From Tritonibacter horizontis (lineage in GTDB: Bacteria; Pseudomonadota; Alphaproteobacteria; Rhodobacterales; Rhodobacteraceae), in contig NZ_LPUY01000138.1 of the NCBI RefSeq assembly GCF_001518015.1, forward strand, positions 124,001-188,000: DNA of 64,000 bases, in the 5' to 3' direction. Positions 1 to 64,000 of the stretch are shown one piece after another. The position numbers and the translations under genes are program-made. Within the stretch, counting starts at the first letter, position 1; each line of letters starts with the position of its first letter. The notes below the pieces were generated by a model, which had not been told where the DNA came from, searched no databases, and saw nothing but the letters and a program-made list of their open reading frames with translations.

Positions 1-289
1 TGATGGGAATACCGCGCACCACCTCGACATAGAACCGGCAGATCTGGCGCAGGATCAGCCACCGCGAGGTCCCGCCCAGCGCCAGCAACAGCCCCACCGC
101 GGACGCAGAGAAAAAGCTGACGAATGTCACAAGCAGCGTGACCCCCACACCGCGCCAAAGCGTCGTCATGATTTGCGCGTAGATATCGCTGCGCGCCACC
201 TCAACCCCAAGATAGAGCGCGCCGCCCACGACAGCGAGCAACCACCATGGAAAGTCATCTTTGTTTTCGCCTTTACGGTGGTGCGCCAT
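1..289 (-). CDS. Amino-acid ABC transporter permease (N-terminal part, cut by window edge)
   Basis: Inner-membrane permease of a polar amino-acid ABC importer; only the first 96 residues are inside the window. The translation begins MAHHRKGENKDDFPWW, followed by one hydrophobic helix and a second segment, then a stretch ending RFYVEVVRGIPI. The VEVVRGIP-type end is typical of His/Glu/Arg-type permeases of the HisM/GltK family. The ATG at 289 is the first possible start, because an in-frame TAA lies just upstream. It follows the binding-protein gene after 72 bases in the same direction, so the two probably share a transcript. The substrate cannot be read from sequence. Confidence 0.85.
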   Translation of the reverse strand, partial: MAHHRKGENKDDFPWWLLAVVGGALYLGVEVARSDIYAQIMTTLWRGVGVTLLVTFVSFFSASAVGLLLALGGTSRWLILRQICRFYVEVVRGIPI

Positions 290-361
290 GACCCTGCCCT
301 GTTACGACAAACCCCGGCCGAATGCGGCCGGGGCACTATTCCTCACGCTGAACTGACGGGC

Positions 362-1153
362 TTATTGCCCCATCTTGTAGTCCAGAAACCACCTTTTGTT
401 GAGCGCATCCAGCGTGCCATCCACACGCATATTGGCAAGGGCTGCATTCACAGCCCCCGCAAGGTCGCTGCCTTTGGGAAAGATAAAGCCGAAATCCTCG
501 GTGCCAAGCGGATCGCCGATGATCTTGAGCGCGCCGTCAGAGGCCGCAACAACCCCGTTGGCAGCTGTGCTGTCAGAGAGCGCCAGATCGACATCGCCGG
601 TGCGCAGCGCCTGAAGGGAGGCGCCAAAGGTTTCAAACAGCTTGATCCGGGGATTGCCCTCGTCGCCATCCAACACGTCATAAACGGTGACGTAAAAGGG
701 GGTCGTGCCGGGCTGTGCGGCGGCCAGAAGGTCCGGATCGGCCGCGAAACTTGCGGCATCCTCGAACCGGTTTTCATCGCCCGCGACGATCATCCGCATT
801 TCGGACGTCAGGTAAGGTTCTGAGAAATCGACCATTTCACGACGATCCTCGCGGATGGTGATACCGTTCATTGCCAGGTCATACTGACCAGCACTAATGG
901 CCGGGATCATCGCGTCCCAGCTGGCATTCTCGTACACGACCGTGATGTTGATGCGCTCGGCTATTTCGGCAATCGCATCATATTCCCAACCAATCGCCTG
1001 TCCGGTCGCCGGGTCGATAAACTGCAACGGCGGATAGGTATTTTCGGTGACCACAACCACCTCGCGGCCGCCGAGGTCCGGCAGTTCGGCGGCAAACACA
1101 CTGGTTGCCAGCACCGCCGAAGCAGCAGCGGCAAGGGCTAGGTAAGGGTTCAT
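362..1153 (-). CDS. Amino-acid ABC transporter periplasmic binding protein
   Basis: Periplasmic solute-binding protein (263 aa) of the bacterial family-3 type that captures a polar amino acid for the permease next door. It has a signal peptide (about residues 1-22, ending VFAAE), then the family-3 core: [10 protein letters not shown] near the mature N-terminus, a [13 protein letters not shown] segment and a C-terminal [11 protein letters not shown] end. I chose the ATG at 1153 because it gives a clean signal peptide and has a GGAGAG ribosome site; an upstream start would add 15 unlikely residues. It begins one base after the stop of the E1-like gene, so it is translated from the same message as dut and that gene. 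Confidence 0.9.
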
Positions 1154-1154
1154 G

Positions 1155-2234
1155 TCAGGTCTCTCCTGTCGGGGCCGAAGCACTGGTATTGTGTCCACAG
1201 ACCGGGCAATCGGGTCGTGATTTCAGTGCAATTCGGCGGGTTTCACCATATAGACCATCGTAGATCAACATCTGTGAGCGCAAGACCTCTCCGGCGCCGG
1301 TGATCTGTTTTACCGCCTCGACCGCCATCATCGACCCCAACACCCCAGGCAATGGGCCAATCACCCCCGCCTCGGCGCAACTGGGCGCCAGCCCATCCGC
1401 CGGGGCCACAGGAAAAATGCACTGATAGCAAGGTCCGCCACGTGCCGGATCAAAGACAGAAATCTGCCCCTCCCACTGGCTCAGCGCCCCGGAAATCAGC
1501 GGCTTGCCTTGTGACACGGCGACCCGGTTTGCAAGATACCGGGTGGCAAAATTGTCGGTTCCATCAAGGATCAGATCATAGTCCGCAAAGAGCGCTACCG
1601 CGATATCATCGGTCAGACGCCGCGCGTAGGGTCGAACCGTCACAAACGGATTTTGCGCCTCCATTGCGGCCTTGGCCGAGACGACTTTGGCCACACCGAT
1701 ATCGCGATCCCGGTGGATGACCTGGCGTTGCAGGTTGGCGTTTTCGACCAGGTCGTCATCAATCACACCGATGGTGCCGACGCCAGCCGCCGCCAGATAT
1801 TGCAAAGTCGGCGCCCCCAAGCCGCCCGCACCGATCACCAGGACCCTGGCATCTTTCAACCGTTTCTGACCGAGGCCGCCGATTTCGCGCAGTACGATAT
1901 GCCGGGCATAGCGATTGAGTTCGACATCCCGGAAGGGCGCATCTGTCGCGGGGTCCGACGCTGTTGCGCCCGCGTCCCGACCGGCGCGCCCACGCAAATA
2001 TCGAAGCAAAACCGAATAGGCCGCGACCACACCTGCCAGGCCGAACAGAATGAACCACAGACTTGCGGTTCCACCGGTGGCCGTCTTCAGCGGCGCACCA
2101 TCCGGCAGGGTCAGCTGGAGGGCGATCACGGCGGCGAACAGGACCAGCTCCAGCCCGAACCGCAACCGGCGTGCGACCCCGAACAAGCGCCCGCCCCACC
2201 ATATCAGGCCGGCAAGCCCCAGAACCAGGATCAT
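1155..2234 (-). CDS. Membrane-anchored E1-like adenylyltransferase (ThiF/MoeB/HesA family)
   Basis: A 359-aa protein with two parts. Residues 1 to about 85 hold roughly three hydrophobic segments ending in a basic [11 protein letters not shown]. The remainder is a ThiF/MoeB/HesA domain: [16 protein letters not shown], nucleotide-binding [19 protein letters not shown], paired zinc cysteines (CYQC and CPVC) and an active-site-type [13 protein letters not shown]. Such enzymes adenylate the C-terminal glycine of ubiquitin-like sulfur carriers such as MoaD or ThiS. The start overlaps the dut stop as ATGA, so translation is coupled. MoeB is the likeliest role, but the carrier partner is not in the window. 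The membrane anchor is unusual compared with E. coli MoeB or ThiF. Confidence 0.88.
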
Positions 2235-2722
2235 GCCGCGCCTCCGCCCGTTCCGGTGGAGCCGAATCCGCCTGCCCCCCTTTCGGTGGTCTGAGCGAAT
2301 TCATCGACCACAGTCAGATTGGCACGCAGGATGGGAACAAACATCATCTGGGCGATCCTCTCGCCGGGCTGGATCACAATTGTCGCGCTTCCAGCGGGGT
2401 TTCTGTTCCACACACTGACATAGACCTGACCGGTATAATCAGCATCAATCAACCCGACGCTATTGCCCATCACAAGACCTTTTTTGTGCCCCAGGCCCGA
2501 CCGCGGCAAGACAAGCGCCGCGCAGGACAAGTCTTTCATGTTGAACGCTAATCCGGATGGGATCAAAATGGCTGGCGCCTGCGGTTCTATCGCTGTTTCC
2601 TGCTCGACGCAGGCATATAGATCAATTGCCGCCGCACCGCTGGATTGATAGTCTGCTAGCCCCCAGGCCTTGATACGCGGGTCCAGAATCTTCACGTCTA
2701 CCGACAGTTGCCCTTGTGTCAT
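2231..2722 (-). CDS. dut: dUTP diphosphatase
   Basis: Hydrolyses dUTP to dUMP and pyrophosphate, keeping uracil out of DNA and feeding dTMP synthesis. At 163 aa it has normal trimeric dUTPase length. The motifs appear in order: AAIDLYA (motif 1), PRSGLGHKKG (motif 2), GLIDADYTGQV with the catalytic Asp (motif 3), PGERIAQMMF (motif 4) and the glycine-rich RGAGGFGSTG (motif 5). The ATG at 2722 was chosen because the domain begins right after it. The frame stays open for about 160 codons upstream, but that stretch has no recognisable protein features. In related genomes dut commonly follows coaBC; here an extra gene and about 0.5 kb separate them. Confidence 0.96.
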   Translation of the reverse strand: MTQGQLSVDVKILDPRIKAWGLADYQSSGAAAIDLYACVEQETAIEPQAPAILIPSGLAFNMKDLSCAALVLPRSGLGHKKGLVMGNSVGLIDADYTGQVYVSVWNRNPAGSATIVIQPGERIAQMMFVPILRANLTVVDEFAQTTERGAGGFGSTGTGGGAA

Positions 2723-3246
2723 CGCATCGCCCTTTTGTCTTCGGCTCACCATGGACGGTCTTGATCTGACCGGCCGCGCAACGGTTATGCCCCGGATCGA
2801 CCTCCGAATGCCACCTACCAATTGGAGACCTGCAACGGCTGGCGACCACATCCATGGTCCGCCGTGCCCGATGGCAATCAGGCCTTGGGCGATGAGACCT
2901 GTCCGCCGCCACATGTGCGATGCCTTTCGCGCCTTCCGCGGGCAAGGGCAGTCATGGCGCGAGAGCTTCTTTTGCAAATGGCGCTGGACTGGCGCAGGCT
3001 GCATTGGTGCCGCCGCCCTGACCGTGTAGATATGCTGGAAACAGCGACGCGCCACCATCACGTCAGAACCGACAACGATCTGGACGGAAATCGCGGCGTG
3101 GCGCGCGGCTTTCGCCGCACGAAGCGATCCCTTGTGGCAGAAAACTCTGCTCAGAGCACAAAAGCCATAGTATTCAGAGGCGCGCCCCTGTTTCTGCACG
3201 CCTGTTGTCAAACCGCGCTTCGCTGGATCGCGGATGAACCTACAAC
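2723..3246. other. 524-base gap with no convincing gene
   Basis: This stretch lies between dut and the receiver-domain gene. Frames are open on both strands, including one in frame with dut. Their translations are rich in Arg, Cys, His and Trp, with no domain, start signal or hydrophobic pattern I can trust. I see no clear hairpin terminator. It may hold the dut promoter or a decayed gene; nothing can be named. Confidence 0.5.
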
Positions 3247-3621
3247 TTACCGCACGGCTTCGTTGCCCAGAAGTTCAACAGCTGCCAGCCTGATATCCTC
3301 TTCCGAGGCGGGTTTGCGCACAATCCGGCATTCGGTGGGGGCAAGGTTCAGTTCGGAGGCATCATTCCCGTCGGTCAACAACAGCATGGGCAGGGCATTC
3401 TGGTTGGCCATTGCCACCGCCCGATGGCAGACTTCCCCCCGCAGGCTTGCATCTACGATGCACAGGTCAAACTTGTGGCTGGCCATCATCTGGCAGGCAT
3501 CGACTTCGCTGGTCGACAAATGGGGCGAGCCAATGCGATGCATGCGGATCATGTCACAAAGAAGCTGCCCCAGCAGAATGTCATCTTCCAGGACGAGTAT
3601 CTCCCGGTCGCCACGCGTCAT
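3247..3621 (-). CDS. Stand-alone receiver-domain response regulator
   Basis: A 124-aa protein that is essentially a CheY-like receiver domain with no output domain. Visible receiver features are the acidic pair in LEDD near residue 12, the phospho-acceptor Asp in LCIVDASLRGE, the switch Thr in LLLTDG and the conserved Lys in IVRKP. I chose the ATG at 3621, which has a GGAG about ten bases upstream; a GTG at 3669 is an alternative. No histidine kinase is adjacent, so the partner is unknown. It sits between coaBC and dut, two housekeeping genes that are commonly neighbours, and looks inserted there. Confidence 0.8.
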   Translation of the reverse strand: MTRGDREILVLEDDILLGQLLCDMIRMHRIGSPHLSTSEVDACQMMASHKFDLCIVDASLRGEVCHRAVAMANQNALPMLLLTDGNDASELNLAPTECRIVRKPASEEDIRLAAVELLGNEAVR

Positions 3622-3934
3622 GACTGCGCGCTCCACATCAGCCACAACGGGCCCAAAACCACTGGCCACAAAGGCTCAACCCCGAGCCGACTACCTAGCA
3701 ACACCACAACCTCCAACATCGCCCAATTCGGTATGCGACATAAGGAAAACACAGGAAAAACGTCTGCCACATGTGCAGCAAACTTACCGTATGCTGCACA
3801 TGATTTAGCGACAAAAGAGTTAACCCGCGGCCCGGTTTCCGTAAAAAAATCGCGCCTGAATGTTTTACGGCAGGCCTGTTTTGCAGGGCCGGACGGCGCC
3901 CTGGCCCGGCTCAGCCGCCATTAAACTTTTGCGC
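3622..3934. other. Intergenic stretch between coaBC and the receiver gene
   Basis: About 313 bases, locally more AT-rich than the surroundings (around 3770-3870), which fits a promoter region for the receiver gene on the minus strand. A small hairpin (CAGGGC, 8-base loop, GCCCTG, about 3875-3895) lies downstream of coaBC. It has no T-run on the coaBC-downstream side, so I do not call it a terminator. No gene seen. Confidence 0.4.
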
Positions 3935-5146
3935 TCAGTCGGAACGATCCAGGTCGGTCAGGGCCTGTGCAATTTTCTGCGCCAATCGGGCAGCGACGTC
4001 GTCCTTTTTCATGCGCGGCCAGGTTTCGGCGCCAACGTCGCGAATAAGGGAGATCGCGTTCTCATCGCCGCCCATAATTCCGGTGGCGGGCGAGACATCA
4101 TTGGCCAAAATCCAATCGCAGCCTTTGCGCACCCGCTTCGCGGTGGCGTTTTCAAGCACGTCATTGGTTTCCGCCGCGAAGCCAACGACCAATGATGGGC
4201 GGCCCGCTTCCAGATTCGAAATCCGTTTGAGAATGTCCGGATTTTCCGCAAATTTCAGATCCGGCACGCCGCCCTTGGATTTTTTCAATTTTTGGTCCGT
4301 GGGAGAGATCACCCTCCAATCTGCAACCGCCGCAGCGAACACAGCGGCATCAACCGGCAGCGCCGCCAGGACCGCGGCCTCCATTTCTTGGGCGGTTTCA
4401 ACCGGAACCACCTCCACGCCCTCAGGCGGGCGCACGGCTGCCGGGCCCGTGATAAACACCACCTCAGCACCCAATGCGCGCAGAGCACGGGCCACCGCTG
4501 TCCCCTGCGCCCCGGACGACCGGTTGGCGATGTAGCGGACCGGGTCAATCGGTTCGTGCGTCGGGCCGGATGTCACCAGGACACGCTTGCCGACCAATGG
4601 GCCCTGGCTCAGCCTCGATGTGATCGCAGCAACGATCTCTTCGGGTTCTGCCAGGCGACCCGGTCCAAATTCGCCACAGGCCATCCCGCCGTCGTTCGGT
4701 CCGACGAATTGAATTCCGTCCGACGTCAATTGTTCAATATTGCGCCGCGTGGCTGGGTGGGTCCACATCCGGACATTCATCGCGGGTGCGAGCAGCACCG
4801 GCGTATCCGTCGCCAAAAGCAAGGTCGAGGCAAGATCATTGGCATGCCCCTGCGCCATCTTGGCCATCAGATCCGCCGTCGCAGGTGCCACCACCAGCAG
4901 GTCCGCACTGCGGGAAAGCTGGATATGCCCCATCTCGGCCTCTGAGGTGAGATCGAACAAATCACGGTGAACAGCCACACCCGCAAGCGCCGAAACCGAG
5001 AGCGGCGTGACAAATTCTTCGCCCGCGCGGGTGAGAACTGGGGTGACGCGCGCGCCCTGTTCCTGCAGACGACGGATCAGCTCGAGGGCCTTATACGCGG
5101 CGATCCCGCCCCCGATAACAAGGAGAATATGTTTACCTGCCAGCAT
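3935..5146 (-). CDS. coaBC: Phosphopantothenoylcysteine decarboxylase / phosphopantothenate-cysteine ligase
   Basis: Bifunctional cytoplasmic enzyme for two consecutive coenzyme A steps: joining cysteine to 4'-phosphopantothenate (CoaB), then decarboxylation (CoaC). It is 403 aa, the normal length. The N-terminal flavoprotein half shows GGGIAAYKALEL, HIQLSRSADLLVVAPATA, PAMNVRMW and the catalytic Cys segment GGMACGEFGPGRL. The C-terminal ligase half shows TSGPTHEPIDPVRYI, AAAVADWR and the KLKKS lysine segment. The ATG at 5146 puts the flavodoxin-like fold right at the N-terminus, as in the family; longer starts add about 40 low-quality residues. Confidence 0.96.
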   Translation of the reverse strand: MLAGKHILLVIGGGIAAYKALELIRRLQEQGARVTPVLTRAGEEFVTPLSVSALAGVAVHRDLFDLTSEAEMGHIQLSRSADLLVVAPATADLMAKMAQGHANDLASTLLLATDTPVLLAPAMNVRMWTHPATRRNIEQLTSDGIQFVGPNDGGMACGEFGPGRLAEPEEIVAAITSRLSQGPLVGKRVLVTSGPTHEPIDPVRYIANRSSGAQGTAVARALRALGAEVVFITGPAAVRPPEGVEVVPVETAQEMEAAVLAALPVDAAVFAAAVADWRVISPTDQKLKKSKGGVPDLKFAENPDILKRISNLEAGRPSLVVGFAAETNDVLENATAKRVRKGCDWILANDVSPATGIMGGDENAISLIRDVGAETWPRMKKDDVAARLAQKIAQALTDLDRSD

Positions 5147-5413
5147 GATACGCCCCAGCTGCCTCATTTGCCGCAACCCTATCGCGCTCCCGCGACAGAA
5201 GGAACCGCTTTTGCGTGCCCTTTGACGCAAGCCGCCACAGGTGGCCGCTCGCCGGGGGGCCTCGGGGGGTGGCAAGCTTTAAATCGCCGTTTTCATGCCA
5301 CCTGCGATCGCAAGTGCAACTGACTAAAAAGAAGAAACAAAATTCAAGAGGCACCACATGGAACGCGCGCCCAATGCTCTGGCTCTCTCGGCCAGGTGCC
5401 GCATACGCATGTT

Positions 5414-6292
5414 TCACACGAGAAAATTCTGAACCTCACGCGATTGGCCTTCGAGACATTTCCGCATTTTCTGAAACGCGGCGGCTTCCAGCTGCCGGAC
5501 GCGCTCTTTGGACAACCCCAGCTCATTGCCGAGGCTCTCTAGCGTTCTGGGATCTTCCCTCAGCTTACGCTCTCTGACAATGAACCGCTCGCGCTCGTTC
5601 AATCCATTCAGCGCCGTGATCAACCACTCGCGCAACTGACGGGTGTCATGATCGCTTTCCACACGCTCCGCAGCCTGTTCGCTGTCATCTTCCAGCGCAT
5701 CAATCCACTCTCGCCCATCCTCATCAGCCGATTGCACGGCGTTGAGCGAGAAATCGGCGCCGGCCAGACGACCATCCATCATCTCGACATCGCGGAGCGG
5801 AACGCCAATCTCGACCGCGATCATTTGTTGCAGCTTGTGACGGTCCAGCGAGACCCCTTCGGTCTGCGCCTCGCGCTCCAGCTGAGCCTGCACGCGTCGC
5901 ATGTTGAAGAACAGGGATTTTTGCGACGACGTCGACCCGGTGCGCACCATGGACCAATTGCGCATCACATAGTCCTGGATAGATGCCTTGATCCACCAGA
6001 CCGCATAGGTTGAAAACCGCACGCCACGATCCGGGTCGAATTTTTCGGCGGCTTTCATCAAGCCAAGCCCGGCCTCCTGGATGAGGTCATTCATCGGCGC
6101 GCCGTATCGTCTGAATTTCGATGCCATCGAAACGGCCAGGCGCATATAGGCGGTGATAAGTCGGTGCAGGGCCTGGACATCCCGTTCGTCTCGCCAGGCG
6201 TAGGCCAGGGCCAACTCGGTTTCCGCATCCAAAAGCTCAGCCTTCATGGCCCGCTTTGGGAGGGGGTTTTCAGAGGAATCGTCCAGTGCCAT
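5414..6292 (-). CDS. rpoH2: RNA polymerase sigma factor RpoH, RpoHII type
   Basis: Alternative heat-shock/stress sigma factor of 292 aa. Region 2 is clear (LIQEAGLGLMKAAEKFDP, RFSTYAVWWIKASIQDYV). The RpoH box is present as QKSLFFNMRRVQ, and region 4 ends with a helix-turn-helix (LGLSKERVRQLEAAAF). The N-terminus lacks the YLxEIRKFPML segment of RpoHI and starts with AELLDAETELALAYAWRDE, which fits RpoHII of Rhodobacter. In Rhodobacter sphaeroides RpoHII is transcribed by RpoE during singlet-oxygen stress. I did not find a convincing RpoE promoter upstream here. Divergent from cobU. Confidence 0.9.
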   Translation of the reverse strand: MALDDSSENPLPKRAMKAELLDAETELALAYAWRDERDVQALHRLITAYMRLAVSMASKFRRYGAPMNDLIQEAGLGLMKAAEKFDPDRGVRFSTYAVWWIKASIQDYVMRNWSMVRTGSTSSQKSLFFNMRRVQAQLEREAQTEGVSLDRHKLQQMIAVEIGVPLRDVEMMDGRLAGADFSLNAVQSADEDGREWIDALEDDSEQAAERVESDHDTRQLREWLITALNGLNERERFIVRERKLREDPRTLESLGNELGLSKERVRQLEAAAFQKMRKCLEGQSREVQNFLV

Positions 6293-6488
6293 GTTAAACT
6301 CCCTGTTCTAAGAACTACGTAATCAACGTGCGAGGGGCGGCTTTGGTTCAAAAAAAGTTTTGAGACGTGTCGAAAGTGGCCTTCGGATCCGCTAGGAGGT
6401 CAGCAAAACGTCGCAAATTTCTCTGTTGCTTCCGGTGTTCGGTGGCGGCAAAGCGTGCAGCACGCTTACAACCATGAGGGTAGACATC

Positions 6489-7007
6489 TTGGCAGGCAAA
6501 GTCACAGTCATTCTCGGCGGCGCAGCGTCCGGAAAATCGGCTATTGCCGAGCAAGCCTGTGTGAGCACAGGGAAAAATCGCTTTTACTGGGCAACATCAC
6601 AAATACTTGATTCTGAAATGCACCAACGGGTGAACACCCATATCGCGCAGCGTGGCAGCGGCTGGACCACCATAGAGGAGCCATTTGAATGCGCGACAGC
6701 CATCTCGCAAATGACACGGGATGATATCCTGTTGATGGAATGCGCGACCATGTGGCTGAGCAACCATATGATGGCGGACCATGATCTGGAACATCAGACC
6801 GAGGCCTTGCTGCGCAGCTTCGCAACCTGCGCTGCAGACATTGTGGTGGTGACGAACGAAACCGGCCTTGGCATCGTCCCCGAAAACGCCCTCGCCCGCA
6901 GGTTCCGCGAGGCGCAGGGCCGTCTGAATATCGCCCTCGCGGCACAGGCTGATTGTGTTGTCCTGGTCACGGCTGGGTTGGCCCAGACCCTCAAGGGTGT
7001 GATGTGA
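6489..7007 (+). CDS. cobU: Adenosylcobinamide kinase / adenosylcobinamide-phosphate guanylyltransferase
   Basis: Bifunctional enzyme (about 172 aa) of late cobalamin assembly: phosphorylates adenosylcobinamide, then attaches GMP to give adenosyl-GDP-cobinamide. It carries the P-loop GGAASGKS at the N-terminus and a YWAT...DSEMHQRVNTH segment containing the guanylylated histidine. I prefer the TTG at 6489: it has GAGG about nine bases upstream and leaves the P-loop a few residues from the start, as in the family. An ATG at 6474 has no ribosome site. The stop overlaps the next gene (GTGA), so translation is coupled. No other cobalamin genes are in the window. Confidence 0.92.
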   Translation: MAGKVTVILGGAASGKSAIAEQACVSTGKNRFYWATSQILDSEMHQRVNTHIAQRGSGWTTIEEPFECATAISQMTRDDILLMECATMWLSNHMMADHDLEHQTEALLRSFATCAADIVVVTNETGLGIVPENALARRFREAQGRLNIALAAQADCVVLVTAGLAQTLKGVM

Positions 7008-7585
7008 CCACCCGGTTTCATTTGTTGCGCCATGGTCCGACCCACGCGCGCGCTATGGTCGGATGGTCCGACGTGCCCGCTGACCTGTCGGATCTGGCCC
7101 GGCTGGAGCGATTGACTGCCATCCTGCCGCCGACAGCCATCGTGGTGTCGTCGGACCTGTCGCGCGCGGTCGCCACGGCGGATGCCATTCAGGGCACGCG
7201 TCGGCGCCTGCCCCATATCTCCGGCCTGCGTGAAATCCACTTTGGGGCCTGGGAAATGCGGACCTGGGCCGAGGTCGACGCCGTGTCTCCCGATCACATT
7301 CGCGCGTTCTGGGACAAACCCGGCGATATCGCACCGCCCGATGGCGAAAGCTGGAACGCGCTTTTACGCCGGGTTTCGGCTGCAATGGACGGTTTGGCGC
7401 AGGACCACAGCGGGGCCGATGTGATCGTGGTTGGACATTTCGGGCAGATTCTCACCCAGGTGCAGCGCGCCGCAGGCCTCTCCGCCGTCGAAGTATTTGC
7501 CCAGAAGATCGACAATCTGTCACTGACGCGCGTGGATCATCACCAGGGGAGCTGGAGGCTTGGGGCGATAAATCAAACTCCGTGA
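7004..7585 (+). CDS. Histidine phosphatase family protein (CobC-like)
   Basis: A 193-aa phosphoglycerate-mutase-like phosphatase. The phospho-accepting histidine lies in LLRHGPT close to the start, the second-acid segment is REIHFGAWE and the second histidine is in VVGHFGQ. The GTG start at 7004 overlaps the cobU stop by four bases, giving a coupled pair. That pairing suggests the role of alpha-ribazole-5'-phosphate phosphatase (CobC) in the same pathway. The family is functionally broad, so the substrate is inferred from position only. Confidence 0.85.
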   Translation: MTTRFHLLRHGPTHARAMVGWSDVPADLSDLARLERLTAILPPTAIVVSSDLSRAVATADAIQGTRRRLPHISGLREIHFGAWEMRTWAEVDAVSPDHIRAFWDKPGDIAPPDGESWNALLRRVSAAMDGLAQDHSGADVIVVGHFGQILTQVQRAAGLSAVEVFAQKIDNLSLTRVDHHQGSWRLGAINQTP

Positions 7586-7643
7586 TGCCTGACAGGAAAA
7601 CAATGAATTGTACTGAAGCTTGGACAGGCGCTAGCGTTTTGGC

Positions 7644-8333
7644 ATGACATATACACTCTACATCGGTGATCGCATGTTCTCCAGCTGGTCTCTGCGCGGC
7701 TGGCTCATGCTCGAGAAATTTTCTCTGCCCCATCAGGTTCAACTGGTCGGGCTATACTCTGGCACGATGGCGCAGGATCTCGCGCCCTTGGCCCCGGCCC
7801 GACTGGTTCCAACCCTGCGCTTGCCCGATGGCACCGTTGTCGGAGAGACCATGGCGATGGCGGAAACGCTGGCCGAACGCCATCCGGAGGCCGGAATGTG
7901 GCCGCAGGATCCGGCAGCGCGCGCCACCGCCCGTTGGTTGTCCGCGGAAATGGCCGCAGGGTTTGGCGCGCTGCGCTCAGAATGTCCGATGCAGCTGCGG
8001 CACGTCTGGCAGGGGTTTGCCCCCTCAGCGCCCGTGTTGAAAGATCTGGACCGGATCGAAACGCTCTTTGCCCATGCCCGCAAGATATCCGGCCATTCCA
8101 CGGGGCCGCTGTTCGGCGACTATTGTCTGGCCGATGTGTTCTACACGCCTGTTGCTGCGCGGATCATCGGGTTCAACCTCCCGGTTTCAGAAAGCACCCG
8201 GTCCTATTGCATGACCCTGCTGGACGATCCCGCCGTTCGCGCCTGGCGCGCGCTGGCCCTGCAGGTGCAGTACGATCCCGATCCCTATCCGCAAGACCTG
8301 GCGCAGCTGCCCTGGCCAAGCGATGCAATTTAG
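7644..8333 (+). CDS. Glutathione S-transferase family protein
   Basis: A 229-aa cytosolic GST. The thioredoxin-like N-terminal domain shows a serine-type active-site segment (YIGDRMFSSWSLRGWLML), a PARLVPTLRLPDG turn with the cis-proline and a GETMAMAETLAE segment for glutathione contact. The C-terminal half is the helical GST domain, with a DYCLADVFYTPV segment. The electrophilic substrate is unknown. It stands alone between the phosphatase and the ComM-like ATPase. Confidence 0.88.
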   Translation: MTYTLYIGDRMFSSWSLRGWLMLEKFSLPHQVQLVGLYSGTMAQDLAPLAPARLVPTLRLPDGTVVGETMAMAETLAERHPEAGMWPQDPAARATARWLSAEMAAGFGALRSECPMQLRHVWQGFAPSAPVLKDLDRIETLFAHARKISGHSTGPLFGDYCLADVFYTPVAARIIGFNLPVSESTRSYCMTLLDDPAVRAWRALALQVQYDPDPYPQDLAQLPWPSDAI

Positions 8334-8418
8334 CGACCGGTTTACGGCCGAATTAACCCTTCAGTAACCACGATTTCCAATGCTGGCTCCCGAGACCCAT
8401 AGGTCTCTGGGAGCTGTT

Positions 8419-9927
8419 ATGATTTCGCGCGCGCATACCGTCGCCTTTCAGGGCGTTGAGGCCACTCCGATCGAGGTACAATGCGCGGTCGCACCGGGTT
8501 TGCCCGCCTTTTCCATCGTCGGGCTGCCCGACAAGGCCGTGAGTGAGGCCCGCGACCGTGTCCGCTCCGCCCTTGCGGTGATGTCGATCGCCCTGCCGTC
8601 GCGGCGGATAACCATCAACTTGTCACCGGCCGACATCCCAAAGGAGGGAAGCCATTTCGACCTGCCAATCGCGGTTGCGCTCCTGGCCGCGTTGGAGATT
8701 TTGCCCCCCGAGGCGGCGGAAGAGACGCTGGCCTTGGGCGAGCTGTCCCTTGACGGCACCCTGGTGGCGATCAACGGCGCATTGCCGGCCGCGCTCGCCG
8801 CTGCGGAACAGGACCGTCGCCTGCTGTGCCCCAAGGCATCGGGGCCAGAGGCGGCCTGGGTGGAGGCGACACCGGTCATTGCCGCCGCCTCGCTGACCGA
8901 TGTCATCCGCCACTTCACCGGCCAATGCGTGATTGCCCCCGCCCAACCCGGCGAAGTGATCGACCGGATCGACGACAAGGATCTGGCGGATGTCAAAGGC
9001 CAGGACAGCGCCCGCCGCGCCCTGGAAATCGCGGCCGCCGGGCGACATCACCTGCTGATGAGCGGCCCCCCCGGTGCTGGGAAATCCATGCTGGCCGCGC
9101 GGTTGCCGTCGATCCTGCCACCGTTGTCGCCGCAAGAGGCGCTCGAGACGTCGATGATCCACTCGATTTGCGGGCTGATCGAAGCCGGAGGCGTCAGTCG
9201 CACCCGGCCCTTCAGGACACCGCATCACACGGCTTCGATGGCAGCGATCGTCGGGGGCGGGCGACGCGCCCAACCGGGAGAGATCAGCCTGGCCCACAAC
9301 GGCGTGCTGTTCCTGGATGAGCTTCCGGAATTTGCCCGTGCGGTCCTGGAAACCCTGCGCCAGCCGCTTGAGACTGGCGATGTCATGGTTGCCCGCGCAA
9401 ATGCCCATGTGCGATACCCCAGCCGGTTCATGCTGGTCGCCGCAGCCAACCCATGCCGCTGCGGTTACTTGACCGATCCCAACCGGGCCTGTGCCAAGGC
9501 ACCCGGCTGCGGCACAGACTATATGGCGCGCATCTCCGGCCCACTGATGGATCGGTTTGATCTGCGCATCGATGTAGAGCCGGTGGCCGTCACGGACATG
9601 GACCGTCACCAACGGGGCGAAGCATCCGCCGACGTGGCCAGGCGTGTCGCAGACGCCCGTGCCATCCAGGCAGACCGATACGCGGATTGTGAGGGGATCG
9701 CCTCAAACGCCGATGCAGAGGGCCGAGTGCTGGATCAGGTGGCCGCGTTGGACACCCCAAGCCAGACACTCATGCTGAAGGCCGCAGAGCGGTTCCGCCT
9801 GAGCGCGCGCGGATATCACCGGGTTCTGCGCGTGGCCCGCACCATCGCGGACCTTGACGCCGAACCCGATATTTCGCGCGACCACCTTGCCGAAGCGCTC
9901 TCCTACCGGCTGCCCGGTTCGTCCTAA
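8419..9927 (+). CDS. comM: YifB/ComM family AAA+ ATPase (Mg-chelatase-like)
   Basis: A 502-aa protein with three parts: an N-terminal Lon-protease-like fold (VEATPIEVQCAVAPGLPAF, GLPDKAVSEARDRVRSAL, NLSPADIPKEGSHFDLPI), a central AAA+ ATPase (Walker A GPPGAGKS, Walker B VLFLDELPEF) and a C-terminal Mg-chelatase helical domain. A four-cysteine zinc segment (NPCRCGYL...CAKAPGC) is present. The ComM relative in Vibrio and Haemophilus is a helicase that promotes branch migration during natural transformation. The ATG at 8419, after GGGAG, gives the canonical MISRAHTVAF start. No other competence genes are adjacent. Confidence 0.93.
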   Translation: MISRAHTVAFQGVEATPIEVQCAVAPGLPAFSIVGLPDKAVSEARDRVRSALAVMSIALPSRRITINLSPADIPKEGSHFDLPIAVALLAALEILPPEAAEETLALGELSLDGTLVAINGALPAALAAAEQDRRLLCPKASGPEAAWVEATPVIAAASLTDVIRHFTGQCVIAPAQPGEVIDRIDDKDLADVKGQDSARRALEIAAAGRHHLLMSGPPGAGKSMLAARLPSILPPLSPQEALETSMIHSICGLIEAGGVSRTRPFRTPHHTASMAAIVGGGRRAQPGEISLAHNGVLFLDELPEFARAVLETLRQPLETGDVMVARANAHVRYPSRFMLVAAANPCRCGYLTDPNRACAKAPGCGTDYMARISGPLMDRFDLRIDVEPVAVTDMDRHQRGEASADVARRVADARAIQADRYADCEGIASNADAEGRVLDQVAALDTPSQTLMLKAAERFRLSARGYHRVLRVARTIADLDAEPDISRDHLAEALSYRLPGSS

Positions 9928-9934
9928 ACTTTGC

Positions 9935-10867
9935 TCAGAGCTTCGCTTCGATGGCCAGCCAGATCTTTTCAGCAATGTTGACGCCATCGAACCGCTCAAG
10001 CTCCTGAATGCCGGTGGGCGATGTCACGTTGATTTCGGTCAGATAATCGCCAATGACGTCGATGCCGACGAAGAGCTGGCCGCGCTCTTTCAGCAAGGGC
10101 CCGATCGTTGCGCAAATTTCCAGGTCTCGCTCGGTAAGGCCAATTTTTTCAGGACGCCCGCCCACGTGCATGTTGGAACGCGTCTCGCCCGCTGCAGGCA
10201 CGCGGTTGATCGCCCCGACCGGTGCGCCATCCACCAGGATCACCCGCTTGTCGCCATTGGACACATCGGGCAGGAATTTCTGTACAATTAGCGGCTCACG
10301 GCTGAAACCGGTGAACAGTTCATGCAGCGATGACAGGTTGCGGTCATTCACATCGAGACGAAAAACACCGGCGCCGCCGTTGCCATAAAGGGGTTTTAGG
10401 ATCACATCGCCATGCTTTTCCTTGAAGGCCTTGATGGTCGCAAGATCGCGGGCAATCGTCGTCGGCGGTGTCAGCTGCGGGAAATCAAGAACCAGCAGTT
10501 TCTCCGGGTAATTGCGGACCCAGAACGGGTCGTTCACCACCAGCACATCCTCCTTCAGACGATCCAGAAGATGCGTCGAGGTGATATAATGCATGTCAAA
10601 CGGCGGGTCCTGACGCAGCCAGATCACGTCGAACTCTGACAGGTCCACTTCGCGCAGCGGGCCGAGCTTTGCCGGTTCACCCACGACCCTTTGCACCGTC
10701 ATGTCATGGCCGCGCGCGGTCACCCGCCCCTCTTGGTAGGCCAACTGGTCCGGCGCGTAGTAAAAGAGCGTATGACCGCGCTTCTGGGCCTCTTCCGCGA
10801 TGCGAAAGCTGCTGTCGGCGTTGATGTCTACACCCATGATCGGGTCCATCTGGAAAGCGATTTTCAT
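9935..10867 (-). CDS. gshB: Glutathione synthetase
   Basis: ATP-grasp enzyme that joins glycine to gamma-glutamylcysteine to form glutathione. It is 310 aa, the normal bacterial length. The N-terminus [15 protein letters not shown] is a family signature. Later segments are [26 protein letters not shown] (ATP-binding grasp) and the C-terminal [13 protein letters not shown]. It converges with the ComM-like gene, with a seven-base gap, and lies downstream of rsmI and yraN on the same strand, an arrangement common in Rhodobacterales. Confidence 0.97.
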
Positions 10868-10927
10868 GACATGCGTCCCTTGTCGTGTTGGTGGTACATG
10901 GCGCAGCGGCCACGGCGGTTCAATGGG

Positions 10928-11302
10928 TCACCCCTGACCAAAGGCATTTTCGAGGATTTCGACCTCGCCTGTGCCCCAGACCAGCACCACATCAAGCCGT
11001 GTTTCGGTCAATTGCCCACGCGGCTCCTGATCGAGGAAAGCCGCAGCGCTGGCCATCACCCGTTGCATTTGCTGTGGCGTGATGCGGGCGGCGGCAGCGT
11101 CGCGGGTTTTGCTGGATTTGACCTCGGCAAAAATCACCTCGGCACCTTTGCGCAGGATCAGATCAATCTCGCCCTGCGGGCCACGCCAGCGCTGCTGCGC
11201 CAGAGTGTAGCCGCGATCGGCATAGGCCCGCACCGCGATGTCTTCGGCCGCGGCACCCGACAGATGCGCACGCAGGCCGCGCCGCTGGTCCCCGGCATTC
11301 AC
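10928..11302 (-). CDS. yraN: YraN family protein (UPF0102, nuclease-like fold)
   Basis: A 124-aa member of the YraN/UPF0102 family, which resembles Holliday-junction resolvases and restriction endonucleases. The nuclease-like core appears as GEIDLILRKG followed by IFAEVKSS (D...ExK). The biochemical role is not established. The start is a GTG at 11302, three bases after the rsmI stop, so it is probably translated from the rsmI message. yraN beside rsmI is a widely conserved pair. Confidence 0.92.
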   Translation of the reverse strand: MNAGDQRRGLRAHLSGAAAEDIAVRAYADRGYTLAQQRWRGPQGEIDLILRKGAEVIFAEVKSSKTRDAAAARITPQQMQRVMASAAAFLDQEPRGQLTETRLDVVLVWGTGEVEILENAFGQG

Positions 11303-11305
11303 GGC

Positions 11306-12151
11306 TCAGGACTCTCGGGCGATCTGCAACGCCCATTGGTATATCTTGCGGCGCGGCGCATCATGGGCTTCGGCCACGATGGCCGCCGCGTCCTTGACGG
11401 AGTTGTCGCGCAACGCGGCCCTCAGGTCCGCTTCGAGATCGGCATCATTGCCCGCGGCCTCGCGCTGGCGGTCAACCAGGACAACGATTTCCCCCTTGAC
11501 CGAATCCTCGGCAAGATCCGCTGCCAGATCGGGGAGAGAGGCGCGCCGGACCTCTTCGAATTTCTTGGTCAGCTCGCGGCAAAGCGCCGCCTCGCGGTTG
11601 CCAAGCACCTCGGCCATATCCTGCAAAGACGCGGCGATCCGCTTGGGCGATTCGTAAAACACCAGCGTGCCCGGAATACCGGCGAGCTCTTCCAGCCGCT
11701 TGCGCCGGGCACCGGTGGCATTTGGCAGGAAGCCTGCAAAAAAGAAGGCATCTGTCGGCAGCCCCGCCAGGGTCAGCGCGCACAAGGCGGCCGAGGCCCC
11801 CGGCGCCGCCGTCACCAGATGCCCGGCCCGTGCGGCGTCCCGGCTGAGATCATAGCCCGGATCAGCAATCAGCGGCATGCCCGCCTCAGAGGCATAGGCC
11901 ACGGATTTGCCTTCGGAAAGCGCATCCAGCAAGCGCGATCTGGCCCCCGCGCCGGAATGATCGTGATAAGCGATGACCTGTCGGTCCCCCAGCGGCACGC
12001 CGTGGATCTCCAGGAGGCGGCGCATCGAACGGGTGTCTTCTGCCGCGATCAGATCCGCCGAGGCCAGCACGTCCAATGCCCGCAACGTAATGTCACGCGC
12101 GGTCCCTATGGGTGTCGCAACAAAGTATAACCCCGGCAACAATCTGACCAT
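11306..12151 (-). CDS. rsmI: 16S rRNA (cytidine1402-2'-O)-methyltransferase RsmI
   Basis: SAM-dependent methyltransferase that adds the 2'-O-methyl group to C1402 of 16S rRNA in the ribosomal P site. It is about 281 aa. Family features: LYFVATPIGTARDITLRAL at the N-terminus, AAEDTRSMRRLLE, ASEAGMPLIADPGYDL, VTAAPGASAAL and the C-terminal LTKKFEEVRR. I chose the ATG at 12151; a GTG four codons upstream (12163) is equally possible, and neither has a strong ribosome site. Divergent from the lipoprotein gene at 12252. Confidence 0.95.
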   Translation of the reverse strand: MVRLLPGLYFVATPIGTARDITLRALDVLASADLIAAEDTRSMRRLLEIHGVPLGDRQVIAYHDHSGAGARSRLLDALSEGKSVAYASEAGMPLIADPGYDLSRDAARAGHLVTAAPGASAALCALTLAGLPTDAFFFAGFLPNATGARRKRLEELAGIPGTLVFYESPKRIAASLQDMAEVLGNREAALCRELTKKFEEVRRASLPDLAADLAEDSVKGEIVVLVDRQREAAGNDADLEADLRAALRDNSVKDAAAIVAEAHDAPRRKIYQWALQIARES

Positions 12152-12251
12152 CTTGTGATTCACGCTGGACCCGCTTTCTTCGTCGTCTATGATCGCCCCG
12201 AACCAAAACGGGTGCGCGCAATCCAAGGCCGTGACCCGGAACAGGGAGTTT

Positions 12252-13436
12252 ATGCGCTTTATGTTTGCTGTTTTCAATCGGGCCCGCAAATTTGTACTGA
12301 CCGCTACCGTCGTTGCCGCCTCTGCCATCGTGGCGGCCTGTGACCCCGGCGCGATTGGCGGCGGCGGGCCGTCCATTAATACGTCCAAACCCGTCCCCGT
12401 CGCTCTTTTGGTTCCGCGCGGCTCCGCCCAGCACGGCGATGATGTCCTCGCCCAGAGCCTGGAGAATGCGGCGCGCCTGGCCATTGCGGACCTCAACGGC
12501 GTCGAGATCGACCTGCGGGTCTATGACACGGCTGGCAACCCGCAGATGGCGACAGCCATGGCGACGCAGGCCGTACAAGATGGCGCGCGCATCATTCTGG
12601 GGCCGGTCTATGCCGAAGCCGCCAACGCGGCAGGCATTGCTGCGGCGAAACGTGGCGTCAATGTTCTGGCCTTTTCGAACAACACTTCGATTGCCGGCGG
12701 CAATGTCTTTGTGCTGGGCCCCACCTTCGAGAACACCGCGACGCGTCTGGCGCAATATTCCGCCCGTCAGGGCAAACGGACGATGGTAGTGGTGTCCGGC
12801 AATAACGCCGCAGGCCAGGCCGGGCGCGCGGCGGTGCAGCAAGCCGCCGTTCAAACCGGTATGACCCTCGCCGGCAACGTGAGCTATGATCTGTCGCAGC
12901 AAGGCGTGATCAACAGCATCCCGACAATTACCAACGCTGTGCGCCAGTCCAACGCCGATGTCATGTTCATGACCGCCACCACGGCAGGTGCGCTGCCGCT
13001 GTTGACCCAATTGCTGCCCGAAGCCGGGATCAAGACCACGGATGTGCAATACGTCGGTCTGACACGCTGGGATATCCCGGCACAAACGCTGGCATTGCCG
13101 GGGGTCCAGAACGGCTGGTTCGCGCTGCCGGATCAGGGCAAATCCGAAGCCTTCCGCACCCGCTACCAGTCCACCTATGGCGCCGCGCCGCACCCGATCG
13201 GCGGGCTTGCCTACGATGGGATTGCTGCGATCGGGGCGCTGGTGCGTTCGGGCAATTCCGATGCACTGACCGGCGCGGCGCTCACGCAGCCTGCCGGTTT
13301 CCAGGGTACAGGCGGGATCTTCCGTCTGCTTCCTGATGGCACCAATGAACGCGGCCTCGCGGTCGCCACGATCCAAGACCAGAAAGTCGTCATAATTGAC
13401 CCAGCGCCAAGAAGTTTCGCCGGGGCCGGTTCCTAA
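12252..13436 (+). CDS. LpoA-like penicillin-binding-protein activator lipoprotein
   Basis: A 394-aa periplasmic-binding-fold lipoprotein. It starts with a basic segment and a hydrophobic helix ending at the lipobox-like IVAAC, so it is probably lipidated and anchored to a membrane. The rest has the type-I periplasmic-binding fold: VALLVPRGSAQHGDDV, ILGPVYAEAANAAG and GLAYDGIAAIGAL. This family is annotated as penicillin-binding protein activator in alphaproteobacteria, related to the C-terminal half of E. coli LpoA. Its 3' end overlaps the likely glnD start by 41 bases. The ATG at 12252 follows AGGGAG and gives the lipoprotein signal. Confidence 0.85.
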   Translation: MRFMFAVFNRARKFVLTATVVAASAIVAACDPGAIGGGGPSINTSKPVPVALLVPRGSAQHGDDVLAQSLENAARLAIADLNGVEIDLRVYDTAGNPQMATAMATQAVQDGARIILGPVYAEAANAAGIAAAKRGVNVLAFSNNTSIAGGNVFVLGPTFENTATRLAQYSARQGKRTMVVVSGNNAAGQAGRAAVQQAAVQTGMTLAGNVSYDLSQQGVINSIPTITNAVRQSNADVMFMTATTAGALPLLTQLLPEAGIKTTDVQYVGLTRWDIPAQTLALPGVQNGWFALPDQGKSEAFRTRYQSTYGAAPHPIGGLAYDGIAAIGALVRSGNSDALTGAALTQPAGFQGTGGIFRLLPDGTNERGLAVATIQDQKVVIIDPAPRSFAGAGS

Positions 13437-16224
13437 ACCGTCCAAGGCGCTCGCCAAGATCCATCCCGAACCACTGGGGTCGCTGATTTGCGACCCCAGT
13501 GCGATTTTTGACGCCGACGCGATCCGTGAACAGATCACGGAGCTGTCGCAGGACCTGCAGGGTGCGGAGTTTCGCGCCGCCGTTGTTGCCTTGCTGCGCG
13601 AGGCCAATTCCACCGGTCGCGCTGCCATTGCCGAAGCGTTTGAGCTTCAGCCCTTCGGCGCACGCGAAATGGCCCGGTCCTACAGCTATCTGACCGATGG
13701 GCTGATCACCGCCGCCTGGATGGCCGCCTCGACCATCCTGCACCCGATTGCGACGCCAACCAAAAGCGAACGGATTTCGGTCTTTGCCGTGGGCGGATAT
13801 GGCCGGGGAGAGATGGCGCCTTTCTCGGATGTCGATCTTCTGTTTCTGACCCCGTATAAAATCACCGCCTGGGCCGAGAGCGTGATTGAATCCATGCTCT
13901 ATATCCTTTGGGATCTGCGGCTGAAGGTCGGCCATTCCAGCCGGACCATCAAGGATTGCATCCGGCTTGGCGGCGAGGATTTCACGATCCGAACGGCAAT
14001 GCTGGAAAACCGCTTCATCGCCGGCCATGCACCGCTGGCAGCAGAGTTCGAAACGCGCCTTGCGCAGGATCTGTTTTCCAAGGAAGCCAAGGAATTCATC
14101 GATGCCAAGCTCGCCGAGCGCGACGCACGCCACCTGAAACAGGGCGAGCGCTACATGGTCGAACCCAACGTCAAGGAAGGCAAAGGCGGCTTGCGCGACC
14201 TGCAATCCCTGTTCTGGATCGCCAAGTATCTCTATCAGGTGCAGGATGTGGCAGAGCTGGTTCCGCTAGGCCTGTTTCGCCCCGAAGAGTTCGATTTTTT
14301 CGCCAAGGCCGAGAATTTTCTCTGGGCAGTGCGCGCGCATTTGCACCTGAGTGCCGGCCGCGCCATCGAACATCTGACCTTTGACATGCAGGTCCAGGTG
14401 GCCGAACGGCTGGGCTATGCCGATACCTCCGGCCGCCGCGCGGTCGAGGTTTTCATGCAGGACTATTTTCGCCACGCGACCCAGGTCGGGGATGTGACGC
14501 GCATCCTGATGACGAAACTCGAAGACAGCCACCTCAAGAACGAGCCAATCCTGGAGCGGATTTTCAGGCGCAAGCCACGGGTCAAGGAGGGGTTCAAGGT
14601 AACCCACAACCGGCTCGAAATTGCCGATCCGGGCACGTTCCTCAAGGATGGCCTGAACCTGCTCCGCCTGTTCGAGGAAGCCCTGCGAACAGGCATGTTG
14701 CTGCATCCAGACACCATGCGCCTGGTGCGCGCCAATCTGCACCTCATCAACGAAGACCTGCGGACCTCTGCGGACGCGCAACGGACCTTTCTTGACCTGT
14801 TGCTGAAACACGGCAACCCAGAGCGGGTTTTGCGCCGGATGAACGAACTTGGTGTTCTGTCTGCTTTCCTGCCGGAGTTCGAACCCATCGTGGCGATGAT
14901 GCAGTTCAATATGTATCACTCGTATACGGTGGACGAACATACGATCCAGGTGATCTCCAACTTCTCCGCGATTGAACGTGGCGAACTGGAAGAAGAGCTG
15001 CCGCTTTCCTCCTCGCTGATCAAACAGGGCGTCAATCGCAAGGTGCTGATCATAGCGATGCTTCTGCATGATATCGGCAAGGGGCGACCCCAGGACCATT
15101 CGATCCTTGGCGCCCAGATCGCGCGCAAGGTCGCGCCCCGGCTTGGCCTGAACAAGAGCGAAGCAGAAACCGTGGAATGGCTGGTCCGCTACCATCTGTT
15201 GATGTCGGATACCGCCCAGAAACGTGACATCGCCGACCCGCGCACGATCCGCGACTTTGCCAAGGCGGTGCAGACCGTCAAGCGGCTCGACCTGTTGCTG
15301 CTGCTGACCGTCTGCGACATTCGCGGCGTCGGGCCGGACACCTGGAACAACTGGAAGGCCGTGCTGCTGCGTGCGCTCTACAACCAGACCCGGGAAGCGC
15401 TTGAAAACGGGCTTGAATCCTTCAACCGCGAACACCGCGGCACCGAAGCGAAAAAACGCCTGCGCGACGCCCTGCCGGACTGGGACAAAGCGGACATCAA
15501 ACGCGAAACATCGCGGCACTACCCGCCCTACTGGCAAGGGCTGCATGTTACCGCCCATATTGATTTTGCCAATATGTTGCGGCAGCTGGATGCGCTGGAC
15601 GACCCGTCGGCGATGCTGGTGCAACTCCACCCCGACGAGGATCGCGACGCCACGCGTGCGAGTTTCGTCATGCCGGACCATCCGGGGATCTTTGCCCGAA
15701 TTGTCGGTGCGCTGGCCCTCGTCGGGGCCAATGTCGTGGACGCCCGCAGCTACACCACCAAAGACGGGTTCGTCACCGATGCCTTCTGGATCCAGGATAC
15801 GGACGGCCATCCCTTTGAACTTTCCCGTCTGCCGCGCCTGCGCAAGATGATCGAGAAGACACTGAACGGCGAGGTGATTGCCCGTGAAGCGCTGAAATCA
15901 CGCGACAAGATCAAGAAACGAGAGCGCGCCTTTCGGGTGCCCACGCATATTCTGTTCGACAACGACGGCTCCGATATCTACACGATCATCGAGGTCGACA
16001 CCCGTGATCGACCGGGTCTGCTTTATGATCTTGCGCGGGCGCTTGCGTCGTCCAACGTCTATATTGCCAATGCAGTGATCGCGACCTACGGCGAACAGGT
16101 TGTCGACAGCTTTTACGTCAAGGATATGTTCGGGTTGAAATACCATTCTGCCGCCAAACAGCAGGCGCTTGAGAAGAAGCTCCGGGACGCCATCTCGGAA
16201 GGTGCCAAACGAGCCGACACATGA
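13396..16224 (+). CDS. glnD: [Protein-PII] uridylyltransferase / uridylyl-removing enzyme
   Basis: Nitrogen sensor of 942 aa that adds UMP to PII proteins when glutamine is low and removes it when glutamine is high. Domains in order: nucleotidyltransferase with GGYGRGEMAPFSDVDLL (about residues 135-155), PII-UTase linker, HD hydrolase domain with LLHDIGKGRPQDHS (about 555-570) and two C-terminal ACT domains (FVMPDHPGIFARIVGAL and VDTRDRPGLLYDLARAL). The only in-frame start before the conserved ICDPSAIFD segment is a TTG at 13396, which overlaps the lipoprotein gene. The stop overlaps murJ as ATGA. Confidence 0.96.
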   Translation: MTQRQEVSPGPVPKPSKALAKIHPEPLGSLICDPSAIFDADAIREQITELSQDLQGAEFRAAVVALLREANSTGRAAIAEAFELQPFGAREMARSYSYLTDGLITAAWMAASTILHPIATPTKSERISVFAVGGYGRGEMAPFSDVDLLFLTPYKITAWAESVIESMLYILWDLRLKVGHSSRTIKDCIRLGGEDFTIRTAMLENRFIAGHAPLAAEFETRLAQDLFSKEAKEFIDAKLAERDARHLKQGERYMVEPNVKEGKGGLRDLQSLFWIAKYLYQVQDVAELVPLGLFRPEEFDFFAKAENFLWAVRAHLHLSAGRAIEHLTFDMQVQVAERLGYADTSGRRAVEVFMQDYFRHATQVGDVTRILMTKLEDSHLKNEPILERIFRRKPRVKEGFKVTHNRLEIADPGTFLKDGLNLLRLFEEALRTGMLLHPDTMRLVRANLHLINEDLRTSADAQRTFLDLLLKHGNPERVLRRMNELGVLSAFLPEFEPIVAMMQFNMYHSYTVDEHTIQVISNFSAIERGELEEELPLSSSLIKQGVNRKVLIIAMLLHDIGKGRPQDHSILGAQIARKVAPRLGLNKSEAETVEWLVRYHLLMSDTAQKRDIADPRTIRDFAKAVQTVKRLDLLLLLTVCDIRGVGPDTWNNWKAVLLRALYNQTREALENGLESFNREHRGTEAKKRLRDALPDWDKADIKRETSRHYPPYWQGLHVTAHIDFANMLRQLDALDDPSAMLVQLHPDEDRDATRASFVMPDHPGIFARIVGALALVGANVVDARSYTTKDGFVTDAFWIQDTDGHPFELSRLPRLRKMIEKTLNGEVIAREALKSRDKIKKRERAFRVPTHILFDNDGSDIYTIIEVDTRDRPGLLYDLARALASSNVYIANAVIATYGEQVVDSFYVKDMFGLKYHSAAKQQALEKKLRDAISEGAKRADT

Positions 16225-17768
16225 AGCAGATCAAATTGATGTCCGGCTTTATGACGGTCGGTTTCTGGACCCTGGCGAGCCGGGTCCTGGGGTTTCTGCG
16301 TGAGATCCTGATTGCCGCTTACATCGGCCCCGGTCCGCTTCTTGATGCGTTTGTGGCAGCGTTCCGACTGCCCAACCTGTTTCGCCGCTTCTTTGCGGAG
16401 GGCGCGTTCAACGCCGCCTTCGTGCCGATGTTTGCCAAGCGTCTGGAGGCGAACGATGGCGCGCACCGGTTTGCCCAAGATGCGTTCAACCTCCTGGCGG
16501 TTGCCGTTCTCGGGCTGGTCGGGCTTGGCATGGTTTTCATGCCTGCGCTGGTCTGGGCCACGGCTGGCGGCTTTGTCGGCGATGCCCGGTTCGACCTCGC
16601 GGTCGGCTTTGGCCGGATTGCTTTTCCCTACATCCTTTGCATGTCATTGGCGGCGCTGTTCTCCGGCGTTCTGAATGCGACAGGGCGTTTCGCCGCTGCC
16701 GCCGCTGCGCCGGTTCTGCTGAATATCCTCACCTGCGCTGCCATGATCACCGCGGCAACGCTGGGCCGAGATGTGATCGTTTGGCTGATTTGGACGATCC
16801 CGCTCGCAGGGGTCGCCCAGCTTGCACTGGTTTGGTATGCGGCCGCTCGGGCTGGTATTTCGCTCCGTATCGGGCGGCCACGGCTCACCCCCGAAATGCG
16901 CAATCTGGTGCGGGTGGCGCTGCCGGCCGCGCTGGCGATGGGGGTGACCCAGGTCAATCTGGTGGTGGGGCAGCTGGCCGCCTCGAACTATGAAAATGCC
17001 GTCAGCTGGCTGTTCATTGCCGACCGGCTCTATCAACTGCCGCTGGGCGTCGTTGGGATCGCGGTTGGAATTGTGCTCCTGCCGGACCTGTCCCGGCGTC
17101 TGCGTGCTGGTGATGACACCGGCGCACAAAGCGCGCTGTCGCGGGCCGGTGAGTTCTCCTTGCTGCTGACCGTCCCCTGCGCTGTGGCTTTTGTCGTCAT
17201 CCCGCTGCCTCTCGTCTCTGTCCTGTATGAGCGCGGTGCCACCGGGCCGGAGGATGTCGCCGCAATCGCCCTTGCTGTTGCGATCTACGGTGCGGGCCTG
17301 CCGGCCTTTGTGCTGCAAAAGGTGCTGCAGCCGCTCTTTTTCGCGCGCGAGGACACCCGTAGCCCGTTCCGCTATGCCATTGTGGCCATGGTGGTGAACG
17401 CTGGTCTGGCGCTTGGGCTGCAACCGCTGCTTGGCTGGATTTCACCAGCCGTCGCGGCGACCGTGGCCGGTTGGGCGATGGTTCTGTTGTTGTGGCTTGG
17501 CGCGCGTCGCATGGGCAAAGCGGCCGAATTTGACCCCCGGTTCTACCGTCGGGCGGTGCGGATCCTGATTGCATCCTTGGTGATGGGGGCCGGTCTTTAT
17601 GCGGTTGCCGCGATTTTCGCCCCGGTGCTGTCCCTGCCCTACTGGCGCTATCTCGGGTTGCTGGGCCTGATTATTGTCAGCGCGGTTCTCTATTTTGGAT
17701 TGGGCCAGCTGATCGGTGCCTTGCGCCTGGCCGAATTCAAATCCGCCCTGAAACGCGGCAAGACATAA
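16221..17768 (+). CDS. murJ: Lipid II flippase MurJ
   Basis: Polytopic inner-membrane protein (515 aa, about 14 predicted helices) that moves lipid II to the periplasmic face for peptidoglycan synthesis. The N-terminal hallmark is visible: SRVLGFLREILIAAYIG, then DAFVAAFRLPNLFRRFFAEG and AFNAAFVPMF. A central GVTQVNLVVGQLAAS and the LPLGVVGIAVGIVLLPDLS segment also fit MurJ. The start overlaps the glnD stop by four bases, a common alphaproteobacterial pair. A hairpin at 17773-17795 follows. Confidence 0.96.
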   Translation: MKQIKLMSGFMTVGFWTLASRVLGFLREILIAAYIGPGPLLDAFVAAFRLPNLFRRFFAEGAFNAAFVPMFAKRLEANDGAHRFAQDAFNLLAVAVLGLVGLGMVFMPALVWATAGGFVGDARFDLAVGFGRIAFPYILCMSLAALFSGVLNATGRFAAAAAAPVLLNILTCAAMITAATLGRDVIVWLIWTIPLAGVAQLALVWYAAARAGISLRIGRPRLTPEMRNLVRVALPAALAMGVTQVNLVVGQLAASNYENAVSWLFIADRLYQLPLGVVGIAVGIVLLPDLSRRLRAGDDTGAQSALSRAGEFSLLLTVPCAVAFVVIPLPLVSVLYERGATGPEDVAAIALAVAIYGAGLPAFVLQKVLQPLFFAREDTRSPFRYAIVAMVVNAGLALGLQPLLGWISPAVAATVAGWAMVLLLWLGARRMGKAAEFDPRFYRRAVRILIASLVMGAGLYAVAAIFAPVLSLPYWRYLGLLGLIIVSAVLYFGLGQLIGALRLAEFKSALKRGKT

Positions 17769-17772
17769 CAAA

Positions 17773-17795
17773 ACCGCGCCCGTGTTAGGCGCGGT
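17773..17795 (-). terminator. Hairpin between murJ and the rhomboid-like gene
   Basis: Perfect 8-bp stem ACCGCGCC / GGCGCGGT with a 7-base loop. Read on the minus strand it is followed by TTTTG, so it best serves as a terminator for the rhomboid-like gene that ends at 17849. It lacks a T-run in the murJ direction. Confidence 0.6.
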
Positions 17796-17848
17796 CTGTC
17801 GCGTGACGTTCATGTCCAGGCCAGCCTCCAGGCGGCAATGGCGTGGCG

Positions 17849-18535
17849 TCAGCGTTCCTGGCGCAGCTTGGACAGGATCCTCTGCCATCCACCGGGCACC
17901 AGAAAGAACGACATCAGGAACCCAGTGGCAAAGCCCGCCAAATCCGCCACCCATTCCGGGCTGCCACCAAAGATAAGCCCGAACAACAGTTGGATCCCCA
18001 TCAGGAAGGCAATCAACGAAAACGCCCGGTATTGCTGCGCGCCAACCTGGGCCAGCGACAGCCACAACAGATGGGTAAAGCCGCCGATCAGCCCGTAGAC
18101 CGCGGGAAATCCACCGATCAATGCGACCTGCCCGCCGACCAGCAGGGCATAGACCAGCGCGCCACCGATGGCAGATCCGACAAAAATCACCACAACGGCA
18201 ATTTCGCCCATGGCTTCGCCCACCATTTTGCCCATCGCCAATAGGAAAACGCAGACAAAAATCGTCTGGGTGAAAGCCCCGTGGACAAAGGCATAGGTCA
18301 CAAACCGCTTCAGCAAGTCAAAAGGCCAGATGCCATTTTCCCACATCCACCAGAAGTATTGTGCGCCGAACCCGTATTCCTGCAAGGCGGACAGACGCCA
18401 GCCCACGGCCTCGGGTCCACCAAGAATGCCCCGTGATCCAAGCGAGAAAACGATCTCCAGTCCGAGGATTACAATCACCAGCGCAATCACGACGGGCGGC
18501 AAGGCGTTAAAGGGCGATTGATTGGGCTCTTGCAT
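17849..18535 (-). CDS. Rhomboid-fold membrane protein lacking catalytic residues
   Basis: A 228-aa membrane protein with about six hydrophobic helices in the rhomboid order. The segment YAFVHGAFTQTIFVCVFL...GKMVGE (residues 81-106) matches the rhomboid H-x-x-x-N region. The position of the GxSG serine motif instead reads GFPAVYG (142-148), without serine, and the catalytic-histidine position (usually AHLGGF) reads ADLAGF (197-202). Both members of the Ser-His dyad are therefore missing, and it is probably not a protease. Inactive rhomboids elsewhere (iRhoms, derlins) bind or route membrane proteins; any such role here is inference. ATG at 18535 with an AGGA site. Confidence 0.85.
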   Translation of the reverse strand: MQEPNQSPFNALPPVVIALVIVILGLEIVFSLGSRGILGGPEAVGWRLSALQEYGFGAQYFWWMWENGIWPFDLLKRFVTYAFVHGAFTQTIFVCVFLLAMGKMVGEAMGEIAVVVIFVGSAIGGALVYALLVGGQVALIGGFPAVYGLIGGFTHLLWLSLAQVGAQQYRAFSLIAFLMGIQLLFGLIFGGSPEWVADLAGFATGFLMSFFLVPGGWQRILSKLRQER

Positions 18536-18653
18536 GGTGTTCCTGCTCTTGAGAGCGCCGCAGACCCGGTTGCACGGGACGGCGCCTGTTGACGATACTC
18601 TGCGCCATGGGTAAGCGACGATGGTGCATAATTCCAGACGGGAGTTTTCGACG

Positions 18654-19682
18654 ATGAGCGAAACCAGCTTCACCCCGCGTGTCTTTTCAGGCATCCAGCC
18701 CTCGGGCAATCTGCATCTGGGGAACTACCTCGGTGCCCTGAAGCGGTTCGTTGACTGGCAAGCCCGCGACGTGGAATCCATCTATTGCATGGTGGACCTG
18801 CATGCGATCACGGTCTGGCAGGACCCAAGCGATCTGAAAAAAGCCACCCGCGAACTCTGTGCCGGGTTCATCGCCGCCGGGCTGGACCCGGAAAAATCGA
18901 TCCTGATCAATCAAAGCCAGGTGCCAGAGCACGCGCAATTGGCCTGGATCTTCAACTGCGTCGCCCGGATGGGCTGGATGCAGCGGATGACCCAGTGGAA
19001 AGACAAGGCCGGCAAGAACCAGCAGAATGCCTCGCTTGGTCTTCTGGCCTACCCGGCGCTGATGGCGGCAGATATCCTAGTCTATCACGCCACCCATGTT
19101 CCGGTCGGCGAAGACCAGAAACAACACCTCGAGCTGACCCGCGACATCGCGATCAAGTTCAACCACGACTATGGGGTCAACTTCTTTCCCGAAACCGAGC
19201 CGGTGATCGAAGGGGCTGCCACCCGTGTCATGAGCCTGCGCGATGGCGCCAAGAAGATGTCGAAATCGGACCCGTCGGATGCCAGCCGCATCAACCTGAC
19301 CGATGATGCCGACACCATCGCCAAAAAGATCCGCAAGGCGAAAACCGATCCCGAGGGGTTGCCATCGGACGCCAAGGGGCTTGAGGACCGTCCCGAAGCC
19401 CGCAACCTTGTCAATATCTATGCCGCCCTGTCCGAACAGAGCGTCGATCAGGTTCTGGCCGATGTGGGCGGGCGTCAGTTTTCGGAGTTCAAGCCGATGC
19501 TGGCGGATCTGGCTGTCGCAAAGATGGCGCCAATCACCACGGAAATGGCGCGGCTTATGGAAAACCAGGACGAGATCGACAAGATCCTCGCGCGCGGCGC
19601 CGAGCGCGCGCGCGAAATCACTGCACCGATCCTGCGCCGCACTTACGAAATCGTCGGCATGGTGGGCCCGTCAGAGATCTGA
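18654..19682 (+). CDS. trpS: Tryptophan-tRNA ligase
   Basis: Class I aminoacyl-tRNA synthetase (342 aa) that charges tRNA-Trp. The HIGH-type motif is [15 protein letters not shown] near residue 15 and the KMSKS motif is [13 protein letters not shown]. The [16 protein letters not shown] segment is typical of bacterial TrpRS. The ATG at 18654 has GGGAG upstream and places the HIGH motif correctly. It is divergent from the rhomboid-like gene and is followed by a strong intrinsic terminator. Confidence 0.98.
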
Positions 19683-19713
19683 TCCGCTTTTCCAAAACGC
19701 CAGCGTGCCTTAT

Positions 19714-19742
19714 GACCGCCCCTGCCCGGGGGCGGTCTTTTT
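19714..19742 (+). terminator. Intrinsic terminator after trpS
   Basis: A 9-bp GC-rich stem (GACCGCCCC with GGGGCGGTC) and a short loop, followed by TTTTT, 31 bases after the trpS stop. A textbook rho-independent terminator. Confidence 0.9.
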
Positions 19743-19820
19743 ATGCAGGCCATGCAACATTTTCCGGTTTCGCGCGTTTAAGTCTCGACAGTCATGTGCT
19801 GACAACAGAAAGGACGCCCG

Positions 19821-21557
19821 ATGAACAAGGGATTTTTCAAATCCGCCACGGCGCTCGTCATGATCGCTTCGATAGCGGCACCGCTACCCGGTATGGCGCA
19901 GGGGAACAGCAACGCAAATGCCAATGCGACCGGAAACGCCGCAATTGACATTTCTCAGATGAGCGACGCCGAAATCTCCGAACTCGTGGAGCGCTGCCGC
20001 AAGCGCGCGGAACGGGACGCGCGTCGTCAGGCGCAGGGGAAAGAAACCAAGGACAACGATGGCCGTGTCGCGCAGTTTTGCGACGACTACGCCCAGAACA
20101 CGTTTGACGCTGGCCTCCCGGCGGACCTGCAAGCCGCCACGGTTCTGGCAGGCATCGATGCAGAGGCCGAAAGCAACACCGACATCGACGTCACCAACCT
20201 CGCGGATGTGATCGAGAGAACCACGGATTCATTGCTCGATCCGACAGCCGATGCGGCCGCAAACGCTGAGGCCGGCGTAGAAGAGCTGGCGCAGGCCCTC
20301 GCCGGTCAGCGCGCCGAACTGAACGCCGCAGCGGAAGCAGAAGCCGAAGCTCAGGCTCAGGCTCAGGCTGAAGGAGAAGCCGAGGCAACCGCGGACACCA
20401 CCGCTGATGCCACCGTCGTGGACAATCCCGAAGTGACCGAACAAAATAGCCAGCAACAGGCTGATGCCCTGGCCGAATCTGACACGGAAACAACGGCGGC
20501 AGCGGCGGCTGCGGATGGCGATGCCTCTGCCAATGCCGAAGTCACCGAAGAAACCGTGACCGAAGAGTCCGCCCGCAGTTCGGACGAGGAATTCGACACC
20601 AAGGTCAATGAAACCGCAGAGGCCAAAGCCGCGCCAAGCACCCGCGCAAACGACGATGACGATGGTTTGTCAAAGTTGGAAAAAGCCGCCTTGCTGGGTC
20701 TTGGCGCCTTCGCCGTGGGTCAGTTGCTGAAATCCGGCGAGACGGTCGTTTCCAACAGCGGTGATCGCGCTGTCGTCGAGCAGGACGGCACCTACCGGGT
20801 CATCAAGAACGATGACGCCTTGCTGCGCCAACCGGGGTCAAACGTCAAAACCTATCAGTTCGACGACGGCTCGACCCGCACCGTTGTTACCCGTGAGGAC
20901 GGGACAGAGGTGGAAACAATTCGCGCCTCGGACGGTCGCGTTCTGCGCCGCAGCAAGACCCTGCAGGATGGGCGTACCGTGGTTCTGTTTGACGACACCC
21001 GCGCCGCAGAGAAGGTGGTGGTAACCGATCTGCCGGAGAACACGCAGCCCCGCGCGGCCTTCCGGTCGGACAGTACGATTTCCTCTGATGAACTGGCGGC
21101 CGCCCTGGCGGCCCAGCAGCCTCAGGGTGTTGACCGCCGCTTCTCGCTGGCACAGATCCGCAATATCGACGCCGTGCGTCAACTTGTGCCGGTTATCAAC
21201 GTGGACAAGGTGACCTTTGAAACCGGATCAAGTGCAGTACGCGCAGCCCAGGCTGAGGAGCTGTCTCAACTTGGCAATGCATTGGCGAACCTGATCGACA
21301 AGAACCCCAGCGAGGTTTTCCTGATCGAGGGTCATACCGATGCCGTGGGCGCAGCTACCTATAACCTGGCCCTGTCTGACCGTCGCGCGGAAACCGTGGC
21401 GCTGGCCTTGACCGAGTATTTCAACGTCCCGCCAGAGAACATGGTGATCCAGGGCTATGGAGAAAGCGATCTGGCCATTCCCGTTCTTGATGCAGAGCGC
21501 GCCAACCGCCGCGTAGCTGTGCGCCGGATCACGCCCCTGCTGGCCGAAAGACAGTAA
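19821..21557 (+). CDS. OmpA family protein with acidic Ala/Glu-rich linker
   Basis: A 578-aa secreted or outer-membrane-associated protein. A signal peptide (residues 1 to about 26, ending GMAQ) is followed by a long low-complexity stretch rich in Ala, Glu, Asp and Thr (about residues 120-280) and a short hydrophobic segment (KAALLGLGAFAVGQLL). After that come repeats of the DGTYRVI/DGSTRTVVTREDG kind and a C-terminal OmpA-like peptidoglycan-binding domain (VTFETGSSAVR, LIEGHTDAVGAATYNLALSDRRAE). The C-terminal domain should hold the cell wall. The acidic middle probably spans the periplasm as an extended linker. An intrinsic terminator follows. Confidence 0.88.
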   Translation: MNKGFFKSATALVMIASIAAPLPGMAQGNSNANANATGNAAIDISQMSDAEISELVERCRKRAERDARRQAQGKETKDNDGRVAQFCDDYAQNTFDAGLPADLQAATVLAGIDAEAESNTDIDVTNLADVIERTTDSLLDPTADAAANAEAGVEELAQALAGQRAELNAAAEAEAEAQAQAQAEGEAEATADTTADATVVDNPEVTEQNSQQQADALAESDTETTAAAAAADGDASANAEVTEETVTEESARSSDEEFDTKVNETAEAKAAPSTRANDDDDGLSKLEKAALLGLGAFAVGQLLKSGETVVSNSGDRAVVEQDGTYRVIKNDDALLRQPGSNVKTYQFDDGSTRTVVTREDGTEVETIRASDGRVLRRSKTLQDGRTVVLFDDTRAAEKVVVTDLPENTQPRAAFRSDSTISSDELAAALAAQQPQGVDRRFSLAQIRNIDAVRQLVPVINVDKVTFETGSSAVRAAQAEELSQLGNALANLIDKNPSEVFLIEGHTDAVGAATYNLALSDRRAETVALALTEYFNVPPENMVIQGYGESDLAIPVLDAERANRRVAVRRITPLLAERQ

Positions 21558-21579
21558 GAGGCACCAGAAATACCAAACC

Positions 21580-21609
21580 TGCCCCGGCCCAGCGCCGGGG
21601 CATTTTTTT
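21580..21609 (+). terminator. Intrinsic terminator after the OmpA-family gene
   Basis: A 9-bp stem TGCCCCGGC / GCCGGGGCA with a 5-base loop and seven T residues, starting 23 bases after the stop codon. Clear rho-independent terminator. Confidence 0.92.
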
Positions 21610-21692
21610 GTCCCAGCCAACAGGGTCAGACCGCCATCGCCACGCAGCTTTCCCCACCCTGTCTTTTTCGCCACGCCCCCATGCGCCACCGC

Positions 21693-21728
21693 AAAAAAAC
21701 AGCCGCTCCTTTCAGAGCGGCTGTTTTC
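21693..21728. terminator. Bidirectional terminator hairpin
   Basis: A 10-bp perfect stem ACAGCCGCTC / GAGCGGCTGT, loop of six bases, flanked by seven A residues on the left and four T residues on the right. On the minus strand it ends the glycine-zipper lipoprotein gene (stop at 21751) with a long T-run. It can also back up the OmpA-gene terminator on the plus strand. Confidence 0.9.
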
Positions 21729-21750
21729 AATTTCAACAGGTGCGAACAGG

Positions 21751-22011
21751 TTACGGGCAAGCTGCCTTGTAGGTTTGACCTGCGCTGTTGCGATAGGTGC
21801 ACTGACGCGGTGCGTTTGCGCCGACCTGTGCGCCAACCGCGCCCCCGATGAGGGTTGCCGCGGTCTTGCCGCTACCCGACCCGACCTGGTTGCCGACAGC
21901 GGCGCCAGCCAGCGCGCCGGTGACCGCATTGATGTCCTGATTGTCAGAGCAGCCAGCCACAAAAACACTTGCTGCAAATATCGCCGCGAGAACGCCAGAC
22001 GTCTTAGACAT
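21751..22011 (-). CDS. Small glycine-zipper lipoprotein
   Basis: An 86-aa protein. A lipoprotein signal (MSKTSGVLAAIFAASV, lipobox FVAGC) is followed by a glycine-zipper segment (GALAGAAVGNQVGSGSGK...GGAVGAQVG) and a short C-terminal tail with two cysteines (QCTYRNSAGQTYKAACP). This layout resembles the outer-membrane 17-kDa antigen / glycine-zipper 2TM lipoproteins. The ATG at 22011 has a GGAG site. The function is unknown; an envelope role is likely. Convergent with the OmpA-family gene through a shared terminator. Confidence 0.85.
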   Translation of the reverse strand: MSKTSGVLAAIFAASVFVAGCSDNQDINAVTGALAGAAVGNQVGSGSGKTAATLIGGAVGAQVGANAPRQCTYRNSAGQTYKAACP

Positions 22012-22215
22012 AGTCCCATCTCCTCTTTGATTGCCGGGGCGGTGAAAGACCGGACAGCGCAAAACCATGTGCTGTCACGTGTCCCAGCCGGACCACCGGT
22101 GATGGATAATCATCTTTGACATAACGTAGCACAGACAGGAATGTTCCAAAGTTTTTCCACCGATGCCACACGCGGCGAAAGCAGGCTTCCGCCGACGCGC
22201 CACGGCAGAGACCGG

Positions 22216-22812
22216 CTAAAGCCCCGCCACCCCTGCCAGCGTCAGCTGCGCGACCAGATCCGCATAGCCTTTGCGATCTTCGGTGTCTGCGGCTGCGTTC
22301 CACATATAGTGCCAGTTCAGCATGCCAAAAACGGACATGGCCACCGCGCGAAGCTTCGCTTTGTCATCGGCAAAAACATCCGGCGCGGCCGCCCTCAGGA
22401 TCGCGCTCAGCCGTTTCAGCATATCGCGTTGATAGGCCCGCAGGTGCTCCTGTTGCTCGTCAGAGAGGGCTGCCATCGCGTTGAGCTGCACCTTGTGTTC
22501 GTGGTCGGCCCCTTCATAGGCCAGCAGCACCTCGGTCAGCAGGCTGCGCAGACCGGTTGCCGGATCCAGCCCCGCCAGATCCAACCCGCAGACGCGATCC
22601 CGCAGGCGGCGTAGATAACTGTCCAGCAAATCGAACAGCAGCGCATCCTTGCCATCGTAGTAATGGTAGATATTCGCTTTTGAAATGCCGCAGGCCCGCG
22701 CGATCTGGGACATGGAGGCCCTGTCATATCCTTCCTCCGCGAAGAGTCGCGCCGAGGCCGCAAGGATCTGCGTCCGCTTCTGGTCGTGATCTTTGGCAAT
22801 CGTCCGGGCCAA
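22216..22812 (-). CDS. TetR family regulator (PaaR-like)
   Basis: A 198-aa TetR repressor. Its N-terminal DNA-binding domain reads QILAASARLFAEEGYDRASM, then IARACGISKANIYHYYDGK, a standard TetR helix-turn-helix. It lies six bases downstream of paaK on the same strand, which points to a PaaR-type role: in other bacteria PaaR represses phenylacetate genes until phenylacetyl-CoA binds. The likely start is a TTG at 22812 with AAAGGA upstream. A palindrome in the paaI-paaZ intergenic region (24724-24735) is a plausible operator for it. Confidence 0.85.
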   Translation of the reverse strand: MARTIAKDHDQKRTQILAASARLFAEEGYDRASMSQIARACGISKANIYHYYDGKDALLFDLLDSYLRRLRDRVCGLDLAGLDPATGLRSLLTEVLLAYEGADHEHKVQLNAMAALSDEQQEHLRAYQRDMLKRLSAILRAAAPDVFADDKAKLRAVAMSVFGMLNWHYMWNAAADTEDRKGYADLVAQLTLAGVAGL

Positions 22813-22818
22813 GAGGTT

Positions 22819-24141
22819 CTATCCTTTCTCGCGGGCGTCGACCACACGGCGCGCCTTGCCTTGTGACCGCTCGACGCTGCCAGGCTCACCCACTGAGACC
22901 TCGGCCGAGATGCCAACGATGTCCTTGATCCGCTTGGCCAGTTGCGCCTTGCAGGCTTGGTTGTGACCTTCGCTCTGGCCGGAGGCGACCGCCGCGGGCA
23001 GCAGCTCCACATGCACCCGCATCGCATCCATGCGACCGACCGTGACCAGTTCGATCTGATAATAGGGGGCGAGACCCGGCACCTGCAGGACCTGTTCCTC
23101 GATCTGGCTGGGAAAGACATTGACGCCGCGCAGGATGATCATGTCGTCCGAGCGGCCGGTAATCTTCGCCATCCGCCGCATCGACCGCGCCGTGCCGGGC
23201 AAAAGCCGCGTCAGGTCACGGGTGCGATAGCGCACCATCGGCAGGCCTTCTTTGGTGAGAGTCGTAATCACCAGTTCGCCCAGTTCGCCATCCGGCAACA
23301 CCGCCCCAGTTTCGGGGTCTATGATCTCCGGCAGAAAATGATCCTCCCATATGACCGGACCGTCCTTGGTCTCCACGCATTCATTGGCGACCCCCGGCCC
23401 CATGATTTCGGACAGACCATAGATATCCACCGCATGCATATCAAAGGCCGCCTCGACTTCCCGTCGCATGGCATCGGTCCATGGCTCCGCGCCAAAGACA
23501 CCGACCTTCAGGGAAGAGCCGCGCGGATCAAAGCCCATGCGATGATACTGTTCCAGAATGTTCAACATATAGGACGGCGTGACCATGATCCCATCGGGGC
23601 GGAAGTCTTCGATCAGGGCGACTTGTTTCTCGGTCTGGCCGCCAGACATCGGCACCACGGTCGCGCCCAGACGCTCAATCCCGTAATGGGCGCCAAGGCC
23701 GCCGGTAAACAAACCGTAGCCATAGGCGTTGTGCACCATATCCCCCCGGCGCAGGCCAGAGGCCCGCAGCGACCGCGCCATCAGGTCCGCCCAGTTGTCG
23801 ATGTCCTTTTGGGTATACCCCACGACCGTCGGCTTGCCCGTCGTCCCGGACGACGCATGTACCCGCAGGATCTGCCCACGCGGAACCGCGAACATGCCAA
23901 AGGGGTAGGCCTCGCGCAGGTCGCCCTTGGTCGTGAACGGAAATTTGGCCAGGTCGCTAAGCTGCGTCAAATCCTCTGGGTGCACCCCCAGCGCATCAAA
24001 ACGCGCCCGGTACATCTCCACGTTGTCGTAAGCGTGGCGCAACGACCACCTGAGCCGCTCCAGTTGCAGGCTGCGGATTTCGTCAATCGACGCAATCTCG
24101 ATCGGGTCCAGCTCGGACCGCTTGGGCGTTAAATCATGCAT
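22819..24141 (-). CDS. paaK: Phenylacetate-CoA ligase
   Basis: Activates phenylacetate to phenylacetyl-CoA with ATP, the first step of the aerobic hybrid phenylacetate pathway. It is 440 aa, the normal length. The adenylate-forming signature is VHASSGTTGKPTVVGYT. Other PaaK features are YGLSEIMGPGVANEC and VNVFPSQIEEQVL in the C-terminal domain. The ATG at 24141 follows a GGAGG site. paaI lies upstream on the same strand (45-base gap) and the TetR gene downstream. Confidence 0.97.
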   Translation of the reverse strand: MHDLTPKRSELDPIEIASIDEIRSLQLERLRWSLRHAYDNVEMYRARFDALGVHPEDLTQLSDLAKFPFTTKGDLREAYPFGMFAVPRGQILRVHASSGTTGKPTVVGYTQKDIDNWADLMARSLRASGLRRGDMVHNAYGYGLFTGGLGAHYGIERLGATVVPMSGGQTEKQVALIEDFRPDGIMVTPSYMLNILEQYHRMGFDPRGSSLKVGVFGAEPWTDAMRREVEAAFDMHAVDIYGLSEIMGPGVANECVETKDGPVIWEDHFLPEIIDPETGAVLPDGELGELVITTLTKEGLPMVRYRTRDLTRLLPGTARSMRRMAKITGRSDDMIILRGVNVFPSQIEEQVLQVPGLAPYYQIELVTVGRMDAMRVHVELLPAAVASGQSEGHNQACKAQLAKRIKDIVGISAEVSVGEPGSVERSQGKARRVVDAREKG

Positions 24142-24186
24142 TGGCGTCCTCCATCGCCTCGTGGTCGTCTGTCATCCCGGACCTCT

Positions 24187-24642
24187 TCAGTCCCGAGAAG
24201 GCGGCGCGGCTGTCTCCTCAAACAGCTGGCCGCTGATCGCGCGGGAGCAGCCCCGCATTTCAGCGATCAACTGCCCCTTCTGGTTGGTGACACTGACATC
24301 GTAGAGGCCACTGCGACCGGTCAGGGAAACCTCGCGCGCCGTCGCGGCCAACCTGTCTCCCTGATGGCCCGGCGCGATAAAACTGATCATGTTGTGTTGC
24401 GCCACGGTGACCTGATTGCGGCTGTTGCAGGCAAAGGCAAAGGCACTGTCAGCCAGCATGAAAATCACCCCGCCGTGACAAATGCCGTGGCCATTGCAAT
24501 GATGCGGTGCGACGGTCAGGGCAAGGGTGGCCTCGCCCTCGGCGACGGCCTCTATCTCCACCCCGAGCCATTTGGACGCGAGATCATTGGCCCACATGGC
24601 GGCTGCAGATTGCTCCGCCCGATCTTTTGCTGAAAGTGACAT
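24187..24642 (-). CDS. paaI: Hydroxyphenylacetyl-CoA thioesterase PaaI
   Basis: A 151-aa hotdog-fold thioesterase. The catalytic region reads NGHGICHGGVIFMLADSAFA, with the asparagine, glycine-rich turn and aspartate of PaaI enzymes. In phenylacetate catabolism it rescues CoA from dead-end ring-hydroxylated CoA esters. Its start has a GGGGGAG site. The 166-base gap upstream, shared with divergent paaZ, should hold both promoters. Confidence 0.95.
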   Translation of the reverse strand: MSLSAKDRAEQSAAAMWANDLASKWLGVEIEAVAEGEATLALTVAPHHCNGHGICHGGVIFMLADSAFAFACNSRNQVTVAQHNMISFIAPGHQGDRLAATAREVSLTGRSGLYDVSVTNQKGQLIAEMRGCSRAISGQLFEETAAPPSRD

Positions 24643-24712
24643 TCGCTCTCCCCCCGGAAGTCTGGCCTGCGCGTTTCCTCAGGCGCCGCGCGCAACCTCT
24701 TGGGGAAAATCC

Positions 24713-24741
24713 TTGCATAAACCGACCGGACGGTCAATATT
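24713..24741 (+). promoter_or_regulatory. Candidate paaZ promoter with TetR-type operator
   Basis: A palindrome GACCG-GA-CGGTC (24724-24735) sits between a TTGCAT -35-like box (24713-24718) and an AATATT -10-like box (24736-24741, spacing 17). An operator between the promoter boxes is what a TetR repressor would use. The PaaR-like gene in the same cluster is the likely binder. The match is by eye only; it could also affect divergent paaI-paaK. Confidence 0.55.
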
Positions 24742-24808
24742 TCTCTGTGACGAGTCGACCCGGCCCCGTGGGACGGATTGACCGGCACAAATCAGGGAGG
24801 CACGCAGC

Positions 24809-26839
24809 ATGAGCATCAGGGATGTGGCAAGTTTCGCCGCCGGGCACTGGATTGCCCCGGACAAGACGGCACGGGAGATCGCCTCTGCCATCACCGGCGA
24901 GGTAATCGCCCGCGCCGGAACGGCCCGCCTCGATACTCAAGCCATGCTGGACCACGCCCGCACGGTCGGCGGCCCTGCCTTACGGGCAATGACATTCCAC
25001 GACCGGGCCCGGATGCTCAAAGGCGTGGCGCAACACCTCGAAGCCAACAAACACCTTCTGTATGATCTGAGCTTTGACACCGGCGCGACCCAGGGCGACC
25101 ATCTGTTTGACGTGGACGGAGGCATCGGCACGACGTTTGTCTTTGCATCCAAAGGCCGGCGCGAAATGCCAGACAGCCATGTCTACTGCGATGGTCCGGT
25201 GGAACACCTGTCGCGGCACGGCAGTTTTCTGGGTCAGCACATCTGCGTCCCCCTTCAGGGGGTTGCGGTCCATATCAACGCCTTCAATTTTCCGGTCTGG
25301 GGGATGCTGGAAAAGCTGGCGCCGACCCTCCTGGCGGGGGTCCCGGCCATCGTCAAACCAGCAACCTCCACCTGCTATGTCACCGAGGCCGCCGTGCGCC
25401 TGATGCTCGACAGCGGCCTGTTGCCTGCCGGCGCGGTGCAACTGGTCAGCGGCGGGTTGGGCGACATGCTGGACCGCCTGACCTGTCAGGATGTCGTCAG
25501 CTTTACCGGCTCTTCGACCACCGCGCACAAGCTGCGCCAGACCCCGGCACTCGTTGCAAATTCCGTCCGCTTTGTCGCAGAACAAGACAGCCTGAATGCC
25601 TCCATCCTGGGGCCTGATGTCCTGCCCGACACAGAAGAGTTCGACCTGTTCCTCAAGGAAGTACAGCGCGAAATGACGACAAAAGCTGGACAGAAATGTA
25701 CGGCAATTCGTCGGATCCTCGTCCCACAGGCGCAGGTCGACGCCGTCATCGACGGGCTGCGCGCCGCTTTGCAAGGGGTGACGATTGGCGACCCTCGTGC
25801 GCCAGAGACCCGCATGGGGGCGCTGGTTTCCGCAGCCCAAAAGCGCGATGTGCTCCAGCGCGCCGCCCAGATCGGCACCGAGGCCACCCGCGTTTTCGGC
25901 GACCCCGACGCCTTTGCCGTTGTCGGCGCAGACAAGGACCGTGGCGCCTTTGTTCCGCCGATGCTGTTTCATTGCCCGGACCCGGATCAGGCCATCCACG
26001 TCCATGAAACCGAAGTCTTCGGCCCGGTGTCGACGGTCATGGGCTACCGCGATCTGGATCATGCGGTGGCGCTGGCCAACCGGGGCCAGGGGTCCTTGGT
26101 TGCGTCTTTGATCACCGCCGATCCAGCAGTGGCGCGCGATGTCACCCTGAACATCGCCGCCTATCACGGGCGGGTCTATATCAACAACGCAACCTCGATG
26201 AAGGAAGCCACCGGGCACGGCGCGCCTTTGCCCCATATGGTTCATGGCGGGCCCGGACGCGCCGGCGGCGGCGAGGAGCTGGGCGGGCTGCGTGCAGTCA
26301 AACACTATATGCAGCGCACCGCAGTGCAGGGCAGTCCCGAAATCCTCAGCGCAATCACCGGCACCTGGATCCCCGAAGGCCCGGAATACACGACGCCAGA
26401 TCACCCGTTCACGCGCCGCTTTGGCCAACTCCGAATTGGCGAAACCCTGCACACAAAACCGCGCCAGGTCACCAGCGCCGACATCACACAGTTTGCCCAA
26501 TTCACCGGCGACACGTTCTATGCCCATATGGACGACGACGCCGCAGCGCGAAATCCGTTCTTTCCCGGACGTGTCGCCCATGGCTACCTCTTGCTCTCCT
26601 TTGCGGCGGGTCTTTTTGTGCAGCCGGACGAGGGACCTGTTCTGGCCAATACCGGCTTGGACTCATTGCGTTTCATGAAGCCGGTGCAGCCGGGAGACAG
26701 CATCAAGGTGCGCCTGACGGTCAAAGCCAAAACCCCGAGAAATGCAGACTATGGCGAGGTCCGCTGGCATGTGTCACTGCGCAACCAGAACGACGCGCTG
26801 GTCGCAGAATACGAGCTTTTGACCATGGTTGCCCGCTAG
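24809..26839 (+). CDS. paaZ: Bifunctional oxepin-CoA hydrolase / 3-oxo-5,6-dehydrosuberyl-CoA semialdehyde dehydrogenase
   Basis: A 676-aa fusion that opens the oxepin-CoA ring and oxidises the resulting aldehyde in the phenylacetate pathway. Residues 1 to about 520 form an aldehyde dehydrogenase with the catalytic cysteine in AGQKCTAIRR and a FVAEQDSLNASIL segment. Residues from about 530 to the end form a MaoC-type enoyl-CoA hydratase domain (YAHMDDDAAARNPFFPGR, VAHGYLLLS). The start ATG has a GGGAGG site. The ring-opening gene is here, but the ring epoxidase paaABCDE is not in the window. Confidence 0.96.
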   Translation: MSIRDVASFAAGHWIAPDKTAREIASAITGEVIARAGTARLDTQAMLDHARTVGGPALRAMTFHDRARMLKGVAQHLEANKHLLYDLSFDTGATQGDHLFDVDGGIGTTFVFASKGRREMPDSHVYCDGPVEHLSRHGSFLGQHICVPLQGVAVHINAFNFPVWGMLEKLAPTLLAGVPAIVKPATSTCYVTEAAVRLMLDSGLLPAGAVQLVSGGLGDMLDRLTCQDVVSFTGSSTTAHKLRQTPALVANSVRFVAEQDSLNASILGPDVLPDTEEFDLFLKEVQREMTTKAGQKCTAIRRILVPQAQVDAVIDGLRAALQGVTIGDPRAPETRMGALVSAAQKRDVLQRAAQIGTEATRVFGDPDAFAVVGADKDRGAFVPPMLFHCPDPDQAIHVHETEVFGPVSTVMGYRDLDHAVALANRGQGSLVASLITADPAVARDVTLNIAAYHGRVYINNATSMKEATGHGAPLPHMVHGGPGRAGGGEELGGLRAVKHYMQRTAVQGSPEILSAITGTWIPEGPEYTTPDHPFTRRFGQLRIGETLHTKPRQVTSADITQFAQFTGDTFYAHMDDDAAARNPFFPGRVAHGYLLLSFAAGLFVQPDEGPVLANTGLDSLRFMKPVQPGDSIKVRLTVKAKTPRNADYGEVRWHVSLRNQNDALVAEYELLTMVAR

Positions 26840-26845
26840 AGCATC

Positions 26846-26870
26846 GCGTCAGTCCCCATGGGGCTGGCGC
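26846..26870 (+). other. Strong hairpin after paaZ
   Basis: An 11-bp near-perfect inverted repeat (GCGTCAGTCCC pairing with GGGCTGGCGC using a few G-U pairs) starts seven bases after the paaZ stop. It has only TTGTT after it, so termination would be weak. It may stabilise the paaZ mRNA end or limit read-through into the PaaX-like gene. Confidence 0.5.
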
Positions 26871-26899
26871 TTGTTCACGCCAGCCACTACGCTGCGCCC

Positions 26900-27703
26900 A
26901 TGACACGCGATGCGCAGGACTGGTTTATGACGGTGGTAGAGGCGCTTGCGGACCCGCAAGGGCAGCGCGTCTGGTCGATCATCGTCTCCTTCCTGGGGGA
27001 CATGGCGCAATCCGATGGGGCGCGTATCAGCAGCGCCGCGCTGACGCGGGTGATAACGCCGATCGGCATCAAACCCGAAGCCATTCGCGTTGCCTTGCAC
27101 CGGCTGAGAAAAGACGGCTGGACCGACAGCGAACGGCTTGGACGTGGCTCGGTTCACTTTCTCACCCCCTTCGGCCGCGCACAGTCGCTGGCCGTCACGC
27201 CGCGCATCTTCAATCGGGCCAGCTGCGCCACAACAGACTGGCATGTGCTGATTGCCGGAACGCCCGCTGGGCTTGAGCTCATGGATGCGATGGAAGCCAA
27301 ATCAACCGATACGCTGGTCCGCATCAATCGCCACACGGGCATCGCGCCCGGCCCTGCCCCCCGTGCGCTCAGCGATCTGTTCGTGATCGACGCCACAATC
27401 GCGGCTGTCCCCGCCTGGCTCCAGACGGAACTGTTTCCGCCTTCACTGCACCGCGCCTGTGCAGCGTTTGATGATGCGTTGCACGGATTTGGTGCGCCAC
27501 CAGTCGAACTGGACCCGCTCCAACGCGCCTGTCTCAGAACCCTGATCGTCCACCGCTGGCGCCGGATTGTTCTCCGTCAGCCTGATCTGCCCGAAAGCTT
27601 TCACCCGGTCGGCTGGCCCGGTGAGGCCTGTCGAAAAAAGGTCTTTGCCATGCTCGACGCGCTGCCGCGCCCGCGCCTCTTGGACCTCGAACAGGCCAGC
27701 TGA
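26900..27703 (+). CDS. PaaX family transcriptional regulator
   Basis: A 267-aa PaaX-like regulator. The N-terminal winged helix is visible in ISSAALTRVITPIGIKPEAIRVALHRLRKDGW, followed by the family's middle domain and a C-terminal region with FDDALHGF and LIVHRWRRIVLRQPDLP. E. coli PaaX represses paa operons and responds to phenylacetyl-CoA. I chose the ATG at 26900; an ATG at 26858 falls inside the hairpin after paaZ. The gene gives the cluster two phenylacetate regulators from different families. Confidence 0.87.
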   Translation: MTRDAQDWFMTVVEALADPQGQRVWSIIVSFLGDMAQSDGARISSAALTRVITPIGIKPEAIRVALHRLRKDGWTDSERLGRGSVHFLTPFGRAQSLAVTPRIFNRASCATTDWHVLIAGTPAGLELMDAMEAKSTDTLVRINRHTGIAPGPAPRALSDLFVIDATIAAVPAWLQTELFPPSLHRACAAFDDALHGFGAPPVELDPLQRACLRTLIVHRWRRIVLRQPDLPESFHPVGWPGEACRKKVFAMLDALPRPRLLDLEQAS

Positions 27704-27816
27704 CCGTCGTTTCCCGATTGCCCCATTCAAACCGGCGACATGACAAGTTGAAAATCCGGAAAAGTCCGTGGACTTAAAAAACTTCTGCCAAACCACTGGT
27801 TTTGACGATTCAACTC

Positions 27817-27845
27817 TTGACCCTATCTGCGGCTTTCCGTACATC
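27817..27845 (+). promoter_or_regulatory. Candidate tRNA-Met promoter
   Basis: TTGACC (27817-27822), 17-base spacer, TACATC (27840-27845). Transcription would begin about ten bases before the mature tRNA 5' end at 27863. The -35 and spacing fit a housekeeping sigma promoter. Confidence 0.6.
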
Positions 27846-27862
27846 GCCTCCACACAGCGAGC

Positions 27863-27939
27863 GGCGGAGTAGCTCAGTTGGTTAGAGCAGCGGAATCATA
27901 ATCCGCGTGTCGGGGGTTCAAGTCCCTCCTCCGCTACCA
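27863..27939 (+). tRNA. tRNA-Met (anticodon CAT)
   Basis: A 77-base cloverleaf with encoded CCA. The acceptor stem GGCGGAG pairs with CTCCGCT (one G-U pair at the end). D-arm GCTC/GAGC, anticodon stem GCGGA/TCCGC with loop ATCATAA (anticodon CAT at 27897-27899) and T-arm GGGGG/CCCTC with TTCAAGT. It lacks the initiator's mismatched first pair and GGG/CCC anticodon stem. It is probably elongator tRNA-Met; a lysidine-modified tRNA-Ile2 also has CAT and cannot be excluded by eye. Confidence 0.95.
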
Positions 27940-28377
27940 AAGCTCACTGTTTTCAAACAGATTTGCAGATCTGTGAATGTTAGGTCCAGTATCCAAACAA
28001 TTTGGACACCAGTGACCGCTGGCAGGGCGTGACGGGTGTCTGGCGCCTCAAAGACTTCAATCGCAAAATTGAAGACCAACTGAACAGGTCTTGTGATCTG
28101 TCAAACCGGACGACGTCGCAACTCGCGCCTACGGCTCTGGAGCGCTGCCGCGCAGGCAAACCATTGCGGATCTCCCAAAGACACCAGCAGGATAGACGCA
28201 TCCGAAGCGACAATAGCGGCCGCCCCACCTGGACAGGTTGCCCCGCCCCGGTCGACCAACGTCCGGACCCGCTGGCCAGATCCTGCACCGCCTAGCCGCT
28301 CCGGCGGGCAATTTTACCTCCAATGCGAGACAAAGATTCCACCGATCCTTAAGGAACGCCGACGTAGGCTCTGGCCT
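27940..28377. other. 438-base gap after tRNA-Met, no gene seen
   Basis: Between the tRNA and the histidine kinase there is no credible coding region. Three small inverted repeats are visible: ACAGAT-N6-ATCTGT (27957-27974), CCAAA-caa-TTTGG (27993-28005) and CTTCAAT-N6-ATTGAAG (28055-28074). The first may mark the 3' end of the tRNA transcript. I found no integrase and no obvious second copy of the tRNA 3' end, so there is no sign of an integrated element. Confidence 0.5.
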
Positions 28378-31152
28378 ATGAGCGTTCAACCTGACCCTTT
28401 TCCGCAAGGCGACTTGCAATCAAAGCTGGCTGCGCTTGACCGCAGGCGGCGGCAGGATGCGCGCGAACTGAAGATCTCTCGCGCGCTTCTGGATGGGATC
28501 CAGGCCATGTGTGACGCAGCGGATCGTGACATGGTCTTTGCAGCGCTGGACGCATTGCTGAAATCCGCGATTGGCGCGAAGGAGATCGCTGTCGTCGGCA
28601 ACAGCATCGAGGGGTTTCTTGACTTGCCGCACCGCGCACCGCGGGTTCTTTTTCCCCAAACCAGCCCGGCGGAACTGGACGCGCAGCAGCTCGATTGGTA
28701 CGCCTCGCCGCGTGATGTCAAAGATCTGCGGCAATGCCGCGATCCGACACCCAGACGGGCCAGTGGAAAAGAGACCGGCAGCCTGATTACGACCCCCCAT
28801 CTGCGGCAGGATGGACAGTTCCTTGCTCTCATGTGCTGGCATCCCAGCGCCGGTTTTTTCGACGCCGGCAAAATCGCAATCCTGGAACGGGTCATCACCC
28901 ATTTCTCGCATGCCCTGCGGGGGTTGCAGGCCGATGACTGTCAGATGCTTCTGGCATCCGTGCTCGAACAAGCCGAAGTGCCGGTGATGCTGGTTGATCC
29001 CGACCACGGCGGCGGCGAGATTGTTTTTGCAAATCATGCCTTTGAAGAGATGACTGGGCATCGCCTCTCTGATGGGTCCGAGCCGCATCTGATCGCCGCC
29101 CCGCTGCGCCCCGGTATAGATCGGGACGAAATGGAACAGGCGTTGAACGCAGGTCAGCAGGGACGTTTTCGGATCTGGAACACCCGCGGGGACGGCAAAC
29201 CCTTTCTCGACGATATTTCCTTGACCCCGATCCGCAGCAGCAGCGGCACCCTGCGCTATATGATGGTCACGCATTCTGATGTGACCGAGCAGTCGCAGAC
29301 GCAACAAACTGTAAAGCGGCTCGAAAAACGCATTGAATACGCCATGGAAGCGGTCACCAGTGCGATCCTCGCGACAGAGGCCGACGGGACAATCCTATAC
29401 GCAAACAAAGCCATGCAAGGCCTGCTGCGGGAGATGTATGGCCCCGGCCTTCGACAACGCCAGATCATCTCGACCTTTTGCAAATCCATTGATGACGGCC
29501 TTGAAAACCAGGAGGTGACTTGCAAGGACGGCACCGTTTTCCTGATCCGCAGCTTTTACAGCAACGAAGGCGGGCGCGTGATCACCGGGACCGATGTGAC
29601 CGAAATCAAGCGCGCGGAGCGCAAGCTGAAACAGCGTGCCGCAGCCATGGACAGCACCACAGAAGGCATTGCCATCGTCGAACTGGACGCGCGGATCACC
29701 TATGCCAACCCAGCCTTCGCACGCATATTCGGAACGCCGGAGCCGACGGCCGTCCTGAACAAGAACTGGAGCTCGGCCTTTCTGCCCGAAGATGTCGAAG
29801 AACTCTTGCCGGATCTGCAATCAAAGGTCGAAACGGAAGGCAGCGCCCAGATCGAAATGCGGGTCAATCTGGACGGCGACATCCTGAGCTACGAAGTCTG
29901 CGTGACACGCATCGACGATCAGATGCGCATCGTCGTGGCCCGCGACATTACCCGCCGCATCGAATACGAAAACGCCCGCCGGAGCTTTGAGAAAAAGCTG
30001 CACGACTTTGAAAAGAACGAAAGCATCGGTCGCCTCGCAGCTGGTGTTGCACATGATTTCAACAACTTGCTGGCCGTGATCAACGGGCACTCCGCCCTGC
30101 TGAACGAGCGAACGCCGCCCGAAAAAGTACAGCTTTATTCGGCGCGCATAAACGAGGCCTCCTCGCGCGCGGCCAAGATGATCAATCGCTTCCTCGATCT
30201 CGGTATGTCCGCAGACAGCCAAAACATGATCGACCTGCGCAACCTGATGACCGAATCGCAGGACTTGCTGCAAAGCGCCCTCTCCGCCGACACCACCTTC
30301 ACGCTCGAAATGGGCGAGGAGGAGATGGAGATGCTTTGTTATCCGTCGGATCTATTGCGGGTTGCCCTGAATCTGGTGCAAAACGCGCAGGATGCGTTGG
30401 GCGGCAAACCCGGGCAGATCTGCCAATATCTGACGCGTCATACCGGCGCAGACCTGATGGACATGCGGATGGACGTCGGGCCGATAGATCCCGATCTCAG
30501 CTATGCCTGCTATGCCGTCCACGACAGTGGCAGCGGGGTCCCTCCGGAGGTTCGCAAACGCTTGTTTCGGGAACATTGTTCGACCAAGGGGCAGCGTGGC
30601 AGCGGCATCGGCATGATGGCCATCGCCGAAATCATCCGCAGCCACGACGGCGCGATACGTCTTTTGAGCGACATCGACCAAGGAACACGGGTCGAAATAT
30701 ACCTCCCGCTGAGCGACTATTCCGTTGCCCGTGCCAGCGAAGAGGATATTGGCACAGTACGGCTGGACGGTCAGCTGGTGCTCCTGGTTGACGACGACGC
30801 CCAGGTCGCAGAATCGATTGCCGCGTTTCTTGAACGCCTGGGCGCAGAGGTCAGCATTTGCCTGCACCCGGACGAGGCGCTCGCCGCAATCGAAGAAGAC
30901 CCCGGCATGTGGTCGTTTCTGGTTTCGGACTATAACATGCCCGGCCAGAACGGCGGCCAACTTGCACGGGCAGCGAAGACGGCGGATGGAGACCTGCCGA
31001 TTGTAATCGTCACTGCCCTGGCCCGAAAACTGTCGGACCCCAACCTGACGGAAGACGTGATCAATGCGCTACTTGGCAAACCGGTGGACCTGAACGCGCT
31101 GGCGCATCTGATCGCCCAGCATGGACGGTCCCTCTTTGCCAACAACGGCTAA
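28378..31152 (+). CDS. Hybrid sensor histidine kinase with three PAS domains and a receiver
   Basis: A 924-aa cytoplasmic-looking sensor (no transmembrane segment seen). An N-terminal region of about 190 residues is unassigned. PAS-like domains follow near residues 200-310 (VPVMLVDPDHG, FEEMTGHR), 320-430 and 440-540 (EGIAIVELDARITYANPAF). The phosphorylated histidine lies in GVAHDFNNLLAVINGH near residue 559. The ATPase domain has an ALNLVQNAQDALGG N-box and GSGIGMMAI. The C-terminal receiver has LVDDD, VSDYNMPG (phospho-Asp near 850), an Ala-rich switch and GKPVD. The chosen ATG has TAGG upstream. It lies just ahead of the chemoreceptor gene; the output target is unknown. Confidence 0.88.
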   Translation: MSVQPDPFPQGDLQSKLAALDRRRRQDARELKISRALLDGIQAMCDAADRDMVFAALDALLKSAIGAKEIAVVGNSIEGFLDLPHRAPRVLFPQTSPAELDAQQLDWYASPRDVKDLRQCRDPTPRRASGKETGSLITTPHLRQDGQFLALMCWHPSAGFFDAGKIAILERVITHFSHALRGLQADDCQMLLASVLEQAEVPVMLVDPDHGGGEIVFANHAFEEMTGHRLSDGSEPHLIAAPLRPGIDRDEMEQALNAGQQGRFRIWNTRGDGKPFLDDISLTPIRSSSGTLRYMMVTHSDVTEQSQTQQTVKRLEKRIEYAMEAVTSAILATEADGTILYANKAMQGLLREMYGPGLRQRQIISTFCKSIDDGLENQEVTCKDGTVFLIRSFYSNEGGRVITGTDVTEIKRAERKLKQRAAAMDSTTEGIAIVELDARITYANPAFARIFGTPEPTAVLNKNWSSAFLPEDVEELLPDLQSKVETEGSAQIEMRVNLDGDILSYEVCVTRIDDQMRIVVARDITRRIEYENARRSFEKKLHDFEKNESIGRLAAGVAHDFNNLLAVINGHSALLNERTPPEKVQLYSARINEASSRAAKMINRFLDLGMSADSQNMIDLRNLMTESQDLLQSALSADTTFTLEMGEEEMEMLCYPSDLLRVALNLVQNAQDALGGKPGQICQYLTRHTGADLMDMRMDVGPIDPDLSYACYAVHDSGSGVPPEVRKRLFREHCSTKGQRGSGIGMMAIAEIIRSHDGAIRLLSDIDQGTRVEIYLPLSDYSVARASEEDIGTVRLDGQLVLLVDDDAQVAESIAAFLERLGAEVSICLHPDEALAAIEEDPGMWSFLVSDYNMPGQNGGQLARAAKTADGDLPIVIVTALARKLSDPNLTEDVINALLGKPVDLNALAHLIAQHGRSLFANNG

Positions 31153-31259
31153 CGGACGCCGCTCCGACGCGTGGTTTTGCCAGTCGCCACATAAAATATT
31201 AGGACTTCTTCGCGAAAATCAGAGGCTATTGTGCGCTGCCTATACGAAGGAGGCCGAAT

Positions 31260-33533
31260 GTGCCGCTGAAGTCCTCTTCCATTTCGCTCAAACTGAAACT
31301 CCCTTTGCTTATGGTTGCCCTGACCGTTGTGTTTGTCGTCACGGTTTCGTTCCTGATCTATTCCATGGCGGAGCGGAGCATTCGCGAAAATGTTGCAACG
31401 GCGCAGGCATCAAAGGCACGCGCTGGGGCACAGGCGCTGCAATTCAGCATCGGTGCGGCGCAGCGCGATGTGGCCAACCTTGGTGCACTGCCAACGGTCT
31501 TTCGCGCGATGAATAATTTCGAACGCGTGGTCGGCATGATCGAGGACGACGATCCGATCGGCTATATGAAAAAGCACTACGTGAGCGAGAACCCGAATGC
31601 AGCCGATCAGCGTGCGGACCTCGTCGATCCTGGCGATGGGTCCTACTATAGTCAGTCTCATGCTACCTATCACCCGACATTCCTGCAAACCCTTCAACTG
31701 AATGGGTATTCCGACATATATCTGGTCACAACTGCGGGTCTGGTCGTGTATTCCGTCCAAAAACAAGGCGACTTTGCCGAAGACATCGGGGGCGAGCAAC
31801 TGGCAGGCAGCGCGCTCGCCCGGGTGGTGGACGCCGCCTTGGCCACCGAACCCGGAACCGTGGTGACAGAGGATTTTTCACCCTACGCCCCGGCCGACAG
31901 CAATGATGCCTTCCTTGCCTCACCCGTTTTGAACAAAAAGGGCGACCCTGTGGGCGTCATCGTCGTGCGGCTCGGCAGCGATATGGTCTTGAGTGCGCTT
32001 TCGGCAAACCTTGGGGACAAGGCGCATGAAAACATCTTTTTGGTCAGCCCGGATGGGCTTGCCCGCAGTCCAAGCGTCATACCTGATGCTTTCGCCATGC
32101 TTGACCCGCTGCCGGATGCCCCTCACATCGCAGCCGCCCGGGCCAGGGAAAGTGGCCAGTACGAGGATGTGATGACGGCCAGCGGGCATCACGCCACCGC
32201 CGTGGTCCTGCCGCTTGCGCTTGAAGGGTTTGACTGGTCCCTGGTCATGGAAACCGACGTTTCCTCCGCATTTGCGCGGGTTTATCAGATCCGCTGGATG
32301 GTCCTGTCCTTGATTGGCGCCTCTATCGTGGTTTCGATCGGGGTATCCTGGGCTGCGGCAAATCGGGTCACGCGCCCAATCCACAAATTGCGCGACGCGA
32401 CAAACGCACTCAGCAACGAAGATTATGACATTGAAGTCGCAGGCCGCATGCGCGGCGATGAATTTGGCGATCTGGCCCGCAGTCTCGACAGTTTTCGCGA
32501 CAAGCTGAAGCGCGCGGACGACGCCAGTGCCCGTGAAATTGCTGCCCGGTCTGAAACTGATCTGGTTGTAGATGAGATGAGCCAGGCGCTCACCGATCTG
32601 CAGAACGGAAACCTGATCGCCGAAATCGAACGGCCGTTTTCCTCTCATCACGAGGCGTTGCGCGAGAACTACAATCGCAGTTTGCGCAACCTGCGGGACT
32701 CACTGCGTGAAGTTGTCGAAGCAGCCCAGCATGTCGACCGGTTCGCACAGGAACAACGCGCCGCCGCCAATGAAATGGCCGAACGCACGGAAGGCCAGGG
32801 CGCGACGCTGGAAAAAACGGCAACAGCCATGCAGGATCTCACTGAACGGCTGCGCCAAACAGCGGAAAAAGCTGGCGAAGTCGACAACACCATGCGCGGC
32901 ACCCGGCGTCAGGCCGAACAGAGCAACGATGTCGTGCGCTCCGCGGTGGAGGCGATGGACAAGATCCAGCAGGCCTCTGCGGAAATCTCCAAGATCATCT
33001 CCATGATCGACGATATTGCCTTCCAAACCAACCTGTTGGCGCTGAACGCCGGGGTCGAGGCAGCGCGTGCCGGACCGGCCGGCGCCGGGTTCGCTGTTGT
33101 GGCATCCGAGGTTCGCAACCTCGCCCGTCGCGCGTCCGAGGCGGCAGGAGAAATCAAAGCCCTGACCAATGCCAGCGAGGAGCATGTGGCCCATGGTGTT
33201 TCCATGGTCGACCGGGCCGGCGACGCACTCAGCAGCATCATCCAGCAGGTGACATCGGTCAGCGATCTGGTCTCCGAGATCGCAGGCGGTGTGCAACACC
33301 AGTCCAAAGGCCTCGAAGATATCAACACAGCCATTCGGGAACTGGATTCGGTCACACAGCAAAATACGGCAATGGCAGAAGAGGCCTCGGCCTCCAGCCA
33401 GTTGCTCCAGAGCGAGGCAAAAACACTGACCCGTGTCACGGGACGTTTTCAGATCGACCCGTCGATGACCGCGGACGCCCCTGCCACCTGGGCAGATGTC
33501 ACGCCGCAGGACACGGTTCGCCACAGCGGCTGA
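31260..33533 (+). CDS. Methyl-accepting chemotaxis protein
   Basis: A 757-aa chemoreceptor. TM1 lies near residues 13-37, a large periplasmic sensing region (Cache-like) follows, and TM2 lies near 340-362. Then come HAMP (VTRPIHKLRDATNAL), an insert with a second HAMP-like stretch, and the cytoplasmic signalling coiled coil. The hairpin tip reads DDIAFQTNLLALNAGVEAAR near residue 583, followed by GPAGAGFAVVASEV, where many receptors have GEQGRGF. No CheB/CheR-docking pentapeptide is seen at the C-terminus. Start is a GTG at 31260 with a strong AAGGAGG. No che genes are nearby. Confidence 0.93.
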   Translation: MPLKSSSISLKLKLPLLMVALTVVFVVTVSFLIYSMAERSIRENVATAQASKARAGAQALQFSIGAAQRDVANLGALPTVFRAMNNFERVVGMIEDDDPIGYMKKHYVSENPNAADQRADLVDPGDGSYYSQSHATYHPTFLQTLQLNGYSDIYLVTTAGLVVYSVQKQGDFAEDIGGEQLAGSALARVVDAALATEPGTVVTEDFSPYAPADSNDAFLASPVLNKKGDPVGVIVVRLGSDMVLSALSANLGDKAHENIFLVSPDGLARSPSVIPDAFAMLDPLPDAPHIAAARARESGQYEDVMTASGHHATAVVLPLALEGFDWSLVMETDVSSAFARVYQIRWMVLSLIGASIVVSIGVSWAAANRVTRPIHKLRDATNALSNEDYDIEVAGRMRGDEFGDLARSLDSFRDKLKRADDASAREIAARSETDLVVDEMSQALTDLQNGNLIAEIERPFSSHHEALRENYNRSLRNLRDSLREVVEAAQHVDRFAQEQRAAANEMAERTEGQGATLEKTATAMQDLTERLRQTAEKAGEVDNTMRGTRRQAEQSNDVVRSAVEAMDKIQQASAEISKIISMIDDIAFQTNLLALNAGVEAARAGPAGAGFAVVASEVRNLARRASEAAGEIKALTNASEEHVAHGVSMVDRAGDALSSIIQQVTSVSDLVSEIAGGVQHQSKGLEDINTAIRELDSVTQQNTAMAEEASASSQLLQSEAKTLTRVTGRFQIDPSMTADAPATWADVTPQDTVRHSG

Positions 33534-33633
33534 CACCGATAAAACGAGGGCCGCAACAGATCGCGGCTCTCGAACGATGTACACAAAACCTATCTTTCCG
33601 TTACAAAGGGGCAGCCAAATATGGCGGCGCAAA

Positions 33634-33653
33634 AACTTTGCGCACGTAAATTT
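33634..33653. promoter_or_regulatory. Candidate autoregulatory operator before the LacI gene
   Basis: Degenerate palindrome AACTTTGCGC/ACGTAAATTT followed by TTGACC, 74 bases before the LacI-family start. It resembles the 20-bp operator ahead of smoE (34787-34806), which also runs into TTTGATTG. A repressor binding both sites would regulate itself and the operon. Confidence 0.5.
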
Positions 33654-33726
33654 TTGACCTGATAAACCCCGGCAGAAAGCGCAGGTTGCCAACACGCCTG
33701 CAGCAAAGGGGCACGAAAGGATCGCC

Positions 33727-34758
33727 ATGAAGAGCGACAGGATCCGCAATATGGAAGAACTCGCGAACGTCAGCGGGATCTCTCGTCCGACCCTTTCGAA
33801 ATACTTCAACGACCCGGAGAGCGTCCGCAACTCGACGCGCAAGAAGATCGAAGAGGCGTTGGAGACCTACCACTACCGCCCCAATATCTACGCCATGAAC
33901 CAGAACCGTCGGTTGACCAAAAATATTGGCATCGTCGTCCCCTATCTGGCAGATCCCTTCTTTGCAGAGATCGCACGGGTGATTGAAAATCTGGTCATCG
34001 AAGGGGGGTTCCGCCCGATCCTGCTCAGCTCTCACGGCGACACACAGCAAGAGATCGAAAACCTCAATTCATTGCAGTCGATCCGCCCGGCCGGGGTATT
34101 GATGGCGCCGCTTGGGCGCAGCTCGGACATTGCCGCCGCCGAGCGGTTCTGCGCCGAGGTTCCCACCGTACTGTTCGACAATTCCATCGGCGATCTGGGC
34201 GAGGCTTTCTTCGGGCTCGACAACCCTCAAAGTGTTGGAATTATGGTAGAATATCTCTGCCAAACCGGCGAACCACCGGTTTTCTTCGAGATGAAAACCC
34301 CCACGAACCCAAACGCCTACAAACGCCGGAATTCGTACATAGAGACGATGGAACGCTTGGGGCAGACACCGCAGCTCATCCAGGTGGATGGCGATACTTG
34401 GGATTTTGAACAGATCGGATATCAGGGCGGGCTGGAGACGATTCAACGGCGCAAATTGTCCTCCAACACGGTTCTATGTTCGAATGACCGTCTGGCGATC
34501 GGCTTTCTGGCGGCGGCCTACGAATGTGGGCTTCGGGTTGGTCGGGGAAACAGCTTTGCCCTGCGCGTCGCGGGCCATGACGACCACCCCTATGCTCGGT
34601 TCACCTGCCCGCCGCTGACGACCGTTGCGCAGGATTACGCCGCGATTGCCACAAAGAGCGTGGAGGCGATTCTCTCGCTGATCGAATCAGAAGAACGTGC
34701 CGTTTCCCGCGTTACGACCCTGTTTTCCGGCAAGCTGATTGAAAGGGCATCCGCCTAA
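33727..34758 (+). CDS. LacI family regulator of the sorbitol/mannitol operon
   Basis: A 343-aa LacI-type regulator. The N-terminal helix-turn-helix and hinge read MEELANVSGISRPTLSKYF then STRKKIEEALETYHYRPN. The rest is a sugar-binding core (NIGIVVPYLADPFFAEIAR; CSNDRLAIGFLAA near the C-terminal end). It starts 118 bases before smoE in the same direction, and a perfect palindrome lies in that gap. It most likely senses a hexitol and controls the smo genes. The ATG at 33727 has GAAAGGA upstream. Confidence 0.9.
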   Translation: MKSDRIRNMEELANVSGISRPTLSKYFNDPESVRNSTRKKIEEALETYHYRPNIYAMNQNRRLTKNIGIVVPYLADPFFAEIARVIENLVIEGGFRPILLSSHGDTQQEIENLNSLQSIRPAGVLMAPLGRSSDIAAAERFCAEVPTVLFDNSIGDLGEAFFGLDNPQSVGIMVEYLCQTGEPPVFFEMKTPTNPNAYKRRNSYIETMERLGQTPQLIQVDGDTWDFEQIGYQGGLETIQRRKLSSNTVLCSNDRLAIGFLAAAYECGLRVGRGNSFALRVAGHDDHPYARFTCPPLTTVAQDYAAIATKSVEAILSLIESEERAVSRVTTLFSGKLIERASA

Positions 34759-34786
34759 GGGATTGAGAATCCAAACAATCAATCAT

Positions 34787-34806
34787 AATTTTACGCGCGT
34801 AAAATT
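34787..34806. promoter_or_regulatory. LacI-type operator before smoE, 20-bp perfect palindrome
   Basis: AATTTTACGC/GCGTAAAATT is a perfect 20-bp inverted repeat with a central CG, the usual layout of LacI-family sites. It is flanked by a wider CAATCA...TGATTG pair. A TTGACC box (34812-34817), a possible -35, begins five bases further on, so bound repressor would block polymerase. Confidence 0.75.
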
Positions 34807-34876
34807 TTTGATTGACCAAACCTTAAGCATCCCACTACCGTGTCTGCACAACATCCAGACATCAGGGAGGATTAGG

Positions 34877-36178
34877 ATGTACTCGAAGTACGCTTTTCGG
34901 GCGGCGGCGACGCTGTCGCTTCTCATGACGTCTTCAGCCTTTGCAGAAACGATAACCATTGCGACCGTGAACAACGGCGACATGATTCGCATGCAAGGTC
35001 TGACAGACGATTTCACCGCAAAAACCGGCCATGACGTCGAGTGGGTTACACTCGAAGAAAACGTTCTGCGCCAACGTGTTACCACGGACATCACCACAAA
35101 CGGTGGTCAGTTCGACATCATGACCATTGGCATGTACGAAACGCCGATCTGGGGTAAGAACGGCTGGCTTGTGCCACTGAACGATCTGCCGGCAGATTAT
35201 GACGTCGACGACATCCTGCCCGCCATGCGCGGCGGGTTGAGCTATGACGGGACGCTTTATGCGGCACCGTTCTATGGCGAAAGCTCCATGATCATGTATC
35301 GCACCGACCTGATGGAAAAGGCCGGTCTGGAGATGCCCGAAGCCCCGACCTGGGAATTCGTCGCAAATGCCGCGCGTGCCATGACCGACAAAGACAACGA
35401 GATCTATGGCATCTGCCTGCGCGGCAAAGCAGGCTGGGGCGAGAACATGGCCTTCCTGACCGCGACCTCCAACGCCTTTGGCGCGCGCTGGTTCGACGAC
35501 AACTGGACGGCGCAATTCGATAGCAAGGAATGGGCCGACACCCTGAACTTCTACATCGACCTGATGAACGATGCGGGCCCTCCGGGTGCCTCCAACAACG
35601 GGTTCAACGAAAACCTGTCGCTGTTCCAGCAGGGCAAATGCGGCATGTGGATCGACGCCACTGTGGCGGCGTCTTTCGTGACCAACCCGGACGATTCCAG
35701 CGTCGCGGACAAGGTTGACTTCGCCCTCGCACCCGATACCGGGCTGGAGCGTCGCAGCAACTGGCTCTGGGCCTGGGCATTGGGCATTCCTGCCGGAACC
35801 CAGAAAGAAGGCCCCGCCAAGGAATTCATCCAGTGGGCGACATCCAAGGACTACATCGAACTTGTCGCCGAGAACGAAGGTTGGGCGAATGTGCCTCCGG
35901 GTGCGCGGACCTCGCTGTATGAGAACCCGAACTATCAGGAAGTGCCGTTTGCGGAAATGACGCTGAAGTCGATCCAATCCGCAGACCCGCTCAACCCGAC
36001 GGTTGAACCGGTGCCCTATGTTGGCGTCCAATTCGTCGCCATCCCGGAATTTGCGGGCATCGCGTCGCAAGTGGGCCAAGAGTTCTCTGCCGCTCTGGCC
36101 GGTCAGCAGACCGCCGAGGAAGCACTGGAAAAAGCGCAGGCTCTGACCACTGAAGAGATGGAAGCCGCCGGCTACTAA
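34877..36178 (+). CDS. smoE: Sorbitol/mannitol ABC transporter binding protein
   Basis: A 433-aa periplasmic binding protein (family 1) for hexitols. It has a signal peptide (ending SAFAE near residue 23) and a mature N-terminus ITIATVNNGDMIRMQGLT, typical of SmoE/MtlE. Later segments are YGESSMIMYRTDLME and WLWAWALGIPAGTQKEGP. It starts with GGGAGG a few bases before the ATG. The genes that follow encode two permeases, an ATPase and two polyol dehydrogenases, which supports sorbitol/mannitol as substrate. An intrinsic terminator lies just after the stop. Confidence 0.93.
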   Translation: MYSKYAFRAAATLSLLMTSSAFAETITIATVNNGDMIRMQGLTDDFTAKTGHDVEWVTLEENVLRQRVTTDITTNGGQFDIMTIGMYETPIWGKNGWLVPLNDLPADYDVDDILPAMRGGLSYDGTLYAAPFYGESSMIMYRTDLMEKAGLEMPEAPTWEFVANAARAMTDKDNEIYGICLRGKAGWGENMAFLTATSNAFGARWFDDNWTAQFDSKEWADTLNFYIDLMNDAGPPGASNNGFNENLSLFQQGKCGMWIDATVAASFVTNPDDSSVADKVDFALAPDTGLERRSNWLWAWALGIPAGTQKEGPAKEFIQWATSKDYIELVAENEGWANVPPGARTSLYENPNYQEVPFAEMTLKSIQSADPLNPTVEPVPYVGVQFVAIPEFAGIASQVGQEFSAALAGQQTAEEALEKAQALTTEEMEAAGY

Positions 36179-36191
36179 GCTCCTCCTCCTG

Positions 36192-36231
36192 GACCAGGGA
36201 CCGCGCCACTTGCGATCCCTGGTCTTTTTTT
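36192..36231 (+). terminator. Intrinsic terminator/attenuator between smoE and smoF
   Basis: A 9-bp stem GACCAGGGA / TCCCTGGTC with a 15-base loop and seven T residues, 14 bases after the smoE stop and before smoF. Partial termination here would yield more binding protein than permease, as in many sugar ABC operons. Confidence 0.85.
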
Positions 36232-36280
36232 CTCCCATCGCGTTCCGAGACGGGCCCGCCCGTCCAATGATGAGGCTCCC

Positions 36281-37147
36281 ATGGCTACCCAGCATTCCCG
36301 CTCAGCCGCGCGCATCATGATGGCCCCCGCCGTCATTCTGCTCCTCGGCTGGATGCTTGTTCCGCTGACAATGACCGTGTTGTTTTCGTTCAAGAAATAC
36401 CTCCCCCTCAGAGGGGGCGACCTTGGTTGGGTCGGCTTTGACAACTACATTCGTTTCTTCAGTTCTTCGGCCTTCTGGCCCAGTGTTCAGGTCACGTTGG
36501 TGATCGTCGGCGGCGTCCTTGCGATCACGGTTGTATTCGGTGTCCTGCTGGCGCTGCTGCTGGATCAGCCGATGTGGGGCCAGGGCATCGTGCGCATTCT
36601 TGTCATTGCGCCGTTTTTCGTGATGCCGACCGTTTCCGCGCTGGTGTGGAAGAACATGTTCATGGATCCCGTGAACGGGCTCTTTGCGCATCTTTGGAAA
36701 TTCTTCGGGGCGGAGCCGCTGTCATGGCTGTCCGAGGCCTCCATGCAGTCGATCATCCTCATTGTCAGCTGGCAATGGCTGCCTTTTGCAACGCTGATCC
36801 TGCTAACGGCCATCCAATCCCTCGACAGCGAGCAACTGGAAGCCTCCGAAATGGACGGCGCCAGCCCCCTCGCCCGTTTTATCTATATCATCCTGCCGCA
36901 CCTGGGCCGGGCGATTACCGTCGTGGTGCTGATCCAGACGATCTTCCTGCTGTCGATCTTTGCCGAGATCTACGTCACCACCCAAGGCGCCTTCGGGACC
37001 CGCACTCTGACCTACCTGATTTTCCAGCGCGTTCTGGAGAGCCAGAATGTCGGCCTCGGCTCTGCCGGCGGTGTCTACGCCATCATCCTTGCCAATATCG
37101 TTGCCGCGTTCCTGATGCGCATCGTCGGCAAGAACCTCGACTCATAA
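36281..37147 (+). CDS. smoF: Sorbitol/mannitol ABC transporter permease, first subunit
   Basis: A 288-aa inner-membrane permease of the MalF type with about six helices. The EAA loop that contacts the ATPase reads EASEMDGASPLARFIYIILP. The N-terminus (ARIMMAPAVILLLGWMLVPLTMTVLFSFKKY, shown in part) is the normal first helix. It lies 14 bases upstream of smoG in one operon. Confidence 0.93.
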   Translation: MATQHSRSAARIMMAPAVILLLGWMLVPLTMTVLFSFKKYLPLRGGDLGWVGFDNYIRFFSSSAFWPSVQVTLVIVGGVLAITVVFGVLLALLLDQPMWGQGIVRILVIAPFFVMPTVSALVWKNMFMDPVNGLFAHLWKFFGAEPLSWLSEASMQSIILIVSWQWLPFATLILLTAIQSLDSEQLEASEMDGASPLARFIYIILPHLGRAITVVVLIQTIFLLSIFAEIYVTTQGAFGTRTLTYLIFQRVLESQNVGLGSAGGVYAIILANIVAAFLMRIVGKNLDS

Positions 37148-37161
37148 AGGGGACCTGACAC

Positions 37162-37992
37162 ATGGCACGCTCCATTACGCAACGACGCAAGGCGATCAAC
37201 ACCGCCGCGGCCTGGGCGGTTGGTCTTTTGATCTTCTTCCCGATCCTCTGGACCATTCTCACCTCGTTCAAGACAGAAGCGCAGGCGATCAACGACCCGC
37301 CGCTGTTCCTGTTCTTCGACTGGACGCTGGAAAACTACGCTGTGGTGCAGGAACGCTCGGATTATATGCGGTTCCTGTGGAACTCGATCATTGTCGCCGG
37401 CGGCTCCACCATCCTCGGCATCATCATCGCAGTGCCGGCGGCCTGGTCGATGGCTTTTGTCCCGTCGAACCGGACCAAGGACATCCTGTTGTGGATGCTC
37501 TCGACCAAAATGCTGCCCGCCGTTGGTGTGCTTTACCCGATCTACCTGATCTTTATCCGGCTTGGCCTGTTGGACAGTCGCATCGGTCTGGTGGTGGTTC
37601 TGATGTTGATCAACCTGCCGATCATCATCTGGATGCTCTACACCTATTTCAAGGAAATCCCCGGCGAGATCCTGGAAGCCGCCCGCATGGACGGTGCCAC
37701 GCTCAAGGAGGAGATCCTCTACGTGCTGACACCTATGGCCGTGCCGGGAATCGCGTCGACTCTGTTGTTGAACATCATTCTCGCCTGGAACGAGGCCTTC
37801 TGGACCTTGAACCTGACCGCAGCCAAGGCGGCCCCGCTCACCGCATTTATCGCCAGCTATTCCAGCCCCGAAGGCCTGTTTTACGCAAAACTCAGCGCCG
37901 CCTCCACCATGGCCATCGCGCCGATCCTGATCCTTGGCTGGTTCAGCCAGAAACAACTTGTGCGCGGCCTGACCTTTGGCGCTGTGAAATAA
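37162..37992 (+). CDS. smoG: Sorbitol/mannitol ABC transporter permease, second subunit
   Basis: A 276-aa MalG-type permease with six predicted helices. The EAA loop reads EAARMDGATLKEEILYVLTP. The C-terminal end (FSQKQLVRGLTFGAVK) is characteristic of carbohydrate permeases. It pairs with the preceding MalF-type subunit and is 12 bases upstream of the ATPase gene. Confidence 0.94.
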   Translation: MARSITQRRKAINTAAAWAVGLLIFFPILWTILTSFKTEAQAINDPPLFLFFDWTLENYAVVQERSDYMRFLWNSIIVAGGSTILGIIIAVPAAWSMAFVPSNRTKDILLWMLSTKMLPAVGVLYPIYLIFIRLGLLDSRIGLVVVLMLINLPIIIWMLYTYFKEIPGEILEAARMDGATLKEEILYVLTPMAVPGIASTLLLNIILAWNEAFWTLNLTAAKAAPLTAFIASYSSPEGLFYAKLSAASTMAIAPILILGWFSQKQLVRGLTFGAVK

Positions 37993-38004
37993 GGACAAAG
38001 ACTT

Positions 38005-39012
38005 ATGGGACGTATTACTCTCGACAAAGTGACCAAGAGCTTTGGCACGGCGCAGGTCATCCCGCCCCTGGACCTGACCATCGAAGACGGCGAATTCACC
38101 GTTTTTGTCGGCCCCTCTGGCTGCGGCAAATCCACTCTTTTGCGGCTGATTGCCGGGCTTGAGGATGTCTCCTCGGGGCAGATCCGCATCGACGGCGAAG
38201 ACGCAACCATGACGCCGCCCGCAAAACGCGGCCTGTCCATGGTGTTCCAATCCTATGCGCTCTACCCGCATATGTCGGTGCGCAAGAACATCGCCTTTCC
38301 GATGCGCATGGCCAAAATGCCGCAAGAGGAACAGGACCGGCGGATCGAAGCCGCCGCGAAGGCGCTCAATCTGACCGACTACCTCGAACGCCGTCCTGGC
38401 CAGCTGTCTGGTGGCCAACGCCAGCGGGTTGCCATTGGCCGGGCCATCGTGCGTGAACCTTCCGCGTTTCTCTTTGACGAACCGCTCTCGAACCTCGACG
38501 CGGCGCTGCGTGTGGGTATGCGGATGGAGATCTCCGAGCTGCATAAAAAGCTCGCGACAACAATGATCTACGTCACCCACGACCAGGTCGAAGCGATGAC
38601 CATGGCCGACAAGATCGTGGTGTTGCGGGCCGGCTATGTGGAACAGGTCGGCTCGCCGTTGGATCTTTACCGCGCTCCGCGCAACCTCTTTGTGGCGGGC
38701 TTCATCGGTTCGCCCAAGATGAACTTTATCGAAGGTCCCGAGGCCGCGAAATACGACGCCCACACCATCGGCGTGCGCCCGGAGCATATCTCCATCAGTG
38801 CCGATGAAGGTCCCTGGTCCGGCGTCGTTGGTGTCTCCGAACACCTCGGGTCCGATACGTTTTTCCACATCCATGACACGGGCCTGGCGGAGACCATTAC
38901 CGTGCGGGCCGACGGCGAGGTGAGTTTTCATCACGGCGACCGGGTTCATCTGACCCCGCGCACCGATGTCATCCACCGGTTCGACACCGCAGGTCTGAGG
39001 ATCAATCAATGA
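38005..39012 (+). CDS. smoK: Sorbitol/mannitol ABC transporter ATP-binding protein
   Basis: A 335-aa ATPase of the MalK/UgpC type. Walker A is GPSGCGKST, the signature is LSGGQRQRV, Walker B ends FLFDEP and the switch histidine lies in [10 protein letters not shown]. After about residue 235 comes a TOBE-type regulatory domain ([10 protein letters not shown]). It overlaps the dehydrogenase start by four bases (ATGA), so the two are translationally coupled. Confidence 0.95.
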
Positions 39013-39779
39013 GGCTAGACGGCAAGACCGCCTTGATTACAGGCGCGGCGCGCGGCATCGGCAGGGCCTTTGCGGAGGCCTACGTCCGCGAGGGCGCTCA
39101 GGTTGCAATCGCCGATATCGACATCCAGCGCGCCCAGGCCACCGCCAAGGAAATCGGCCCGGCCGCAATCGCAGTGGAATTGGATGTGGCGCGTCAGGAC
39201 AGCATCGACGCGGCGGTGTCCACGACGGTTGAAAGCCTGGGCCGGATAGATGTTCTGATCAACAACGCCGCCGTTTTCACCGCCGCCCCTATCGTCGAGA
39301 TCACCCGCGAGGATTTCGACCGGACCTTCGAGATCAACGTCTCTGGCACCCTGTTCACGATGAAAGCCGTCGCCAAACATATGATCGCGCGTGGCGGCGG
39401 TGGCAAAATCATCAATATGGCCAGCCAGGCCGGTCGGCGTGGCGAGGCCCTGGTCGGCGTATACTGCGCGTCCAAGGCGGCGATCATCAGCCTGACCCAA
39501 TCGGCGGGCCTGAACCTGATCACGCATGGGATCAATGTCAACGCGATCGCTCCCGGCGTCGTGGACGGGGAACATTGGGACGGTGTCGACGCCTTCTTTG
39601 CAAAATATGAAAACAAGGCCCCCGGCCAGAAAAAGCGCGAAGTGGGCGACGCCGTCCCCTTTGGCCGCATGGGGACAGCGGCAGACCTGACGGGAATGGC
39701 GGTGTTTCTGGCCAGCTCCGACGCTGATTATGTCGTGGCGCAGACCTACAATGTTGACGGCGGGAACTGGTTGAACTGA
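39009..39779 (+). CDS. smoS: Sorbitol dehydrogenase (short-chain dehydrogenase)
   Basis: A 256-aa short-chain dehydrogenase that oxidises D-sorbitol to fructose (and possibly galactitol to tagatose) with NAD. The cofactor motif is TGAARGIG near the N-terminus, NNAAVF marks the core and the catalytic set is the Ser near SQAGRRG plus YCASK. The assignment rests on its place in a smo-type operon and its match to SmoS of Rhodobacter. It overlaps the ATPase and mannitol dehydrogenase genes, showing tight operon packing. Confidence 0.92.
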
Positions 39780-41275
39780 TGACTACTCACCCCCATCCCC
39801 CCATCCCGCTGACCAACGCCACGCTCGTCGACCTGCCGGACGCGATTGCCCGCCCCCAATACGACCGCAGCACCTTGACGCCCGGCATCGTCCACATCGG
39901 TCTTGGAAACTTCCACCGTGCTCACCAATCCTGGTATCTGCATCGGCTGATGCAACAGGGCGACGCGCTGGATTGGGCCATTCTGGGCGCCGGCGTTCGT
40001 GCCTATGACGCGACCATGCGTGAGAAACTTCTGGCGCAGGACGGATTGACGACATTGATCGAATTGTCGCCAGAAGCCACCAAGGCCGAGGTCGTCGGCT
40101 CCATGATCGACTACCTTCCCATCGAAGATGACAACGGTGCCCTCATCGCCGCCATGTCCCGCAAGGAAATCCGCATCGTCGCGCTGACGGTAACGGAAGG
40201 TGGCTACTACCAGGACCCGGTGACGGCCGCCTTCAATGCGACCGATCCGGATATTTGCCATGACATTGCCCACCCGGACCGCCCCCGCACGGCGTTTGGC
40301 GCAATTGTGGCAGCGCTGGCGCGTCGCCGGACCGCCGGAGACGGCCCTTTTACCGTGCAAAGCTGCGACAACCTGCAAGGCAACGGCACGATCACCCGTC
40401 AGACCATTCTCGGCTTGGCCCGCGCCATGGATGCAGATCTCGCGGAGTGGATCGAACAGCAGGTCAGCTTTCCCAATTCGATGGTCGATTGCATCGTGCC
40501 CGCCACCGGCCCGGCTGAAATCACCCGCGCCGAACAATGCGGCATTGCCGACCTGGCTCCGGTGACACATGAACCCTTCCGGCAATGGGTCATCGAAGAC
40601 GACTTCTGCGCGGGACGCCCGGACTGGGACAAGGTTGGGGCGACCTTCACCGATGCGGTGCATGACTATGAAACCATGAAGATCCGCATACTGAATGCCG
40701 GCCATCAGGTCATCGCAAATGCCGGCGAGCTATTGTCCCGCACAACCATAGCAGATTGCATGAGCGACGCCGACATCGCGGGCCTGTTCCACAAGGTCCA
40801 GGCCGAGGAAATCGCACCCTATGTCAAAGCCGTGCCGGAAATCACGCCATCGGCATACATCAGCCTGATTGCCAGCCGGTTTTCCAACCCGGCAATCCGC
40901 GACACAACCCGCCGGGTGGCCTTTGACGGCTCGTCGCGTCACACCGGTTTCATCCTGCCGATCCTGCGGGATGCGCTGGCAGCCGGGGGGCCGGTGTCTG
41001 GCCTTGCCCTGGTCGAAGCGCTCTGGGCCCGCATGTGCGCCGGGACCCGTGACGATGGCAGTGTGATCGAACCCAACGACCCCAAGTGGGACGAGCTGAA
41101 CGCCGTCGCAATCGCCGCCAAAACGCAACCGGAGCTTTGGCTGGCGCAATCGGATCTCTATGGCGCGTTCACGGCCAATTCCAGTTTCACACTGGCATTT
41201 GAAAACTGGCTGGCACTGCTCTGGCAGGACGGCACCCGCGCCACCCTGCGCAACTATCTCGACGATCTGCTGTAG
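39779..41275 (+). CDS. mtlK: Mannitol 2-dehydrogenase
   Basis: A 498-aa long-chain polyol dehydrogenase that converts D-mannitol to D-fructose with NAD. The N-terminal nucleotide-binding segment reads HIGLGNFHRAHQSWYLHRL and the catalytic region reads KIRILNAGHQVIANAGEL (Lys, Asn, His). Length fits the MtlK/UxuB family. It is the last gene of the operon and is followed by a strong terminator. No fructokinase or xylulokinase gene follows. Confidence 0.94.
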   Translation: MTTHPHPPIPLTNATLVDLPDAIARPQYDRSTLTPGIVHIGLGNFHRAHQSWYLHRLMQQGDALDWAILGAGVRAYDATMREKLLAQDGLTTLIELSPEATKAEVVGSMIDYLPIEDDNGALIAAMSRKEIRIVALTVTEGGYYQDPVTAAFNATDPDICHDIAHPDRPRTAFGAIVAALARRRTAGDGPFTVQSCDNLQGNGTITRQTILGLARAMDADLAEWIEQQVSFPNSMVDCIVPATGPAEITRAEQCGIADLAPVTHEPFRQWVIEDDFCAGRPDWDKVGATFTDAVHDYETMKIRILNAGHQVIANAGELLSRTTIADCMSDADIAGLFHKVQAEEIAPYVKAVPEITPSAYISLIASRFSNPAIRDTTRRVAFDGSSRHTGFILPILRDALAAGGPVSGLALVEALWARMCAGTRDDGSVIEPNDPKWDELNAVAIAAKTQPELWLAQSDLYGAFTANSSFTLAFENWLALLWQDGTRATLRNYLDDLL

Positions 41276-41294
41276 TCAGCGCGAAAACAAAACA

Positions 41295-41331
41295 GCCAGC
41301 TGCCCGCATTCCGGGCAGCTGGCGATTTTTT
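41295..41331 (+). terminator. Intrinsic terminator of the smo-mtlK operon
   Basis: A 12-bp stem GCCAGCTGCCCG / CGGGCAGCTGGC with a short loop and a T-run of six, 20 bases after the mtlK stop. Strong rho-independent terminator that closes the polyol operon. Confidence 0.93.
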
Positions 41332-41453
41332 GCCGCAGTGTTTGGGTGTCGGGTGAAATTCGTCTATCATTTCCAGTCAATTGCCACAGGCCCGTAACAA
41401 GGCCTTATTATGCAGGTGCAGAATCTGTACCCAAATTTTTCTGGAGTGTCGCT

Positions 41454-42347
41454 ATGCGCAAGAAGGTCACCAAAGCAATTTTCCCGGTTGCCGGACTTGG
41501 AACCCGGTTTCTGCCCGCAACCAAATCCGTTCCCAAGGAGATCATGACGCTGGTGGACCGCCCGTTGGTTCAATACGCCATCGACGAGGCCCGCGCGGCC
41601 GGGATCAAAGAGTTCATTTTCGTCACCTCGCGCGGCAAAGGCGCGCTGGAAGATTACTTTGACCATTCGCCCGTCCTGGAGCAAGAGCTGCGCAAGAAGG
41701 GCAAGGATGAGCTACTGGACATCCTCAAGGACACCAATATGGACTCCGGCGCGATCGCCTATATCCGCCAGCATCAGGCGCTTGGCCTCGGGCATGCGGT
41801 CTGGTGCGCGCGCCGCCTGATCGCCAACGAACCCTTTGCCGTTATCCTGCCCGATGACGTGATCGCGGCTGAAAAACCCTGCCTGCAGCAGATGATCGAA
41901 GCCTATGAAGAGACCGGTGGCAATATGGTTGCAGCGATGGAAGTGGCGCCGGAACAGGCGTCATCCTACGGGGTGCTTGATGTCAAAGAGGACATGGGCA
42001 AGATCGTTTCCGTCGCCGGAATGGTGGAAAAACCAAAAGCCGGAGAAGCCCCGTCCAATCTGGCGGTCATCGGGCGTTACATTCTGACCCCGTCGGTAAT
42101 GAAGAACCTAAAACAATTGAAAAAGGGATCTGGCGGCGAGATCCAGCTGACCGACGCAATCGCGCAGAACATCGGCCAGGAAGACCCGGTTTACGGCTAT
42201 CGATTTGAAGGCAAACGCTTTGACTGCGGCTCCAAGGCCGGGTTCCTGCGGGCGACGGTCGCCTTTGCCTTGGCGCGCGACGATCTGCGCGACGACCTGA
42301 TGGCCTATGTCAACAACATCGCCCTGAACGCCAGCGCTGCCGAATAG
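41454..42347 (+). CDS. galU: UTP-glucose-1-phosphate uridylyltransferase
   Basis: Makes UDP-glucose from UTP and glucose-1-phosphate, feeding surface polysaccharides and glycosylation. At 297 aa it is a normal GalU. The nucleotidyltransferase signature is AIFPVAGLGTRFLPATKSVPKE at the N-terminus (partly quoted) and LPDDVIAAEKP appears mid-protein; KRFDCGSKAGFL lies near the end. The ATG at 41454 has GGAG upstream; longer starts run through the preceding terminator. A UDP-glucose pool could also serve the GpgS-like enzyme at 48074. Confidence 0.96.
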   Translation: MRKKVTKAIFPVAGLGTRFLPATKSVPKEIMTLVDRPLVQYAIDEARAAGIKEFIFVTSRGKGALEDYFDHSPVLEQELRKKGKDELLDILKDTNMDSGAIAYIRQHQALGLGHAVWCARRLIANEPFAVILPDDVIAAEKPCLQQMIEAYEETGGNMVAAMEVAPEQASSYGVLDVKEDMGKIVSVAGMVEKPKAGEAPSNLAVIGRYILTPSVMKNLKQLKKGSGGEIQLTDAIAQNIGQEDPVYGYRFEGKRFDCGSKAGFLRATVAFALARDDLRDDLMAYVNNIALNASAAE

Positions 42348-42392
42348 CGCCTGACCACAAGCGTTCGCGCCAGAACGTTGGCCCGCTCTGCC

Positions 42393-42791
42393 TTAGCAGG
42401 TCGGGCTGACGTAGGCCTCGGCCAAACCAAGGTCACTCAGCGATTTCAGGGCCGGTTGCGCCTGCGACAGGTGGTCAAGCGATTGCGCCAACCCGCTGAG
42501 CCGCGGATCTTCCAGCATGAGACAGCGCTGGCGGACATGTCCTGACGCATCGCAGGTCGACTGGCATCGCCAACCGGCGCTCCGGTCCATCACGCTTTGT
42601 CCCCGCGTGCGCGCACGGGGCTGCAGATGCAATATGGCCTCGGGCGACCACTGCCCTTCCGCGCCTGTTGCGTTGGATTGGGGCAACCGGGCGTCTGTGG
42701 CGGAACCAAGCGCCGCGGCGGTGCAGACCGTCCAGGCCAGGACCTGCATCCGTTTGCCAATGCGCCTTGCGGCGGGCCGCAAAATAGACAT
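42393..42791 (-). CDS. Hypothetical secreted protein
   Basis: A 132-aa protein with a basic N-terminus and a hydrophobic segment (VLAWTVCTAAALGSA), likely a signal peptide. The rest is not recognised: an Arg-rich middle with several cysteines (WRCQSTCDASG, RQRCLML) and a C-terminal helical part ending YVSPTC. The cysteines could form disulfides in the periplasm. The ATG at 42791 has GGGGA upstream. It converges with galU, with a 45-base gap. It could be a lineage-specific periplasmic protein. Confidence 0.6.
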   Translation of the reverse strand: MSILRPAARRIGKRMQVLAWTVCTAAALGSATDARLPQSNATGAEGQWSPEAILHLQPRARTRGQSVMDRSAGWRCQSTCDASGHVRQRCLMLEDPRLSGLAQSLDHLSQAQPALKSLSDLGLAEAYVSPTC

Positions 42792-42978
42792 GTGAACGAT
42801 CCCCACCCTTGTTGCGCCAAACACCCGTGCCGGCCAAATCTGGCGGCGCTCGCCCCGAAGCCGCCCCTTCGACGTGGTGTCACATTAAAGCAGTCAGGCC
42901 TTAAGGTTCACTTGTGAGACCACGGCGACTGGCACCATTTCTTCAAACAACTTTAACAACAGCGGCGCGCCGGGTCCG

Positions 42979-44400
42979 TTAGTCCAGCGCCAGGGACGGT
43001 GTCGCGCCGCTGTCTTCGAGATGCCAGATCGCGCTCCAGCGTCCTTGGCTCCGCTTCAGCTCCAGAAAATTCCGCTCGGCTGTGTAGCGGTGGCGCTGCC
43101 CGGGCAAGGGATGGATCCGGATCGGATATCCTTTGACCGGCGCGTCGCCAAGCCCGGCCAGGGTCCCCAGACTGCGCGCATAGCCCTTTGGCGGCGCGCG
43201 GTGAGCAATGCCCGAGGCCACCAGTTGATGGATGCGGCTGTCTGCGCTGCCCATTTCGGCGCGGGTTGCCAGATGTATCTCGCCAGAGAGCACCGTGACC
43301 GGCGCGCGCTGACGCCATTTCAGCGCCTGTTTCAGCATTCTGGCCCATTCCTCGCGATGTGCCCGGCTTTGCCATTGGTCCCGCAGGTCGTCTTCGTATT
43401 TCTGCATCCACGGGATCACCAGCATGAACCGTTCGACCAGGGACAAGCGCGGCCCCAACAGCGGCACGCTGGAGATCACAAACGTATGTGTCTCGCCGGG
43501 GGACATGGCTTGGGTCGCGGACCAGCCATTGGCCCCCATGACCCGACGACGCCCCCGTTCGGCCCGCAAATCCGGGGCCAGAAACTGCACCCCCGGCAGG
43601 CCCCGTTCCCAGGACAGCGAGGTCCCGCTGGCGTCAAGAAAGAGATCGGGGATATCCGCCTCTGTCGCGGCATGCTGGAACAACAGATACATTTCGCGGG
43701 CGACGCGGAACAGGCATTGGCCTACCTCGGAATAGGTCCGGCTTCGGTACAGGGACCCCCAGCCATCGCAGATGTCATGGTCGTCCCAGATCGCGAGCGT
43801 CGGCACCCGCGACATGATCCAGGCCGGGGACTCGCCAAACAACGCCTGGACATAGCGTTCCGCAAAGCGCTGGCGCAGATGATCGGCCAGATCTTCCAGA
43901 TCGGCGGCGGAGTGCGGCCGCTCCACCTTGTCCGGCCATTGATCGCTCAGGGGATGGCCCTGGGTGGCTTCATCGGCATAGATCTGATCGCCGCCCTGCA
44001 ACAACAGGGCAAAGGGCGCCTTTTTATGGCTTTCGCACATCCGGGCCCACATGGCGTTGCGCTCGTCCTCGTCCCGATCCAGATCGCCCTCTTCCTCGCC
44101 GTTGCAGGACAGGAACGCGATCCGAAGATCGTCTGTCAGCTCGGTCTGAACCGGATAGACCTCGCCGCCATAACTATAGCCGCCCGCGCCCTCCGGCAGC
44201 GTGAAGTCAAACCGCCAGATCGCATTGCGCCCGATCTCGCGCAGGCAACTGGGGTCGTGATCCGTTCCATCCGCCCGGAGCGTCTTGGGGGCTTCGCCAA
44301 TCGGCAACAGAACCAGCGCCGCCAGTTTCAGCACCCCGTCGTCATACCCTCGATAATAGAGAATGGGCCCCAGTCGCGCTGCCCCGAATTCTGCCGTCAT
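42979..44400 (-). CDS. PhoD-like alkaline phosphatase family protein
   Basis: A 473-aa metallophosphatase of the PhoD type. Metal-binding segments run in order: IAFLSCN, LLQGGDQIYADE, AIWDDHDICDGWGS and, near the C-terminal part, VTVLSGEIHLATRAE. An N-terminal domain (about 95 residues) precedes the phosphatase fold. No Tat or Sec signal is seen, so it is probably cytoplasmic, unlike classical secreted PhoD phosphodiesterases. The substrate is unknown. Confidence 0.85.
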   Translation of the reverse strand: MTAEFGAARLGPILYYRGYDDGVLKLAALVLLPIGEAPKTLRADGTDHDPSCLREIGRNAIWRFDFTLPEGAGGYSYGGEVYPVQTELTDDLRIAFLSCNGEEEGDLDRDEDERNAMWARMCESHKKAPFALLLQGGDQIYADEATQGHPLSDQWPDKVERPHSAADLEDLADHLRQRFAERYVQALFGESPAWIMSRVPTLAIWDDHDICDGWGSLYRSRTYSEVGQCLFRVAREMYLLFQHAATEADIPDLFLDASGTSLSWERGLPGVQFLAPDLRAERGRRRVMGANGWSATQAMSPGETHTFVISSVPLLGPRLSLVERFMLVIPWMQKYEDDLRDQWQSRAHREEWARMLKQALKWRQRAPVTVLSGEIHLATRAEMGSADSRIHQLVASGIAHRAPPKGYARSLGTLAGLGDAPVKGYPIRIHPLPGQRHRYTAERNFLELKRSQGRWSAIWHLEDSGATPSLALD

Positions 44401-44596
44401 TTGTTATCTCTCTGCTTATGGGTTGCGTCGATCGACCGGATCCCTCCATCAATCAGACATATGCGTTTTGCAAGACGGTCAGACGTTTTGAAACCGGGCG
44501 CGCCCGGCCCGAGCTGGACGAGGGCTTTACCCGGCTTTCATTTTTGCCCAGAAACAAAGACGGATCCGCCCTTTTCCAAGCCCAAGGTCTTTGGTC

Positions 44597-46111
44597 ATGC
44601 CTAATTTGCTCTATGATACGCTCTTTGGTCGCCACACCAACTCCGACGCGCCCTTTCTGTTCCGGCCCGGCACGCAAGAGCTGACCTATCGACGCTTCCT
44701 CGCCCAAAGCGCGCAGTTTGCGCATGCGTTGGAGGAAGTCGGCGTCCAGAAGGGCGACAGGGTTGCCGTGCAGATACCCAAATCCGCCGAAGCGCTGGCC
44801 CTTTATGCCGCCTGCGCTGCCAAGGGGGCAATTTTTCTGCCTCTCAATACCGCCTATACCACGTCAGAAGTAACCTATTTTGTCGAGGACAGCGGCGCCA
44901 CCCTGTTGGTTGTCGACCCTGAGCGGGCCGAGGCCCTGCAACCGCTGGCGCGCTCCTCAGGCGCGCAGCTGCTGACCTTGGGCGCATCGGGCGAAGGCAG
45001 CTTGCCCGCGCGCGCGGCTGACAAGCCAGAGCAATATCAACCCGTTGACCGCAGCGCCGACGATCTGGCGGCGTTTCTCTATACCTCCGGGACCACCGGG
45101 CGCTCCAAGGGCGCAATGCTGACACAGGGCAATCTATTGTCCAATGCCCAAACGCTTGTGGATCTGTGGCGGTTCAGCCGCGACGATGTCTTGCTTCATG
45201 CGCTGCCGATCTTTCACACGCACGGCCTGTTTGTGGCGACCAATGTGATGCTGCTGGCGGGCGGGGCGATGATCCTTTTGCCCGGATTTGACAGTGACGC
45301 GATGATCCGGAACCTGCCGAATGCGACCGCAATGATGGGCGTGCCAACCTTCTATACCCGGCTCCTGGACGATCCGCGATTTGATCGCGACCTGGTGGCG
45401 GGCATGCGGCTCTTTGTGTCTGGTTCTGCGCCCCTGTTGTCCGCGACCCATGAAACCTTCGAAGCGCGCACCGGTCACCGTATTCTGGAACGTTATGGCA
45501 TGACCGAGACCAACATGAACACATCCAACCCCTACGACGGCGACCGCCGCGCCGGCACCGTGGGTCTTCCCCTGCCGGAGGTGGAGCTTCAAATCTGTGA
45601 TCCCGACACCGGTGCCGTCCTGCCCAGCGGCGCGGTCGGCGTCATCGAAGTGCGCGGCCCCAACGTGTTCAAAGGCTATTGGAACATGCCAGAGAAGACC
45701 GCCGAAGAATTGCGCGACACGGGTTTTTTCATCACCGGTGATCTCGGCCAGTTAAGTGATGATGGTTATTTGACAATCGTGGGCCGCAGCAAGGATCTGA
45801 TCATTTCTGGCGGCTACAACATCTACCCCAAAGAAGTTGAACAGGTGCTGGACAGGCTGCCCGGCGTTCTGGAAAGCGCGGTGATCGGCGCGCCGCATCC
45901 CGATTTTGGCGAGGGTGTCGTGGCCGTTCTTGTTCCCAAACCGGGCGTGGAAATTGACCTGGACGCCATCTGGGCGGGGCTGCGCGACGCGCTGGCGAAG
46001 TACAAGCAACCCAAGGTGATCGAGGTCACATCCGCGCTGCCGCGCAACACTATGGGCAAGGTGCAGAAAAACCTGCTCCGGGCGCGTTTCGACGGCGCGT
46101 TTACCGGCTGA
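44597..46111 (+). CDS. matB: Malonyl-CoA synthetase (malonate-CoA ligase)
   Basis: A 504-aa adenylate-forming enzyme that makes malonyl-CoA from malonate, CoA and ATP. The AMP-binding signature is FLYTSGTTGRSKGAML. The sequence RYGMTETNMNTSNPYDGDRR fits MatB of rhizobia and roseobacters. The catalytic lysine lies in NTMGKVQK at the C-terminus. The ATG at 44597 has AAGG upstream. The usual partner, malonyl-CoA decarboxylase (matA), is not adjacent, so the product may feed fatty-acid synthesis or a separate decarboxylase. Confidence 0.92.
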   Translation: MPNLLYDTLFGRHTNSDAPFLFRPGTQELTYRRFLAQSAQFAHALEEVGVQKGDRVAVQIPKSAEALALYAACAAKGAIFLPLNTAYTTSEVTYFVEDSGATLLVVDPERAEALQPLARSSGAQLLTLGASGEGSLPARAADKPEQYQPVDRSADDLAAFLYTSGTTGRSKGAMLTQGNLLSNAQTLVDLWRFSRDDVLLHALPIFHTHGLFVATNVMLLAGGAMILLPGFDSDAMIRNLPNATAMMGVPTFYTRLLDDPRFDRDLVAGMRLFVSGSAPLLSATHETFEARTGHRILERYGMTETNMNTSNPYDGDRRAGTVGLPLPEVELQICDPDTGAVLPSGAVGVIEVRGPNVFKGYWNMPEKTAEELRDTGFFITGDLGQLSDDGYLTIVGRSKDLIISGGYNIYPKEVEQVLDRLPGVLESAVIGAPHPDFGEGVVAVLVPKPGVEIDLDAIWAGLRDALAKYKQPKVIEVTSALPRNTMGKVQKNLLRARFDGAFTG

Positions 46112-46227
46112 GGTTGCCCTGAGCCTCCGGGCCTCGCCTCAGTCGTCGCCCCTGTCGTCGCCCCGCGCCATTTCCGCCTTGCCGTCCTTGCCATCAGGCG
46201 CCAGACGGCAAGGTCCAATCAGGGGCG

Positions 46228-46914
46228 TCAGACGACATCGACCCGCAATGCTGCAAGGGGATCACAGGTCACCTCCAGCACATCTCCGTGTTGGACCGGA
46301 CCAACACCCGATGGCGTGCCGGTCAGGATGACATCGCCTGCCGCCAGCCTGTAGTAGCGCGACAGATGCGCGATCATTTCAGGGATTTTCCAGATCATCT
46401 GGTTCAGGTCACCCTGCTGTCGGATCTCACCATTCACGCGCAGCGTCAGCGCTCCGCTGGTGGGGTGCGACGCACCGCGAACCGGCGTCAGCGGCGCCAC
46501 TGGCGCGGAAGATTCAAATGATTTTCCAATCTCCCACGGTCGCCCAGCCTTCTTGGCAACCGCTTGCAGGTCGCGCCGGGTCATGTCGAGCGCCAGACCA
46601 TAGCCCCAGACATGATCAAGCGCGTCCGCTTCGGGGATGTCGGTTCCGCCCCGGCCCAGAGCGACCAGCATTTCCGCTTCGTGATGCACATCGGTGCTCA
46701 TCACCGGATAGGGAAACCGGCCAGAGGCGTCGAGGGAGTCTGGGGATTTCTGGAAAAAGAACGGCGGTTCACGGTCAGGATCATGACCCATTTCCACTGC
46801 GTGGGCCGCATAGTTACGCCCGATGCAGTAAACCCGGCGCACCGGAAAGAGCGCCTCGCTGCCCGCGACGGGAATTGCCGCCTGCGGGGGCGGAGTGATG
46901 ACGTAGTTGGACAT
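46228..46914 (-). CDS. Fumarylacetoacetate hydrolase family protein
   Basis: A 228-aa FAH-fold enzyme. Metal ligands come from HHEAEMLVALGRG (two Glu) and GLALDMTRRD (Asp). The RNYAAHAVEMGH segment near the N-terminus and VILTGTPSGVGPVQ near the end fit fumarylpyruvate or acylpyruvate hydrolases (YcgM-like). It probably cleaves a carbon-carbon bond in an acylpyruvate from aromatic breakdown. No neighbouring aromatic genes point to the exact substrate. The start at 46914 gives the standard length. Confidence 0.9.
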   Translation of the reverse strand: MSNYVITPPPQAAIPVAGSEALFPVRRVYCIGRNYAAHAVEMGHDPDREPPFFFQKSPDSLDASGRFPYPVMSTDVHHEAEMLVALGRGGTDIPEADALDHVWGYGLALDMTRRDLQAVAKKAGRPWEIGKSFESSAPVAPLTPVRGASHPTSGALTLRVNGEIRQQGDLNQMIWKIPEMIAHLSRYYRLAAGDVILTGTPSGVGPVQHGDVLEVTCDPLAALRVDVV

Positions 46915-47301
46915 GCAACGTTCCTTTTTTGCGTCTTGCAAGGTGATACCCGCTTCGCTCCCCCGCGCCAAGCGGAGCACGCACAACACCGCAGCATCGC
47001 GGCAAAAACGCCGAAAACATCAATTCCCCGAAATCCGAAAAATCATCCTTAGGTTGAATTTCGATCTAAAGGTTTGCCGCTCAGCCTCCGTCACCCTAAG
47101 AACCGTCGCGGATCAGATTACATCGCATTTTCTCCGCCGGTCCCCTCCGCCTCTGACCAAGGACCGACCTCTAGTGCACAAAAAATACGCGCTTCTTACG
47201 CAAAATAGGCATAATGTGATAAAATGCAGGTGCCCGTCATTTGCCTCTCGCTGTTGGCGTCCTAAGCTTTGTGTAAGGCCCGAACAGTAAAGAGGCGTCT
47301 C
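46915..47301. other. Divergent intergenic region before the glucosylglycerate genes
   Basis: A 387-base gap between the FAH-family gene (minus) and the HAD phosphatase gene (plus). It includes an AT-rich patch at about 47180-47230 (TACGCAAAATAGGCATAATG and then GATAAAATG) that is the most promoter-like part. No coding region or clear operator was found. Confidence 0.5.
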
Positions 47302-48081
47302 ATGCACCAGCTCCTTGTTTTCAGTGACCTTGACGGCACTTTGCTGGACCATGATACCTACGACTATGGCCCGGCTCTGCCAGCAATCGCGCGGATCAAA
47401 GCGCTTGGCGGGCTTCTTATTCTCGCCAGCTCAAAAACCGCATCTGAAATTTCACCTATACATCAAGAACTTGACCTAGGGGATGCGCCGATGATTGTCG
47501 AAAACGGCGCCGCCTGTGTGCGTGCATCGGCCATCGGGACGCAAGATGCCGACTATCGCGCCATCCGGCAGGTCCTGCGGACTCTCGATGCGCCCTTTCG
47601 CGGGTTCGGTGACATGAGTGTCGAGGAAGTCAGCGAACAGACAGGTCTGTCCCCCGACGCAGCAGAGCGCGCCAGAGCACGGCAATTCAGTGAACCCGGT
47701 CTCTGGCACGGGGACGCGCATCAGCGGGCTGGTTTCCTCGCAGCCCTCGCCCGGCATGGCATCACTGCGCGCGAGGGCGGCCGGTTTCTGACGCTTTCGT
47801 TTGGCGCCACAAAAGCAAATCAAATGCAACGCATGCGCGAGCAGCACGCCCCCTGTTTCACCATCGCGCTTGGCGATGCCCCGAATGATACGGAAATGAT
47901 CGCCTCTGCGGATCGGGGCGTCGTGGTCCGCAATGACCATAGCCCTCAAATGCCGATTTTACCGAACGAACAGCACGTACTGCGCACCGAATTACCCGGC
48001 CCTTCGGGCTGGTGCGCCGCGATGTTTCAGCTCCTCGCGGAGTGGGACGACAACGAGAAAGGAACCGCCTCGCATGGCTGA
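47302..48081 (+). CDS. HAD phosphatase, glucosyl/mannosyl-3-phosphoglycerate phosphatase type
   Basis: A 259-aa HAD-superfamily phosphatase (Cof/MPGP type). The nucleophile motif is FSDLDGTLLDHDTYDY (Asp at residue 9), motif II is ILASSKTA and the metal motif is GDAPNDTEMIASAD. Length and motifs fit mannosyl-3-phosphoglycerate phosphatase. The coupled downstream gene encodes a GpgS-type synthase, so the likely job is dephosphorylating glucosyl-3-phosphoglycerate to glucosylglycerate, an osmolyte. It overlaps that gene by eight bases. The ATG at 47302 has GAGG upstream. Confidence 0.85.
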   Translation: MHQLLVFSDLDGTLLDHDTYDYGPALPAIARIKALGGLLILASSKTASEISPIHQELDLGDAPMIVENGAACVRASAIGTQDADYRAIRQVLRTLDAPFRGFGDMSVEEVSEQTGLSPDAAERARARQFSEPGLWHGDAHQRAGFLAALARHGITAREGGRFLTLSFGATKANQMQRMREQHAPCFTIALGDAPNDTEMIASADRGVVVRNDHSPQMPILPNEQHVLRTELPGPSGWCAAMFQLLAEWDDNEKGTASHG

Positions 48082-49300
48082 TTTTCACCAGAACGGCAAT
48101 ATCGCCCAATTTCACAACCTGCGCAGCCGCCCGGTGGAAGAGCTTGAGTATGAACTGTCAACCTTTGCCCAGACCCGCAAGATTTCACTGATCCTGCCCT
48201 GTCTCTATTCCGAACTCGAAGGCCCTGCCCTGGGTCACATCCTCGAAGAACTGGCCAAGGTTCCCTATCTGCACCACATCGTGATCGGTCTGGACCGGGC
48301 CTCCGAAGCGGAATATCGCCACGCGCGGCAGTTCTTTTCGGTCCTGCCCCAGAGCCATCGCGTGCTTTGGAACGACAGCCCGCGCATGCTGGAACTTGGC
48401 GCGCAACTGAACAAGCAAGGGCTCGCGCCGCCCGAACCCGGCAAGGGCAAGAACGTCTGGTCCTGTATCGGCTATCTTCTGGCCAATGCGGAAAGCTCCG
48501 TCGTTGCAATACATGATTGCGACATCACCACCTATTCCAAGGAAATGCTCGCCCGGCTGGTCTACCCGGTGGCCCACCCTGCGTTTTCCTATCAGCTTTC
48601 CAAGGGGTTCTATGCCCGCATCGGCGGTGGCAAACTGAATGGGCGGGTGTCGCGACTGCTCGTTTCGCCCCTGCTGATCGCGCTCAAACGCACGATTGGA
48701 GACCGCGATTACATCGATTACCTGCGCAGCTTTCGCTATCCTTTGTCGGGGGAAATGGCCATGCGGACGCCGCTGCTGCCGGATTTGCGCATCCCGTCAG
48801 ACTGGGGGCTGGAAATTGGCGTCCTGTCCGAGGCATGGCGCAATCTTGGCCGCAAGGCCGTCTGCCAGGTCGAGATCGCCGACAACTATGACCACAAGCA
48901 CCAGACCCTCAGCCCCGAGGACGCCACAGCGGGTCTGAACCGGATGTCGACCGACATCTGCAAGGCGATTTTTCGCAAGCTGGCCGCCGATGGCACCGTT
49001 TTCACCCCGAATGTCTTTCGCACGCTCAAGGCGACCTATTACCGTTCCGCGCTGGATTTGCTGGAGGCCTATTCACATGATGCCATCATGAACGGGCTTG
49101 AAATGGACCGCCACGGCGAGGAAAAAATGGTCGAATTGTTTGCCAACAATATCATGACAGCCGGCCAGGTGTTTCTGGAAAACCCGCATGAATCCCCCTT
49201 CATTCCGAACTGGAACCGCATTCACTCCGCCAATCCCACCTTTCTGGGCGACCTGAAGGCCGCAGCCCTTGCGGATGATGCGGAATTCGCAACGCCCTGA
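48074..49300 (+). CDS. Glucosyl-3-phosphoglycerate synthase-like glycosyltransferase
   Basis: A 408-aa cytoplasmic GT-A glycosyltransferase. The nucleotide-sugar metal motif is VVAIHDCDITTYSKEMLAR (DxD type), followed by YQLSKGFYARIGGGKLNGRV and LLVSPLLIALKRTIG, which I associate with proteobacterial and cyanobacterial GpgS proteins (family GT81). GpgS transfers glucose from an NDP-glucose to 3-phosphoglycerate. The coupled phosphatase upstream and the convergent phosphorylase downstream agree. Mannosyl specificity cannot be ruled out from sequence. Confidence 0.85.
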   Translation: MADFHQNGNIAQFHNLRSRPVEELEYELSTFAQTRKISLILPCLYSELEGPALGHILEELAKVPYLHHIVIGLDRASEAEYRHARQFFSVLPQSHRVLWNDSPRMLELGAQLNKQGLAPPEPGKGKNVWSCIGYLLANAESSVVAIHDCDITTYSKEMLARLVYPVAHPAFSYQLSKGFYARIGGGKLNGRVSRLLVSPLLIALKRTIGDRDYIDYLRSFRYPLSGEMAMRTPLLPDLRIPSDWGLEIGVLSEAWRNLGRKAVCQVEIADNYDHKHQTLSPEDATAGLNRMSTDICKAIFRKLAADGTVFTPNVFRTLKATYYRSALDLLEAYSHDAIMNGLEMDRHGEEKMVELFANNIMTAGQVFLENPHESPFIPNWNRIHSANPTFLGDLKAAALADDAEFATP

Positions 49301-49331
49301 GGGTTTGAACGAAGTCACAGCGGCGCCTCCC

Positions 49332-51083
49332 TTACCGGCGGCGCCCCCGGTTTGTGATCCAGCGACACTGATAGGGTGCAAGCGACGTTACGCCCTCGGC
49401 TTCGAACGCCTCGCCCGTCAGCAGGTCGTACCAGTCTTCGCCCTCGATCAGGTTCAACGCGGCCGGTGGCAAGTCAATCTCATCGGCGCTGACATTGTGA
49501 AGGGCAAAGATGGATTGCGACCGGTCCAACGACTGGCGCCAAAGCCCGAACACCCGATCATCCAGTTGCAATGTGAACTGCGTCGCGTTCGGATGGAACG
49601 CCGGCTGGCGTGCCCGCAAACGCAGGCGCGTGGACAAAGCCGACAGGACCTGTGCCTGCTCGGTCTCCGGATCGTCCAGCCGTGCCATCAGTTCGGGATA
49701 ATCCCAACGGTGCCGATTGATCGCCCGGTTCATGCCGCGACGCTCCACTGCCTCATGGTCGTTCGGGGTCGCCAGCATCGCGTGTATATAGAAGGCCGGA
49801 ATGCCTTCCAGACTCATCGGGATGGTTTGCGAACAGATAAACCGCGCGATTTTCAGATCATCTGGTCCGTCAAAGGTCCGGGACATGGCATCAAAGAAGG
49901 TACAATTCACCTCATACGGCGCCTCGCCTCCCCCCGGCAACGACCGCATCGACACGACGCCGCCGCTGTCACGAATGGTGTCGATCATCTGGTCGACCGC
50001 CTCTTGCGGCAGCACACCCTCGGCCGGCCGCATCCCGATGCCGTCATGGCTCGCGGTGAAATTGAGATAGGCGCAACCAAGCGGCGCCGGTGGCATCGCC
50101 CGGGCCCATTTCAACAGGTACGCAACCGACCCCGCCATCATCGCATGCAGGATCAGCGGCGGCAGCGGGAAGTTATAGACAACATGGGCCTCGTTGCGAT
50201 TGCCGAAATAGCTCAGGTTCTCGGCCCGCGGCACATTGGTTTCCGTCAGCAACACCACCGTCTCTGTCGCGTAATCGGCCAACAGGCGCAACAGCTGCAC
50301 GATCGCGTGGGTCTCCGGCAGATGGATGGAATTGGTTCCCACCTTTTTCCAGATGAAGGCAACCGCATCCAGGCGGATGATCCGCACCCCCTGGTCGATG
50401 TGCATCCGGATGATGCGCAGGATCTCCAGCAGAACCTCCGGGTTTTCAAAGTTCAGATCCACCTGGTCGTGACTGAACGTACACCAGACGTGTTTGGCGC
50501 CATTTGCGGTTTCGACCTCTTGCAGCAGCGGGGTGGTCCGCGGGCGCACCACTTCGCTTAGGTCATCCGAGGGATCGGCCTCGTAGAAAAACCGGTCAAA
50601 GGGCGGCTGCCCCTGCCGATAGGCGTTGAACCATGGGCTTTGCGACGACACGTGGTTCAGCACCATATCCGACATCAGGTGGAACGCCGCGCCGATCCGG
50701 CGAATATCCGCCCAGTCTCCCAGTTCGGGATTCACCTTGCGATAATCCGTGACCGCAAAACCGTCATCCGAGGTGAACGGGAAAAACGGCAGGATATGAA
50801 CCCCGTCCACCACCCCCTTCATGTGCCGCAGCAGGAAATCATGCAGCAGGTCCAGCGGCTTGTGCGCACCGTCCACAATGGAATTGCCATACGTGATCAG
50901 CAGCGCATCCGCCTCTGACCACAATCCGTTGCCCGGCACACGCGGGCGCTTGCGCCGGTGGGTCTCCTCCGGCCAAAAGGCTTCCACGACCTTGGAGGCC
51001 AAAATTTCACTGTCCAGCTCTGGATAGATTTCGCACAAAAGCCGTGACAGGCGGGCCCCGAACGACGCGCTGCCTGATGCCAT
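49332..51083 (-). CDS. GH13 sugar phosphorylase, probable glucosylglycerate phosphorylase
   Basis: A 583-aa GH13 enzyme of the sucrose-phosphorylase-like group (GH13_18 type). Catalytic residues are visible: nucleophile Asp239 in IRLDAVAFIWK, acid/base Glu281 in LLTETNVP and Asp347 in TASHDGIG. The N-terminal part (LLITYGNSIVDG, VHILPFFPFTSDDGF) is typical of phosphorylases rather than amylases. It is convergent with the GpgS-like gene, with a 31-base gap. It should split glucosylglycerate with phosphate into glucose-1-phosphate and glycerate. Sucrose or other glucosides are alternatives. Confidence 0.83.
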   Translation of the reverse strand: MASGSASFGARLSRLLCEIYPELDSEILASKVVEAFWPEETHRRKRPRVPGNGLWSEADALLITYGNSIVDGAHKPLDLLHDFLLRHMKGVVDGVHILPFFPFTSDDGFAVTDYRKVNPELGDWADIRRIGAAFHLMSDMVLNHVSSQSPWFNAYRQGQPPFDRFFYEADPSDDLSEVVRPRTTPLLQEVETANGAKHVWCTFSHDQVDLNFENPEVLLEILRIIRMHIDQGVRIIRLDAVAFIWKKVGTNSIHLPETHAIVQLLRLLADYATETVVLLTETNVPRAENLSYFGNRNEAHVVYNFPLPPLILHAMMAGSVAYLLKWARAMPPAPLGCAYLNFTASHDGIGMRPAEGVLPQEAVDQMIDTIRDSGGVVSMRSLPGGGEAPYEVNCTFFDAMSRTFDGPDDLKIARFICSQTIPMSLEGIPAFYIHAMLATPNDHEAVERRGMNRAINRHRWDYPELMARLDDPETEQAQVLSALSTRLRLRARQPAFHPNATQFTLQLDDRVFGLWRQSLDRSQSIFALHNVSADEIDLPPAALNLIEGEDWYDLLTGEAFEAEGVTSLAPYQCRWITNRGRRR

Positions 51084-51341
51084 CTTGTTATTCTCCCACG
51101 TTCCGCGACGCTTTTTTCTCTTTCGCTCAGATGCTTCCGCTGCACCAAGCCATCACTTCCAGTTTAGTCCCAGCCGTCACCCGCCGTAAACCTTCGCCGC
51201 ACAATCTTGCGCCACGCGACAAAAGTTTGACCAATTTGCGGGCATCCCGCAGGACTCTGGCCGCCGCAGCCCTACCATCCCTCTTGCCAACACAGGCGAT
51301 CCACCACCGCAGCCCGACGCATGAAGGGCTTGATCGGCCTG

Positions 51342-51359
51342 ATCGTTAGCGATAACGAT
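51342..51359. promoter_or_regulatory. LacI-type operator candidate 1 before gap
   Basis: ATCGTTA-GCGA-TAACGAT, an 18-bp palindrome perfect except for the pair next to the central CG. Its core TTAGCGATAA is the usual LacI-family layout. It lies 66 bases before the gap start and 258 bases before the divergent phosphorylase. No matching regulator gene is in the window. Confidence 0.6.
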
Positions 51360-51368
51360 GTCCCCGAG

Positions 51369-51382
51369 TGATAGCGGTATCA
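51369..51382. promoter_or_regulatory. LacI-type operator candidate 2 before gap
   Basis: TGATA-GCGG-TATCA, a 14-bp palindrome whose core TAGCGGTA closely matches candidate 1 (TAGCGATA). Its centre is 25 bases from that of the first site. Two related sites at this spacing could bind two dimers of one regulator. Confidence 0.5.
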
Positions 51383-51424
51383 ATAGGGTGCCGCGCCCGG
51401 AAAACCAAACCGGAGTTTTGTCCG

Positions 51425-52429
51425 ATGACCCTGAAAATTGCGATCAATGGATTCGGCCGGATTGGCCGCAACGTGCTGCGTGCCCTTCTGGAAAACGACA
51501 CCGCCGATGTCGAAGTGGTGGCGATCAACGATCTTGCAGCCCCCGCCACCCAGGTCCACCTCCTGAAATACGACAGCGTTCATGGCCGCCTTGCCGCCGA
51601 TGTCGTGGTCGAAGGCGACACCATGAAGGTCGGTCGCCACGAAATCCGCCTGACGGCAATCCGCAACCCGGAGGAGCTGCCCTGGTCCGACGTCGATGTG
51701 GCCTATGAATGCACCGGCCTCTTCACCTCCCGCGAAACCGCCGCGCGGCACCTGAAGAACGGCTCGCAACGGGTTCTGGTCTCGGCCCCCGCGTCCGATG
51801 TGGACCGCACCGTGGTCTTTGGCGTCAACGATGGCGCGCTGACCGCCGAGGATGTGATCGTCTCCAACGCCTCCTGCACCACCAACTGCCTGGCCCCGGT
51901 GGCAAAGGTGCTGGACGACGCCTTTGGCATCAAGACCGGCTACATGACCACGATCCACGCCTATACCGGCGATCAACCCACCCATGACACGACCCACAAA
52001 GATCTCTACCGCGCCCGCGCCGCCGCCCTGTCGATGATCCCGACCTCCACCGGGGCCGCCCGCGCGATCTCCCTGGTGTTGCCGCATCTGAAAGGCCGCC
52101 TCGAAGGCTCCGCGATTCGCGTCCCGACCCCCAACGTCTCGGTCGTCGACCTGACCTTCGTGCCCGAAAAGACGGCCACCGTCGACGGCATCAACGCCGC
52201 GATCAAGGCCGCAGCCGCAGAGGGCCCCCTCAAAGGGATCCTTGGCTACGAAGAGGAACCGCTGGTCTCGATTGATTTCAATCACGACAAACGCTCGTCC
52301 ATCTTTGCCGCACCGCAAACCGCCGTGACCTCCGAAGGTCTGGTGCGCGTTGTCAGCTGGTATGACAACGAATGGGGCTTCTCAAACCGCATGATCGACA
52401 CCGGTCGCGCAATGGGCAAATTCCTCTGA
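51425..52429 (+). CDS. gap: Glyceraldehyde-3-phosphate dehydrogenase, type I
   Basis: A 334-aa GAPDH. The N-terminus IAINGFGRIGRNVLRAL binds NAD(P), and the catalytic cysteine lies in SNASCTTNCLAP. The NDL acidic residue after the second strand favours NAD. VSWYDNEWGFSNRM is the usual C-terminal segment. Its product route makes 3-phosphoglycerate, the acceptor for the nearby GpgS-like enzyme. Marine Rhodobacterales often carry two gap genes, and this may be one of them. The ATG at 51425 gives the standard start. Confidence 0.96.
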   Translation: MTLKIAINGFGRIGRNVLRALLENDTADVEVVAINDLAAPATQVHLLKYDSVHGRLAADVVVEGDTMKVGRHEIRLTAIRNPEELPWSDVDVAYECTGLFTSRETAARHLKNGSQRVLVSAPASDVDRTVVFGVNDGALTAEDVIVSNASCTTNCLAPVAKVLDDAFGIKTGYMTTIHAYTGDQPTHDTTHKDLYRARAAALSMIPTSTGAARAISLVLPHLKGRLEGSAIRVPTPNVSVVDLTFVPEKTATVDGINAAIKAAAAEGPLKGILGYEEEPLVSIDFNHDKRSSIFAAPQTAVTSEGLVRVVSWYDNEWGFSNRMIDTGRAMGKFL

Positions 52430-52458
52430 TCCGACGCCGGGTCAAACCAGAACATGGA

Positions 52459-52495
52459 AAGGGCCGGTGCAGATGCAGCGGCCCTTCATCTTTTT
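52459..52495 (+). terminator. Intrinsic terminator after gap
   Basis: An 8-bp stem AAGGGCCG / CGGCCCTT with a 12-base loop, then CATC and TTTTT, 30 bases after the gap stop. Reasonable rho-independent terminator; the four-base offset of the T-run makes it slightly weaker. Confidence 0.75.
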
Positions 52496-52537
52496 GAAAA
52501 TACCTCGGAGCGCGAGGCAGCGCCTCGCTCCCGCCCT

Positions 52538-53173
52538 TCAAATCCGAAAGAACGGCTGCAACAGGCGCGGCACCAGGGATCGGAACCGCAGCGACGCATC
52601 GGTGACCGCCAGACAGATGCAGGCCGGTCCGTCCTCAGCCACCGGCTCATGCTCCAGCTCGCCGTCCGCAACCTCCACATCGCCGACGCCATATCGGCCG
52701 GTCTCATCCCGGAATGCGCCCTGCAGCACCATCGTCAGCTCCAGACCATTGTGCCCGTGATCCGGCACCCCCTGCCCGCCAGGAATATATAGCAACCGCG
52801 CGCTTCCCTCGGCGGTGTGGCTGAGGATCATCTGCCGCACACCCAGACCGAGCGGTTTCCATTTCGGCGGCAATCCCCGCAGCGCCGCCATCACCGGGGC
52901 GGGAAATATGCCCGACCGGTGATAGGTTTTCTCGGCGGCGACCGGGGCGTCCAGCCCGTCAAGCACCCGTGCGCGCAGATCTTCGGCGACAGTTTCGCTC
53001 GGGGTCTCCTCCAGCAACGTGCCGCCCAGCGCCTCATGCGCCTCAAGCTGGGCCCGACAGTCGTCACACATCGACACATGCGCAGCCACGGCCAGCGAGA
53101 ATACCGACGACAGGCTGCCCGCCGCATAGGCAATCAGCAGCTCGTCCGGAATATGGTGGGTAATGGCGGTCAT
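52538..53173 (-). CDS. chrR: Anti-sigma factor ChrR
   Basis: A 211-aa zinc anti-sigma factor that holds RpoE inactive. The anti-sigma domain has histidines at 6-7 and the H-x3-C-x2-C motif in HVSMCDDC (His32, Cys36, Cys39), aligning with ChrR of Rhodobacter sphaeroides. The C-terminal cupin domain keeps its metal ligands (His138, His140, Glu144, His174), offset by three residues from the R. sphaeroides positions I recall. The cupin is needed for the singlet-oxygen response. The start overlaps the rpoE stop as ATGA, so the pair is coupled. Confidence 0.95.
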   Translation of the reverse strand: MTAITHHIPDELLIAYAAGSLSSVFSLAVAAHVSMCDDCRAQLEAHEALGGTLLEETPSETVAEDLRARVLDGLDAPVAAEKTYHRSGIFPAPVMAALRGLPPKWKPLGLGVRQMILSHTAEGSARLLYIPGGQGVPDHGHNGLELTMVLQGAFRDETGRYGVGDVEVADGELEHEPVAEDGPACICLAVTDASLRFRSLVPRLLQPFFRI

Positions 53174-53778
53174 TTGCGATCCGTTCCCTTCAATTCATGA
53201 CGCAGCTTTTCCAGCCCCAGCCGAATTCGTGATTTGATCGTGCCAAGTGGCAATCCAGTCTCCGCCTTGATCTCTGCATGGCTCAGCTCGCCAAGATAGG
53301 CCCGCTCCACCATCACGCGTTGCGCCGGTTTCAGCCTCTTTAGCGCCGCCCGCAACGCGCGTGTTTCCTGTTCCAATGCCAGGACTTGCGCGGCGTCGAC
53401 ATCGGTTTGCTCGACCTGGCGCAGCTCTTCCGGCACCGGGCGGCGCTCTTTGCGCACAATGTCGATCTGACGGTTGCGCGCAATCTGAAAAATCCAGGCC
53501 GCCACCTGCGCCCGCCCCGGATCAAACAGATCCGCCTTGCGCCAGACCGTCAGCATCACGTCCTGCACGATGTCCTCAGCCTGTGCCGCAGGCAGACCGG
53601 AGCGGCAAATCATGCCCTTCAGACGCGGTGCGAAATGATCGAACAGCCGACCGAAGGCCACTTTGTCCCGGTGATCTCGCACCGCCAGCATCCACATTGT
53701 CGTCTCGGCGTAATCCTTGCCCGTCACCTTGCTGCGCTCCCCGGCACGATTTGCGCCGCTGACCACCGTAGCGGTCAA
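53170..53778 (-). CDS. rpoE: ECF sigma factor RpoE (ECF11)
   Basis: Extracytoplasmic-function sigma factor of about 202 aa that directs the singlet-oxygen response when ChrR lets go. Region 2 shows FGRLFDHFAPRLKGM and VTVWRKADLFD-like core residues (ours reads LTVWRKADLFDP), and region 4 ends LPLGTIKSRIRLGLEKLRH. I chose a TTG at 53778: it has a strong GAGGAGG five bases upstream, and the proposed promoter would start transcription near 53822, leaving little leader for the ATG at 53820. The gene is divergent from the lipid-modification operon. Confidence 0.93.
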   Translation of the reverse strand: MTATVVSGANRAGERSKVTGKDYAETTMWMLAVRDHRDKVAFGRLFDHFAPRLKGMICRSGLPAAQAEDIVQDVMLTVWRKADLFDPGRAQVAAWIFQIARNRQIDIVRKERRPVPEELRQVEQTDVDAAQVLALEQETRALRAALKRLKPAQRVMVERAYLGELSHAEIKAETGLPLGTIKSRIRLGLEKLRHELKGTDRK

Positions 53779-53824
53779 CGGGCCCTCCTCAAGAACAAGA
53801 TCTGCTTCAGCTTCGAACATGTTG

Positions 53825-53854
53825 AAAATACGCCACGCCATGGCCACTGGATCA
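53825..53854 (-). promoter_or_regulatory. Candidate RpoE-dependent promoter of rpoE-chrR
   Basis: On the minus strand TGATCC (53854 down to 53849), 18-base spacer, then TATTTT. The -35 matches the RpoE box known from Rhodobacter (TGATCC, as I recall it); the -10 is only a partial match to TAAGA. It would let RpoE activate its own gene. Confidence 0.5.
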
Positions 53855-53915
53855 AAAAAATCTCGCGACGCGGCAGGTCGGCACATCGGGTGATCCGCCT
53901 TTTCTTTTCTCTTTT

Positions 53916-53946
53916 TGATCCGAACCGGCCCATTGCATCGTAAGCT
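53916..53946 (+). promoter_or_regulatory. Candidate RpoE-dependent promoter of the oxidoreductase operon
   Basis: TGATCC (53916-53921), 19-base spacer, TAAGCT (53941-53946). This is close to the Rhodobacter RpoE consensus (TGATCC, about 18 bases, TAAGA, from memory). It would start transcription about 15-20 bases before the chosen ATG at 53969. A second TGATCC at 53891 has no matching -10. Confidence 0.65.
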
Positions 53947-53968
53947 TCTGAAAATGGATGGAGATTAC

Positions 53969-55279
53969 ATGTCGTTTGATGCGCTGACCTCACCCCGCCG
54001 CCGGATCGCGATCATCGGCGGCGGAATTTCCGGCCTGGCGGCGGCCTGGCTTCTGGGGTCACGCCAGGATGTGACCCTGTTTGAAGCCGCCCCGCGCTTT
54101 GGCGGTCACGCGCGCACGGTGATGGCCGGGATCCGGGGGGATCAACCGGTGGACACCGGGTTCATCGTGTTCAACTATGTCAACTACCCCCATCTGACGC
54201 GCATGTTTCAGGCACTCGACGTGCCGGTTCAGCGCAGCGATATGTCCTTTGGGGCCACGATCCAGGATGGGGCAATGGAATACGGGCTCAAGGACCTCTC
54301 TGCCCTGTTCGGTCAGCGCAGGAACCTGACCCGGCCTGCGTTCTTTGGAATGGTCCGCGACATTTTGCGGTTCAATGCCCGCGCCGAAGAGATGGCGCAT
54401 GACGACAGCACCACCCTGGGCGAACTTGTCCGCGATCTGGCCCTGGGCGATTGGTTTCAGCGCTACTACCTGATGCCGATCTGCGGTGCCATCTGGTCGA
54501 CCCCACCAGAGGAAATCCGCGCCTTTCCCGCCCGCGCTTTGGTCCGGTTCTTTCGCAACCACGCCTTGCTCAGCGCCTCCGGGCAGCATCAATGGTGGAC
54601 GGTCAAGGGCGGCAGCATCGAATATGTCACCCGGCTCTGCGCGCATCTGCAACGGACCGGGGTTGATCTGCGCCCCGCGACCCCGGTGCGCGCGGTTGAA
54701 CGCGCAGACAACAGTGTCACCCTGCGCCTGTCCGATGGTCGCGCGGAGCGGTTTGACGACGTGATCTTTGCCTGCCACTCTGATGATGCGCTGGCGCTGC
54801 TGGCCCAGCCCACCGCACAGGAGCGCGCCACGCTGGGCGTAATGCGGTATCAGGACAATCACGTCATCCTGCACCGCGACGCCGGCCAGATGCCTCGACG
54901 TCGGGCCTGCTGGTCCTCCTGGGTCTACAAGGCCGATCAGACCGACGACAGGTCGGCCGTCGGCGTCACCTATTGGATGAACAAATTGCAGAACCTGCCG
55001 GAAAGCGATCCTCTTTTTGTGTCCCTGAACCCGGTGCGGGAGGTCAATCCGCAGCTGATCTATGACGATGTCAGTTTTCGCCATCCCGTCTTTGACCGTG
55101 CCGCCGTCCGCGCGCAGGTGCAACTGGGCACGATACAGGGCCAGAACAACACCTATTTTGCCGGCGCTTACCTGCGGCATGGGTTCCACGAGGACGGCTT
55201 TGCCAGCGCGGTTCGCGTGGCCGCCGCCTATGCCGAGGCCGGCCACAACGATCAGGGCGTCGCGCGGGTGTTTGCATGA
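53969..55279 (+). CDS. FAD-dependent amine-oxidase-like oxidoreductase
   Basis: A 436-aa flavoprotein. The FAD-binding motif is IAIIGGGISGLAAAWLL near residue 17, followed by GGHARTV and VDTGFIVFNYVNYPHL. The C-terminal part ends with NTYFAGAYLRHGFHEDG. Close relatives sit next to cyclopropane-fatty-acid-synthase-like genes and are annotated as cyclopropane/cyclopropene fatty-acid synthesis oxidoreductases. In Rhodobacter a related RpoE-controlled gene set is linked to furan fatty acids; the exact step for this protein is uncertain. The ATG at 53969 has a GGAG site. Overlaps the next gene as ATGA. Confidence 0.85.
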   Translation: MSFDALTSPRRRIAIIGGGISGLAAAWLLGSRQDVTLFEAAPRFGGHARTVMAGIRGDQPVDTGFIVFNYVNYPHLTRMFQALDVPVQRSDMSFGATIQDGAMEYGLKDLSALFGQRRNLTRPAFFGMVRDILRFNARAEEMAHDDSTTLGELVRDLALGDWFQRYYLMPICGAIWSTPPEEIRAFPARALVRFFRNHALLSASGQHQWWTVKGGSIEYVTRLCAHLQRTGVDLRPATPVRAVERADNSVTLRLSDGRAERFDDVIFACHSDDALALLAQPTAQERATLGVMRYQDNHVILHRDAGQMPRRRACWSSWVYKADQTDDRSAVGVTYWMNKLQNLPESDPLFVSLNPVREVNPQLIYDDVSFRHPVFDRAAVRAQVQLGTIQGQNNTYFAGAYLRHGFHEDGFASAVRVAAAYAEAGHNDQGVARVFA

Positions 55280-56040
55280 CCCCTGCAAGCAACATATGGC
55301 CAGAACACCTCGCCGGATATACCACCCATGCACGGCGCGGCGGCATCCAGAATGCCTTTCGCTATGGGGTGGACTACGTCCTGATCGATCCGGCCTCTGA
55401 CGCGGGGCCCACCTTGTTTTCGCGCAATGGCTGGAACCTGGCGGCGGTGCACGACAAAAACCACGGCGGCCCGCCCAAGGCCGGGCGCGGGCTGGCCTGG
55501 GCCGAGGAGGTTCTGACGAATGCCGGGCTGACCTGCGCCGGGCTGCGGATCCTGTTGCTCGCTCAACCGAGCTTTTTGGGCTATTGTTTCAACCCCGTCA
55601 GTTTCTGGCTCGCCTATGATGGCGCGACCCTGCGGGCGGTGATCGCCGAAGTGACCAATACCTTTGGCGACCGTCACAGTTATCTCTGTGCAGAGCCGGG
55701 TTTCGCGCCGATCACAGCACATTCCCGCCTGAGTGCACAAAAAATTCTGCATGTGTCCCCTTTCCAGGAGGTCGCGGGCACCTATCGGTTTATCTTTGAC
55801 ATAGGGACAGATCGGATCGCGATCCGAATTTCCCATGACAATGGCACCGACGGCGTGGTTGCAACGCTTGTCGGCAACCGCGCGCCGCTCAGCAATGCCC
55901 GGCTGATCACCGCAACCCTGCGCCGTCCGGCGGGGGCGTTGCGCACCGTCATCCTGATCCACTGGCAGGCGCTCAGGCTCAAACTCAAAGGGGCGCGGTA
56001 TCGCAAGCGCCCGCGTCCGCCGGAACAGGAGGTCAGCTGA
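55276..56040 (+). CDS. DUF1365 family protein
   Basis: A 254-aa protein of the DUF1365 family. Recognisable family stretches are HARRGGIQNAFRYGVDY, SFLGYCFNPVSFWLAYD, AVIAEVTNTFGDRHSYL and KILHVSPFQEVAGTYRF. The biochemical role is not known. DUF1365 genes nearly always lie between the FAD oxidoreductase and the CFA-synthase-like gene, as here, which suggests work on the same lipid. It overlaps both neighbours by one to four bases, so the three are translationally coupled. Confidence 0.9.
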   Translation: MTPASNIWPEHLAGYTTHARRGGIQNAFRYGVDYVLIDPASDAGPTLFSRNGWNLAAVHDKNHGGPPKAGRGLAWAEEVLTNAGLTCAGLRILLLAQPSFLGYCFNPVSFWLAYDGATLRAVIAEVTNTFGDRHSYLCAEPGFAPITAHSRLSAQKILHVSPFQEVAGTYRFIFDIGTDRIAIRISHDNGTDGVVATLVGNRAPLSNARLITATLRRPAGALRTVILIHWQALRLKLKGARYRKRPRPPEQEVS

Positions 56041-57200
56041 TGCTATTCGTTACCAACCGCGTGAAACGCGATTTTCTGGACAGCTGCGCCAAGATCCGGC
56101 GCGGCAGCCTGCGCCTGATCACACCTGAAGGCGAGGTGCATGATTTTGGACAGGGCGCGCCGCAGGCGGAAATGCAGATCAACGACTGGGGCGTGGTCAC
56201 CGCACTGGCCTCGCGCGGCGATATCGGCCTGGGCGAAGCCTATGTGGCCGGCCTCTGGGACACCCCCTCGATCGAGGCGGTCACGCAGGTCGCGCTCCTC
56301 AATCTGGACTACCTTGAGGCCTTTGCCTATCCAAGCCCGCTTGCGACGCTGAAATTCCGCCTTGTGGACCGCCTGCTGCGGGCCAATTCCCGCTCCGGCG
56401 CCAGCCGCAACATCAAGGCGCATTACGATGTCGGCAACGAATTCTACCAACTCTGGCTGGATGACAGCATGACCTATTCCTCCGCCCTGTTCGCACCGGG
56501 CGACAGCCATCTGGAGGATGCACAGCATCGCAAATATGATCGGATCCTGGACCGCTCCGGCGGGGCCGAAAACATATTGGAGGTCGGCTGCGGCTGGGGG
56601 GGCTTTGCGGAACGCGCCGCCGCGCAGGGGCGCCACGTCACAGGCATCACCATTTCACCCAGCCAATATGGTTTTGCAGATGCCCGTCTGGACGGGCGCG
56701 CGGATATCCAGCTGCGTGACTACCGCGACACCAAGGGCAAATTCGATGGGATCGTTTCGATAGAGATGATCGAAGCCGTCGGCGAGCGGTATTGGCCGCA
56801 GTATTTCCAGATGCTGAAGGACCGCCTGTCGGACAGCGGCCGTGCGGTGGTGCAGGCCATTACCGTGCCCGATGCCTATTTCGACATCTATCGCAAAGGC
56901 TCCGACTATATCCGGCAATACACCTTTCCCGGTGGTATGCTGCTGTCGGATGCGATGATCTCGCACCATGCAGAGCGGGCCGGATTGAAGGTGACAGACA
57001 ACTTCGGCTTTGGGCTGGACTATGCCCGAACCTGCCGCATGTGGTCTGAACGCCTGTCAGATGCCTCGGACAAGGTGCTGCGGCTTGGCTACGATCAGTC
57101 CTTTCTGCGCAATTGGCAGTTCTACCTGCAGATCTGCGCCGCGTCCTTTGAAACCCGGCAGACCGATGTCGTGCAGGTGGAGCTGGCCCATGCGCCCTGA
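56040..57200 (+). CDS. Cyclopropane-fatty-acyl-phospholipid synthase family methyltransferase
   Basis: A 386-aa SAM-dependent methyltransferase that acts on the double bond of membrane phospholipid acyl chains. The substrate-side segment is HYDVGNEFYQLWLDDSMTYS, the SAM motif is ILEVGCGWGGFAERAA and the later MIEAVGERYWPQYF fits CFA synthases. In the RpoE context it could make cyclopropane fatty acids or methylate the acyl chain for furan fatty acids. The start overlaps the DUF1365 stop by one base. Followed after 72 bases by the DUF3833 gene. Confidence 0.93.
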   Translation: MLFVTNRVKRDFLDSCAKIRRGSLRLITPEGEVHDFGQGAPQAEMQINDWGVVTALASRGDIGLGEAYVAGLWDTPSIEAVTQVALLNLDYLEAFAYPSPLATLKFRLVDRLLRANSRSGASRNIKAHYDVGNEFYQLWLDDSMTYSSALFAPGDSHLEDAQHRKYDRILDRSGGAENILEVGCGWGGFAERAAAQGRHVTGITISPSQYGFADARLDGRADIQLRDYRDTKGKFDGIVSIEMIEAVGERYWPQYFQMLKDRLSDSGRAVVQAITVPDAYFDIYRKGSDYIRQYTFPGGMLLSDAMISHHAERAGLKVTDNFGFGLDYARTCRMWSERLSDASDKVLRLGYDQSFLRNWQFYLQICAASFETRQTDVVQVELAHAP

Positions 57201-57272
57201 CACATCAGATCCCGCACCACGCTGCTTACAGCTCCCCACGTCCCATCGCTCCGCCCCGCCAATGGGTGCTGC

Positions 57273-57830
57273 ATGAAACTCTTTCTGGTTCTTGTAATTG
57301 TTGTCCTCCTGTTGCTGCTGCTCCGCCCGGGTTTCGGATTTCGCGCGCAACGCCCGGCGACCTATGCCGACACCGGGCCAGCGTTTGACCTGCGCACGCA
57401 GCTTTCCGGCCCGCTGATCTCCGAAGGGATGATCTACGGTCCGGCTGGCCGTGTCGTGTCCACCTTCGTGGCAGAGATGCACGGCAGCTGGGACGGGGAC
57501 AACGGTCTCCTGTCGGAGGATTTCCGCTATAGCGGCGGTTCGGTCCAACATCGCAGATGGCAGCTGACACTGGGCCCCCATGCCACGTTTACGGCAGAAG
57601 CGCCGGATCTGGTCGGCACCGGTCATGGACAACAGTCCGGCGCGACCGTGCGCCTCTCCTATCGCATTCGCCTGCAGGAGGACGCCGGAGGCCATGTGCT
57701 GGATGTCACCGACTGGATGTATCTGATGGAGAACGGCACCATCATGAACCGATCCGAATTGCGCAAATTCGGGATCAAGGTTGCGGAGCTGATCGCCACA
57801 ATCCGGCCGGCCCCAACCGGAGACCGGTAA
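57273..57830 (+). CDS. DUF3833 family protein
   Basis: A 185-aa protein with an N-terminal hydrophobic helix (MKLFLVLVIVVLLLLLL), which is a signal anchor. The rest fits DUF3833: FDLRTQLSGPLISEGMIYG, VVSTFVAEMHGSWDG and LMENGTIMNRSELRKFG. It lacks the lipobox often seen in this family. DUF3833 genes commonly close RpoE-ChrR-type lipid operons. It probably works at the membrane or periplasm on the modified lipid, but no reaction is known. Confidence 0.85.
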   Translation: MKLFLVLVIVVLLLLLLRPGFGFRAQRPATYADTGPAFDLRTQLSGPLISEGMIYGPAGRVVSTFVAEMHGSWDGDNGLLSEDFRYSGGSVQHRRWQLTLGPHATFTAEAPDLVGTGHGQQSGATVRLSYRIRLQEDAGGHVLDVTDWMYLMENGTIMNRSELRKFGIKVAELIATIRPAPTGDR

Positions 57831-57947
57831 AGCCAGGGCCGCGCGATCCGGCCGAGGCGCCCTTGCGCCCACCCGGGCTATGGGCAAGACTGTCCAGATC
57901 TGAGGGCAAGCCGACGGACCCGCTGCCGGAGGGAGGAGAACCCGCTT

Positions 57948-59912
57948 TTGCTGAATTCCGTGCGCCTGCGCCTGCTGATCCTTGCCCTCTTGCCGCTGAT
58001 CGTTTTGATGCCGCTCCTGATGGTTCTGGCGATGGCCCGCTGGAATTCGGACTATGACAAGGTCCTGATCGCCAATGTCGAAAGCGATCTTCGGATTGCG
58101 GAACAATACCTTGGGCAACTTCAAAGTAACTCTGCCCGCGCGCTGCAGGGGATCGCGGATTCTGCCCGCCTTGCGGCGTTGATGGCCGGGAACGCCACGG
58201 GACTGGAGATGTTTCTGGCCGAACAACAACAAGCGTTGGAGCTGGACTTTCTCTATCTGCTGGAGGGGGAGACGCTCACACAGGCCAAGGCGAAATGGCC
58301 GGTGATCCATGCCGCCGCTGCCGGTCGCCGGTCGTCGCAGATCGACATCTTTGATGCGGCAGACCTGAAAGCCCGATCTGCCGCTCTGGCAGAGCAGGCC
58401 CGTATCGACCTGATCGACACCGAGGCCGCCATCCCCACAGCGCGCGCGGTCGAGGATCGCGGCATGGTCGTCCATTCTGCCGCGCCGGTCCGTGGCATTG
58501 GTCCTCCGCGCGTGCTGGTCGGTGGGCTTCTGCTCAATCGCAACCTGGATTTCATCGACACCATCAATGCGCTGGTCTATCTGCATGGCCAGTCCGACGT
58601 CAGCCGTCAGGGCACGGCGACATTGTTTTTGGAGGACACCCGTGTCTCGACCAATGTACGTCTGTTCGAGGATGTCCGCGCCCTGGGCACCCGTGTGTCC
58701 GCCGCCGTGCGCGCTGCCGTCCTGACCCAGGGGAAAACCTGGCTGGACCGGGCCTTTGTCGTCAACGACTGGTATATTTCCGGCTACCTTCCGCTGACGG
58801 ACAGCTTTGGAAAACGGGTGGGCATGCTCTACGTCGGCTTTCTGGAATCGCCGTATCAAACCGCCAAACGTGCCGCCTATTGGACCGTTTTCGGCGCCTT
58901 CGTTTTTGTCATCGCCCTGTCAGTGCCACTGTTTTTGTGGCTGGCCAAAGGCATTTTCGCCCCGCTTGAACAAATGACGCAGACGATGGAACGCGTGGAA
59001 CGCGGCGACCTGACGGCCCGCAACGGCACCCGCGGGCGCAGCGACGAAATCGGCCAGGTTGCCGCCCATCTGGACAGCTTGCTGGACCAGGTGCAGGAAC
59101 GCGACCGGCGGCTGCGCAATTGGGCGGACGAATTGAACGCCCGTGTGGAGGAGCGCACCAGCGAGTTGCAAGTCGCCAATGCCAAGCTGGAGGAGACCTT
59201 TCGCCAATTGGTGATGAGTGAAAAGCTCGCCTCGATCGGCGAGATCACAGCCGGCGTAGCCCATGAGATCAACAATCCCGTTGCGGTCATCCAGGGCAAT
59301 GTCGACGTGATGCGCATGACCCTTGGCACGGCGGCGGACCCGGTGCGCACAGAATTGGATCTGATCGACAATCAGGTCATGCGGATTGGTGCCATTGTCG
59401 GCAAGCTGCTCCAATTCGCCCGGCCATCAGAGTTTGGCACCTTTGCCGAAAGCGTCGATATCGCCGCAGTGGTTCAGGACTGCCTGGTCCTGGTGGACCA
59501 TGTGATTTCGCGGCAGGAAATCCGGGTCCTCACCCAGTTTGAGGACACGCCGACGGTCCATATCGACCCCGGCGAATTACAACAGGTGGTGATCAATATC
59601 ATCATCAACGCCAGTCAGGCGATGGAGGGGCGCGGAACGCTTGCGATCTCACTGACCGCCGAAGACCGCGATGGCATCCCCGGCGCCGCCCTGCGCATTG
59701 CCGATACCGGGCCGGGCATTCCGGCGGATCGATTCGACCAGATTTTCGATCCGTTCTTTACCACCAAACGCGGCGAAGGCACCGGCCTTGGGCTGTCGAT
59801 CAGCCAGACCCTGATCCAGCGGGCCGGGGGGCGGGTCAGCGTGCGCAACCGCCGTGCGCGCGGCGCGGAGTTCCTGCTCTGGCTGCCTGAACGGTCTGCA
59901 ATTTTCGACTAG
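57948..59912 (+). CDS. Sensor histidine kinase with Cache sensing domain
   Basis: A 654-aa membrane kinase. TM1 spans about residues 8-30, the periplasmic Cache-like sensor about 31-300, TM2 about 308-330, then HAMP (FAPLEQMTQTMERVERGD), a coiled coil and the kinase core. The phospho-histidine lies in ITAGVAHEINNPVAVIQGN near residue 437; the ATPase domain has INASQAMEGRG and TGLGLSISQ. The likely start is a TTG with a GGAGGAG site. It is convergent with the NtrC-like regulator gene, which is its probable partner, and lies near formate dehydrogenase genes. Confidence 0.92.
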   Translation: MLNSVRLRLLILALLPLIVLMPLLMVLAMARWNSDYDKVLIANVESDLRIAEQYLGQLQSNSARALQGIADSARLAALMAGNATGLEMFLAEQQQALELDFLYLLEGETLTQAKAKWPVIHAAAAGRRSSQIDIFDAADLKARSAALAEQARIDLIDTEAAIPTARAVEDRGMVVHSAAPVRGIGPPRVLVGGLLLNRNLDFIDTINALVYLHGQSDVSRQGTATLFLEDTRVSTNVRLFEDVRALGTRVSAAVRAAVLTQGKTWLDRAFVVNDWYISGYLPLTDSFGKRVGMLYVGFLESPYQTAKRAAYWTVFGAFVFVIALSVPLFLWLAKGIFAPLEQMTQTMERVERGDLTARNGTRGRSDEIGQVAAHLDSLLDQVQERDRRLRNWADELNARVEERTSELQVANAKLEETFRQLVMSEKLASIGEITAGVAHEINNPVAVIQGNVDVMRMTLGTAADPVRTELDLIDNQVMRIGAIVGKLLQFARPSEFGTFAESVDIAAVVQDCLVLVDHVISRQEIRVLTQFEDTPTVHIDPGELQQVVINIIINASQAMEGRGTLAISLTAEDRDGIPGAALRIADTGPGIPADRFDQIFDPFFTTKRGEGTGLGLSISQTLIQRAGGRVSVRNRRARGAEFLLWLPERSAIFD

Positions 59913-59938
59913 GGGTTATGGCCAACCGGCGCGTCCGG

Positions 59939-61288
<1,350 letters not shown>

Positions 61289-61301
61289 GGGTGCGCGACG
61301 A

Positions 61302-61427
61302 TCAATTCAGCCGCACCGCTGCGCCGGAGTTTCGCTCCTGCGCGGAGAACCCTGCGTAGTCGAGGGCGAAATCGGAACCCACGGCGATAGCGCCGATCAG
61401 CACAAACCCAGCCAGCATGGCTTTCAT
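61302..61427 (-). CDS. Small 41-residue membrane or secreted protein
   Basis: A short reading frame with its own AGAGGA ribosome site eight bases before the ATG. The protein starts MKAMLAGFVLIGAIAVGSDF, a basic N-terminus and one hydrophobic helix, then a polar tail ending GAAVRLN. It lies 13 bases upstream of the NtrC-like regulator on the same strand and could be cotranscribed with it and with the fdh genes. I do not recognise a family. The start signal, hydropathy and position support a real gene. Confidence 0.6.
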   Translation of the reverse strand: MKAMLAGFVLIGAIAVGSDFALDYAGFSAQERNSGAAVRLN

Positions 61428-61626
61428 ATCTGTTGTCCTCTTGATTGGTGGTCGCGGTCATCAGACCCTCTGTCAGGTCCGGGTGGTTTTGCAGCGTCAT
61501 GGCCCGTTTCATCGACAGCTGGTCTGCGTCTTGTCAAACTGGACTATAGCGAGCCGGGCCAAGGTCAAACAGGGGGCACGGCCTCAGAACCGTGCCGCGC
61601 CCCCGCTGTATCACCAGGTTTGATCG

Positions 61627-62844
61627 CTATTCTGCCGCGGTCGCCCCTGCCTCTTGCGGCTTTGCGCGTTCTTTTTCCTGCACCTCCTCCAGCCAGATGG
61701 AATGGTGCTGATGGGCCCAGGCCTCATCGACCTCGCCGGTTCCCATGGCATCATAAGCGCCCTCCATCCCGAGGGTCCCGATGTAGATATGCGCGATGAT
61801 GATCGCCATCAGCACAAAGGCGACAATCGCATGCCACAGCTGGGCCAGCTGCATTTCCTCCTGCGGCGCCAGATCTGTTGGCAGCGGGCCATAGCCCACC
61901 CAGTTTGGCAGGCCGATATCGTTCAGGATCGTGAATGTCTTGGCAAAAAGCGGCAACTCGAAGGGGAACAGCAACGACAGGCCAGAAACAGAGATCGACG
62001 CCCCGAACAGGATCACCGACCAGAAGATGAGTTTCTGACCGGCGTTGAATTTTTTCGCCGGCGGGTGCTTCTTGCCGACGATGCCGCCGAATTGCCTGAT
62101 CCAGACCAGATCGAGCCGGTTGGGAATATTATGCGCCACCCACAGCACAAAGACCACGATCAGCGCCAGCATGAACGCCCAGGACACCGAATTGTGGATC
62201 CATTTGGAGCCGATCAGCAGGACGGAGTTCACCTCCTTGCCCAGCAAGGGCTGGATCGCCACCCGGCCAAAAAGTGTCAAGAGCCCGGTCACCCCCAACA
62301 GGATGAACGACCCCGCAAGCGTCCAATGTGCCATGCGTTCAAAAAACGCAAAACGGGTGACGGTGCGGCCGGTTTTTTCGGCGTCGACGCGGACACGCCC
62401 CCGCAGCACAAAAAAGATCGCCAGAAGGCCGATTGTGACCAGCAGCAGGCCACCGCCATAGGTGCGCAAAGGTCTCTGCCGGACCGACAGCCAGCGCATG
62501 CCGCCATCCTGCACCAGCACGGTGGCCACCTCGCCCCCGGCTGAAACCCGCAGATCCGCGGAATTGTAGCGCAGCGCGCGCCACAGCTCCGGGTCGGACT
62601 GACCGCCCAGGGTCCCCAGCTGGTCGGCCATCGCTGCGGCGGAATTGGGATCGCCTGTGGCCATACTGCGGAAGCTGTCGTCGATGGGCTCGCCACGTTG
62701 GCGCGCCAGGATGTCGTCGAGCGTTTGCGCGCCGCCCGTGGCGCTGCGGTCCGGCGCAGCCGGTGTCGTCGCCTCTTGAGCCATGGCGGACAGACCGCAC
62801 AGCAAGGCCAACTTCAGAACGATTGCGAAAATCAGGCGCGGCAT
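61627..62844 (-). CDS. Formate dehydrogenase subunit gamma (cytochrome b556 type)
   Basis: A 405-aa membrane subunit that passes electrons from formate dehydrogenase to quinone. A signal peptide (ending SAMAQ) and a periplasmic stretch of about 125 residues precede four or five helices. Candidate haem histidines lie in FERMAHWTLAGSF, KWIHNSVSWAF, LWVAHNIPNR and AQLWHAIVAF, as in FdnI-type subunits. The ATG at 62844 has GGAG at good distance; an ATG two codons upstream is too close to it. Order on the minus strand is alpha, beta, gamma. Confidence 0.9.
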   Translation of the reverse strand: MPRLIFAIVLKLALLCGLSAMAQEATTPAAPDRSATGGAQTLDDILARQRGEPIDDSFRSMATGDPNSAAAMADQLGTLGGQSDPELWRALRYNSADLRVSAGGEVATVLVQDGGMRWLSVRQRPLRTYGGGLLLVTIGLLAIFFVLRGRVRVDAEKTGRTVTRFAFFERMAHWTLAGSFILLGVTGLLTLFGRVAIQPLLGKEVNSVLLIGSKWIHNSVSWAFMLALIVVFVLWVAHNIPNRLDLVWIRQFGGIVGKKHPPAKKFNAGQKLIFWSVILFGASISVSGLSLLFPFELPLFAKTFTILNDIGLPNWVGYGPLPTDLAPQEEMQLAQLWHAIVAFVLMAIIIAHIYIGTLGMEGAYDAMGTGEVDEAWAHQHHSIWLEEVQEKERAKPQEAGATAAE

Positions 62845-62965
62845 GGACATACTCCCCCGAGAGGCCGGATTTGAATTCATAGCGTGTGACTGGATACCCC
62901 GGAGGGGCCCACCAATTGGCGGGCCACCCCCGTTTCACATTGCCGATTGGATCGGTCAGACGGCC

Positions 62966-63559
62966 TTAGCCGCCTTTCTGATCGTAGGCCGTTCCCCAGC
63001 CCCAGGCACCGGAGCCAAAGCCCCGCGCCACGACACGTTCACGGTAGACTGCGGAGACAATGTCTCCGTCCCCCGCCAACAGCGCCTTGGTGGAGCACAT
63101 TTCGGCGCAGATCGGCAATTTGCCTTCTGCGATCCGGTTGCGTCCATACTTCTGGAACTCGGCCTGAGAGTTGTTTTCTTCGGGTCCGCCAGCGCAGAAG
63201 GTACATTTGTCCATCTTGCCACGCGAACCGAAGTTGCCTGCCTGGGGATACTGCGGCGCACCAAAGGGGCACGCGTAGAAACAGTAGCCACAGCCGATGC
63301 AGAGATCCTTGGAGTGGAGAACCACGCCTTCCTCGCTCTGGTAGAAACAATCGACCGGGCAGACCGCCATGCAGGGGGCATCGGAACAATGCATGCAGGC
63401 GACCGAGATCGACCGTTCACCGGGTTTGCCGTCATTGATGGTAACCACCCGACGCCGGTTGATGCCCCAGGGCACCTCGTGCTCGTTCTTGCAGGCAGTG
63501 ACGCAGGCGTTGCATTCGATGCAGCGTTCGGCGTCGCACAGGAATTTAGCTCGTGCCAT
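62966..63559 (-). CDS. Formate dehydrogenase subunit beta (four-cluster ferredoxin)
   Basis: A 197-aa iron-sulfur subunit that carries electrons from the molybdenum subunit to the cytochrome. Cysteine motifs for four 4Fe-4S clusters are visible: CIECNACVTAC, CMHCSDAPCMAVC, CIGCGYCFYAC and CTFC with a final CAEMC. It fits the FDH3 beta family by length and motif spacing. It lies 12 bases after the alpha subunit stop and is followed by the gamma subunit. Confidence 0.95.
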   Translation of the reverse strand: MARAKFLCDAERCIECNACVTACKNEHEVPWGINRRRVVTINDGKPGERSISVACMHCSDAPCMAVCPVDCFYQSEEGVVLHSKDLCIGCGYCFYACPFGAPQYPQAGNFGSRGKMDKCTFCAGGPEENNSQAEFQKYGRNRIAEGKLPICAEMCSTKALLAGDGDIVSAVYRERVVARGFGSGAWGWGTAYDQKGG

Positions 63560-63571
63560 TTATCCGTCTCC

Positions 63572-64000
63572 TTACGCTGGCATAATCTTGCAGAGAGTGG
63601 CCTTGGTCTCCTGCATCTGGGTGACCGAGTCATACCCGTAGGTCTGGGCCGTATTGGTGCTTTCGCCCAGCACATAGGGGTCGGCGCCATCGGGATATTT
63701 CGATCGCTGATCCTCGCCCTGGAAATGCCCGCCAAAGTGGAACGGCATGAAGGCGACGCCTGATCCGACCCGTTCGGTCAGCATGGCCATGACTTTGACC
63801 TTGCCCCCCTCGGGGCCTTCGACCCAGACCTGCGCCCCGTCGCGGACCCCAAGATTGTTGGCATCGCGCGGGTTGATCTCGATGAACATGTCCTGTTGCA
63901 GTTCGGCGAGCCACGGGTTGGACCGGGTCTCGTCGCCGCCGCCCTCATATTCGACCAGACGGCCGGAGGTGAGGATGATCGGATACTCCTTGGACACATC
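63572..64000 (-). CDS. Formate dehydrogenase subunit alpha, C-terminal part (cut by window edge)
   Basis: Only the last 142 residues lie in the window; the frame runs off the right edge, so the start and catalytic domains are not visible. The segment is the molybdopterin-dinucleotide-binding domain: YPIILTSGRLVEYEGGGDE, FIEINPRDANNLGVRDGAQV and AFMPFHFGGHF. This matches the C-terminus of the molybdenum- or tungsten-containing catalytic subunit that oxidises formate. It overlaps no neighbour; beta follows after 12 bases. Confidence 0.92.
   Translation of the reverse strand, partial: DVSKEYPIILTSGRLVEYEGGGDETRSNPWLAELQQDMFIEINPRDANNLGVRDGAQVWVEGPEGGKVKVMAMLTERVGSGVAFMPFHFGGHFQGEDQRSKYPDGADPYVLGESTNTAQTYGYDSVTQMQETKATLCKIMPA

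Follow-up and report, generated by a model that had tools for sequence, protein, structure and literature searches.

A three-gene cassette in Tritonibacter horizontis probably forms a cycle of glucosylglycerate synthesis and phosphorolysis, with both arms, gpgP-gpgS and ggaP, predicted to be NtrC (nitrogen-limitation) targets. It lies in a 64 kb window (the whole stretch of DNA that was analysed), and the assignment of its products as enzymes that would make glucosylglycerate and take it apart is well supported by their sequences. Linkage of such a phosphorylase to pathway genes is already in print (PMC7178133); the new part is the regulatory prediction, and literature searches found no description of a ggaP gene placed tail-to-tail with gpgP-gpgS and accompanied by NtrC-like upstream sites. 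The features are:

47175..47191: NtrC-like site before gpgP, 127 to 111 bases ahead of the start; 15.2 bits with the glnB/glnK matrix
47302..48081, plus strand: gpgP, predicted HAD-IIB phosphatase of the mannosyl/glucosyl-3-phosphoglycerate phosphatase family, 259 aa
48074..49300, plus strand: gpgS, predicted GT81-like glucosyl-3-phosphoglycerate synthase, 408 aa
49332..51083, minus strand: ggaP, predicted GH13_18 2-O-glucosylglycerate phosphorylase, 583 aa; D239, E281, D347; TETN 280-283; PYE 389-391
51228..51244: NtrC-like site before ggaP, 161 to 145 bases ahead of the start; 10.8 bits with the glnB/glnK matrix
51425..52429: gap, divergent from ggaP

In the proposed cycle, GpgS would transfer glucose from a nucleotide sugar, most likely UDP-glucose, to 3-phosphoglycerate; GpgP would strip the phosphate to give glucosylglycerate; and GgaP, using phosphate, would convert this to glucose 1-phosphate and D-glycerate, the latter returning to glycolysis via a glycerate kinase encoded elsewhere in the genome, where a gene of the glycerate 2-kinase family could serve. 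Metabolite levels would set the direction of flux.

NtrC-like sites upstream of both arms

Only three sites of at least 8 bits occur in the 64 kb window, and two of them stand before gpgP and ggaP, strengthening a hint of nitrogen limitation in the sequence-only reading. The ggaP site, which also lies about 180 bases ahead of the divergent gap, keeps its core in two close relatives amid a diverged region (11.5 bits in L004, but just 7.3 in the same-genus genome G305). No second site at about 20-base distance is present in the window, and a scan for sigma-70 promoters and terminators led nowhere, with no sigma-70 consensus promoter found.

Across relatives, a simple word count already picks out the pattern: TGCC-N9-GGCA occurs upstream of 12 of 78 ggaP genes, as against 6-8 for the best gapped word in five Markov-resampled sets, and has the same form as the Paracoccus NtrC consensus YGCMNNNNTTNNTRGCA; mutation of the NtrC site before Paracoccus nasT abolishes up-regulation on nitrate or glutamate (PMC5424462). 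With this consensus as the seed, a matrix was built from regions upstream of two core NtrC targets, glnB (29) and glnK (11 only, because at 19 of the 30 amt loci the stretch showed no PII gene). Sites of at least 8 bits precede 35/78 ggaP and 23/63 gpgP genes, compared with 10/127 control upstreams (p 4e-11 for ggaP; weaker, p 0.001, for gpgP), the controls coming from a greedy ORF caller with some starts wrong; resampled sequences give 19/390 and 11/315, and thresholds of 6, 7 and 9 bits paint the same picture. These counts include the window and omit L043, L065 and L077 (ggaP) and L047 and L055 (gpgP), where the start was not reached or fewer than 200 upstream bases were available. By k-mers, 76 of the 78 ggaP upstreams are distinct, the loci being nonetheless related. 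The signal extends to two plasmids outside the 80 loci compared: in Qingshengfaniella, a 16.8-bit site precedes ggaP, and sites of 10.1 and 11.4 bits precede the galU of a galU-gpgP-gpgS array, but one of 10.0 bits falls inside ggaP; in Leisingera, an 11.5-bit site precedes gpgP. On the AT-rich Pseudoalteromonas locus L179 the matrix is unusable, as it gave 11 sites in 15.7 kb.

Could the cassette simply run a plain osmolyte cycle, in which glucosylglycerate is synthesised in response to salt stress and GgaP removes it upon dilution, free of direct NtrC control, and the sites either belonging to another regulator (e.g., NtrX) or acting in some species only? Glucosylglycerate is a known osmolyte (PMC11009771), and a site is missing from about half of the promoters: among 61 loci with both promoters, 27 carry no site of at least 8 bits at either end and 17 carry one at both. 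The pairing of sites also differs from that of glnB, in which 22 of 29 promoters have a second site at 18-22 bases (pairs exactly 20 apart), as against 1/35 for ggaP and 4/23 for gpgP. Yet the matrix derives from glnB and glnK, and the density of its sites in the two upstream regions (2.12 per kb) is 24 times that of the remaining 1.24 Mb of these 80 loci (0.089 per kb). Half-site spacing is strict: at the native spacer, the fraction of upstreams with half-sites is 0.49 for ggaP, 0.38 for gpgP and 0.16 for controls, compared with 0.03-0.18 at ten other spacers, and 0 of 300 column permutations reached the observed mean. In some genera, moreover, ggaP stands immediately behind urease genes (3 of 80 loci plus the Leisingera plasmid), and the T. 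horizontis genome also encodes an ectoine synthase, so that glucosylglycerate would not be its sole osmolyte. On balance, we regard the plain osmolyte cycle as doubtful.

One candidate for such another regulator is NtrX, which may bind a pattern similar to these sites: GCA-N9-TGC, described for NtrX and for the NtrC family (PMC7240162), shares its register with the sites upstream of ggaP and gpgP. Against this, ChIP-seq of NtrX in R. sphaeroides mapped it to six places, of which five are cell-envelope genes and the sixth is its own operon, and revealed no nitrogen role (PMC7240162). The NtrC candidate of T. horizontis, a 465 aa protein, is the best match in the genome to TIGR01818 (393.5 bits, below the 558.6 cut-off) and lacks GAFTGA, as reported for Rhodobacterales (PMC10274813); it adjoins an NtrX-like regulator, the names NtrB, NtrY and NtrX being given here from gene order.

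The urease-linked loci L033, L056 and L073 have no site of at least 8 bits near ggaP or gpgP. The idea that ggaP rides there on an NtrC-type urease promoter was dropped because urease promoters score below 8 bits (7.8 in L056, 6.6 in L178 and below 0 in L073). A text search of the Paracoccus transcriptome paper for glucosyl, glycosyl, sugar or phosphorylase came back empty.

Distribution and gene neighbourhood

The cassette is widespread in the family. Among 295 family genomes, ggaP (E<=1e-100) is found in 73 and gpgS (E<=1e-60) in 73; 69 have both, as compared with ~18 expected under independence (relatedness ignored). The two genes share a stretch at 67 of 80 loci and are convergent in 66 of these 67. 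Their stops are a median of 4 bases apart, and 24 pairs overlap, but control convergent pairs (n=110) also overlap often (35%; median 34.5 bases); thus, the tight 3' ends were rejected as a special feature, and the conserved orientation alone counts. In Rhodalgimonas zhirmunskyi, a related bacterium, a GH13_18 gene with TETN and PYELN motifs and a GT81 gene were treated as genus-related singletons, with a possible glucosylglycerate phosphorylase noted (PMC10608839); here, they emerge as a widespread module. The ggaP and gpgS of R. zhirmunskyi are on separate contigs.

Conservation does not extend to gap and galU, which the sequence-only reading had cast as suppliers of related metabolites. A gap homologue is present at 2 of the 80 loci (92% and 42% identical) and a GalU match (E<=1e-20 over half its length) at none, some loci ending early at contig ends; both genes were therefore rejected as functional neighbours. 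In the window, the GalU domain (41466-42254, above the GalU cut-off) is about 5 kb from gpgP rather than the 6 kb proposed, and a second GalU above the cut-off is encoded elsewhere in the genome, in which a profile search found no glgC above cut-off. One plasmid relative does have the order galU-gpgP-gpgS.

An uptake role, in which GgaP would mainly consume external glucosylglycerate and be unrelated to the synthesis pair, is suggested by a distant copy of the gene and by two further loci. All four genomes that have ggaP only are among five with a distant ggaP copy (44-46% identical); in the fifth, G236, gpgS stands in tandem with the distant copy. The distant ggaP of L101 is surrounded by genes for LacI, an ABC transporter and a glycerate kinase-like protein, the last about 6 kb off beyond those for LacI, the ABC permease and the ABC ATPase; a Meiothermus plasmid has a comparable arrangement that includes a glucosylglycerate hydrolase-like gene, and E. 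coli ycjM sits among ABC genes. For the T. horizontis cassette, which adjoins no transporter gene, such a role is quite improbable given the co-inheritance of ggaP with gpgS (69/73) and their shared stretch. The distant copies offer an independent pointer to glycerate as the product: besides L101, a glycerate 2-kinase-like gene is divergent from and adjoins the distant ggaP at L103 (the kinase model is below cut-off in both). In Pseudoalteromonas donghaensis, an apparent operon encodes a D-glycerate 3-kinase-like domain fused to GpgP, followed by GpgS and GgaP.

Enzymes of the cassette

The gpgP and gpgS frames overlap by 8 bases (48074-48081) and ggaP converges on them, exactly as first read, coordinates and frames included; because each of the three has close homologues in many genomes, these frames are not chance. 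GpgP belongs to the subfamily defined by NCBIfam TIGR01486 (176 bits, above the 164.75 cut-off), scores 336.6 bits against NF001216 (below the cut-off of 353) and has PDB relatives 1xvi and 3ztw. GpgS matches NF040724 GpgS_Meth with 327.8 bits (E 8e-98), short of the equivalog cut-off of 700. A fold search with its AlphaFold model (pLDDT 87.6) returned mycobacterial GpgS at PDB ranks 1-35, three of which bear just the title "mycobacterial protein," and the putative DxD metal site, D148-C-D150, is invariant in 34/34 aligned sequences and matches the DSD of mycobacterial GpgS.

GgaP has all three catalytic residues attributed to it at the outset: D239, E281 and D347 are invariant in 15/15 aligned relatives, including E. 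coli YcjM (38.6% identical), and in 80/80 named relatives. Published fingerprints of glucosylglycerate phosphorylases are (T/S)ETN at β-strand 5 and, in loop A, Glu where others have Gln (PMC7178133); GgaP and 80/80 relatives have TETN, and Y390-E391 is likewise present in 80/80, preceded by Pro in 68/80. By contrast, GgaP scores 200.4 bits against the sucrose phosphorylase model TIGR03852 (cut-off 334.4), and its loop A, GEAPYEVN, does not match the N(L/V)D(I/L/V)YQ of sucrose phosphorylases. Catalytic triad, TETN and loop-A Glu are thus common to GgaP and the GH13_18 2-O-glucosylglycerate phosphorylases (EC 2.4.1.352) of Meiothermus silvanus, Spirochaeta thermophila and E. coli (YcjM); known members have glucosylglycerate-pathway neighbours (PMC7178133), as at this locus. 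The core of the sequence-only reading, a locus that makes and phosphorolyses glucosylglycerate, stands on the GpgS/GpgP pair and these fingerprints, shorn of gap and galU. That the product is another glycoside, e.g., mannosylglycerate, and that the phosphorylase acts on something else is very improbable: the phosphatase profiles are named for mannosyl-3-phosphoglycerate, and mannosylglycerate and mannosyl-3-phosphoglycerate synthases appear from rank 36 of the fold search, but the synthase is nearest GpgS by sequence and fold, and GgaP has the TETN and loop-A Glu fingerprints.

Nitrogen limitation and the role of glucosylglycerate

The two-step synthesis proposed for this cassette operates in other GpgS-GpgP pathways, including those of marine cyanobacteria, Persephonella and Methanococcoides; here, a phosphorolytic arm is added, and NtrC is the predicted regulator. 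According to the title of a 2012 report by Behrends, free glucosylglycerate is said to be a marker of nitrogen stress in mycobacteria. Cyanobacteria are reported to use glucosylglycerate under nitrogen limitation (Klahn 2010 as cited in PMC11009771, PMC12636525), and mycobacteria degrade it as they recover from being starved of nitrogen (PMC11009771), albeit with a hydrolase, whereas the phosphorylase would yield glucose 1-phosphate, not free glucose.

How would the cassette serve T. horizontis? We infer that NtrC binds these sites and activates, rather than represses, the genes: under nitrogen limitation, gpgPS and ggaP would be expressed together, and glucosylglycerate would act both as a nitrogen-free anionic solute replacing glutamate and as a store from which glucosyl and glycerate units can be regained, perhaps the rapidly mobilised reserve that had been suggested at first. 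More tentatively, across the Rhodobacteraceae, the making and phosphorolysis of glucosylglycerate may form one NtrC-controlled unit. Under nitrogen limitation, it would provide a buffer of anions and carbon that contains no nitrogen and can be recovered; the phosphorylase would be made beforehand (in some genera from a gene behind those for urease), freeing glucose 1-phosphate and glycerate as soon as nitrogen returns.

What glucosylglycerate phosphorylase does in metabolism is, according to a review, still without experimental confirmation (PMC7178133). Should both arms be under NtrC, its role becomes a directly testable nitrogen response; an NtrC-controlled unit, if real, would supply the in vivo role that the field lists as unsettled, and a connection of glucosylglycerate with nitrogen shortage, so far drawn for cyanobacteria and mycobacteria, would then also cover many marine heterotrophs.

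The cassette and its enzymes

Which reactions can the three clustered genes support? The sequence-only reading had placed a phosphatase, a GpgS-like glycosyltransferase and a converging GH13 phosphorylase in one locus, and the window's coordinates and frames bear out both presence and layout:

gpgP, 47302-48081, + strand, mannosyl/glucosyl-3-phosphoglycerate phosphatase family
gpgS, 48074-49300, + strand, full-length match to the GpgS_Meth model (E 8e-98)
ggaP, 49332-51083, - strand, GH13 enzyme near the GH13_18 phosphorylases with solved structures

In profile searches, the gpgP product exceeds the TIGR01486 subfamily threshold and falls slightly under the cut-off of the nearest equivalog model, and the gpgS product falls far under the strict cut-off of GpgS_Meth. 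A fold search with an AlphaFold model of GpgS (34 sequences in the input alignment; mean pLDDT 87.6) returned mycobacterial GpgS structures at ranks 1-35, with mannosylglycerate synthase lower. Glucosylglycerate phosphorylases carry two fingerprints, (T/S)ETN at strand 5 and a Glu in loop A (accessible text of PMC7178133); GgaP has both (TETN 280-283; PYE 389-391) and shares the TETN and PYE motifs with the characterised E. coli YcjM (38.6% identity over 554 aligned positions), while it stays under the sucrose phosphorylase model threshold and lacks the sucrose phosphorylase loop motif. A scan for ggaP relatives gave at least 577 matches, of which the best 80 were retained and are therefore the nearest; among these best 80 of at least 577, TETN and Y390-E391 are conserved in 80/80 and the preceding Pro in 68/80. 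Families, fingerprints and fold thus support glucosylglycerate synthesis and phosphorolysis as the probable activities. Judged from sequence, the enzyme side is of an already described type, because PMC7178133, in the text available, gives the fingerprints and the gene company (such genes often lie beside glycerate kinase, GpgS or GpgP genes) and the accessible part of PMC10608839 points out these motifs in Rhodalgimonas, along with a GT81 gene.

Distribution and partners of the probable cycle

Among the best 80 of at least 577 relatives, gpgS shares the locus with ggaP in 67/80 and gpgP in 64/80; where gpgS and ggaP are both present, they converge in 66/67 loci and stand in tandem in 1/67. 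Thirteen loci lack an adjacent gpgS: in 12 of these, whole-genome search found gpgS elsewhere (12/12), and the remaining stretch (L045) ends in a partial gpgS. Across 295 genomes of the family, strict E-value limits gave ggaP in 73, gpgS in 73 and both in 69. Within the same best 80, the 8-base gpgP-gpgS overlap is exact in 23/64 loci and the flanks vary; gap and galU, taken earlier for meaningful neighbours, lose that standing, with a gap homologue in 2/80 loci and GalU in 0/80. Against 110 control pairs, the short distance between the gpgS and ggaP 3' ends is ordinary. One genome (G025:C1) holds a complete gpgS-ggaP pair and, ~140 kb off, a second, partial one.

The company of further ggaP copies lends separate support to the proposed chemistry. 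Four of the 295 genomes have a ggaP-like gene without gpgS, and these copies are distant (44-46%); a fifth distant copy (genome G236, locus L109) stands in tandem with gpgP-gpgS. All four gpgS-less loci (L101-L104) were inspected. At one of them (L103), a glycerate 2-kinase-like gene adjoins ggaP divergently; at another (L101), LacI, ABC permease and ABC ATPase genes are present and a glycerate 2-kinase-like gene lies ~6 kb off (both kinases score under the cut-off); at a third (L102), an ABC ATPase ~6.7 kb off is the only confirmed neighbour. On a plasmid of Pseudoalteromonas donghaensis (L179), a longer first gene (4009-5751) precedes gpgS and ggaP; its N-terminal part resembles D-glycerate 3-kinase structures (E 7e-20) and its C-terminal part matches the phosphatase, so that all cycle steps would lie in one apparent operon. 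Elsewhere in the Tritonibacter genome lies a gene of the glycerate 2-kinase family. Because this genome holds two GalU copies and no ADP-glucose pyrophosphorylase above cut-off, UDP-glucose is favoured as the donor for GpgS; in Qingshengfaniella, galU lies immediately 5' of gpgP. A Meiothermus taiwanensis plasmid carries, one after another, genes for LacI and an ABC transporter, then a glucosylglycerate hydrolase-like gene (403 bits, cut-off 550) and a ggaP-like gene: two routes for breaking one glycoside.

NtrC-like sites upstream of both arms

A word count over 200 bases 5' of ggaP in the window and 77 relatives found TGCC-N9-GGCA in 12/78, against 6-8 for the best gapped word in five Markov-resampled sets; ungapped 7-mers showed no enrichment there. 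The word also occurs in 4/63 gpgP upstreams. It has the form of the Paracoccus denitrificans NtrC consensus, YGCMNNNNTTNNTRGCA; mutating the NtrC site upstream of nasT abolished up-regulation on nitrate or glutamate (both from the accessible text of PMC5424462). At least 10 of the 11 consensus positions are matched in 12/78 ggaP, 6/63 gpgP and 5/29 glnB upstreams, and in 3/127 control and 15/390 resampled ggaP upstreams.

An NtrC matrix was seeded by the published consensus on 250 bases 5' of glnB (29) and glnK (11) and refined solely on these 40 regions, with ggaP and gpgP sequences left out. With this matrix, 22/29 glnB upstreams show a second site at a distance of exactly 20 bases, arguing that these are genuine NtrC sites in tandem. 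Sites of at least 8 bits occur in 35/78 ggaP and 23/63 gpgP upstreams, against 10/127 controls (starts assigned by a simple ORF caller) and 19/390 and 11/315 resampled sequences. Half-sites at the native spacer are found in 0.49 (ggaP) and 0.38 (gpgP) of upstreams versus 0.16 of controls, and at ten other spacers in 0.03-0.18; the mean site score was reached by 0/300 column permutations. The sequences share kinship, though 76/78 ggaP upstreams are distinct. With one exception, ggaP sites lie 89-179 bases 5' of the start, and gpgP sites 73-153; density is 2.12 per kb in the ggaP/gpgP upstream windows versus 0.089 per kb in the other, mostly coding 1.24 Mb of the same loci. The whole 64 kb window has three sites of at least 8 bits:

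47175, 15.2 bits, 5' of gpgP
51228, 10.8 bits, 5' of ggaP and also of the divergent gap
34813-34829, 13.7 bits, near the start of a putative ABC binding protein frame beside a LacI-type frame

Two close relatives (L004, 11.5 bits; G305, 7.3 bits) retain the core of the ggaP site amid diverged surroundings, and ggaP-upstream sites are retained in relatives without gap. Directly 5' of gap, a palindrome, CGTTAGCGATAACG (51344-51357), is conserved in the window and the same two relatives; it resembles a LacI-family central-carbon operator. At 52538-57200, a ChrR anti-sigma factor and an ECF sigma factor accompany three genes, one cyclopropane-fatty-acid-synthase-like; the three-gene block reappears near the cassette in L065.

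Nitrogen context and the owner of the sites

The ggaP start overlaps the end of ureG or lies within a few bases of it in two genomes, Marinibacterium profundimaris (L056) and a MAG (L073); two Leisingera loci, one in Leisingera sp. JC1 (L033) and one on the L. methylohalidivorans plasmid (L178), have ~113 bases between ureG and the following ggaP. The matrix scan found no ggaP site of at least 8 bits in L033, L056 or L073, and the urease promoters within the sequence covered score only 7.8 (L056), 6.6 (L178) and below 0 (L073); urease linkage therefore supports a nitrogen context, not NtrC itself. Outside the 80 loci, the Leisingera plasmid has an 11.5-bit site 5' of gpgP, and the Qingshengfaniella plasmid a 16.8-bit site 5' of ggaP, two (10.1 and 11.4 bits) 5' of the operon-heading galU and one (10.0 bits) within ggaP. 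Where ggaP and gpgP are split, sites of at least 8 bits are retained at 6/12 gpgP and 4/12 ggaP genes; the scan found them at 0/4 ggaP-only loci and, weakly (8.5 bits), at 1/4 gpgS-only loci. The tandem locus L109 has a 10.8-bit site near the gpgP start.

An NtrC-family regulator of the Tritonibacter genome (393.5 bits, under the cut-off of 558.6) has no GAFTGA loop and lies near an NtrX-like regulator; the missing loop agrees with a Rhodobacterales NtrC acting with sigma-70 (PMC10274813, in the part available). The window itself encodes an NtrC-family response regulator without GAFTGA (60134-61234, - strand), near a long, putative sensor kinase frame (57948-59912). NtrX may instead own the predicted sites, since its published pattern stands in the same register (accessible text of PMC7240162). 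About half of the promoters have no 8-bit site, 27/61 loci have none at either end, and tandem pairs are seldom found at ggaP.

What would such control achieve? Co-activation of both arms suggests turnover steered by metabolites; alternatively, NtrC could repress one arm. The literature covered on glucosylglycerate together with NtrC, NtcA, Roseobacter, Rhodobacter or urease, in which subscription journals are thinly represented, yielded no description of this regulatory link. Nitrogen control of the cassette is a new prediction, computationally well supported, and it opens the in vivo role of glucosylglycerate phosphorylase to experiment.
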